DNA of 29,828 nucleotides. Source: a virus. Below the pieces are notes generated by a model. It was not told the DNA's origin and searched no databases. It saw only the letters and a list, made by a program, of their open reading frames with translations. A program made the translations under genes and the position numbers. The stretch spans positions 1 through 29,828 of the IMG/VR virus record IMGVR_UViG_3300046706_000006, one strand, 5' to 3'. This document shows positions 1-29,828 of this stretch, in pieces (within the stretch, counting starts at the first letter, position 1; each line of letters starts with the position of its first letter).

Positions 1-22
1 CTGCCGGGAACGTTCCCGGCAG
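1..22. terminator. Perfect palindrome, likely terminator of the leftmost leftward gene
   Basis: The 22 bases form a perfect palindrome with arms CTGCCGGGAAC and GTTCCCGGCAG. It lies just beyond the stop codon of the minus-strand gene at 43-270, where a terminator would be expected. There is no T-tract, which is usual for actinobacterial hairpin terminators. Because it is symmetrical it could act on transcripts from either side; what lies to the left is outside the window. Confidence 0.7.
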
Positions 23-42
23 GGGCTTCGGATGGGGCTGGT

Positions 43-270
43 CTAGCTGTGACGGTCCGCGTGTTTGGACGCTATCTGTTGCATGGCTTCCGCAGTCCGT
101 CCGCCTTTTCGGTGCAGGCTGTAGTGCCCTCTGACCCACCCACGAACTCTCCACCCGTGATCTCCACGGTCCACCGTGTACGCAAGATCCCCGGATTTCG
201 CTCGGTACACGTTCCGTTGCGTGTCCTGGCGGTCCTTCCAGTTACCCTCAACCACCCACTGCAACTCCAT
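43..270 (-). CDS. Small hypothetical protein (75 aa)
   Basis: A 75-residue basic protein beginning MELQWVVEGNWKDRQ. I do not recognise a family. It is rich in Trp, Arg and His, with a beta-like pattern (LQWVVEGNWK, YRAKSGDLAYTV, GWRVRGWVRGHYSL), which would suit a small nucleic-acid-binding or SH3-like fold, but that is only an impression. The ATG start at 270 is preceded by a purine-rich AGGAAGGGA Shine-Dalgarno. It is the last gene of the leftward group, with the 1-22 hairpin directly downstream and the GntR regulator 45 bp upstream, so it may be co-transcribed with that regulator. Confidence 0.6.
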   Translation of the reverse strand: MELQWVVEGNWKDRQDTQRNVYRAKSGDLAYTVDRGDHGWRVRGWVRGHYSLHRKGGRTAEAMQQIASKHADRHS

Positions 271-315
271 TAACAGATCCCTTCCTGCGCAGAATTACGG
301 TATGGGGGAGCAGGC

Positions 316-1080
316 TCACCCGTGAACGGGGACCGTGTACGTGAGCCGGTACCGGTCAGCCCGCAGCGTGCACCGGTCCACGCTGATCGGACGGCCTCCG
401 TGCGTGCGGTGCGTGATGAGCATCCGGACCACCCAGGCGGAGGACGGCAGCGCCAAGTCTCGCTGGTCCGTCTCGGTGGCCGGTCCGAACGCGATCGTCT
501 CCTGCCGGTCCACCAGCGGGCAGCCCCGGTCGGAGAAGATCCGGTACGTCCCGCCCCGCACCAGCCCCTGCTGGGCGATCGCGGTGCCCGAGGCCACGGC
601 CAGCAGGTAGTAGGAGTCGGCGAGTTCCACCGGTTCCCCGTCCGCCAGCATCACCCGGGGCCGGAGCAGCACCGGGGTGCCGGGCTCGATGTCCAGCTCG
701 GCTGCCACATCGTCCGGCGCCGGAACCTCGCCGACCCGGCCCAGTCGCTGGGTGCCCCGCATGCCGAGTTCGGCCAGGCGCTTGGTCCAGGTCTGCTGGC
801 CTCCGTCCGCCGTGGGGGCCACGTAGGAAGAGGACGTGTGGATGACGGGACGCCGGGACAGCACGCGGGTCCTGCGGCCCTGGCCGGTGTCGATGAGGCC
901 CTCGCGGGCCAGCACCTGGAACGCGGACTTCACCGTGTCGTTGGTGGCCCCGTACGCGGTCCTCAGATCCGCCACTGTGGGCAGCGTCCCGCCGGCGGGG
1001 TAGTCCCCGCGTTCGATCGCGGAGCGGAGCGCATCCGCCAGCGCCCGGTACTTCGTCGTGCGTGGGGGAGTGGTATCCAC
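316..1080 (-). CDS. GntR/HutC-family transcriptional regulator with UTRA domain
   Basis: A 254-residue DNA-binding regulator. Residues about 8-75 form the winged helix typical of GntR proteins: KYRALADALRSAIERGDYPA, then GTLPTVADLRTAYGATNDTV, ending near GQGRRTRV. Residues about 100-250 match the UTRA effector-binding domain (EPGTPVLLRPRVMLADGEPV, LADSYYL, and the end strand TYTVPVHG). Such proteins are normally repressors released by a small molecule; in Streptomyces plasmids KorSA-type relatives control transfer. The GTG start at 1080 has AAGGAGAG upstream. A TATGCT -10-like box (1113-1118, minus) and a GGGTTTACC half-site at 1099-1107 lie in its promoter. It is the best candidate in the window for a global phage regulator, though that role is inferred. 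Confidence 0.85.
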   Translation of the reverse strand: MDTTPPRTTKYRALADALRSAIERGDYPAGGTLPTVADLRTAYGATNDTVKSAFQVLAREGLIDTGQGRRTRVLSRRPVIHTSSSYVAPTADGGQQTWTKRLAELGMRGTQRLGRVGEVPAPDDVAAELDIEPGTPVLLRPRVMLADGEPVELADSYYLLAVASGTAIAQQGLVRGGTYRIFSDRGCPLVDRQETIAFGPATETDQRDLALPSSAWVVRMLITHRTHGGRPISVDRCTLRADRYRLTYTVPVHG

Positions 1081-1174
1081 GGTAAGTCTCTCCTTTACGG
1101 GTTTACCTGACCAGCATACGTCTGTGGGGGCAGGCAGGCTTCCCGGGTCGTCCGTCTGTTCGGTTCCTCCGACG

Positions 1175-1188
1175 GATTTAATTAAAGC
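1175..1188. promoter_or_regulatory. Operator-like inverted motif GATTTAATTAAAGC
   Basis: This 14-mer contains the perfect palindrome TTTAATTAAA (1177-1186) flanked by matching outer G and C. It matches 12 of 14 positions of the perfect site at 29065-29078. It lies in the 180-bp gap between the GntR gene and the small winged-helix gene, an AT-rich island in very GC-rich DNA, and is one member of a dispersed family of such motifs. A repressor-binding role is inferred. Confidence 0.5.
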
Positions 1189-1210
1189 GGAGGTTACCGG
1201 AGGTACGCAA

Positions 1211-1236
1211 GAGGCCCCGTCATATGACGGGGCCTC
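1211..1236. terminator. 26-bp perfect palindrome, terminator
   Basis: Arms GAGGCCCCGTCAT and ATGACGGGGCCTC form a perfect 13-bp inverted repeat with no spacer. It sits 24 bp downstream of the stop codon of the minus-strand gene 1261-1518, so it most likely ends that transcript. This would insulate the GntR gene from transcription coming from the right. Confidence 0.75.
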
Positions 1237-1260
1237 GGGTAAGTGGAACGGATCACGTCC

Positions 1261-1518
1261 TCAGGGACACGGGCCGTCCACGTCTGTGGACCACACCCGG
1301 TTGCCCGCCGTGCCCTGGCACAGCTTCACCTTGCCCTCGCGCCGCAGCCGGCTCAGGGACAGGTACACGATCGTGCCCGTCAGCCCGGTCGCGTCCCGGA
1401 GCTGGTTGCGGGTGAGCGGGCCGCTCCTGAGCAGCTTCAGCACGGACGCATCCCGCTGGATTGCCTCTTCCGGACGCGGCCGGCCACGGCCCAGCTTCAC
1501 TTCGGTCCTCTGCGACAT
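1261..1518 (-). CDS. Small winged-helix/HTH DNA-binding protein
   Basis: An 85-residue protein beginning MSQRTEVKLGRGRPRP. The basic GRGRPRP N-terminus resembles an AT-hook. Residues about 23-75 read as a MarR/replication-type winged helix: VLKLLRSGPLTRNQLRDATG is helices 1-2, LTGTIVYLSLSRLRREGKVK is the recognition helix and wing, ending in VWSTD. The start has AAGGAG upstream. Its own promoter region carries an operator-like motif at 1541-1554 and a palindromic terminator follows it, so it is a single-gene, possibly autoregulated unit. It is an alternative candidate to the GntR protein for binding the dispersed 14-bp motif, because the AT-hook-like tail would favour an AT-rich core. Confidence 0.7.
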   Translation of the reverse strand: MSQRTEVKLGRGRPRPEEAIQRDASVLKLLRSGPLTRNQLRDATGLTGTIVYLSLSRLRREGKVKLCQGTAGNRVWSTDVDGPCP

Positions 1519-1540
1519 GGTGCCGCTCCTTCCTCTGTCT

Positions 1541-1554
1541 GATTTAGCTTAACC
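1541..1554. promoter_or_regulatory. Operator-like motif GATTTAGCTTAACC
   Basis: A member of the dispersed inverted motif family, 10 of 14 matches to the perfect site near 29070. It lies 22 bp upstream of the winged-helix gene that starts at 1518, just past the stop of the gene at 1577-2038, where a leftward promoter is needed. A close relative, GATTATGCTTAACT, is at 22865-22878. Confidence 0.5.
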
Positions 1555-1576
1555 GATACGTGGCCGGATTGCGAGA

Positions 1577-2038
1577 TCAGCTCACCGCACGGTTCTCGTA
1601 CGCGTCCCGCAGCGGAACGTCGTACGCCGCGCACTGGGCCAGCGCCATGGCCGGAGTGCGGGTCAGGTGCGCCCCGCCGGCCACGCGGGAGGTCAGCGAC
1701 TCCACCACCTCGTACGCGGTCCTCACCCGCACCACCGGGTGCCGGGGGGTTTCGCCGGGGACGATCGTCATGCCGGACCGGTGGATGAGGTACCCGTCCG
1801 CGTCCCGGAACACCCTAATCTCCGTCCACCGGCACGTGCTGCACTGCCCGCGGCTGTTGGGCGGGGCGAAGCCGTCCGGGTGGGGGATGCGGTGGTTGTG
1901 GCTGTCGCGCCGGCTGCTCGCCATGCCGATGAACTGCCCGTCCAGGGGGACCGGGTCACCGCCTCCGGACGCGGGCAGAAGCCATCTCCCGTAGTCGCCC
2001 ACGTCATCCGGGCCGGGCAGGGTGTCGTGTGTCGTCAT
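1577..2038 (-). CDS. Conserved-looking phage protein with a CxxC motif
   Basis: A 153-residue protein starting MTTHDTLPGPDDVGDYGRWL. The ATG at 2038 was chosen over the ATG at 2068 because it has the GACGGAGGAACG ribosome-binding cassette seen at several other starts in this window. The middle contains CSTCRWTEIRVFRD followed by a beta-rich GYLIHRSGMTIVPGE segment and a helical TAYEVVESLTSRVAGGA tail, suggesting a small zinc- or nucleic-acid-binding domain; I know no function. It is the gene downstream of the 2092-2138 terminator, so it probably has its own promoter in the short 2039-2091 gap. Confidence 0.65.
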   Translation of the reverse strand: MTTHDTLPGPDDVGDYGRWLLPASGGGDPVPLDGQFIGMASSRRDSHNHRIPHPDGFAPPNSRGQCSTCRWTEIRVFRDADGYLIHRSGMTIVPGETPRHPVVRVRTAYEVVESLTSRVAGGAHLTRTPAMALAQCAAYDVPLRDAYENRAVS

Positions 2039-2091
2039 CGTTCCTCCGTCGTGTGTCGTCCGCTTCATCCAGCTCAGGTTAGCCGGAATGG

Positions 2092-2138
2092 GGAACGGCC
2101 CCTGTCTCCCACGGGGGCGGAGAAACAGGGGCCGTTCC
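2092..2138. terminator. 14-bp stem hairpin, terminator
   Basis: GGAACGGCCCCTGT at 2092-2105 is exactly complementary to ACAGGGGCCGTTCC at 2125-2138, with a 19-nt loop. It begins 14 bp beyond the stop of the minus-strand gene 2153-2647 and should end its transcript before the gene at 1577-2038. Confidence 0.8.
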
Positions 2139-2152
2139 GGTCCATCGGGGTG

Positions 2153-2647
2153 TTACATCTCGAAGGGGTTCGGGGCCTCCGCCACCGGCCGCTTGGCCAG
2201 GTAGTCACGGGCCAGCTGCTTGTCCTCCTCCGAGGGCGGGGTGAGGATCCACGCCCGCTTATCCGCGGCGGTGAACTTCAACGCCTCCGTCAGCTTGCCT
2301 GTCTTGTCCTCGCCCCGGTCCAGCCGGCCCAGGACCATCTTCGGCTTGCCGGTCTTCGGGTCCCCGCCCGGGTTCGCGTCGTTGAACTTCGCGGCCCGCT
2401 TCAGAGTGGCGATGACCGGTCCCTGGAAGACGCGCACCGCCTCGAACTCCTCGACCCCGTCGTCTCCGTCCAGAACCACCGCGTCCGTGTCGATCACGTC
2501 GCAGGTGGGGTTCTCGGTGGTGGAGAACTTGGTCTTCACGCCGAAGACGTGCTCCAGCGGGGTGAACAGGATCAGCTTGCCGAAGTGGTCCGCGTCGATG
2601 ATCGACTCGAATCCGGAGGCGCTGGCGAACGGGTCTTCGTTGCTCAT
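2153..2647 (-). CDS. Phage protein, possible ssDNA-binding (OB-fold-like)
   Basis: A 164-residue acidic protein starting MSNEDPFASASGFESIIDAD. Residues about 20-80 form a beta-rich block (GKLILFTPLEHVFGVKTKF, CDVIDTDAVVLDG, FEAVRVFQGPVIATLKRA) and the middle has a GRLDRGEDKTGK segment. The acidic, Asn/Pro C-terminus ending PNPFEM resembles the flexible acidic tail of ssDNA-binding proteins. The ssDNA-binding call rests on this general pattern and on the replication genes nearby, not on a recognised signature. The start at 2647 has GGAAAGAGA upstream, and strong hairpins lie on both sides. Confidence 0.6.
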   Translation of the reverse strand: MSNEDPFASASGFESIIDADHFGKLILFTPLEHVFGVKTKFSTTENPTCDVIDTDAVVLDGDDGVEEFEAVRVFQGPVIATLKRAAKFNDANPGGDPKTGKPKMVLGRLDRGEDKTGKLTEALKFTAADKRAWILTPPSEEDKQLARDYLAKRPVAEAPNPFEM

Positions 2648-2681
2648 GCTCTGTCTCTTTCCGTTGCTGTTTCCGTTGGGT

Positions 2682-2741
2682 GCGGGGCCGGGACTTACCG
2701 ATCACTCTGATGAACTAGAGGTCGTTCATCTCCGGCCCCGC
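2682..2741. terminator. GC-rich stem with a second inverted repeat in its loop
   Basis: GCGGGGCCGG (2682-2691) pairs perfectly with CCGGCCCCGC (2732-2741). The 40-nt loop holds a further inverted repeat, GATGAAC (2709-2715) and GTTCATC (2724-2730). For leftward transcription this lies between the tRNA-like gene and the start of the gene at 2647. It could end the tRNA transcript, act as an attenuator in the leader of the next gene, or expose an operator. Sequence alone does not decide. Confidence 0.5.
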
Positions 2742-2789
2742 TGTGTGTCCACCGGACCGGGTCCGGCACCCGTCTCAATGTCCGAAGGA

Positions 2790-2908
2790 GTGCGTGTACG
2801 GGATTCGAACCCGTGGTTCCTGCCTCGGGCGTCCGCTAGCTGGACGTTGCTCCTCTGGCTCTCACACCCCGTTCCCAGGGCTGCAATAGGCCGCTCTGCC
2901 AACACGCG
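2790..2908 (-). tRNA. tRNA-like gene with an unusually long and atypical middle
   Basis: Read on the minus strand, the 3' half is a canonical T-arm (stem ACGGG/CCCGT, loop TTCGAAT) followed by ACACGCA. The 5' half begins CGCGTGT, complementary to it in 6 of 7 positions, then T, G and a class II D-arm (GCA ... AGCGGCC ... TGC). Between these arms lies about 67 nt instead of the 35-40 expected. It holds CCCTG-GGAA-CGGGG, a 5-bp stem with a GNRA loop, and CGTCC-AGCTAGC-GGACG, a 5-bp stem with a 7-nt loop. The latter would present CUA but lacks the invariant U33. No anticodon can be assigned with confidence. No CCA is encoded. It may be a diverged class II tRNA, a tRNA with an insertion, or a pseudogene. 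Confidence 0.5.
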
Positions 2909-3244
2909 CCACGTTTACTGGCCGCCGCCAGTCGCCAAACAATCCCCCGGCTCAGGTACCCGGATCGATCTGCTGCGACTTCCTGCACCCCCACCCGTCC
3001 GACTTCACTCAGCTTCCTCTCGGACAAGGTTCACGCTGGCGCCGTTTCTGGCGGGGCGGGGGCAGTCTCTGTGGAGTTGTGCTGGACCGGTCTGCACCCA
3101 GTGGACCCGCCGTAGCGAAGGACTTTCCTGGAACCGGTCCAGCTTCGGGGCGCCAACCCCGCCACCAGTTCGCGCACCCGCTGGTGGCCGGGTAGCTGGC
3201 CCGGTCTCCCGGTCCCGCGCTACGTCCATTTTCCTAAATCAGGA
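2909..3244. other. 336-bp stretch without a supported gene
   Basis: This lies upstream of the tRNA-like gene and downstream of the nuclease gene. A possible 74-aa minus-strand frame (3005-3229, starting MDVARDRETG) begins 24 bp after the nuclease stop, but its Shine-Dalgarno (AGGAA only 2 nt from the ATG) is poorly spaced, its composition is Arg/Pro/Gly-rich and its third-position GC is lower than in the sure genes. I regard it as doubtful. A GATTTAG half-site (minus, 3233-3239) resembles the dispersed operator motif. No second tRNA T-arm was found here. Confidence 0.4.
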
Positions 3245-3261
3245 GCCGGTTGTCAACCGGC
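3245..3261. terminator. Hairpin over the stop codon of the nuclease gene
   Basis: GCCGGTTG and CAACCGGC form an 8-bp inverted repeat around a single central T. The TGA stop of the leftward nuclease gene lies within it (3253-3255). It probably marks the end of the long leftward operon that starts at 9012. The stem is short, so readthrough is possible. Confidence 0.5.
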
Positions 3262-4374
3262 CCGCGTCTCCAGTGCGGACCGGGCTGCCGACACCAGGGC
3301 TGCCATCCGAGGACAGTTGCCCAGTTCGGCGAAGGCTTCGCTGTACAGGGCAGCGGCCTCGGCCCGGGAGGACACCGCGCGGAACTTCTGTTCCCAGGTC
3401 GGGAGAGCGGCGGCGACCGTACCGGGGTCGCCCACTTCCTTGGCCAAGAGGTCCAGGTACGGGCTGCTGCCGTCCTCCGGATCGTACGGGGTGAACAGCC
3501 GCTTCATCTTCCGCCAGTCGCGGACCTGGACGGCCGTCTGCACCGCTTCCCATCCGGTGTCGATCGGGACCTTCAGCAGTTCGCAGGTACCGGACCCGAC
3601 CGGGATATGGGCCACCAGGGCGTAGTCCGTCTCGACCTTGGGGACGGACCAGGGACCGGTCCCGATGCTGTCCCCGTAGGACTGCGGAGGCTGCCACGTG
3701 CCGGTGTCCAGGTCGTACACCCCGGCCGTGTTCACCCCGGCCGCGTACACCGCGAGCTGAACACAGATCCCGAGCTGGCCGAAGTCCATGTTGCCGGTCT
3801 TCACGTCCAGGATCCGGTACTTCCCGTGCCGGTCCCGCACCACCCTGTCCAGCGTCCCTCCCACCCCCAGATCGGGGACGGCCGTGACGCGCTCGATCAG
3901 CTCGGGCACGATCGTGATGCCGGCGTCGCGGATCGCCTTCACGTAGGCGGTCACGTCCGCGCGGTATCTGGGCGGCACGTCGTCCAGGGAATCCCCCCGG
4001 TCCACGTCCTCGGTGTGCTTGTGGCACACCGTGCCCTGGTTGGCGGCCACCTTGCTGCCGGCCGCGTCCTTGGCCTGCTCCAGCAGCCGGTTGAGCTGCT
4101 CCGCGTCCCGCTTGACCTCCAGCGTGGCCACCACGTCCAGCAGGTCCGGGCGCAGGGCCAGGCCCTTGGCGACCATCCGTTGCTGCCACACGCCCAGCCC
4201 GAAGGTGTCCTCAAGCATCTTGGCGAAGGTGGTGCAGCGCTGCCACGCCTGCTTCTTGCCGGTCACCGGGTGGATCAGGCGATATCTCCCGAATCCGTCC
4301 CTTTCTACCTTTTGCTCCGCTCGCTGGACCGGGGCGGTGGCGGAGTCGAACGCGTCCGCTGTCTCAGTCGTCAC
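3253..4374 (-). CDS. RecB/Cas4-like PD-(D/E)XK exonuclease
   Basis: A 373-residue nuclease from a GTG at 4374. The RecB-family motifs appear in order: NQGTVCHKHTE (His near 118), an acidic PELIERV (158-163), GGTLDRVV with Asp176, ILDVKTG with Asp190 and Lys192, and the QLAVYA motif (206-211). These assign it to the Cas4/RecB-like exonucleases that process DNA ends during phage replication or recombination. The GTG overlaps the end of the 56-aa gene upstream, and about 24 residues then precede ERDGFGRYRLIHPVTGKK, where I expect the family to begin. The frame stays open upstream to an ATG at 4974, so a longer protein is possible; see the separate entry. Confidence 0.75.
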   Translation of the reverse strand: MTTETADAFDSATAPVQRAEQKVERDGFGRYRLIHPVTGKKQAWQRCTTFAKMLEDTFGLGVWQQRMVAKGLALRPDLLDVVATLEVKRDAEQLNRLLEQAKDAAGSKVAANQGTVCHKHTEDVDRGDSLDDVPPRYRADVTAYVKAIRDAGITIVPELIERVTAVPDLGVGGTLDRVVRDRHGKYRILDVKTGNMDFGQLGICVQLAVYAAGVNTAGVYDLDTGTWQPPQSYGDSIGTGPWSVPKVETDYALVAHIPVGSGTCELLKVPIDTGWEAVQTAVQVRDWRKMKRLFTPYDPEDGSSPYLDLLAKEVGDPGTVAAALPTWEQKFRAVSSRAEAAALYSEAFAELGNCPRMAALVSAARSALETRAG

Positions 4375-4974
4375 CGCAGCAGTCCTGCCTCTCGTACCCG
4401 CCGTCACCGTCGGCGCGGATGAGGTCTCCCTCGTAGAGGGGTTCACCGCATCCGTCACAGTCGCTGTCGTAGCTGGCGTAGAACCAGGGTCCGGGGCCGC
4501 TGCGGTCGTCGGGTGAGTCGAACGGGTCTGCCATGGGTCGTCCTCCGTCTGGGGGTCGGTGTGCCGGTCGTGGGGCAGGTTCCCGGTCGGGAGCGGGGCG
4601 CGGTACGGGTTGGGTCCGCTGTGCTCCGGACGGGTGCCATACAGGCGCTGGCGCTCCATCATTTCCAGTGCCGCGTCCTCAACCTCGGGCGGGGCGTCTC
4701 CGAGCGCGGCCCGCATCGCCGCGTCCACTTCGGCGATGGTGGGGCGCAGGTCTTCGGAGCAGTCCTTGCACCGGCCGATGCCGTCGATGTTCGGGTGGAA
4801 GCAGGGAAGATCCTGTTCCGGGTCCCTAGGCAGGTCCGACCCTCCCGGGCAGTTCGGATTGTCCGGGCCGGGGCGCTTGCCGTCCGCCGCATGGGAGCGG
4901 ACCCGGCCGTTGGCGGTCAGGGACAGGTCCTTGCGGGTGCACACCCGGCAGGCGTGGCGCGGTGTCTCGGTCAT
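3253..4974 (-). CDS. Zinc-binding protein whose frame runs on into the nuclease
   Basis: The ATG at 4974 overlaps the upstream stop (ATGA). Residues 1-148 look like a real protein: MTETPRHACRVCTRKDLSLT, then Cys42, CFH at 58-60 and CKDC at 69-72, a probable zinc-binding module, followed by a helical AEVDAAMRAALGDAPPEVED. No stop codon separates it from the nuclease frame, so as written it is a 573-aa fusion joined by a low-complexity linker of about 60 residues. That linker is exactly where the 56-aa gene lies in another frame. Either the zinc protein really is fused to the nuclease, or its own stop was lost or hidden by a frameshift. The N-terminal part is supported; the full-length fusion is uncertain. 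Confidence 0.5.
   Translation of the reverse strand: MTETPRHACRVCTRKDLSLTANGRVRSHAADGKRPGPDNPNCPGGSDLPRDPEQDLPCFHPNIDGIGRCKDCSEDLRPTIAEVDAAMRAALGDAPPEVEDAALEMMERQRLYGTRPEHSGPNPYRAPLPTGNLPHDRHTDPQTEDDPWQTRSTHPTTAAAPDPGSTPATTATVTDAVNPSTRETSSAPTVTAGTRGRTAAVTTETADAFDSATAPVQRAEQKVERDGFGRYRLIHPVTGKKQAWQRCTTFAKMLEDTFGLGVWQQRMVAKGLALRPDLLDVVATLEVKRDAEQLNRLLEQAKDAAGSKVAANQGTVCHKHTEDVDRGDSLDDVPPRYRADVTAYVKAIRDAGITIVPELIERVTAVPDLGVGGTLDRVVRDRHGKYRILDVKTGNMDFGQLGICVQLAVYAAGVNTAGVYDLDTGTWQPPQSYGDSIGTGPWSVPKVETDYALVAHIPVGSGTCELLKVPIDTGWEAVQTAVQVRDWRKMKRLFTPYDPEDGSSPYLDLLAKEVGDPGTVAAALPTWEQKFRAVSSRAEAAALYSEAFAELGNCPRMAALVSAARSALETRAG
4364..4534 (-). CDS. 56-aa zinc-finger-like phage protein nested in another frame
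   Basis: ATG at 4534, TGA at 4364, preceded by GACGGAGGACGACCC. The product starts MADPFDSPDDRSGPGPWFYA, then reads SYDSDCDGCGEPLYEGDLIR and ends DGGYERQDCCGDD. The CxxC knuckle, the EGDLIRADGDGG segment and the terminal CC look like the small zinc-ribbon proteins common in actinobacteriophages. In the overlapping nuclease frame the same DNA reads as a Thr/Ala/Ser/Pro-rich string, as expected when one frame is a by-product. I therefore think this small gene is real. It ends 11 nt past the GTG of the nuclease gene, an overlap suggesting translational coupling. Confidence 0.75.
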   Translation of the reverse strand: MADPFDSPDDRSGPGPWFYASYDSDCDGCGEPLYEGDLIRADGDGGYERQDCCGDD

Positions 4975-5474
4975 TCGCTGTCTCCGATCACGCGCACGTG
5001 CTCCGTGTAGGCGCCGACTTCCAGCGTCATCCGGTGGCACCCGCAGCAGTCGTTCTTGATCCACACTTCGTGCCCGTCCTTCTCCGCCGCGTCGATCGTT
5101 GAGCGGAGGATGACCGCCCACTGGTCCGCTGTGCGCTTCGGGGCGAAGGGGTTCACCGGGACCGGTTCGGTCTGACCCAGCATCGGCTTGTTGCACGAGA
5201 CGCACCGGGATCCCGAGTGCGGACCGAAATAGCGGTACTCATGCTGTGTGCATGACTCCGGTTCCGGCTCCGGTTCGGCCGGAATCAGTTCCCGGGTGGC
5301 CATCTCCACCGCGTCCTTGAGCATGTGTGCGGCGGACTCGGTCAGCTCCCCGAACCCGGACGTGTACCAGCCCGCTGACGCTGCCAGCTTCCCGAACGCG
5401 GACACGATCTCCGCCCTGATGACGGTCCGGATCTGCTGCTCCAACAGCTTCAGATCGTCCTCGGTCAGCGTCAC
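4971..5474 (-). CDS. Hypothetical protein with C-terminal cysteine motifs
   Basis: A 167-residue protein from a GTG at 5474 that overlaps the TGA of the gene upstream (GTGA). It begins VTLTEDDLKLLEQQIRTVIR, a predicted helix, then a helical region to about residue 65, an acidic Pro-Glu linker (IPAEPEPEPES), a zinc-like CTQHEYRYFGPHSG...CVSC block, and a C-terminal NDCCGCHRMTLEVGAY. The paired Cys/His sets suggest one or two zinc sites. I recognise no function. It ends with an ATGA overlap onto the zinc/nuclease gene and is part of the leftward operon. Confidence 0.65.
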   Translation of the reverse strand: MTLTEDDLKLLEQQIRTVIRAEIVSAFGKLAASAGWYTSGFGELTESAAHMLKDAVEMATRELIPAEPEPEPESCTQHEYRYFGPHSGSRCVSCNKPMLGQTEPVPVNPFAPKRTADQWAVILRSTIDAAEKDGHEVWIKNDCCGCHRMTLEVGAYTEHVRVIGDSE

Positions 5475-5710
5475 GGCCGGACCGCCTTGCTCAGCGTCCA
5501 CCAGAACCATGTCCGTGCACGGGCCCGCTTCACGGTCATCTTCACGTCCCCGTTCTCGCTGATCCGGAACAGCCACCTGAACGGGCGGTCCGTACCGCCT
5601 CCGTCGTGGTCCCGGATCAAGGTCTCGATCTGTTTCAGCGTGTCCGGACCGTACCGGTCCAGCACCTTCAGCAGTTCCGCAACGTTCCGTTCCTGCATGT
5701 CCGCGTCCAT
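5471..5710 (-). CDS. Small hypothetical protein (79 aa)
   Basis: It starts MDADMQERNVAELLKVLDRY at an ATG with the GACGGAGGAACG cassette immediately upstream. An N-terminal helical half (LLKVLDRYGPDTLKQIETLI) is followed by a beta-rich basic half (FRWLFRISENGDVKMTVKRA) and an aromatic RTWFWW segment. There is no recognised family. It lies between the helicase and a zinc protein in the leftward operon. An operator-like motif 24 bp upstream (5734-5747) suggests a secondary promoter here. Confidence 0.65.
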   Translation of the reverse strand: MDADMQERNVAELLKVLDRYGPDTLKQIETLIRDHDGGGTDRPFRWLFRISENGDVKMTVKRARARTWFWWTLSKAVRP

Positions 5711-5733
5711 CGTTCCTCCGTCTCTCAGTTCAT

Positions 5734-5747
5734 GGATTCATTAAATC
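5734..5747. promoter_or_regulatory. Operator-like motif GGATTCATTAAATC
   Basis: Eleven of 14 positions match the perfect inverted site near 29070. It overlaps the stop of the helicase gene and precedes the 79-aa gene, so it may control an internal leftward promoter. It is one of the few AT-rich spots in this operon. Confidence 0.45.
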
Positions 5748-7392
5748 ACACGCGGGGCAAGTACCTGTCCAGTTTCCGGGACGCAAGCGCGACCGAGATG
5801 AGGTTGCCCAGCTCACCGCTGCGCACGTCCTTCGGCAGGTCGATCCGGAGCCGGGTGGCGAAGTCGAGCTGCGCCTCGGACGGCTTCTTTTTCCGCCAGC
5901 TCGCGGTCTTGCGGACATTGAACCCGGCCAGGTCGTCAGCCTCGGATTCTGACCACGCCTGGGCCGTGCCCAGGGGCAGTGCTTCGTGCAGCCGGACCCA
6001 CTTACCTACCTTCGGGGCGTGCACCACATCCCACAGCCCCGGGGTCTGGGACTGCCACAACAGCACCTCCCCGGACTCCCCGGCCGGGATGAAGAGCACA
6101 CCGCCCTTGGTCATCAGCCAGGACTGGGTGGAACCGGCGAACAGGTCCACTTCCTCGGTCGTGCCCTTGACCAGCTCCAGTTCCGGGCGCTCGCTGCACG
6201 CGGCGCAGGGGCGGGGCCCGCCGCACCCGGAGCACGGGCAGACGCACGGGACGCGGTCGCAGACCTCGCACGGCTGGGTGTCCGGGAACATCCCTGGTTC
6301 CAGGTCCACCAGGGTGCGCAGCTTGTTCGTTGCGCCGGCGCCGACGATGTCCAGGACCAGGCAGTCGGCCTTCCCCGGGTACGTGCGGGTGCCACGACCC
6401 ACCATCTGGACGTACAGCGGGTTGGACTGAGTGGGCCGGGCGATGACGATGCACGACGTGTGCGGCCCGTCCCAGCCTTCGGTCAGAACCATGCAATTGC
6501 TCAGTACCTGGACGCGGCCGGTCCGGTGGTCCTCGAAGATCCGGGTGCGCTCCTCCCGGGGTGTGGCGCCGGAGATCACGGCGGAGGTGATGCCGGATTC
6601 GCGGAGGACTTCGGCCGTGTACTCCGCCGTCTCTACGGTGGGGGAGAAGACGACCCCGGAGCGGTCGGAGGCGTGTTCGGCGTACGCCTTCGGGATCACG
6701 TCCAGCGCCCCGCAGGTGGCCAGTGCCCGGCCCAGGTCACCTGCCTGGTAGTCGCCCCCGGACCGCTTCACCGAGGACAGGTCCAGTTCCGGTGCCCGCA
6801 CCGCGACCCCGCGCACCGGGGACAGGAACTTCTTCTTGATCCCCCACGCGATGGACTTCTCGTACACCACGTCGTCCCAGACGGACCCGAGGCCGATGCC
6901 GTCACCCCGGGCCAGCGTCGCGGTCACCCCGAGCTGGACCGCGTCCGGGAACGCGTCGTAGACCTTGACGTAGCTGGGGCTCACGCTGTGGTGGCATTCG
7001 TCAGTGATGATCAGGCCGATCGGTCCGGTGAGAAGTTCGGACTGACGCACCTGGTGCAGCCGGCTGGACCGGGACGCGGTCTGCACCGAGGCCACGACCA
7101 CGCTCGCGTGCACGTCGTTGTCCTGTGCCTTGACTTTTCCCACGGACAGGTGCGGGGCGATTCCATGGATCTTGTCCATCGCCTGAGTGGCCAGCTCATC
7201 CCTGTGAACTAGTACCAGCACCCGCTGGCCGGTGCGCTCGATGAACTCCGATGCGAGCTGGGAAAAGATCACGGTCTTGCCCAGACCCGTGGCCAGCACA
7301 ATGGCCGGGCGCCGGACCCCCTCCGCCCAGGCAGCGGTGACCGCGTCGATGGCCTCGCGCTGGTAGGCCCTGAGAGTCAGCTGAGTCGCCAC
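5746..7392 (-). CDS. SF2 DNA/RNA helicase (DECH box) with a cysteine-rich insert
   Basis: A 548-residue helicase from a GTG at 7392 with GGAG upstream. Motifs seen: the Q-motif-like LRAYQREAIDAV (7-18), Walker A ATGLGKT (34-40), DECHH (131-135), TATLARGD (157-164), TEGWDGP (304-310) and QMVGRGTR (329-336). This is the RAD3/ResIII-type SF2 family, which unwinds DNA or remodels replication forks. After motif VI there is an eight-cysteine cluster, C375 to C399 (CEVCDRVPCVCPCSGCGG then PCAACS), probably two zinc sites. The C-terminal region ends in a basic helical segment around WRKKKPSEAQLDFATRLRI. It is the largest gene of the leftward operon and overlaps the gene upstream by 16 bp. Confidence 0.85.
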   Translation of the reverse strand: MATQLTLRAYQREAIDAVTAAWAEGVRRPAIVLATGLGKTVIFSQLASEFIERTGQRVLVLVHRDELATQAMDKIHGIAPHLSVGKVKAQDNDVHASVVVASVQTASRSSRLHQVRQSELLTGPIGLIITDECHHSVSPSYVKVYDAFPDAVQLGVTATLARGDGIGLGSVWDDVVYEKSIAWGIKKKFLSPVRGVAVRAPELDLSSVKRSGGDYQAGDLGRALATCGALDVIPKAYAEHASDRSGVVFSPTVETAEYTAEVLRESGITSAVISGATPREERTRIFEDHRTGRVQVLSNCMVLTEGWDGPHTSCIVIARPTQSNPLYVQMVGRGTRTYPGKADCLVLDIVGAGATNKLRTLVDLEPGMFPDTQPCEVCDRVPCVCPCSGCGGPRPCAACSERPELELVKGTTEEVDLFAGSTQSWLMTKGGVLFIPAGESGEVLLWQSQTPGLWDVVHAPKVGKWVRLHEALPLGTAQAWSESEADDLAGFNVRKTASWRKKKPSEAQLDFATRLRIDLPKDVRSGELGNLISVALASRKLDRYLPRV

Positions 7393-7763
7393 CGTGTCTC
7401 CGTCTCCTGTTCCAGCGCAGCGTCTACGCCGCGCCTCCATGAATCCATATCGGTGACGTCCGACTCCGGACCAGGGCGCGGGACGCCCCGGTACATCGGC
7501 TGGGGAACCGTGCGGGGGCCGAAACCTTCCGGCCAGTTCTCCGGCTGGGGGCTCTGCCCGTAGGGGTACGGGAAGGGCAGGTCTCCGTCGTTGTGGGTGC
7601 GCCACATCTTCTCGGTGTGCATCGTCGGGACCAGCACACCCACCAGCCCCCGGCATCCGCACGGGTACGTGCAGTACCGGACGTCAGTGGTCGGGCGCCT
7701 GCCTCCGCAGTTGTCGCAGACGAACGTGCCACACCGTGCGCACATGAACCGGGGCTCAGCCAC
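7377..7763 (-). CDS. Cysteine-rich zinc-binding hypothetical protein
   Basis: A 128-residue protein from a GTG at 7763 (VAEPRFMCARCGTFVCDNCG); an ATG at 7745 is the alternative start. The N-terminus is a zinc module: CARC, CDNC, then CTYPCGC. The rest is Pro/Gly/Tyr-rich (FPYPYGQSPQPENWPEGFGP) and probably disordered, with a short acidic helix at the C-terminus. It may be a small zinc adapter of the DNA-processing operon; no specific function can be given. Its end overlaps the helicase start by 16 bp. Confidence 0.6.
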   Translation of the reverse strand: MAEPRFMCARCGTFVCDNCGGRRPTTDVRYCTYPCGCRGLVGVLVPTMHTEKMWRTHNDGDLPFPYPYGQSPQPENWPEGFGPRTVPQPMYRGVPRPGPESDVTDMDSWRRGVDAALEQETETRWRLS

Positions 7764-7767
7764 GGGG

Positions 7768-8370
7768 TCAGCCCCCGTTCCGCTTGAGCCGGCCGCGGCG
7801 CACCGGGCAGAACGCGTATTCGTTGCTGTCCTTGCTCGGGCAGTGCCCGACCCTGGACCGGATCGAGTCGGAGCACACGCACGGCGGACCGGGATGGGTC
7901 TCCGGTTCCAGCTTCGCCAGCTCGCTGTCCCTGAACGGGCCGTTGCCGGGGCAGCGCAGGTCGGCCGTCCCGTGCGGGTGCGGGTCGTGGTCGGCGAACG
8001 CACCGCAGGACTTGACGCGCCGGTCGGTCCGGGACAGCGACGCCCCGCACCAGGCGCAGGCCTGGGCCACGGTCCCCTGGACGGACACCCAGCCGGTACG
8101 GTTCCCGCCCTCGGTCTCAACGATCGTCGTGGCCGCGTACGCGTCCGCGCAGGGCAGGCACAGCCGCTGACTGCCGGTGTCCCAGCCGGTGGGGTGGTTC
8201 ATCCGGTACGCCCGGCGCTGGGCCGCGTCCGCGCTGCCGTACCCGCCGAACGGGACGGAGCGGCTCAGCTCCCGGTCCCAGACGAAGTAGTGCGGGTCGT
8301 CTCCCACGATCTCGCGCAGCTCGGGGGTCCGGTCGGAGGTGTAGACCTGGTAGCGGTCGTCGTGGCTCAC
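7768..8370 (-). CDS. Cysteine-rich hypothetical protein (200 aa)
   Basis: It starts VSHDDRYQVYTSDRTPELRE at a GTG (8370) that overlaps the stop of the 32-aa membrane peptide. Residues about 1-50 look globular (PELREIVGDDPHYFVWDREL). There follow CLPC, ACAWCGASLS and SCGAFADHD elements, and a C-terminal part with CPGN, CVCSDS, HCPS and CPVRRGRLKRN. The repeated CxxC pairs imply several zinc ions. Mixed zinc knuckles are common in phage proteins that bind nucleic acid, but I recognise no family. The ATG at 8406 lies upstream inside the membrane peptide gene and is less likely as start. Confidence 0.6.
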   Translation of the reverse strand: MSHDDRYQVYTSDRTPELREIVGDDPHYFVWDRELSRSVPFGGYGSADAAQRRAYRMNHPTGWDTGSQRLCLPCADAYAATTIVETEGGNRTGWVSVQGTVAQACAWCGASLSRTDRRVKSCGAFADHDPHPHGTADLRCPGNGPFRDSELAKLEPETHPGPPCVCSDSIRSRVGHCPSKDSNEYAFCPVRRGRLKRNGG

Positions 8371-8465
8371 CGCTTCCCGCCCTTCCGGTTCATCCAACGG
8401 AGCCACACGCCGATCAGGCGCACAGTCAGGTAGACGCTCGCGCAGAACGCCAGCAGAGACGTCAC
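8367..8465 (-). CDS. 32-aa single-span membrane peptide
   Basis: A small frame from a GTG at 8465 that overlaps the TGA of the preceding gene, ending with a GTGA overlap onto the next gene. The product is VTSLLAFCASVYLTVRLIGV followed by WLRWMNRKGGKR. About 20 hydrophobic residues make one transmembrane helix, and the basic tail would stay in the cytoplasm by the positive-inside rule. It exactly fills the gap between two genes with overlaps on both sides, which supports it being real. Function is unknown; small membrane peptides of phages often affect exclusion or lysis, but nothing here shows that. Confidence 0.6.
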   Translation of the reverse strand: MTSLLAFCASVYLTVRLIGVWLRWMNRKGGKR

Positions 8466-8848
8466 GCGGTCACGCTCCCGAACCGGGTGGCGTTCTCCAG
8501 CACCATGGACCGGTACATGTCGCGGTCGGCTTGCAGCGCCCGCACCGCGTCGGGGGAGCAGTCGCGGCCGTCGATCATCAGCGGGGTGCCCGGGACGTAG
8601 CGGACCCGGTGCGCTCGGGACGCGGCCACCAGCGCCTCCGCCATCCGATTCGCCTTGCGTGCCCCGACCGCCGGAGCCAGGGCCAGCAGCACGTCCATGT
8701 ACGCCTCGCTGAAGCGCTCGCTGTCCCCGGACGATGTGGCCACCACCCGCATCACCAGGAGTTCCTGGTGCAGCTCGGGGCTCTCCTCGCTCCCGCTGCC
8801 CAGCAGGTTCAGCCAGCCCGCGTAGGTCTCTTCGCTGTGCGTCGTCAT
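8462..8848 (-). CDS. Conserved-looking helical phage protein (128 aa)
   Basis: It starts MTTHSEETYAGWLNLLGSGS with an ATGA overlap onto the 55-aa coiled-coil gene upstream. It is largely helical: HQELLVMRVVATSSGDSERF, SEAYMDVLLALAPAVGARKA, NRMAEALVAASRAHRVRYVP, ending in PDAVRALQADRDMYRSMV. No catalytic motif or known domain was recognised. It is the second gene of the leftward operon. Confidence 0.6.
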   Translation of the reverse strand: MTTHSEETYAGWLNLLGSGSEESPELHQELLVMRVVATSSGDSERFSEAYMDVLLALAPAVGARKANRMAEALVAASRAHRVRYVPGTPLMIDGRDCSPDAVRALQADRDMYRSMVLENATRFGSVTA

Positions 8849-9012
8849 CGTTCCAGCCCCCGGATCGTCTCTTCCAGGGAGCGGACGGCGGAGGACAGCT
8901 TCGCCTTCAGTTCGTCGCGCTCGTTCTCCAGCTCGGTCACCTGGTCCTTGAACCGGTCGCGTTCGTCCTCGGTGTCGGCGAGGCTGTTTTCCAGGTCCTC
9001 AATGATGCTCAT
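8845..9012 (-). CDS. 55-aa coiled-coil protein, first gene of the leftward operon
   Basis: ATG at 9012 with the GACGGAGGAACG cassette directly upstream; TGA at 8845 overlapping the next ATG. The product begins MSIIEDLENSLADTEDERDR and continues FKDQVTELENERDELKAKLS, with a clear heptad pattern (I, L, L, F, V, L, L, L at a/d positions), so it should form a parallel coiled coil over nearly its whole length. No function is recognised. Its place at the head of the operon, beside the divergent control region, would suit an adapter or regulator. Confidence 0.65.
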   Translation of the reverse strand: MSIIEDLENSLADTEDERDRFKDQVTELENERDELKAKLSSAVRSLEETIRGLER

Positions 9013-9105
9013 CGTTCCTCCGTCGGTGTCCGTTCCTCTGGTTGAACGATATCACGGGCATGCCAGTTGCTGCCACCGACTGCCAGAACCTGTTACGCTG
9101 CACCC
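9013..9105. promoter_or_regulatory. Divergent control region with phased TGCCA repeats
   Basis: This gap separates the leftward operon (start 9012) from the rightward operon (start 9106). It contains GGTTGAACGATATC (9040-9053; 11 of 14 matches to the motif at 14498-14511) and three TGCCA repeats starting at 9061, 9071 and 9081, one helical turn apart on the same face. A TACGCT -10 box at 9094-9099 ends 6 bp before the ATG at 9106, predicting a leaderless rightward transcript. A TGATAT -10-like box on the minus strand (9049-9054) could serve the leftward operon. It is probably the main switch between the two early operons (inferred). Confidence 0.6.
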
Positions 9106-9291
9106 ATGACGACAGCACAGAAGACCTGGCTGACCCGGGCCGAAGCGGCGGAGCATGCGGGCATCAGCCTGCGCACCGTGGACCGCATGCTGGCGGACGG
9201 CACCCTGACCGGGCGCCGCGTACGCGGCAGGTACCGGGTCAAGATCGACCGGACGGAACTGGACCTGGCCATGGAGGGGAGCGCGGCGTGA
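9106..9291 (+). CDS. Excisionase/MerR-like helix-turn-helix protein
   Basis: A 61-residue protein: MTTAQKTWLTRAEAAEHAGI then SLRTVDRMLADGTLTGRRVR and a GRYRVKIDRTELD wing. LTRAEAAEHAGISLRTVDRM is the HTH_17/excisionase-family helix pair, and GRYRVKID is the wing strand. Such small proteins bend DNA as recombination directionality factors or act as early regulators. No integrase is present in the window, so a regulatory role at the adjacent divergent promoter with its phased repeats is as likely as excision. The ATG at 9106 has no Shine-Dalgarno and sits at the predicted transcription start. Confidence 0.75.
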   Translation: MTTAQKTWLTRAEAAEHAGISLRTVDRMLADGTLTGRRVRGRYRVKIDRTELDLAMEGSAA

Positions 9292-9464
9292 GCGTGTGCA
9301 CCCCCTGCAAACGGGCCGCTGACGAGACGGCGGACCGCCGGGAGCGCGGTAACGGCATGGTCCGGCTGCACGCCTGCGCGTACCCGCACACCTGCACCTG
9401 CCAGCACGACCGGAGCCGTCCTGTTCGTCTTGAGGCGCTGGTGCCCGAGGGGGAGGACTGGTGA
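9288..9464 (+). CDS. Small cysteine/histidine-rich peptide (58 aa)
   Basis: It starts at a GTG overlapping the upstream stop (GTGA): VSVCTPCKRAADETADRRER. A CxxC near the N-terminus and a later HACAYPHTCTCQHD cluster make a probable zinc site. It ends in an acidic LEALVPEGEDW, with a GTGA overlap onto the nuclease gene. There is no recognised family. Overlaps on both sides show it is translated as part of the rightward operon. Confidence 0.6.
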   Translation: MSVCTPCKRAADETADRRERGNGMVRLHACAYPHTCTCQHDRSRPVRLEALVPEGEDW

Positions 9465-9925
9465 CGATCTCCGCTATAGAGACCCGTTACGCAGGGTGTC
9501 TGTTTCGTAGCCGAACGGAGGCGAGATTTGCCGTGTTCATGGACCGGCTCAGCCTCACGTGGGAGTACGAGGGGCAGGGGTTCCAGCTCCCGTCGGGGCG
9601 CAGATACCTACCCGACTTCAAGTTGCCGGACCTGAAGATGTTCCTTGAGATCAAGGGCGTGGAGCCGACCCAGCGGGAGCTGTCCAAGGTGCGTGAGTTC
9701 GCGGTAGCGGCACACGCCCACGGCTACGTCACGCTGATGCTGGTCGGAGGCATCCCCCGCCCGGGTCCGGACACCGTGGACATCCCGGCGCGCTCCTTCC
9801 TGGTGACCGGGAAGACGGTCCAGGACGTACGTACCGACTGGATGCCGGGGCACACCGCGCAGGCGCTGAGGGACGCGCTCACCGCAGCACGGTCCGCCCG
9901 GTTCGAGTTCGGGGAGTCGGGGTGA
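9461..9925 (+). CDS. PD-(D/E)XK nuclease-fold protein
   Basis: A 154-residue protein from an overlapping GTG (GTGA). LFRSRTEARFAVFMDRL supplies the first acidic residue (Glu20) on helix 1. The core is YLPDFKLP with Asp52 and FLEIKG with Glu63 and Lys65, a complete E...PD...ExK active site. LTWEYEGQGFQLPSGRRYLP is the expected beta hairpin before the catalytic Asp. It probably nicks or resolves DNA in replication or recombination. The exact substrate is not evident; structure-specific and TnsA-like restriction folds are both possible. Confidence 0.75.
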   Translation: MTISAIETRYAGCLFRSRTEARFAVFMDRLSLTWEYEGQGFQLPSGRRYLPDFKLPDLKMFLEIKGVEPTQRELSKVREFAVAAHAHGYVTLMLVGGIPRPGPDTVDIPARSFLVTGKTVQDVRTDWMPGHTAQALRDALTAARSARFEFGESG

Positions 9926-10155
9926 AGAACAAACGGCAGCGGGACGAAGATACGGCCGACCGGGCGGACCCGCTGTTCGCGTTCCTCGGGGGCGACGACA
10001 CGGCGCTCCGGATCTTCCGGGCGCTGGAGCGGGACGGCATCCTCACCGTGGACGAACTCCGGCGCCAGTACCGGCTGAACTGGGTACGGGATGCCCGGGG
10101 CATAGGCCCCGCAGCCATGAACCGAATCCGGGAAAAGCTCGGGGAGTCGGGGTGA
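9922..10155 (+). CDS. Helix-hairpin-helix DNA-binding protein (RNAP alpha-CTD-like)
   Basis: A 77-residue protein from an overlapping GTG. After a basic, acidic-patched N-terminus (KNKRQRDEDTADRADP), residues about 30-75 read LRIFRALERDGILTVDELRR ... DARGIGPAAMNRIREKL. The G-x-G-P-A-A-x-x-x-I signature is the hairpin used by RNA polymerase alpha C-terminal domains and other non-specific DNA-binding modules. It could aid transcription or the neighbouring nuclease or primase; the role is inferred. It is the last gene before a promoter gap. Confidence 0.65.
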   Translation: MKNKRQRDEDTADRADPLFAFLGGDDTALRIFRALERDGILTVDELRRQYRLNWVRDARGIGPAAMNRIREKLGESG

Positions 10156-10269
10156 TCCCGTGTCCGTGAGTGTGGACAGTGTGGTCTACTCTCAACCCAC
10201 CCAAACGAACATGCGAAACCCCCGGAAGCCGTGGGCCGGCGCCGGGGGCACGAGCGAGAGCGAGTCGCC
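10156..10269 (+). promoter_or_regulatory. Promoter and hairpin leader of the primase-helicase gene
   Basis: A TACTCT -10 box (10187-10192) is followed by CAACCC, placing transcription start near 10199. The leader then holds CCCCCGG (10219-10225) pairing with CCGGGGG (10242-10248), with the self-complementary GGCCGGCGCC-like segment in the loop. The primase ATG at 10270 has only a weak GAGCGAGAG upstream, so the structured leader, or a short frame within it, may set translation. Confidence 0.45.
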
Positions 10270-10273
10270 ATGA
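10211..10273 (+). CDS. Possible 20-aa upstream reading frame coupled to the primase
   Basis: ATG at 10211 opens a 20-codon frame (MRNPRKPWAGAGGTSESESP) ending in a TGA that overlaps the primase ATG (ATGA), the joint used by most gene pairs here. Third-position GC is high. It has no Shine-Dalgarno and no family, so it may be chance. If real, it would pass ribosomes through the leader hairpin to a start that lacks a good binding site. Confidence 0.25.
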   Translation: MRNPRKPWAGAGGTSESESP

Positions 10274-12636
10274 CCGATGTTATCGAATCCAACGGGACCG
10301 TGCCGGACGCCGCGGAGCGGGTGATGGACGCGTTCGGCACCGAGTTCACCCCTGCCTCCCTGGCGCTGCTGGACTCCGGCGGGATCCCCATCGCGGAGGC
10401 GCTGAAGTACGGGGTGCGCTCGGTGCGGCACCCGGACCATGTGCCGGACGACATCCACCGGCGCTGGGTGAAGAGTCCCGGCATGCTGTTCGAGTGGCGG
10501 GATGCGGACCGGACCGTGACCCAGTTCCGCCCGGACATCCCGGTGATGGACAAGGACCCCGCCACCGGCAAGGAGACCCCGCACAAGTACATCTTCCCCG
10601 GGGGCTGCGGGACCTTCCTCGGGCACCTGCGCGAGCCGGAGAGCGAGAGCGATCCGATCCTGTTCGTGGAGGGCACCAAGCAGGGGCTGGCTGCCGCTGT
10701 GTGGGTCCCGGACGGGTGGGGAGTGGTCGCGGTACCGGGCTGCCAGAACTGGACCGGTACGGACCTGTCCTGGGCCGAGGATCGGGACATCGTCTGCCTG
10801 TTCGACGCGGACGTGTTCCACAACCGGGACGTGTGGGAAGCGGCCACCGGACTGAAAGAGGCGCTGGACGCGGAGGGCGCGGCCTCGGTGCGCTTCGCGT
10901 CGCTGGCCGGCGCGAAGGCCAAGGAAGGGCTGGACGATGTCCTGGGCCGGCGCGAGCCGGACAAGCGGACCCCGTACCTGCGCCGGGTCTGCGATGCGGC
11001 CAAGAAGACGCTGGGCAGGGCGCCGGCGCGCAAAGCGTCCGGGGATGCGGCGCTGGTGTTCAACGAGAAAGGGTCGCTGCTCGCGCAGACCGCGGCGGAC
11101 TCGGTGCTGGCCGGGCAGCCCGCGGCGCTGGCGCACGGGTCCATGGTGGCCATGTACCAGGGGGGCCGCTACATCGTGGACCGGGGGCGCGAGCAGCTGT
11201 TCTCCGTGGTCCAGGAAAAGCTGGGGGAGGAGTACCGGCCGGCGCACCGGGCCACGATCGAAGAGGTGCTGATCGGCCGTCTGGCCGGCTCCGGGACCCG
11301 GCTCCCGGAGCGCATGCCGTCCCCGGTGCTCAACTGCACCAACGGGCTGCTGGACCTGCGCACGGGGGAGCTGGCCCCGCACGACCCGGCGTACCTGTCC
11401 GCCACCCAGATCCCGGTGGCCTGGAACCCGGACGCCGTCTGCCCGAACTACGATGCGTGGCTGGCCACGGTGCTGCCCGGCTTCCAGCTCGATGACCTGG
11501 AAGAGTCCGTGTCCCTGATGCTGGACCCGTCCCGCACGCCCGGCAAAGCGGTGTTCCTGTTCGGGCCGTCCCACTCGGGCAAGTCCACGTACCTGCGCAT
11601 TATGGGCCGCATCGCAGGGACGGAGAACACCTCCGCCGTCACGCTGCACCAGCTCAGTGACGACAAGTTCGCCGCTGCCAACCTGTACCTGCGGGCGCTG
11701 AACGTGGCCGCGGACCTGTCCGCCAAACACGTCTCGGACATGTCCACGTTCAAGATGCTGACCGGTGAGGACGTGATCCACGCCAACCGCAAGTACGGCA
11801 AGGAGTTCCAGTTCACCAACCAGGCGCTGTTCGCGTTCTCCGCGAACGAGTTGCCCACGGTGAGCGAGGCGTCACGGGCGTACGCCAACCGGGTCAAGCC
11901 GTTCGAGTTCCCGTACTCATTCGCCGGCCGGGAAGACCCCTCCATCGAGGACCGGATCATGGCAGAGCTGCCAGGGATCCTGGTGCGCTGGGTGGCCGCC
12001 TGGCAGCGGTACACGGCCCGCGGGGGATACCTGCCGACGGACCCGGCGGTGATGCGGGAGTTCGAGACCCGCAGCGACCGGGTCGCCCTGTGGGTGAGCG
12101 AGAAGTGCACGGTGCATGCGGACGCGGCGGGGAAACTGGTCGGGCCGGAGCAGGGGACCAAGAAGTCCACCTTGCACGAGATGTTCAAGGCGTGGGCGAA
12201 GGATGAGGATTCGTCCGCACCTATGTCGAGTCGCAAGTTCATCGAGCGGTTGCGCAGCGTGAGCGGGGTCGGGGAAGTGAGGCTCCGGAACGAGAACAAG
12301 AACGTGGGTCTCAATGTCACACCGGGCTCGAACCCCACACCGCCGGAATCTACACCGCACCTGTCCGTTTCGCCCGGGGATGGAGGAAACGGTACCGATA
12401 TGGGGGGTGCGGAAAGTGTGGCGGGTGTGGGCATCCAGACATCCTCTCCATACGTGCGTGACTCAGAGGTTAATGATCATGGTCAAGGAGGGGTCGAGTC
12501 CCACACGCATGGCCTAGAAGGGCTGTTCCCCACACTCGTCACACCGCCCACTCCGGAGCCCACACCGGAGCCTCTGTCACAGAGAGTGACGGACGCCGGT
12601 GACGGACCTGACGCTTTCGACTTCTACACGGACTGA
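10270..12636 (+). CDS. Toprim-like primase with D5-type SF3 helicase
   Basis: A 788-residue replication protein. Residues about 125-230 hold a Toprim-like domain: ILFVEGTKQGL (Glu134), VAVPGCQNWTG, and VCLFDADV with Asp179 and Asp181, as in DUF3854/phage primases. Residues about 300-400 match the D5 N-terminal region (NCTNGLLDLRTGEL). The helicase core has Walker A FGPSHSGKST (431-440), a KFAAANLYLRALNVAADLSA segment around Walker B, and sensor-like FAFSANELPTVSE (521-533). The last 120 residues are a Pro/Gly/Thr-rich tail, probably disordered. It should synthesise primers and unwind DNA at the phage fork. The DNA polymerase follows 18 bp downstream. The start is at the ATG after the hairpin leader. 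Confidence 0.88.
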   Translation: MTDVIESNGTVPDAAERVMDAFGTEFTPASLALLDSGGIPIAEALKYGVRSVRHPDHVPDDIHRRWVKSPGMLFEWRDADRTVTQFRPDIPVMDKDPATGKETPHKYIFPGGCGTFLGHLREPESESDPILFVEGTKQGLAAAVWVPDGWGVVAVPGCQNWTGTDLSWAEDRDIVCLFDADVFHNRDVWEAATGLKEALDAEGAASVRFASLAGAKAKEGLDDVLGRREPDKRTPYLRRVCDAAKKTLGRAPARKASGDAALVFNEKGSLLAQTAADSVLAGQPAALAHGSMVAMYQGGRYIVDRGREQLFSVVQEKLGEEYRPAHRATIEEVLIGRLAGSGTRLPERMPSPVLNCTNGLLDLRTGELAPHDPAYLSATQIPVAWNPDAVCPNYDAWLATVLPGFQLDDLEESVSLMLDPSRTPGKAVFLFGPSHSGKSTYLRIMGRIAGTENTSAVTLHQLSDDKFAAANLYLRALNVAADLSAKHVSDMSTFKMLTGEDVIHANRKYGKEFQFTNQALFAFSANELPTVSEASRAYANRVKPFEFPYSFAGREDPSIEDRIMAELPGILVRWVAAWQRYTARGGYLPTDPAVMREFETRSDRVALWVSEKCTVHADAAGKLVGPEQGTKKSTLHEMFKAWAKDEDSSAPMSSRKFIERLRSVSGVGEVRLRNENKNVGLNVTPGSNPTPPESTPHLSVSPGDGGNGTDMGGAESVAGVGIQTSSPYVRDSEVNDHGQGGVESHTHGLEGLFPTLVTPPTPEPTPEPLSQRVTDAGDGPDAFDFYTD

Positions 12637-12654
12637 GACGGAGGAAACGGACAG

Positions 12655-14490
12655 ATGGCTGACATCGGATTCTTTGACATCGAGACCGCGTCCGCGGACC
12701 GGCTGTACCTGGGCGGACACCCCGGCCCGTTCGTCCGGCTGTGCGGCGCTGCCGGCAACGCGGCCGTGGGCGTGACCACCGACCCCGCGGCCCTGCTGAA
12801 CTTCCTGGACCGGGCGACCGTGATCGTGGGGCATGACGTGCTCCGGTTCGACCTGTCGGCGCTGGCCCGGCACTGCGGGGCGGACTACGACGCGCTTGCG
12901 GCCAAGACCGTGGACACGATCGTTCTCGCCCGTCTCGCCGATCCGCCCTCCGCCAAGGGCATGCGGTCGGGGTACTACTCGCTCGACGCGGTCGCCCAGC
13001 GGTACGGGGTCGTGGGGAAAACCGACGACCTGAAGGCGCTGGCGCTGGAGTTCGCCCCGCTCACCGACCCGGCCACGGGGGCCAAGCTCACCGAGCCGGA
13101 ACGTGCGGCCCTCGGGTACGCCCTGATCCCTCAGGACGACCCGAGGTATCTGGACTACCTCCGGGGCGACGTACGGGCCTCACGGGCCGTGTACGGGGCG
13201 CTGGCGCCCGAACTGGACGACTACGCCCGGCGCGAGATGCGGATCGCCGCGATCCAGAACCGGATGACGCTGAATGGCTGGCGGGTGGACGAAGACCTTC
13301 TCGCGCAGCGCACCACGACCGAGGAAGAGCACCGCCAGCAGGCGCTGAAGGTGCTCGGGGCCGAGTACGGGGTGCCCCTGACCAAGACCGTGACGAAGGG
13401 CCGTGGTAAGGCCAAGGTCACGTTCGAGGAACCTCGACTGTCCCCCACGGGGTCCGACGCGGGCCGTGCTGCCCTTGTGAGCGCCTTCCGGGCCGCAGGT
13501 GCCCCCCACTACCCGAAGACCGCTACGGGGGCCCTGGCGACGTCCTCAGACGCTCTGGGGGACGGTTTCTACTTCGTGGGCAAGGGCGCGGAGATGAAGC
13601 GGTTCCCCGGCATGCTGCGCGCGTACGGGCATCTTCCCGGGGTCCGCAGGATCTGTGAGCTGGTCAACGAGGTGACCGGGGCCACCGCCAAGTACGCGGA
13701 GATCTCCAAGTTCGTTACCGCCGGCCGGGTGCACGCCGGGATCGGGGAGGACCAGGCGTCGGGGCGCTGGGCCCATACGAAGCCGTCCATCACGAACATC
13801 GGCAAGCGGGACGGGAAGGCGGTCCAGCGCGCGGTCTTCCTCCCCGACGAAGGCGAGGTCCATCTGACCGCCGACTTCGCCCAGGTGGACATGCGGGGAG
13901 TGGCCGGACTGTGCCAGGACCCGCTGTACATGGAGATGTTCGAGATCGGCCGGGACATGCACACCGAGATCGCGGCCATGATGAACGTGAGCCGGGACGG
14001 GGTGAAGCCGCTGAACCACGGCAACAATTACGGCTTGGGCGCGAAGGCCATGATCACTAAGGGTCATGACCCGGAGCTGGTCTCCCGGTTTTTCGAGGTG
14101 ATGAGCCGGTTCGAGGTCAAGGCAGCCTGGACCGAGCGCGTCCGCGAGCAGGCCGAATCCGGTCACCTGCTGGACAACGGTTTCGGCCGCAAGATGCGCT
14201 GCGACCCGGCGCGCGCGTACACCCAGGCTCCGGCGCTGATGGGCCAGGGGTGTGCCCGGGACATCATGACCACGGGGCTGCTGCGCATGGTGGACCGGCT
14301 TCCGGAGATCACGTCCATGCTGAGGTGCGTCGTTCACGATGAGGTGGTGCTGTCCGTGCCCGTGGACCGGGTGGACGAGGTGACCGAGGTGATCAAGGAC
14401 GCGATGACGTTCGAGTTCCGTGGCGTCCCGATCCTGGCGGACGTGTCCGCACCGGGAACGGACTGGGAGCAGTGCTACGGGGGCAAGTGA
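12655..14490 (+). CDS. Family A DNA polymerase with 3'-5' exonuclease domain
   Basis: A 611-residue polymerase with the GACGGAGGAAACG cassette upstream. Exonuclease motifs: FFDIETA (Asp8, Glu10), GHDVLRFD (60-66) and YLRGD (168-172). Polymerase motif A is DFAQVDMR (407-414), with Asp412 where the family usually has Glu. Motif B is KPLNHGNNYG (Lys451, Asn454, Tyr459) and motif C is VVHDEVV (559-565, with HDE at 561-563). It replicates phage DNA with proofreading and has no 5'-3' nuclease domain. Residues around 245-262 (TKGRGKAKVTFEEP) are a basic loop in the thumb region. It is translated right after the primase-helicase, so the two are co-expressed. Confidence 0.93.
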   Translation: MADIGFFDIETASADRLYLGGHPGPFVRLCGAAGNAAVGVTTDPAALLNFLDRATVIVGHDVLRFDLSALARHCGADYDALAAKTVDTIVLARLADPPSAKGMRSGYYSLDAVAQRYGVVGKTDDLKALALEFAPLTDPATGAKLTEPERAALGYALIPQDDPRYLDYLRGDVRASRAVYGALAPELDDYARREMRIAAIQNRMTLNGWRVDEDLLAQRTTTEEEHRQQALKVLGAEYGVPLTKTVTKGRGKAKVTFEEPRLSPTGSDAGRAALVSAFRAAGAPHYPKTATGALATSSDALGDGFYFVGKGAEMKRFPGMLRAYGHLPGVRRICELVNEVTGATAKYAEISKFVTAGRVHAGIGEDQASGRWAHTKPSITNIGKRDGKAVQRAVFLPDEGEVHLTADFAQVDMRGVAGLCQDPLYMEMFEIGRDMHTEIAAMMNVSRDGVKPLNHGNNYGLGAKAMITKGHDPELVSRFFEVMSRFEVKAAWTERVREQAESGHLLDNGFGRKMRCDPARAYTQAPALMGQGCARDIMTTGLLRMVDRLPEITSMLRCVVHDEVVLSVPVDRVDEVTEVIKDAMTFEFRGVPILADVSAPGTDWEQCYGGK

Positions 14491-14497
14491 CTGGTAC

Positions 14498-14511
14498 GGT
14501 TTAACGAAACC
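14498..14511. promoter_or_regulatory. Operator-like motif GGTTTAACGAAACC
   Basis: It differs from the perfect site near 29070 only in the two central-right bases and keeps the outer GGTTT/AAACC inverted repeat intact. It lies between the polymerase stop and the next start (14531), where a TACGGT at 14495-14500 could be a -10 box overlapping it. It probably controls a promoter for the downstream resolvase genes. Confidence 0.55.
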
Positions 14512-14530
14512 GAGAGAGGACGGAGGAACG

Positions 14531-14731
14531 ATGGCCGAGACACCCGCACAGTGGGAGCAGCGCTGGGCCCGGGAGGCGGACTGGAACCGGGACGACTGGG
14601 GTCCGCCCTCGCTGCCGGCCGACCACCCCCGGATCATCCGGGCCCGGCGCATCGGCTGGCTGGCGAAGTCGTTCCTGCGCGGCGCCCGCTGGGGTCACCG
14701 CGTCGCGGCCGGGCGACGGGAACGGGGCTGA
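14531..14731 (+). CDS. Small basic hypothetical protein (66 aa)
   Basis: It starts MAETPAQWEQRWAREADWNR at an ATG preceded by the exact GACGGAGGAACG cassette. It is Trp- and Arg-rich: the N-terminal half is acidic and helical, followed by RIIRARRIGWLAKSFLRGAR and a basic end. The strongly basic C-terminal helix suggests nucleic-acid binding. No family recognised. It is followed 3 bp later by the next gene. Confidence 0.55.
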   Translation: MAETPAQWEQRWAREADWNRDDWGPPSLPADHPRIIRARRIGWLAKSFLRGARWGHRVAAGRRERG

Positions 14732-14734
14732 ACC

Positions 14735-14968
14735 ATGGCCACGGCAGCGGAGCGCTGGCGGTCCCGTCAGACCCGCCGCCTGGCCCGGGACACCGAGACG
14801 CTGGAGCACCAGGTGCGCAGCTTCGGCAGGGCGCTGGAGCGGGGCAGCGGCCCGTACGCGGACGACGCGCGGGACCTGACGAAGCGGGCGCTGGACCTGG
14901 TCAAGCTGGCCGCTTCGGTGGACGGTATGCAGGAGATCACCGATCTGATGACGGAGGAAACGCGATGA
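14735..14968 (+). CDS. Small helical hypothetical protein (77 aa)
   Basis: It starts MATAAERWRSRQTRRLARDT and is helical throughout, with a likely coiled coil (ETLEHQVRSFGRALERG) and a C-terminal helix (LTKRALDLVKLAASVDGMQE). There is no strong Shine-Dalgarno; GGAACGGGGC lies upstream and translation may be coupled to the preceding gene. The stop overlaps the resolvase ATG (ATGA). Function unknown; it could be a resolvase partner, judged only by position. Confidence 0.55.
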   Translation: MATAAERWRSRQTRRLARDTETLEHQVRSFGRALERGSGPYADDARDLTKRALDLVKLAASVDGMQEITDLMTEETR

Positions 14969-15606
14969 CGATGAACGTGCTGGGGCTGGATCTTTCGATG
15001 ACCGCCACCGGGATCTGTCTTCCGGACGGCCGGACGTTGACGGTCGCGACGAACGCCAAGGACCGGGACTACCGGCTGGTGGTGATCCGCAACGAGGTAC
15101 GCGGCGCGGTCATCGCCACCCGGCCCGATCTGGTCGTGATGGAGGAAGCGCCCCCGGGCCTGAAGGGGTCTGCGATCAAGGCGATCCACATGGTGCAGGG
15201 GGCGGTGCGGGTGGCCCTGCTGGACCTCGAAGTTCCGTGCGCGGTGGTGAACCCGTCCACGCTCAAGGCGTACGCCACCGGAAAGAAGGGCGCCGACAAG
15301 ACCGCCATGACCATGGCCGCGTACAAGCGCGCGGCACTGGAGTTCGGAGACGACAACCAGGTGGACGCGTGGTGGCTGCGGGCCATGGGCCTGGACCAAC
15401 TGGGGGAGCCGGTGGTGACCGTGCCGCAGGCGCAGCGGGACTTCATGGAGTCCGTGGACTGGCCGAAGCTGGCGGAGACCGCAGCGGATTCGGACGCCTG
15501 GCTCGGGCACCTGGACCGGCTGAAGCCCAGCACCCGGCTGGACGACGCGTCGCCGGTCACGGTCGGCAGCAGCGACCCGGTCCCGTGCCATTTCGAGGCC
15601 CGATAA
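14965..15606 (+). CDS. RuvC-like Holliday junction resolvase
   Basis: A 213-residue protein with the RNase H-fold signature of phage RuvC-like resolvases. MNVLGLDLSMTATGI gives catalytic Asp9 on strand 1, LVVMEEAPPG gives Glu60/Glu61, and DDNQVDAWWL gives Asp130/Asp134 on the last helix. VNPSTLKAYATGKKGADKTA is the family's conserved basic region. It should cut four-way junctions to resolve replicated or recombined DNA before packaging. The ATG overlaps the upstream stop and has GGAGGAAACGCG before it. The C-terminal 70 residues are an extra, less conserved tail. Confidence 0.85.
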   Translation: MTMNVLGLDLSMTATGICLPDGRTLTVATNAKDRDYRLVVIRNEVRGAVIATRPDLVVMEEAPPGLKGSAIKAIHMVQGAVRVALLDLEVPCAVVNPSTLKAYATGKKGADKTAMTMAAYKRAALEFGDDNQVDAWWLRAMGLDQLGEPVVTVPQAQRDFMESVDWPKLAETAADSDAWLGHLDRLKPSTRLDDASPVTVGSSDPVPCHFEAR

Positions 15607-15629
15607 CGCAGGCGCGAGGCTGTGACCTT

Positions 15630-16181
15630 GTGGTAACGAAGCGATTGTACGACTCGCCCCGGTGTCCGATGCGGACCCGGGGCGGTCGCATGTGCCATCT
15701 CCCTGCGGGCAAGGGAACCGGGCATTTCGGCTACGGTCAGTGTGAGGTGCACGGGGGACTGTGGCCCCAGAACGAGGACGCGTGGAGGCAGGCCATGGAA
15801 CTGGCGAAGATCGAGGGCATCGGCCCCACTGAGGCGCTGCTGAAGCTGGTCACCGCGTCCATGGGCCGGGCCGCGTACATGGACCTGGTGCTGGAGGCCG
15901 CTCTTGCCCGGCACGTGGCGGACGGGGGGGACCCGCTGATCCCGCCGGCGACCATGCGCCCGTGGCTGAAGGAGTCGCGCCAGGAACGTATGGTGGCCGG
16001 TCGCATGGCGAAGGCCGCGGTGGACGCGGGCGTGATGGAGGCGCTGGGGCGCAGGCTGGACATGGAAGGCGGTCTGGTGGCGGACGCGCTGACCGCGGCC
16101 CTGGACGCGCTGGAGCTGGAACCGGCGCAGCGGATGAAGGCTTTGGGCGCCGCGCAGGAGAGGCTTCTGTCCGCTGAATAA
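15630..16181 (+). CDS. HGG-motif zinc protein, putative small terminase subunit
   Basis: A 183-residue protein from a GTG at 15630 (an ATG at 15669 is possible). The N-terminus carries a compact zinc motif, CPMRTRGGRMCHLPAGKGTG then GYGQCEVHGG, a pattern I associate with actinophage proteins often annotated as small terminase subunit. The rest is helical: EALLKLVTASMGRAAYMDLV, MAKAAVDAGVMEALGRRLDM and a C-terminal ALDALELEPAQRMKALGAAQ. Small terminase subunits recognise the packaging site and recruit the large subunit, here 4.5 kb downstream. The call is tentative; a DNA-binding regulator is the alternative. Confidence 0.55.
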   Translation: MVTKRLYDSPRCPMRTRGGRMCHLPAGKGTGHFGYGQCEVHGGLWPQNEDAWRQAMELAKIEGIGPTEALLKLVTASMGRAAYMDLVLEAALARHVADGGDPLIPPATMRPWLKESRQERMVAGRMAKAAVDAGVMEALGRRLDMEGGLVADALTAALDALELEPAQRMKALGAAQERLLSAE

Positions 16182-16183
16182 GG

Positions 16184-16189
16184 TAAACT
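16184..16189 (+). promoter_or_regulatory. TAAACT -10 box of a short promoter gap
   Basis: In the gap after the putative small terminase gene, GGTAAACTGG provides a TANNCT-type -10 hexamer, giving a start near 16196 and a leader of about 27 nt before the ATG at 16223. No good -35 hexamer is visible 17 bp upstream, as is common in actinobacterial promoters. Confidence 0.4.
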
Positions 16190-16222
16190 GGTCGGGACAC
16201 AGTGACCGATGACGGAGGAAGT

Positions 16223-16447
16223 ATGGACGACGCGCGCAAGGTGCTCTATGACGCACTGGGCATCGACCCGGAGCGGATGAGCTTCCAGGAGTTCGACGGT
16301 CACGTGGACCGGTTCGCGGCCACGCTGACGGACACGATCCGCATCCCGAGGTTCGATCCGGCTGTGTGTTCGGTCACGCTCTCGATCGCGGGGAAGAGCA
16401 ACCCGCAGGCGATCGACCACTGGGCCCCGGAATCGGGGACGTCATGA
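16223..16447 (+). CDS. Small hypothetical protein (74 aa)
   Basis: It starts MDDARKVLYDALGIDPERMS after GACGGAGGAAGT; a GTG at 16202 is less likely because it lacks a binding site. An N-terminal helical part (residues 1-35) is followed by a beta-rich end (CSVTLSIAGKSNPQ). No family recognised. Its stop overlaps the next ATG (ATGA), starting a coupled run that leads into the sugar cassette. Confidence 0.55.
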   Translation: MDDARKVLYDALGIDPERMSFQEFDGHVDRFAATLTDTIRIPRFDPAVCSVTLSIAGKSNPQAIDHWAPESGTS

Positions 16448-16650
16448 ACCCCCTCACGATCGCCGAACTCCGCCTGCGCCACGCCCAGTTGGCGGAGCGG
16501 GCCGAGCGCCTGCGCCAGGAGGGCCGTTCCTTGTCCGCCACCACGCCCCGGGCCGGATTCACCGCGCGCCGGGTCCGCCTGATCCAGCAGCAGGCGGACG
16601 ACTATGCCTCGCTGCTCCGCATCGCCGAAGCCGAGGGGGCCACGCTGTGA
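16444..16650 (+). CDS. Small helical hypothetical protein (68 aa)
   Basis: It starts MNPLTIAELRLRHAQLAERA at an overlapping ATGA. Two amphipathic helices (AELRLRHAQLAERAERLRQE and RRVRLIQQQADDYASLLRIA) suggest a helical hairpin or coiled coil. No recognised function; it ends with a GTGA overlap. Confidence 0.55.
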   Translation: MNPLTIAELRLRHAQLAERAERLRQEGRSLSATTPRAGFTARRVRLIQQQADDYASLLRIAEAEGATL

Positions 16651-17051
16651 TCCGCGAAGACCGAATGCTCATCAGCCGCAAGCCATTCGCTATCGATCTC
16701 ACCACTGTGGCCTTGGACGCGACCGAACGCGACGGCGTCTACTGGCTGTCCGGCAGTTGCCGGGCCGTCTGGTACCGGCGCAAGGACGGCGTAACCCGGG
16801 CGTGTCTGGGCCGTTTGGGTCTGCGGGCGCAGTGGAGACACGAAGCACCTGACCTGTCCAGTCCGGAAGCCATGCTCAGCAACAACCTGGACAGCAGCTA
16901 CGGCGGCACCACAGAGGGCCGATGGGACGGCTCCGGGTACTGGGGTGCCGAAGACCCCGATGTCCAGGCGCAGCACCTCGCGATCCTGCGTCCGATGCTG
17001 CACGCGTACCCGACGCCCCCGACTGGGTACGACGGGTGGTGGCGGTTCTGA
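16647..17051 (+). CDS. Hypothetical protein (134 aa)
   Basis: It begins at a GTG overlapping the previous stop: MIREDRMLISRKPFAIDLTT. The product has a beta-rich first half (VYWLSGSCRAVWYRRKDGVT) and a second half with NNLDSSYGGTTEGRWDGSGY and a Trp-ending tail. No family recognised. The stop (TGA 17049-17051) shares its A with the ATG of the following glycosyltransferase, so the two are translated together and it may belong to the sugar cassette. Confidence 0.55.
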   Translation: MIREDRMLISRKPFAIDLTTVALDATERDGVYWLSGSCRAVWYRRKDGVTRACLGRLGLRAQWRHEAPDLSSPEAMLSNNLDSSYGGTTEGRWDGSGYWGAEDPDVQAQHLAILRPMLHAYPTPPTGYDGWWRF

Positions 17052-17710
17052 TGACCGGCACCACCCCCACGTACGCGGTGATCCCCACCGAGGGGCGCCC
17101 GTGCCTGCACGACTGTGTGGCCGCGCTCCGGGACCAGGTGGACGGGATCATCGCTGTGGCGAACGGAGGCTACAACGGCACGGATCTCCGGGACGCGTAC
17201 GTGATCCGGGACCGCAACCCCGTCCCGAACATTTCCCGTTGGTGGAACATCGGGCTGGAGACGGTCCGGCGCCGGATGGAGCGCGACGGAGAGCTGTGGC
17301 AGGACCGCTGGAACGTTCTGGTGGTCAACGATGACACGGTCATGGCGCCCGGCTCCGTCGCAACCCTTACCGCAGGGCTGCGGAAGTACGACGGGGCGCA
17401 GCTCGCGTTCCCGGGCCTCCGGTCTGCGGAAGGCCTGATGAGGCACCCGAACCCGATCCGAATCACCGGCTGGTGCTTCGCCCTGCGCGGGGAAGCAGGC
17501 CTACGGGCGGATGAGGAACTGGCGTGGTGGGCCGGGGACAACGATCTTGACTGGCGTGCTCGGCAGTCCGGCGGGACCGTGGTCGTCCCCGGCGTGGAGC
17601 ACCAGCACCTGCACCCCAACGGGTACACCGTGGCGCGCCCGGACCTGACCGAACAGGCGGGCAAGGACATGGCCCGGTTCGTGGAAAAGTGGGGGCGTCC
17701 GGCGTGGTGA
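17051..17710 (+). CDS. GT-A fold glycosyltransferase (family 2-like)
   Basis: A 219-residue enzyme. MTGTTPTYAVIPTEGRPCLH is the first beta strand and nucleotide-binding start; VDGIIAVANGGYNG continues the Rossmann-like half. NVLVVNDDTVMAPGSV carries the NDD metal and sugar-nucleotide motif equivalent to DXD. ITGWCFALRGEAG and WAGDNDLDWRARQSGG supply the acceptor-side acidic residues (family ED motif as DND). It should transfer a sugar from a nucleotide donor; acceptor unknown. It shares one base with the upstream gene and is separated from the epimerase gene by the HNH gene. Confidence 0.8.
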   Translation: MTGTTPTYAVIPTEGRPCLHDCVAALRDQVDGIIAVANGGYNGTDLRDAYVIRDRNPVPNISRWWNIGLETVRRRMERDGELWQDRWNVLVVNDDTVMAPGSVATLTAGLRKYDGAQLAFPGLRSAEGLMRHPNPIRITGWCFALRGEAGLRADEELAWWAGDNDLDWRARQSGGTVVVPGVEHQHLHPNGYTVARPDLTEQAGKDMARFVEKWGRPAW

Positions 17711-17728
17711 CCAACGAGAGCGGGAGCC

Positions 17729-17746
17729 GGTTTAATCGGCTATACT
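17729..17746 (+). promoter_or_regulatory. Promoter with operator half-site for a leaderless HNH gene
   Basis: GGTTTAATCGGC (17729-17740) carries the GGTTTAAT half of the dispersed operator motif, directly followed by a consensus-like -10 box TATACT (17741-17746). The ATG at 17753 begins 7 nt past the -10 box, where transcription should start, so the mRNA would be leaderless. Confidence 0.55.
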
Positions 17747-17752
17747 GGGCGC

Positions 17753-18199
17753 ATGCCAATTGACGTTACTTGCCCTTGTGGGATGCAGTTCCAAGTAACC
17801 CCCAGCCGAGCAAAGCAGGGTAGGGGACGTTACTGTTCGAAAGAGTGTAAGTACAAGTACCGGGTGAGACCGAGCGGGTTGAAGTACAACGTCGTGAAGG
17901 AGAACCCGACCAGTTTCAAGCCCGGTGAGACTCCCTGGAACAAAGGGGTCGCCCTCAAGGAAGAGATCTCTTACAAGGAACTTCACCGATGGGTGGCCCG
18001 GCACCGGGATAAGGCGGGCGTTTGCGAGCATTGCCAGGAACCGAAGACCACCGAATGGGCCAATAAGAGCCACGAATACCGAAGGGACCTAGCGGACTGG
18101 CTGGAGCTTTGCCGAACGTGTCACCGGAGGTACGACTCCGGCGACGTTCGCGGTGCAGCTACCCGGAAGTACGGAAAAGACAAGGTGCAGAACGGATGA
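17753..18199 (+). CDS. HNH homing-type endonuclease
   Basis: A 148-residue protein. An N-terminal zinc finger (CPCGMQF ... RYCSKECKYKYR) is followed by a NUMOD-like element (TSFKPGETPWNKG). The HNH domain has CEHC, then NKSHEYRRDLADWLELCRTC and HRRYD, with the expected Asn, His and zinc cysteines. Such free-standing enzymes cut specific DNA and spread their own gene between phages. The DNA is visibly richer in A and T than its neighbours, with its own leaderless promoter, and it sits between two sugar genes, all signs of late insertion. Its stop overlaps the epimerase ATG (ATGA). Confidence 0.85.
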   Translation: MPIDVTCPCGMQFQVTPSRAKQGRGRYCSKECKYKYRVRPSGLKYNVVKENPTSFKPGETPWNKGVALKEEISYKELHRWVARHRDKAGVCEHCQEPKTTEWANKSHEYRRDLADWLELCRTCHRRYDSGDVRGAATRKYGKDKVQNG

Positions 18200-19002
18200 G
18201 AATAGCTGTTTCTGGCGGGTCGGGGTTCATCGGCAGGGCCACGATCACGGCCGCGGAGAACGCGGGCAACGACGTGTGGTCGTTCGACCGGGCCGACGGG
18301 AACGATGTTCTCGGGGACCTGGCAGCCCTGTCCGGGGCCGACACGGTCATCCACCTGGCCGGGGTGCTGGGTACGGCCGAGCTGTTCGACAACCCGGAGT
18401 GGGCCGTTGAGGTGAACATCAAGGGCACGCTGCGGGTGCTGGAGTGGTGCAGGGCCAACGGCGCCGGCTACGTCGGTATCACCATGCCCCCGGTGTTCCC
18501 GAGCGTGTACACGGCCACGAAGGTGTGCGCGCAGAGCCTGGCCACGAACTGGCACCGGGCGTTCGGCGTGCCGGTGAGCCACGTGCGGGCCTTCAACGCC
18601 TACGGTCCCGGCCAGGCGCACGGCCCCGGTCACCCGCAGAAGATCGTCCCCACGTTCGCCCGCGCCGCGTGGCAGGGGCTCCCGATCCCGGTGTGGGGCG
18701 ACGGCACCCAGACCGTGGACCTGGTCCATGCCGACGACGTGGGCCGGATGCTGGTGGACGCGGCCGGGCACGGGGACGACGCCGTGTTCGACGCGGGGAC
18801 GGGCGAGGCGGTCACGGTCAACGAAGTGGCGGACATCGTCCTCGGGATCACCGGGAGCAGCGCCGGGGTGGAGTACCTGCCGATGCGCACGGGCGAGGAA
18901 GCGACCACGGTCGTGGCCAAGGGTGAGGGATGGGGCCGCCTCGACTGGCGTCCGGTCATGGACTGGCAGCGGCTCGACGACACAATCGGGTGGTACCGGT
19001 GA
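18196..19002 (+). CDS. NAD(P)-dependent sugar epimerase/dehydratase (extended SDR)
   Basis: A 268-residue Rossmann enzyme from the ATG at 18196, chosen because MRIAVSGGSGFIGRATI starts the fold exactly. GGSGFIG (7-13) binds NAD(P); VIHLAGV (51-57) is the second signature; the catalytic pair is Tyr105-x-x-x-Lys109 in SVYTATK. The C-terminal substrate part has NAYGPGQAHGPGH and WGDGTQTVDLVHADDV as in UDP- or dTDP-sugar epimerases. It should make a modified nucleotide sugar for the neighbouring glycosyltransferases. It is somewhat shorter than typical 300-330-aa epimerases, so the sugar-binding domain is compact. Confidence 0.85.
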   Translation: MRIAVSGGSGFIGRATITAAENAGNDVWSFDRADGNDVLGDLAALSGADTVIHLAGVLGTAELFDNPEWAVEVNIKGTLRVLEWCRANGAGYVGITMPPVFPSVYTATKVCAQSLATNWHRAFGVPVSHVRAFNAYGPGQAHGPGHPQKIVPTFARAAWQGLPIPVWGDGTQTVDLVHADDVGRMLVDAAGHGDDAVFDAGTGEAVTVNEVADIVLGITGSSAGVEYLPMRTGEEATTVVAKGEGWGRLDWRPVMDWQRLDDTIGWYR

Positions 19003-19673
19003 CCCGCCCCGACGCGGCTGTGGTCCAGGCGCTGTACGGGGCGTACGACACGCTCAAGCCGGTGATACCCCAGGCGGGGCTGGACGTGGACTGGGTGCTG
19101 GTCACCGACGACGCGTCGCTTCGGGGCAGCTCCCTGGGCTGGCGCGTGGTCCACCTGCCCCGGCCGGGCGTGCACCCCAACCGGGCGGCGAAGGCCCCGA
19201 AGCTGTTCCCGTGGGAGTACACCGACGCGTCGTCGTCCGTGTGGCTGGACGCGTCCTTCCGCGTCACCTCCCCGGACTTCGTGTCCGGGGCTCTGGCGTG
19301 CACGTCCGTCTCCGACCCGGTCGCCCAGTTCGTGCACCCGTGGCGGGACTGCGTCTTCACCGAGGCGGAGGAGTCGGCGAAGCTGGCCAAGTACGCGGGG
19401 GAGGACTTCGGCCCGCAGGTGAAGGACGCCCGGGAGCTGGGCCACCCGGACCACTGGGGGCTGTGGGCCACGGGGGTGATAACCCGGCGCCACGATGACG
19501 ACCGGGTGTTCGACCTGGGCAACGACTGGTCGGACCTGATCGACCGGTTCACGTTCCAGGACCAGGTATCGCAGCCGGTGGCGCTGCGCTCCTCTGTCCT
19601 GCGTCCGGCCCCGCTGCCCGGGACGCACTTCGCGAACCCGTGGCTGAGCTACGAAGGAAGTGAGCGGCATTGA
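18999..19673 (+). CDS. DUF616/TOD1-like glycosyltransferase
   Basis: A 224-residue protein from an overlapping GTG (VTRPDAAVVQALYGAYDTLK). It resembles the DUF616/MUCI70 group of GT-A glycosyltransferases: DVDWVLVTDDASL near the N-terminus, KLFPWEYTDASSSVWLDASF with the acidic metal motif, then FVHPWRDCVFTEAEESAKL, where the H-P-x-R-x-C element is typical, and a late GLWATGVITRRHDD. It probably adds a sugar to a phage or host glycan. It overlaps genes on both sides in the cassette. Confidence 0.7.
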   Translation: MTRPDAAVVQALYGAYDTLKPVIPQAGLDVDWVLVTDDASLRGSSLGWRVVHLPRPGVHPNRAAKAPKLFPWEYTDASSSVWLDASFRVTSPDFVSGALACTSVSDPVAQFVHPWRDCVFTEAEESAKLAKYAGEDFGPQVKDARELGHPDHWGLWATGVITRRHDDDRVFDLGNDWSDLIDRFTFQDQVSQPVALRSSVLRPAPLPGTHFANPWLSYEGSERH

Positions 19674-20104
19674 ACATCGAGATCGGCGGAGGAACGCTGG
19701 CCCCGCCCGGATGGACCAACCTGGACCCGGTGCACGGCACCGAGGGCTGGAAGCGGCGTGCTCAGGACGGTCCCTGGCCGGCGGACGGCGGGTCGGTGCA
19801 CGGGATCCTGGCCAGTCACGTGATGGAGCACATCCCGGCCGCTGAACCCCGGCTCTTCGTCATGAACGAGGCGCACCGGGTGCTCCGGCCCGGGGGCGTG
19901 TTCACGGTGCGGGTACCCAACGCGGCTACCGGCTGGCACGCGTACGCGGACCCGACGCACGTCAGCTTCTGGGTGCTGGAGTCTTTCCACTACTTCGACG
20001 GTCTCAAGGCCGCGCACGCGGACTACGGCATCCGTCCGTGGACCACCCTGGATCTGACGATCCAGGGGGACAACGAGATCATGTGGCGGGGGACGCCGCG
20101 ATGA
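19670..20104 (+). CDS. SAM-dependent methyltransferase (class I)
   Basis: A 144-residue enzyme starting at TTG (19670), which overlaps the previous stop and has GAAGGAAG upstream. NIEIGGGTLAPPGWTNLD is motif I (E-x-G-G-G) plus the acidic ribose-binding end. HGILASHVMEHIPAAEPRLF carries the SHVMEHI element of methyltransferase domain 11, and HRVLRPGGVFTVRVPN follows. It lacks much of the usual C-terminal cap. In this context it probably methylates a sugar, though other acceptors are possible. Confidence 0.8.
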   Translation: MNIEIGGGTLAPPGWTNLDPVHGTEGWKRRAQDGPWPADGGSVHGILASHVMEHIPAAEPRLFVMNEAHRVLRPGGVFTVRVPNAATGWHAYADPTHVSFWVLESFHYFDGLKAAHADYGIRPWTTLDLTIQGDNEIMWRGTPR

Positions 20105-20721
20105 CCCTGCGCCCCGGGGTGACCGCGGTCATTCCCTTCCACGCGGCCCGGGAGCGCAACGGGATGCTGGAGCGGGCCGCGGCCTCGGTGCGGGCGCAGA
20201 CGTACCCCACGGAACTGGTGCTGGCCCGGGACGTGCACGCCGCGGGCGCCGCGGTCACCCGCAACCACGGGATGGCGGAGGTGGAGACCGAGTGGACCGC
20301 GTTCCTGGACAGTGACGACACCATGGACCCGGACCACATCGAAGCCCTGATGGCCTGCGCGAGCGAGACGGGGGCGGACTACGTGTACCCCTGGTTCCGG
20401 GTGGTCGGTGGCTCCGATCCGTTCCCGATGTTCTTCGGCCGTCCGTGGGACGACGCGGACCCGCACCAGGTCCCGGTCACGATCCTGGTACGTACCGGGT
20501 TGGCCCGGCTGGTGGGATTCTCCAACCCGCCCGGGTGGGAGCGGGGCGGAGAGGACTGGGCCTTTACCCTGGGCTGTGTGGCTGCCGGCGCCACGATCGT
20601 GCACCTGCCGGAACGGACCTGGACCTGGAACCATCATGGCCGCAACAGCTCGGGTACGCCGGGGTACGGGGACGCCGGGCCGCAGCCCGTGGCCCGGCGC
20701 CGGGCGCAGCGTCGTCGTTGA
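20101..20721 (+). CDS. Family 2 glycosyltransferase
   Basis: A 206-residue enzyme from an overlapping ATG: MTLRPGVTAVIPFHAARERN is the first strand and donor loop, AAASVRAQTYPTELVLARD follows as in GT2 proteins, and TAFLDSDDTMDPDHIEAL carries the DSDD metal motif. WERGGEDWAFTLGCVAAGAT gives the catalytic-base ED motif. The last gene of the sugar cassette, with a basic C-terminus (RRRAQRRR). A short inverted repeat follows at its stop, immediately before the large terminase. Confidence 0.85.
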   Translation: MTLRPGVTAVIPFHAARERNGMLERAAASVRAQTYPTELVLARDVHAAGAAVTRNHGMAEVETEWTAFLDSDDTMDPDHIEALMACASETGADYVYPWFRVVGGSDPFPMFFGRPWDDADPHQVPVTILVRTGLARLVGFSNPPGWERGGEDWAFTLGCVAAGATIVHLPERTWTWNHHGRNSSGTPGYGDAGPQPVARRRAQRRR

Positions 20722-20739
20722 GTCGGGCACACTCAACCC
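20717..20739 (+). promoter_or_regulatory. Leaderless promoter and inverted repeat before the terminase
   Basis: GTTGAGT (20717-20723) and ACTCAAC (20731-20737) form a 7-bp inverted repeat with a 7-nt spacer. CACACT at 20728-20733 is placed like a -10 box so that transcription would start at the terminase ATG (20740). The same CTCAACCC string follows the -10 box of the primase promoter (10191-10198). The site could be an operator or part of a packaging signal. Confidence 0.4.
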
Positions 20740-22107
20740 ATGACCGAGACCGACCGCGCAGCCGTGGGGCGTGCAGCAGCAGCAGCCCTCGCCGCGCGGT
20801 TCGCGTCCCCGAAGTGGACCCCGCTGCCCCACCAGGTCCCGCCCCCGGGGGACTGGTACGGGTGGCTGCTGCTGGCCGGCAGAATGGCGGGGAAGACGGA
20901 CGCGTGCGCGGCGTACATCGCCGACCACGTCAAGGGACCGCCGTGCCTGCCCGGCCCCATCCCGCACTGGATCGGGATCATCGGGCCCACCCTTGGTGAC
21001 GCGGTCACCTCTTGTGTCAACGGCCCCTCGGGACTGCGCGTGCACGACCCGACCGCTCGCCTGGTGAACGGGGCCGGAGGGCTGTCAGTGAAGTGGCCGA
21101 ACGGCTCAGAGGCCAAATTGTTCGGTGCTCACACCCCCGATGACGTGGAACGACTACGCTCCGGTGGCAATCGTTGCTGTGCGTGGCTAGAAGAATTGGC
21201 CGCGTGGCGCCAGCTTGACGAGTGCTGGGACCACATGCGGTTCGGTCTGCGGACCGGGCCCCGGCCACACTGGGTGGCGTCCACCACACCCAAGCCCCGG
21301 CCGCTGATCGAGCGCCTGCACAACCGGTCGATCGCGAACGTCGCGCTGACGCACGCCAGCTACCGGGACAACCCCCACATCTCTGCCGACATCAAGGCAG
21401 CGCTGGAAGAGACGTACGCGGGAACCCAGCTCGGGCGCCAGGAACTGTACGGGGAGCTGATCGCTGAGGATGAGAATGCCCTGTGGACGCGGGACATGAT
21501 CGACGCGGCGCGGGTACGGCCTGACGCGGTCCCCGACTTGGTGAAGATCACCGTCGGTGTGGACCCGTCCGGAGGCCGTGGCGAACAGGGCATCGTCGTG
21601 GCGGGCAAGTCAGGTCTCGTACTGCCGGGCAACGGAGGACGGCCCCAGGCGCACGGATACGTGCTCGATGACCGCACCTGCCACCTGCCCCCGGACGGAT
21701 GGGGCCGGCGTGCGGTCCAGGCGGCGATCGACTGGGAAGCGGACGACATCGCGGTGGAGATCAACTACGGAGCTGCCATGGCCGTGTCCGTGATCCGGAC
21801 AGCAGCCGACGCGCTCGGGGTGGATATCCCGATACGGCAGATGAACGCGACACGCGGGAAGAGGGTCCGGGCGGAGCCGGTCAGCGCACTGACCGCACAG
21901 GGGCGCTGGCACCACGCGGGGGTGTTCCCCGAGCTGGAGCAGCAGCTTTCGACCTGGCACCCGGAAATCGGCTGGTCCCCTGACCGTCTGGACGCCATGG
22001 TCTGGACCACCTGGCAACTGAAACTCGCGCACCTCACCGGGTCCGGCCGGGGGTCGTCCGGGGCGCAGGCCGCGCAGCAGAACATCGGCGGGGTGCGGGT
22101 TCGTTAA
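20740..22107 (+). CDS. Terminase large subunit
   Basis: A 455-residue packaging ATPase-nuclease. The Walker A-like loop is LLAGRMAGKTDA (residues 45-56); Walker B is CCAWLEELAAW (146-156) with paired Glu; ASTTPKPRP (181-189) is coupling motif III. The nuclease half starts ITVGVDPSGGRGEQG with the first metal Asp276, then DIAVEINYGAAMAV and the last acidic site in PDRLDAMVWTTWQL. It drives DNA into the prohead and cuts it. No Shine-Dalgarno is visible at the ATG, in line with a leaderless transcript. The sugar cassette lies directly upstream and the holin-like gene directly downstream. Confidence 0.92.
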   Translation: MTETDRAAVGRAAAAALAARFASPKWTPLPHQVPPPGDWYGWLLLAGRMAGKTDACAAYIADHVKGPPCLPGPIPHWIGIIGPTLGDAVTSCVNGPSGLRVHDPTARLVNGAGGLSVKWPNGSEAKLFGAHTPDDVERLRSGGNRCCAWLEELAAWRQLDECWDHMRFGLRTGPRPHWVASTTPKPRPLIERLHNRSIANVALTHASYRDNPHISADIKAALEETYAGTQLGRQELYGELIAEDENALWTRDMIDAARVRPDAVPDLVKITVGVDPSGGRGEQGIVVAGKSGLVLPGNGGRPQAHGYVLDDRTCHLPPDGWGRRAVQAAIDWEADDIAVEINYGAAMAVSVIRTAADALGVDIPIRQMNATRGKRVRAEPVSALTAQGRWHHAGVFPELEQQLSTWHPEIGWSPDRLDAMVWTTWQLKLAHLTGSGRGSSGAQAAQQNIGGVRVR

Positions 22108-22118
22108 ACCGGTACGCT
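22097..22118 (+). promoter_or_regulatory. Operator-like motif GGGTTCGTTAAACC with a TACGCT -10 box
   Basis: The 14-mer at 22097-22110 matches 11 of 14 positions of the perfect site near 29070 and overlaps the terminase stop. TACGCT at 22113-22118, identical to the -10 box at 9094-9099, follows 2 bp later. Transcription would start near 22125. This probably drives the two membrane-protein genes. Confidence 0.55.
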
Positions 22119-22148
22119 CACGTGCATGAACGACGGAAAGAGACGCAC

Positions 22149-22460
22149 GTGAGCGACGCGCGATACACCCTGCTCCTGTCCCTGTGGCGGACCTTCATCC
22201 CGTACCTGGTCGGCTTCATCTGCGCGGCTGCCGCGCGGTGGGGACTGCACCTGGACGAACAGTCGGTGGAAGCGGGGCTGGTGCTGGTCTTCGGCACCGT
22301 CTACTACGCCGCGTCCCGCTGGCTGGAGCAGAACAAGGGCAAGCGCTGGGGCTGGCTGCTCGGGTACGCCAAGCAGCCCCTGTACCGCCGTGGGCGCCAC
22401 CGCGCCCCGGTCCCCATGCGGGAACTGACCGAACGAAGTGAGACGACGGAGGACGCATGA
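22149..22460 (+). CDS. Two-helix holin-like membrane protein
   Basis: A 103-residue protein from a GTG at 22149 with GGAAAGAG upstream (a GTG at 22122 in frame is an alternative). TM helix 1 is about residues 8-28 (LLSLWRTFIPYLVGFICAAA) and TM helix 2 about 40-58 (VEAGLVLVFGTVYYAASRWL). A basic segment and a charged, probably disordered tail follow (GKRWGWLLGYAKQPLYRRGR). The pattern of two helices plus charged tail is that of small phage holins, but no endolysin is next to it, so holin is a tentative call. It ends with an ATGA overlap onto the DUF1360-like gene. Confidence 0.65.
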   Translation: MSDARYTLLLSLWRTFIPYLVGFICAAAARWGLHLDEQSVEAGLVLVFGTVYYAASRWLEQNKGKRWGWLLGYAKQPLYRRGRHRAPVPMRELTERSETTEDA

Positions 22461-22876
22461 ACAACCCCTGGTTCCTGTTGGCGGTCATGTCGCTGGCCAC
22501 CTTCATCCTGACCAAGCTGGTCGTGGACCTGGACTTCCCGCCCGTGCTGTGGCTCCGTGACCGGGTCGTGGGCGGGTGGCGACCGCTGACGCTGGCGGAG
22601 ACGAACGAGCTGCGGGGAGCGCTGCTCACCCCGGGCTCGAAGGTGTCCTGGGACTGGTCGGACCTGGGCGGGGAGCGGCAGCGGTGGAACGACCGCACCC
22701 CGTGGATCCCGCTGTTCTTCTCCGAGCTGATGAGCTGCCCGTGGTGCACCAGCGGCTGGCTGTCGGCCGGTGTGACGGGCGGGACGTGGCTCATTGCCGG
22801 ACTGCCCGTGCCGGTCCTGATGTGGCTCGGTTCGTGGGCGCTCGGGGCCTTGATGGCTCAGCACGATTATGCTTAA
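22457..22876 (+). CDS. DUF1360-like membrane protein
   Basis: A 139-residue membrane protein. TM helix 1 is near residues 5-22 (WFLLAVMSLATFILTKLVVD), followed by a soluble stretch with WRPLTLAETNELRGA. ELMSCPWCTSGW (90-101) is the CxxC signature of the DUF1360 family, and two further helices run through about 102-133. Function of the family is unknown. It overlaps the holin-like gene and shares its GACGGAGGACGC ribosome-binding site region. An operator-like GATTATGCTTAACT (22865-22878) covers its stop codon. Confidence 0.75.
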   Translation: MNNPWFLLAVMSLATFILTKLVVDLDFPPVLWLRDRVVGGWRPLTLAETNELRGALLTPGSKVSWDWSDLGGERQRWNDRTPWIPLFFSELMSCPWCTSGWLSAGVTGGTWLIAGLPVPVLMWLGSWALGALMAQHDYA

Positions 22877-22899
22877 CTAGGGTGGCTGAAACCCCCTGA

Positions 22900-22934
22900 G
22901 AGACCCCCGGAGATCCCCAAGTCCCGGGGGTCTC
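22900..22934 (+). terminator. 11-bp stem hairpin, terminator before the portal gene
   Basis: GAGACCCCCGG (22900-22910) pairs perfectly with CCGGGGGTCTC (22924-22934) around a 13-nt loop. It follows the DUF1360-like gene by 23 bp and precedes the portal gene. It should end the terminase/membrane-protein transcript, so the portal gene would need its own promoter or antitermination. Confidence 0.8.
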
Positions 22935-22997
22935 GGGCTGTCCGCCTCCGCTTCGCTGGCTACAGTGAGACCGTCGCAGCGATTCGGGAGGCGCCTC

Positions 22998-24782
22998 ATG
23001 CCGTGGTGGACGTTCGGTCTGGGACGTACCCCCCAGCTCCCGCGTGCGGAGATCACAGCCGCGTACCAGCGGGCGCACGCCCCGCAGGCGCTGACATCGG
23101 CCGCGGTGGAGGTGGACGCCCCGCGCTCCGATCTGCTGCGTACCACCGAGACGTGGCAGCAGGAGGTCTGGCGGTACTACGACACCCTGGGCGAGTTCAA
23201 CTACGCGGTGTCCTGGCTGTCCGCGATGCTGTCCCGCGTCCGCCTGTACGCGGCCGAGCTGGTGCCCGGCCAGGACGAACCGGTGCGGCTGGACGACAAC
23301 CACCCGGCCGTGGACGTGATGAACAAGCTCGCCGGCGGAGTGGCCGGGCAGACCGCCCTCATGGCCAGCCTGGCGGTGCAGCTCGCGGTGCCGGGTGAGG
23401 GGTACCTGGTCGGGGAGACCCGGCAGGGCGCGGAGCGCTGGTCGGTGCGGTCGGTGGACGAAGTCCAGGCCCGGCACAAGCAGTGGCAGGTCAAGGACGA
23501 GAACGCGCCCAACTCCGACCAGTGGCGCGACGTGGTCGGGGGCCACGTGTTCCGGGTGTGGCGCCCGCACAAGCGCTGGTACCACCTGGCGGACTCCAGC
23601 TCCCGTTCCGCGCGGGCGACGATGCGGGAACTGGAGCTGGTCAACCGGCACATCCTGGCGCAGTACCTGAGCCGCCTGGCCTCCGCCGGTATCTGGTTCC
23701 TGCCCAACGAGGTGGACTTCCCCGTACGGGAGGAGTTCGCCGACATGCCCAACCCGATCATGGCGGAGATCGTGGAGTTGGCGCGGCTGGCGATCGCGGA
23801 GCCGGGCACCGCGTCCGCTGTGATCCCGCTGCTGATGCAGATGCCCGGTGAGTGGATCAAGACGGTCGCTGATTCGCACCTGGACTTCACGCTCAAGATC
23901 GACGAGAAGATCATTGAGAAGCGGGACAGTGCGATCAAGCGGCTGGCCACCCAGGTGAACATCCCGGCCGAAGTGCTGCTCGGAATGGGTGACGTGAACC
24001 ACTGGGGTGCCTGGCAGATCGAGGAAGGCGCTCTGAAGACCACGATCGCCCCGGACGCCGAACTCATCGCGAACGCGGTCACCACGGCCTATCTCCAGCC
24101 CCGGCTGGCAGCGGGCGGGGAGCAGGACACGGGCCGGTTCGTGGTCTGGTACGACATGTCCGAGCTGACCATGCGCCCGGACCGCAGCGACGACGCGGTG
24201 CTGCTGTACGACCGGCAGGAGCTGTCCGGTGACGCACTGCGCCGGGAGACCGGGTTCGACGAAGCGGACAAGCCGACCGGCGCGGACCTGCTGGACCAGG
24301 CGCTGAAGCTGGTCCTGCGTACGCTCCCGGACGCCGCCCTGACCGCGCTGCGGGAACTGACCGGGGCAACGCTGGAGACTCCTTCCGTGGCCGCGTCCCC
24401 GGCGCCGGAGCCAGCACCGGAAGCCGCACCGGTTCCCGTGCCCGTTACCGGACCGCCCAACGGGAACGAAGCGGCCCCGGTGCCCGACGTGGGGCTGGTC
24501 GCGCAGGCGCGCGCAGAGCGGCTCATCCGGCAGGCTCGTGCTGTGCACGCGGTCCGGTTCGGGATGGCCGGGTGGGAACTGCTGCACCCGGCAGCGTGCG
24601 ACCAGCACACGTACTCCTGCCCGTTCACCCAGGGCGCGCTGTCCCTGAAGTCCATGGCCTACCCCGGGACGCCGGGGCTGTACGAATGCACCCTGGACGC
24701 GTTCGGCCGGTTCCGGGTCGGTGACCGGGCCCCGCACAAGGATGTGTCCGGTCACAGGGTCACCCGGAGCGTGACCCTGTGA
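22998..24782 (+). CDS. Portal protein
   Basis: A 594-residue protein from the ATG at 22998 with GGGAGG upstream. The N-terminal region EVWRYYDTLGEFNYAVSWLS resembles the wing/clip start of actinophage portals. The central stem region is helical with NPIMAEIVELARLAIAEPGT and KRLATQVNIPAEVLLGMGDV, the latter a conserved portal element, then HWGAWQIEEGALKTT. The C-terminus has an Ala/Pro-rich linker (residues about 465-500) and a separate Cys/His-containing block (HPAACDQHTYSCPFTQGALS). It forms the dodecameric channel for DNA entry. It is placed correctly between terminase and the MuF/protease gene and overlaps the latter (GTGA). Confidence 0.87.
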   Translation: MPWWTFGLGRTPQLPRAEITAAYQRAHAPQALTSAAVEVDAPRSDLLRTTETWQQEVWRYYDTLGEFNYAVSWLSAMLSRVRLYAAELVPGQDEPVRLDDNHPAVDVMNKLAGGVAGQTALMASLAVQLAVPGEGYLVGETRQGAERWSVRSVDEVQARHKQWQVKDENAPNSDQWRDVVGGHVFRVWRPHKRWYHLADSSSRSARATMRELELVNRHILAQYLSRLASAGIWFLPNEVDFPVREEFADMPNPIMAEIVELARLAIAEPGTASAVIPLLMQMPGEWIKTVADSHLDFTLKIDEKIIEKRDSAIKRLATQVNIPAEVLLGMGDVNHWGAWQIEEGALKTTIAPDAELIANAVTTAYLQPRLAAGGEQDTGRFVVWYDMSELTMRPDRSDDAVLLYDRQELSGDALRRETGFDEADKPTGADLLDQALKLVLRTLPDAALTALRELTGATLETPSVAASPAPEPAPEAAPVPVPVTGPPNGNEAAPVPDVGLVAQARAERLIRQARAVHAVRFGMAGWELLHPAACDQHTYSCPFTQGALSLKSMAYPGTPGLYECTLDAFGRFRVGDRAPHKDVSGHRVTRSVTL

Positions 24783-27700
24783 CGCCGCTCCCGTTCCACC
24801 TCCGGGGGCGCCACGTCCAGCACGCGCACGGCCATCGCACGGTTGAGCTGGCGGACGGAGAGCACCTGAGCGGAGGCATGATCGCCCTCATGCCGACTGC
24901 GGCCGACGCCAAGCGGCTCAAGCTGGCCGGGGGCGAGACCGCTGCCGATCTGCACGTCACGCTGTTCTACCTCGGACCGGACATGTCCGTGTTCAGCGAC
25001 GGGGACAAGTCGGCGATGACCAACCGGGTCCTGGACGCGATCGGCCGTAATCCGGCCACAGTGACCGGGAACGTCTTCGGGACCAATCACTGGAACGGCA
25101 ACGGTGAGGATCCCTGCTGGGTACTCGGGGTCGGGGACGTGCCTGCGGAAGACCGTCCCGAGAACGGCATGACGCTTGAGTCGGTACGCGCCACGGTGGC
25201 GGATGCCCTGGACATGTTCCCGGTGCCCTCCCAGCACACCCCCTGGGCACCTCACATCTGCATGGCGTACACCTCGGACCTGTCCCTGGCCAAGGAACTC
25301 CAGAAGCGGCTGGGCCCGGTGGAGTTCGACCGGGTCCGGGTCGCCTTCGGGGGCGATTACACGGACATCCCGCTGTCCGGTGCGCTGACCGCTGCCGCGG
25401 CCCCGCTGCGCCGGAACCTCACCTCCACCGAGCTGGCCGCGCACACCGACTTCGAACGGATGCAGTCCACCTGGGAAGCGGCCGTGGACGCGGCGCTCAA
25501 GGACCTGGAGCCGGTGTTCAAGGCCCAGCAGGCGGACATCGTGGGGCAGGTGTCCGTCGCCGCGAAGGCGGACGACCTGAGCGCCCTGGACTCCGTCACG
25601 GTGGACGAACAGGCCGCGTACGAGGTGCTGGCCCCGGCGCTGCTCAAGGCAGCGCAGCAGGCAGCGGAGGCGCAGCAGAAGGAAGCCGAGGCGCAGGGGG
25701 TCACGGTCCCGGACTGGTCCCTGACCTCCGACACGGTCACCGCTGCAGCGGGCCGGGACCTGCTGGACCAGGTGGCCCGGGTCACCGCCCGGCTCATGGC
25801 CACGTCCCTGGTCCAGAGCGCCGTGCGCACGGCGCTGCGCCTGTTCGGCCACGGCAACGCGCCGGGCGCGGTGACGGCCGGGGTCCAGCAGCATCTGGAC
25901 GACCTGACCGACGCCCAGCCCCGCGAATCCGTGGGCGGGGCCGTGACCCAGGCCCAGGCCGAAGGCAGGCGCACCGTTCTCGCGGTCGCTCCAACAGGCC
26001 GGTACTTCGCCAGCGAGGTGCTGGACCGGAACTCCTGCAAGCCGTGCCGGGACATCGACGGCACGGAGTACGCGAGCCTGGCGACCGCCTTCGCCGCGTA
26101 CCCGTCCGGCGGGTACAGGCGGTGCCTGGGCGGATCGCGGTGCCGGGGGACGATCGTTACCGTGTGGAACCAGCCGGCTGGTGCGACCGCTTCGGCAGCC
26201 GTGGACAAGGGAGTGAGCATGGCCTACGAAGTGACCCAGGACCGGCCCGAGTGCTCGGGGGACACCCCGGTCGCGGTCGTCAACACCATGGATGACAGCC
26301 TGTGCGGCTGCTACGCCACGCCCGAGGAAGCGGCACAGGCGGTGGACCAGATGGACAGCGGCGACATGCCTCCGGAGTCCATGGACTACGCGGCGCAGAA
26401 CGTCTACGGGGCGGAACTGGGACCCGCTGCGGAGGACGGATCCACCGCTCCCTGGACCGGGCCGCTGGCGGTGGAGGGGATCGTCACTGGGGACGGCCGG
26501 GAGTTCGCCCCGGACGCGCTCACGTGGGCGGACCTGCCGGTCCCGCTGCGCTGGAACAAGGAGGACAGCCACGGGGGTGAGCCGCACACCGTGGCGGTGA
26601 ACGTGGGCCGGATCGACAAGATCTGGCGCGACGGGTCCAAGATCATGGGTTCCGGGGTGCTGAACCTGGCGGTGCCGGACGGGCAGACCGCGTACGACCT
26701 GATCAAGGGCAAGTTCCTGCGGGGCGTCTCCATCGACGCGGACTCCATCACCGACGCGGACGTGGAACTGGTCTGGCCCGAGAGCGACGGGGCCGTGATG
26801 GAGGACGATCCGCTGGCCGCGCTGTTCGGAGGTCCCCCGCCCGAGAAGATGATCTTCCATGCGGGGCGGATCCGGGCTGCCACGCTGGTGGATATCCCTG
26901 CGTTCGCCGAAGCGTACGTGGCGCTCACCGACGACAACGGCGCCGTGGTGGCCGGGGGCGAGCCGTACACGTTCGCGGCCGTGGCGGTCCACCACACGGC
27001 AACTTCCGATGCGTCCTGGGACGCCGGGATGAACGAGAAGAGGCTTCCCTCCCCGCTCACGCTGGCTCAGGCGCGCGCCGCGTACGCGTGGACCGACGAC
27101 AGCGCGGTGGACGCGGGCAAGATCCCGAAGACCGGGTGCAAGTTCATCCACCACGAGGTCAACGCGGACGGCTCCGCCGGCCCGGCCAACCTGGCAGCCT
27201 GCTCCGCCACGATCGCGGTCCTGCACGGCGGGCGCGGGGGCACCACGATCCCGACGGCGGATGAGCGCGGGGTGTACAACCACGTGGCCGCTCACCTGAA
27301 GGACGCGGGGAAGGTCCCGGCGCCGTTCGCGGCCGACGACGCGGTCACGGCAGGGGCCATGGCGGAGATGGCGGACTTCCGGCCGCACCCGTCCCGGTTC
27401 GCGGACCCGAAGCTGGCCGGGTACACCGGGGTGGTCATCACGGACGACGGGTACCTGTACGGGCATATCGCGCCGTGGAACGCCTGCCACATCGGCTACG
27501 ACGGGCAGTGCGTCACCGCCCCGCGCGAGGACACGCACGACCACTACATGACCGGTGAGGTGGTCTGCTCGGACGGGTCCCGGGCCGCGGTCGGGCAGAT
27601 CACGATCGGCACCGGCCACGCGTCGCTGTACGTCGGGGCGCGCCCGGCAGCGGAGCACTACGACAACACCGGCACCGCGGTGGCGGACGTGGCGGTCGGC

Positions 27701-28030
27701 AACGACAAGCACGGGATCTGGCTGGCCGGGCAGATCCGTCCCGGCGCCGACCCGTCCGCTGTGTTCGCCCTGCGGGCCGCGGGCCGGGTCAGCGGGGACT
27801 GGCGCAACATCGGCGGGAAGCTCCGGCTGGTGGCGCTGCTCGGGGTGAACACGGCCGGGTTCCTCGAATCGGACCTGCGGACCCGGGCGCGCGTGGCCGG
27901 AGGCCAGCCCATGGCACTGGTAGCGGCGGGGGCGACCGCTCCCGTCTGGCATCCTGAGGGCATGGACATCGCCAGGGCGTACAAGCTGATCATGGATCAG
28001 ACCCTCGCCCGGTTCACCGAGGGGAGGTGA
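24779..28030 (+). CDS. Fusion: 2H phosphoesterase - MuF-like - prohead protease
   Basis: A 1083-residue multidomain protein from an overlapping GTG. Residues about 33-200 are a 2H phosphoesterase (LigT-like) domain: GMIALMPTAADAKRLKLAGG, first motif LHVTLFYLG (His59, Thr61), second motif APHICMAYT (His159, with Cys161 for the usual Thr/Ser). Residues about 215-465 are helical and end in a MuF-like module (NSCKPCRDIDGTEYASLATA, then GYRRCLGGSRCRGTIVTVWN). Residues about 555-720 fit a prohead protease (GPLAVEGIVTGDGREFAPDA, KFLRGVSIDADS, ATLVDIPAFAEAYVAL). The last 350 residues form a further domain with HHTATSDASWDAGMNEK and GYTGVVITDDGYLYGHIAPW. It probably makes the minor head protein and maturation protease. 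An internal start at 26219 may give a separate protease. Confidence 0.82.
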   Translation: MTPLPFHLRGRHVQHAHGHRTVELADGEHLSGGMIALMPTAADAKRLKLAGGETAADLHVTLFYLGPDMSVFSDGDKSAMTNRVLDAIGRNPATVTGNVFGTNHWNGNGEDPCWVLGVGDVPAEDRPENGMTLESVRATVADALDMFPVPSQHTPWAPHICMAYTSDLSLAKELQKRLGPVEFDRVRVAFGGDYTDIPLSGALTAAAAPLRRNLTSTELAAHTDFERMQSTWEAAVDAALKDLEPVFKAQQADIVGQVSVAAKADDLSALDSVTVDEQAAYEVLAPALLKAAQQAAEAQQKEAEAQGVTVPDWSLTSDTVTAAAGRDLLDQVARVTARLMATSLVQSAVRTALRLFGHGNAPGAVTAGVQQHLDDLTDAQPRESVGGAVTQAQAEGRRTVLAVAPTGRYFASEVLDRNSCKPCRDIDGTEYASLATAFAAYPSGGYRRCLGGSRCRGTIVTVWNQPAGATASAAVDKGVSMAYEVTQDRPECSGDTPVAVVNTMDDSLCGCYATPEEAAQAVDQMDSGDMPPESMDYAAQNVYGAELGPAAEDGSTAPWTGPLAVEGIVTGDGREFAPDALTWADLPVPLRWNKEDSHGGEPHTVAVNVGRIDKIWRDGSKIMGSGVLNLAVPDGQTAYDLIKGKFLRGVSIDADSITDADVELVWPESDGAVMEDDPLAALFGGPPPEKMIFHAGRIRAATLVDIPAFAEAYVALTDDNGAVVAGGEPYTFAAVAVHHTATSDASWDAGMNEKRLPSPLTLAQARAAYAWTDDSAVDAGKIPKTGCKFIHHEVNADGSAGPANLAACSATIAVLHGGRGGTTIPTADERGVYNHVAAHLKDAGKVPAPFAADDAVTAGAMAEMADFRPHPSRFADPKLAGYTGVVITDDGYLYGHIAPWNACHIGYDGQCVTAPREDTHDHYMTGEVVCSDGSRAAVGQITIGTGHASLYVGARPAAEHYDNTGTAVADVAVGNDKHGIWLAGQIRPGADPSAVFALRAAGRVSGDWRNIGGKLRLVALLGVNTAGFLESDLRTRARVAGGQPMALVAAGATAPVWHPEGMDIARAYKLIMDQTLARFTEGR
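26207..26221 (+). promoter_or_regulatory. Internal ribosome-binding site and ATG in the fusion gene
   Basis: AAGGGAG precedes an in-frame ATG at 26219 by 5 nt. This would start a protein at residue 481 of the fusion (MAYEVTQDRPECSG), after the MuF module and before the protease domain. It is a better start signal than that of many annotated genes here. A second product of 603 residues holding the protease alone is therefore plausible. Confidence 0.45.
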
Positions 28031-28038
28031 CGGAACCC

Positions 28039-28101
28039 ATGTGCGCATGCGGCAAGCGGAAGGCCAAGCCTGTGGTCGCTCCCCCGCCTCCGACCACCTG
28101 A
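28039..28101 (+). CDS. 20-aa Cys/Lys/Pro peptide
   Basis: ATG at 28039 with a near-perfect GGAGGTGA Shine-Dalgarno 8 nt upstream, the best in the window. The product is MCACGKRKAKPVVAPPPPTT. The CxC plus basic head and proline tail recall the tiny M-C-x-C-basic proteins found between structural genes in actinophages. Function unknown. It lies 8 bp after the fusion gene and just before a terminator, so it is the last gene of the portal-protease transcript. Confidence 0.6.
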   Translation: MCACGKRKAKPVVAPPPPTT

Positions 28102-28119
28102 CCACGTACCGTCACAGCG

Positions 28120-28152
28120 ACAGCCCCCGGGAACTGGGTCCACGGGGGCTGT
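28120..28152. terminator. Hairpin between converging genes
   Basis: ACAGCCCCCG (28120-28129) pairs with CGGGGGCTGT (28143-28152) around 13 nt. It lies between the rightward peptide gene and the leftward gene ending at 28162, so it can terminate both. Its right arm is part of the 28141-28163 repeat. Confidence 0.75.
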
Positions 28153-28163
28153 TCCACGCCCCT
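28141..28163 (+). repeat. Direct repeat, left copy, flanking the moron gene
   Basis: CACGGGGGCTGTTCCACG followed by CCCCT. It recurs at 29145-29166 with one G fewer and one C-to-T change. The two copies bracket the whole minus-strand gene and its control region. Confidence 0.6.
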
Positions 28164-29037
28164 AGAGTCCGCGCCGGATCATCTCCCGGTGCACAGCTTC
28201 ATGCTTTAGCTGGTCCCCGCGTGTGACCACGGGAACGCCCCGGAGCTGCGTCAACTTGTCCACATGCATCTCTTTCGTCTGCCGGGCGGTGTTGCACAGC
28301 AGTTTCTCTTCGTCCTCGGTGAACGGAGCATCCGAAGCCGGGGCTTTCTGGCTCTTCGTGCGGGAAGCCTGCAGCTTCCTGTCGCGAACGCCCCGTTCCT
28401 TGATCAGGATCAGAAAGGCTGCGGTGTCGGAGTCCTTGGCCTTCCCGATCTCTTCCGCCAGTTCCGTGTCCGTAGCGTTCTTCGCGAGTCGGGTCACGTT
28501 CTCGCGGTGCCTCCGGTCGGCGAGGGCCTTACGGCCCAGCTCCATCAGCCGGTCTGCGCAGGCGTCGGCTTCCTGGGCGTCTTTCTCTGCACGCTGATGA
28601 GGCCACATGCCCTGGGACTTCCCCATGTACACCAGACTCAGAGCGGGAGACATCAGGTTCTCCCACCCAACCGCGCCCAGTTCGAAGGACTGAGCCGCAT
28701 AGGCGGCGTCCGTTTCCCGGACCAACCTGGCCAGCCGGTATGCCTGGGCCGCTGCCCGGTGAGCCCCCTCGATCTCAGGGTCGGTGGACGATTCCGCTGC
28801 GGTCAGGTGCCCAGCTTCTTTCGCGGACAACCTTCCGATCTCCTCTGCGGTCTCCCGCAGGGAGTAGCCGACGATTCCGCCCCGTTCGTTTCGAACCGGG
28901 GAGGCTCCCTCTGCCGGACCGATCACGAACCGGCAGTACGACAACAGGTGGACGTTGGTGTCGACCCCTTCGTCCAGAACATTCTGTGCCCAGGCACGTT
29001 CTTCGTCGGTGATCGCGGCGTCAAGGCGGTTCGGCAC
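28162..29037 (-). CDS. Moron-like hypothetical helical protein (291 aa)
   Basis: It starts at a GTG (29037) with GAGGAG upstream: MPNRLDAAITDEERAWAQNV. The protein is almost entirely helical: RETAEEIGRLSAKEAGHLTA, AHRAAAQAYRLARLVRETDA, RLMELGRKALADRRHRENVT, with a basic C-terminal half (KLQASRTKSQKAPASDAP) and an end RGDQLKHEAVHREMIRRGL. No family recognised. It is the only minus-strand gene among the structural genes, has its own promoter with a perfect operator-like palindrome and a shared terminator, and is flanked by direct repeats. These are marks of a moron that may be expressed in lysogens. Immunity, superinfection exclusion or regulation are all possible. Confidence 0.7.
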   Translation of the reverse strand: MPNRLDAAITDEERAWAQNVLDEGVDTNVHLLSYCRFVIGPAEGASPVRNERGGIVGYSLRETAEEIGRLSAKEAGHLTAAESSTDPEIEGAHRAAAQAYRLARLVRETDAAYAAQSFELGAVGWENLMSPALSLVYMGKSQGMWPHQRAEKDAQEADACADRLMELGRKALADRRHRENVTRLAKNATDTELAEEIGKAKDSDTAAFLILIKERGVRDRKLQASRTKSQKAPASDAPFTEDEEKLLCNTARQTKEMHVDKLTQLRGVPVVTRGDQLKHEAVHREMIRRGL

Positions 29038-29063
29038 GAGGGCTCCTCAATCGGGGGTAACGT

Positions 29064-29079
29064 TGGTTTAATTAAACCA
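29064..29079. promoter_or_regulatory. Perfect 16-bp operator-like palindrome
   Basis: TGGTTTAATTAAACCA is perfectly self-complementary and is the clearest member of the dispersed motif family. It lies 27 bp upstream of the moron start. On the minus strand TTTAAT within it, with TTACAG 18 bp upstream, could serve as -10 and -35 boxes, so a bound protein would block this promoter. Confidence 0.65.
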
Positions 29080-29101
29080 TGGAGCATCCCGGTCCTGTAA
29101 C

Positions 29102-29131
29102 CCCATCGCTTAGATTACTTAAAGTGATGGG
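29102..29131. promoter_or_regulatory. Hairpin in the moron upstream region
   Basis: CCCATCGCTT (29102-29111) pairs with AAGTGATGGG (29122-29131), ten pairs with one G-T, around an AT-rich 10-nt loop. It lies between the TATAAT box and the perfect palindrome, so it would fall in the leader of a leftward transcript from that box, where it could act as attenuator or as a protein-binding site. Confidence 0.4.
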
Positions 29132-29144
29132 ACCCGATCAGGCC

Positions 29145-29166
29145 CACGGGGCTGTTCCACGTCCCT
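29145..29166 (+). repeat. Direct repeat, right copy, flanking the moron gene
   Basis: CACGGGGCTGTTCCACGTCCCT, the near-identical partner of 28141-28163. Together with the preceding AGGCCC it also forms a weak hairpin, as the left copy does with its own upstream arm. The interval between copies is about 1 kb. Confidence 0.6.
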
Positions 29167-29170
29167 GACC

Positions 29171-29176
29171 ATTATA
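29171..29176 (-). promoter_or_regulatory. Consensus TATAAT -10 box, leftward
   Basis: On the minus strand the hexamer is a perfect TATAAT, preceded by GGTTAAA, which resembles the operator half-site. No clear -35 is seen 17 bp upstream. It would give the moron gene a leader of roughly 130 nt. The surrounding 29100-29210 is the most AT-rich stretch of the window and may also hold the rightward capsid promoter. Confidence 0.4.
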
Positions 29177-29286
29177 TTTAACCGATTCGACGAAACATAT
29201 TGATCTTTGCTGTCCCCTGTGGCGGGTGCTAACTTGACCCTGAGTAGCGCCTGAGCGCTGACGATCCGGCCACGAGGGGACCGAAC

Positions 29287-29828
29287 ATGGCCCGTGACGA
29301 ACTGTTCTCCGCCCCGTCGGATCTGACGCTCATGAGCGTTGCCGACCTGACCGCTCTGCAAGAGCAGGGCATGGCGGAGGTCAACCGGCTCAACGCCGAA
29401 GACCCGGGCGAGGTCACCGCGGAGTCCGCGCAGCAGCGCATCGCCTACGCCGGACACGTCGCGGACGACCTGGACCGCATCGCTGCCGAGCTGGAAGGCA
29501 AGCAGGCCACCGCTGCCCGGCTCGCGGAGCAGGCCCGGATCCGCAACGCGGACCAGATGGCGGCCATTGCGGCCCGCGTCAACGGCCCCGTCGCCCCCGC
29601 AGAGCCCGCGGCCCCCGTCGCCGCTGCCGTGGACACCGACGCGATCGCACGCGCCACCGCGCAGGGTGTCACCGCAGCACTCGCGGACATGATGGGCAGC
29701 AGGTTCCAGGGCCAGGTCACCCGGGCCACCGCGTCCCTGTCCGCCACCGCCGCAGTCGCCCCGCAGACCCAGGGCGAGGTAACCCCCCGGCTCGCGGTCA
29801 CCGCGTCGATCGAGATCCCCGGCAAGGC
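29287..29828 (+). CDS. Capsid gene, N-terminal part (truncated by window end)
   Basis: ATG at 29287 with GAGGGGA upstream opens a frame that is still open at the last base; 180 complete codons are visible. The N-terminal 110 residues are helical and acidic: MARDELFSAPSDLTLMSVAD, NRLNAEDPGEVTAESAQQRI, HVADDLDRIAAELEGKQATA. An Ala/Pro/Val hinge follows (NGPVAPAEPAAPVAAAVDTD), then a region ending SIEIPGK. This arrangement fits a HK97-fold major capsid protein with a fused scaffold (delta) domain, removed by the protease encoded upstream. The capsid core itself is outside the window, so the call rests on position and the helical start. Confidence 0.7.
   Translation, partial: MARDELFSAPSDLTLMSVADLTALQEQGMAEVNRLNAEDPGEVTAESAQQRIAYAGHVADDLDRIAAELEGKQATAARLAEQARIRNADQMAAIAARVNGPVAPAEPAAPVAAAVDTDAIARATAQGVTAALADMMGSRFQGQVTRATASLSATAAVAPQTQGEVTPRLAVTASIEIPGK

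Follow-up and report, generated by a model that had tools for sequence, protein, structure and literature searches.

Genetic organization of the locus

The window, that is, the whole stretch of 29,828 nucleotides of viral DNA that was analysed, comes from a soil phage whose hosts are probably Streptomyces. The locus contains the following features (aa, length of the predicted protein).

17051..17710, + strand: GT-A fold glycosyltransferase (A) by structure prediction, first enzyme of the cassette, 219 aa
17723..18192, no strand: 470-bp insert with the HNH-like ORF, delimited by its blastn junction against relative L007
17753..18199, + strand: HNH-like ORF, putative homing endonuclease, 148 aa, outside the sugar pathway
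18196..19002, + strand: compact nucleotide-sugar epimerase/reductase of the extended SDR type (E), 268 aa, PF01370
18999..19673, + strand: TOD1/MUCI70 (DUF616)-like glycosyltransferase (D), 224 aa, PF04765 below cut-off, phrog_26101
19670..20104, + strand: small class I SAM-dependent methyltransferase (M), 144 aa, PF08241, phrog_6636
20101..20721, + strand: GT2-family glycosyltransferase (G), 206 aa, PF00535, phrog_14775
20740..22107, + strand: terminase large subunit, conserved right-hand neighbour, outside the pathway, match to phage OnionKnight

The five enzyme ORFs proposed in an earlier note, made from the sequence alone, were all recovered at the same coordinates; its gene list was incomplete in that a sixth ORF, the HNH-like one, had been overlooked. 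The note also held that all five genes are joined by overlaps of 1 to 4 bp. This applies from the epimerase to the GT2 gene, as 4-bp overlaps link the epimerase to the DUF616-like gene, the latter to the methyltransferase gene and this one to the GT2 gene, and a further 4-bp overlap links the HNH-like ORF to the epimerase. The first glycosyltransferase gene overlaps by 1 bp with the ORF upstream (16647-17051) and is followed by gaps of 42 bp to the HNH-like ORF and 485 bp to the epimerase. Since the insert stands between it and the epimerase, it is not overlap-joined to the other enzymes, and a continuous chain of five genes was rejected. The terminase shows 46% identity to that of Streptomyces phage OnionKnight. 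Megablast of positions 14500-22900 against phages gave no match.

Predicted functions of the five enzymes

Two of the enzymes had been assigned to the GT2 family. The assignment holds for the last gene (PF00535, E 2.1e-11; phrog_14775 glycosyltransferase, E 1e-44), whose aligned sequences contain DSDD or DDDD, plus ED. The first enzyme matched no Pfam GT2 model and belongs to the GT-A glycosyltransferases by fold only: its AlphaFold model (pLDDT 92.4) was closest to ppGalNAc-T2 (best VIA Z 17.5, 197 residues); hyaluronan synthase, TarP and RmlT scored no more than 2 Z units lower. Against PDB sequence profiles it gave a weak match to heparosan synthase (E 0.011), and D95 and D163 are invariant in 35 sequences.

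The DUF616-like protein matched phrog_26101 (glycosyltransferase, E 3e-9); its match to PF04765 (E 0.0014, 18.4 bits) lies below the gathering cut-off of 21.4. The family matched no solved chain among PDB sequence profiles at E 1. Its model (pLDDT 95.9) also has a GT-A fold, with the GT6 enzyme of 4ayj as best neighbour (VIA Z 13.6, rmsd 3.5, 194 residues). Invariant columns in 57 sequences include K68, D84, H113, R116, E122, Q140 and Q189. Both proteins are thus predicted by confident models to be GT-A glycosyltransferases. The nearest folds of the transferases use UDP-sugars; the fold does not fix the donor. A plasmid search with the DUF616-like protein gave only distant Cereibacter and deltaproteobacterial matches, and a literature search for DUF616 together with phage found none. 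The model resembles the GT6 family (BoGT6a, alpha-1,3-galactosyltransferase and the ABO enzymes, its best fold neighbours), but with about 11% identity and with D-A-S in place of DXD. The plant TOD1/MUCI70 family (PF04765, DUF616) is linked to it by the weak profile match and the glycosyltransferase fold of the phage model; in contrast, the phage match is under the Pfam cut-off and the phage proteins are about 220 aa long.

The epimerase was confirmed by PF01370 (E 1.2e-33, 117 bits against a cut-off of 20.9) and phrog_540 (E 2e-42). G7, G8, G10, G13, Y105 and K109 are invariant in seven sequences, and the Ser/Thr position of the triad is T96 (Ser in L019). The protein therefore combines the family match with GxxGxxG, YxxxK and the triad Ser/Thr, which we take to be the functional motifs of extended SDR enzymes. 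It was rejected as a dTDP-glucose 4,6-dehydratase, with 82.5 bits against the TIGR01181 cut-off of 365 and no TDE motif in its sequence. The methyltransferase likewise stands as a small class I enzyme (PF08241, E 1.6e-4, 22.7 bits against a cut-off of 21.2; phrog_6636, E 1e-8), the full-length sequences aligned having the motifs IEIGGG, NLD and ASHVMEH or AAHVMEH. Catalytic motifs are conserved across the cassette members.

Conservation of the cassette in related phages

The order A-E-D-M-G is kept in 33 of the 82 loci encoding the DUF616-like enzyme, and in 32 of the 82 the cassette is followed by the terminase (a swap of a methyltransferase for E being counted). These loci are L049-L130, most of them from a scan that gave the 80 best matches among 93 confirmed relatives. 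Several loci, such as L006, L014 and L049, are one contig; the counts of 82 are confined to the set named, and near-identical pairs such as L071/L074 remain in it. As the loci stop where a contig or the flank taken ends, absences are to be read as lower bounds. The overlaps are not fixed in relatives, an overlap or a gap of at most 30 bp being present in 30/33 cases for glycosyltransferase/epimerase, 28/33 for epimerase/DUF616, 16/35 for DUF616/methyltransferase and 14/35 for methyltransferase/GT2. Distance matrices of the cassette proteins correlate better with each other (rho 0.43-0.64) than with that of the terminase (0.16-0.43; 27 non-redundant loci), and dN/dS was 0.07-0.49 in all 15 pairwise comparisons. 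The conserved order and these dN/dS values indicate an arrangement beyond chance. Relatives of the cassette were also found in two Streptomyces genomes.

The proposal that the genes form one functional unit able to build and methylate a glycan is supported by this order, by co-variation and motif conservation, and by genes for dTDP-sugar synthesis that relatives add. A phage-encoded pathway for glycan building is well supported.

Candidate donor sugar and associated oxygenase

Among the 31 core loci with more than 1.5 kb of upstream sequence, 18 contain an RmlB-like gene, 8 an RmlA-like gene and 21 either; the remaining 10, including close kin of the window, have neither nearby. The best family matches were TIGR01181 (E 1e-58) and TIGR01207 (E 3e-51), both under the curated cut-offs: the RmlB-like proteins of L129 and of the cultured Zukovirus Zuko (gp4) scored 199 and 193 bits (cut-off 365), with TDE and YSASK in both, and the RmlA-like protein of L129 scored 174 bits (cut-off 361), 219 aa being aligned to positions 1-236 of 286. 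The presence of such genes in 21 of the 31 relatives points to a dTDP-6-deoxyhexose as donor, against which the 10 loci without them have to be set. Host enzymes in this phage, and the RmlA/RmlB-like proteins in many relatives, would convert dTDP-glucose to dTDP-4-keto-6-deoxyglucose, which the compact SDR may then reduce or epimerise to the donor sugar.

In L081, Zuko and the other cultured Zukovirus, KimJongPhill (NC_070829 and NC_070830), a 2OG-Fe(II) oxygenase (PF13640) is encoded directly upstream of the GT-A gene. Besides these two Zukoviruses it occurs in 1 of the 82 loci, and it is absent from this phage, both points that count against the best explanation given below. PF13640 is the superfamily to which the prolyl hydroxylases belong; no TET/JBP model matched the oxygenase. 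In a literature search for phage dTDP-sugar or hydroxylase-plus-transferase cassettes, no title or opening part of an abstract described the present cassette.

Possible targets of the glycan

The best explanation, to which we give about an even chance, is that the cassette produces a 6-deoxyhexose-type sugar, transfers it, most likely to a virion protein, and O-methylates it, and that a putative homing-endonuclease gene has been inserted into the cassette. The first GT-A enzyme would place a sugar on a protein hydroxyl group; the DUF616-like and GT2 enzymes, together with a GT4 enzyme whose gene follows the lysis genes in a complete near-twin genome (G002), could extend it, and the small methyltransferase would cap the glycan. 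The target is probably virion proteins, and the sugar coat might alter particle recognition or adsorption.

Indirect evidence for the protein target preferred in the earlier note comes from the oxygenase beside the first glycosyltransferase gene (three records) and from capsid glycosylation already published for related actinophages. The major capsid proteins of mycobacteriophages Che8 and Rita are reported to bear glycans (PMC11256854), and a glycosyltransferase plus a methyltransferase in Rhodococcus phages was read as likely virion glycosylation (PMC13313380). As in a Che8-type module, the transferases here are phage-encoded and linked and have intact catalytic motifs. A capsid-specific target is doubtful, however, as Zuko has related transferases but a capsid protein (TIGR01554) without BLASTP similarity to that of the near-twin (NF033847). 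The tape measure is a virion protein common to both (40% over 652 aa). The Ser/Thr/Pro content of the near-twin structural proteins revealed no obvious acceptor. A fuller, distinctly speculative version of the virion-protein reading is a scheme of hydroxylation-primed glycosylation of the collagen type, widespread and modular in Streptomyces phages, in which the oxygenase, when present, would hydroxylate a virion protein, and three or four transferases and the methyltransferase would build on that residue a methylated glycan from the dTDP-6-deoxyhexose made by the RmlA/RmlB-like proteins and the SDR. In this version the acceptor would be the tail and not the capsid, as the enzymes are shared by phages with dissimilar capsid proteins but a related tape measure.

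Alternatively, the cassette may act during infection or lysogeny on a glycan of the host envelope, wall teichoic acid for instance, and thereby stop sister phages from adsorbing; we put this at perhaps one chance in four. The wall teichoic acid glycosyltransferases TarP and RmlT are close in fold to the first enzyme (Z 15.7-15.8, compared to 17.5 for ppGalNAc-T2), dTDP-6-deoxyhexoses are common wall sugars, and the relatives in the two Streptomyces genomes would fit as well. However, the cassette sits among replication and packaging genes and not in a lysogenic module, and the association with a 2OG oxygenase better suits a protein acceptor. In addition, neither the five enzymes nor the HNH-like ORF contain a membrane-like stretch, hydropathy over 19 residues reaching 1.33 at most. 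Flippases and lipid-linked transferases of the Gtr kind are therefore absent from the set, and Gtr-type serotype conversion, with its membrane flippase and membrane transferase, was rejected.

Less probable is another acceptor, either a host protein or a small molecule, which could be part of a host defence or a metabolite. GT-A and epimerase sets also decorate Streptomyces natural products, but the conservation of the cassette beside packaging genes in the 32 loci suggests late expression and argues against this alternative.

Glycosylation of phage DNA bases is very unlikely. Phage DNA glycosylation exists, as in T4-like phages (PMC6024577), and base oxidation by 2OG oxygenases is conceivable. 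However, the observation that the window encodes no base-modifying enzyme still holds and now extends to 76 of the 77 genes of the near-twin genome G002, in which none was found at E 0.01; its genes were called by a simple codon-usage script, the scan of one protein covered residues 1-378 of 679, and the Pfam scan took in the proteins other than the terminase. Moreover, the oxygenase matched PF13640 and not the TET/JBP models. DNA modification was thus rejected.

Insertion of an HNH-like ORF

The insert is absent from the near-identical phage L007, where it replaces 4 bp of the empty site (window 17722|18193 corresponding to L007 4074|4079 by blastn). The empty site is also found in L009 and L010, and an insertion at an otherwise uninterrupted site is consistent with an HNH homing endonuclease. 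The G+C content of the insert is 0.57, compared to about 0.69 in the surrounding DNA. The ORF gave weak profile matches to HNH_2 (E 0.079, below cut-off) and phrog_559 (E 0.015), and it is 38% identical over 41% of its length (E 7e-4) to the annotated HNH endonuclease gp57 of Gordonia phage Gudmit. L114 has a relative of it (39% identity) directly upstream of the epimerase. Judged from these sequence comparisons, a putative selfish homing-endonuclease gene has been inserted into the middle of the cassette.

It is hardly credible that the insertion has inactivated the cassette or its transcription in this phage: the first enzyme is parted from the epimerase, whose gene start next to the insert differs from that of the uninserted allele, but none of the five ORFs is disrupted or lacks its motifs, both ORFs flanking the insert are complete, and the HNH-like ORF ends in a stop codon that overlaps the start of the epimerase.

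Relation to known phages and significance

The virion glycosylation genes of Che8 and Rita were reportedly described by Freeman et al. in 2023. These actinophages, for which capsid glycans are reported, resemble the window in their linked glycosyltransferase genes. In contrast to them, the window adds a nucleotide-sugar SDR and a DUF616-like enzyme in genes adjoining the terminase, and some of its relatives also carry RmlA, RmlB and the 2OG oxygenase. No mycobacteriophage was among the tblastn matches listed for the five enzymes. The Rhodococcus phages share the transferase plus methyltransferase combination, a predictor of virion glycosylation there.

Among cultured phages, Zuko and KimJongPhill encode proteins 42% identical to the first GT-A enzyme (gp108 and gp109) and 58-62% identical to the GT2 enzyme (gp106 and gp107), with a methyltransferase in between and, as in L081, the oxygenase before the GT-A gene; Zuko, in which this was tested, also has RmlB-like and GT4-like genes beside the terminase. 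Unlike in the window, their genes form two separate clusters, a search for a DUF616-like homologue found none, the methyltransferase is marginally similar and the capsid protein is different. Microbacterium phage Magritte (OR553905) has an epimerase, a glycosyltransferase, an HNH endonuclease and a glycosyltransferase in a row before the terminase, but its epimerase was the sole match found (34%), its glycosyltransferases not being among the matches listed.

HNH-type endonuclease genes appear to have targeted the locus repeatedly. The glycosylation of phage particles was discovered recently, with donors or acceptors known for few transferases, and the dTDP-sugar genes associated with this cassette suggest a donor. 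Many uncultured phages carry the cassette, as do two Streptomyces genomes, and its cultured relatives, Zuko and KimJongPhill, are testable at once.

Organization of the cassette and its HNH-like insert

The cassette lies in the window (29,828 bases of a virus record, G+C about 69%) downstream of a D5/DUF5906-type primase and a family A DNA polymerase; a portal-like gene, with a weak Pfam match, is found on its 3' side.

Cassette genes and adjacent ORFs in the window
17051-17710, + strand, first glycosyltransferase (first GT), cassette gene
17753-18199, + strand, HNH-like ORF between first GT and epimerase
18196-19002, + strand, epimerase (SDR), cassette gene
18999-19673, + strand, TOD1/MUCI70 (DUF616)-like protein, cassette gene
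19670-20104, + strand, small methyltransferase, cassette gene
20101-20721, + strand, GT2, cassette gene
20740 (start), + strand, terminase, directly after the cassette

The ORFs confirmed the five enzymes and the outer coordinates proposed in the earlier note. Its statement that the five genes are joined by short overlaps does not hold at the first junction, where the overlooked HNH-like ORF separates the first GT from the epimerase. Further downstream, a 1083-aa late gene product (24779-28030), the N-terminus of which weakly matches 2'-5' RNA ligase-like proteins, is probably a fused head-morphogenesis protein.

The L007 locus, from the complete near-twin phage genome G002, is 100% identical to the window across 13649-17722, and there the end of the first GT runs directly into the epimerase (empty site), 4 bp being replaced in the window by 470 bp (17723-18192) with a G+C of 57%. 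The insert is present in locus L006 and absent from L007, L009 and L010. Next to the insert, the first part of the epimerase gene is not the same in the window as in L007, although the two agree closely further on, a pattern that looks like co-conversion. A large gap between the two genes was found in 3 of the 33 core loci containing both, each with an ORF in it: the window type (L049), L056, whose ORF matches HNH_3 (E 8e-5), and L064, whose product is 29% identical to that of L056. At the divergent locus L114, a relative (39%) of the window's HNH-like protein is encoded immediately before the epimerase. In the S. caniscabiei locus L129, the terminase frame (10259-12445) contains what we read as an intein-like insertion, overlapped in a different frame by an HNH-like ORF (10942-11475). 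A broken terminase match was also seen in L060, L066 and L079. The gap ORFs, the L114 relative and the L129 insertion thus indicate that HNH-type genes target this locus repeatedly.

Conservation of the gene set

Relatives of the DUF616-like protein were collected by an alignment-based viral-contig scan and a genome scan. Of the resulting 82 loci, IMG/VR contributed 80 (the best 80 of the 93 that were confirmed), and the genomes of Streptomyces caniscabiei NE06-02D and Streptomyces sp. 549 the other two. The order GT-A, epimerase, DUF616-like, methyltransferase, GT2 was found in 33 of the 82, and the terminase comes next in 32, including loci in which another methyltransferase replaces or stands beside the epimerase. 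At least one other cassette member was nearby in 56 loci; none was found in 26. In some relatives, such as L054 (1198-1713) and L067, a second, different methyltransferase occupies the epimerase's place. A conserved small protein of ~85 aa (SVGRIVHYVSYGTPGGEY...GTWHWPE; L061, 5666-5926), of unassigned function, is encoded between the DUF616-like and methyltransferase genes in many core loci, not in the window.

Pairwise protein distances, compared over 27 non-redundant loci holding the five cassette genes and the terminase, correlated at rho 0.43-0.64 among cassette members, against 0.16-0.43 with the terminase; any observed value was reached by at most 9 of 500 permutations. The dN/dS ratio was 0.07-0.49 in all 15 comparisons (three relatives per gene). 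The cassette is conserved and probably active.

Predicted enzymes and donor sugar

The first GT keeps an N-D-D motif (N-S-D in Zukoviruses), with no variation at D95 or D163 across 35 sequences; the SDR has GxxGxxG and YxxxK, the DUF616-like protein has ten invariant residues, D84 included, across 57 sequences, the methyltransferase keeps IEIGGG and A(S/A)HVMEH, and GT2 keeps DSDD or DDDD, and ED. We take these motifs to have catalytic roles. The catalytic Thr-to-Tyr stretch of the window SDR is unusually short; the SDR was ruled out as a 4,6-dehydratase, lacking the TDE motif and scoring 82.5 against a cut-off of 365.

The models of the DUF616-like protein (pLDDT 95.9) and the first GT (92.4) are confident, and both have GT-A folds. 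The former has its nearest matches among GT6 enzymes (4ayj, Z 13.6, rmsd 3.5, 194 aligned), and the latter lies closest to polypeptide GalNAc-transferase 2 (Z 17.5, rmsd 2.6, 197 aligned). Hyaluronan synthase (Z 16.6), TarP (15.8) and RmlT (15.7) follow so closely that the first GT fold cannot tell the acceptor.

Many relatives have two extra genes 5' of the first GT. One product is RmlB-like (TIGR01181, 199 bits, under cut-off, with TDE and YSASK motifs), the other RmlA-like (TIGR01207, 174 bits, under cut-off). Among the 31 of 35 core loci with >1.5 kb of 5' sequence, 18 have the RmlB-like gene, 8 the RmlA-like gene, 5 both and 21 either. The ten with neither include the window's close kin L049, L050, L051 and L053, and the window phage may therefore rely on host enzymes. 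This association points to a sugar derived from dTDP-4-keto-6-deoxyglucose, the donor likely being a dTDP-6-deoxyhexose.

Acceptor and related phages

G002 is complete (57,766 bp), its 127-bp terminal repeat implying a circle of 57,639 bp. The Pfam scan covered 76 of the 77 genes called in it, one in part and some through identical or near-identical window genes; no base-modifying family was detected at E 0.01 in this set. The acceptor is probably, at close to an even chance, a virion protein, the main rival being a host wall glycan. A 2OG-Fe(II) oxygenase gene (PF13640) precedes the first GT in L081 and in the cultured Streptomyces phages Zuko and KimJongPhill. The genes beside the Zuko terminase include one for an RmlB-like protein (46% to its L129 counterpart) and one for a GT4-like protein (28%), and those beside the KimJongPhill terminase include some annotated as epimerase, methyltransferase and glycosyltransferase. 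By BLASTP the Zuko capsid protein did not match that of G002, whereas the tape measures are 40% identical over 652 residues. Together these observations favour a protein acceptor, without proving it, and, if anything, the tail. Mycobacteriophages Che8 and Rita reportedly carry glycans on their capsids (excerpt of PMC11256854), and a transferase-methyltransferase pair of Rhodococcus phages has been read as likely virion glycosylation (excerpt of PMC13313380).

In G002 a GT4-like transferase gene (PF13524; L025:15783-16859, G002 34783-35862) follows the endolysin and two small ORFs. Counting G002, it occurs in all six larger contigs searched (also G003, G004, G005, G007 and G010); it was not found in the 27-kb fragment G008 or in the part of G009 that was covered. 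Its product is perhaps a further member of the cassette pathway.

The window also encodes a GntR/UTRA regulator (316-1080, - strand). Outside the window, G002 carries, at L026:1257-3011 and L026:4580-5551 (both - strand), a plasmid TraB/FtsK-like translocase and what we read as a Spd-type membrane protein. The translocase matches NF041214 far under cut-off (E 5e-10), and its best plasmid matches are from Streptomyces; FtsK-like genes are found in Streptomyces phages too, e.g. TP1604. No integrase was found among the 76 scanned G002 genes. The phage is possibly an extrachromosomal prophage or a phage-plasmid carrying a Streptomyces conjugation module.

The earlier note could see neither the HNH insertion nor the dTDP-sugar and 2OG-oxygenase genes that accompany the cassette in relatives. 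The five genes likely form a glycan cassette with predicted O-methylation, a variant on a known type rather than a new type.
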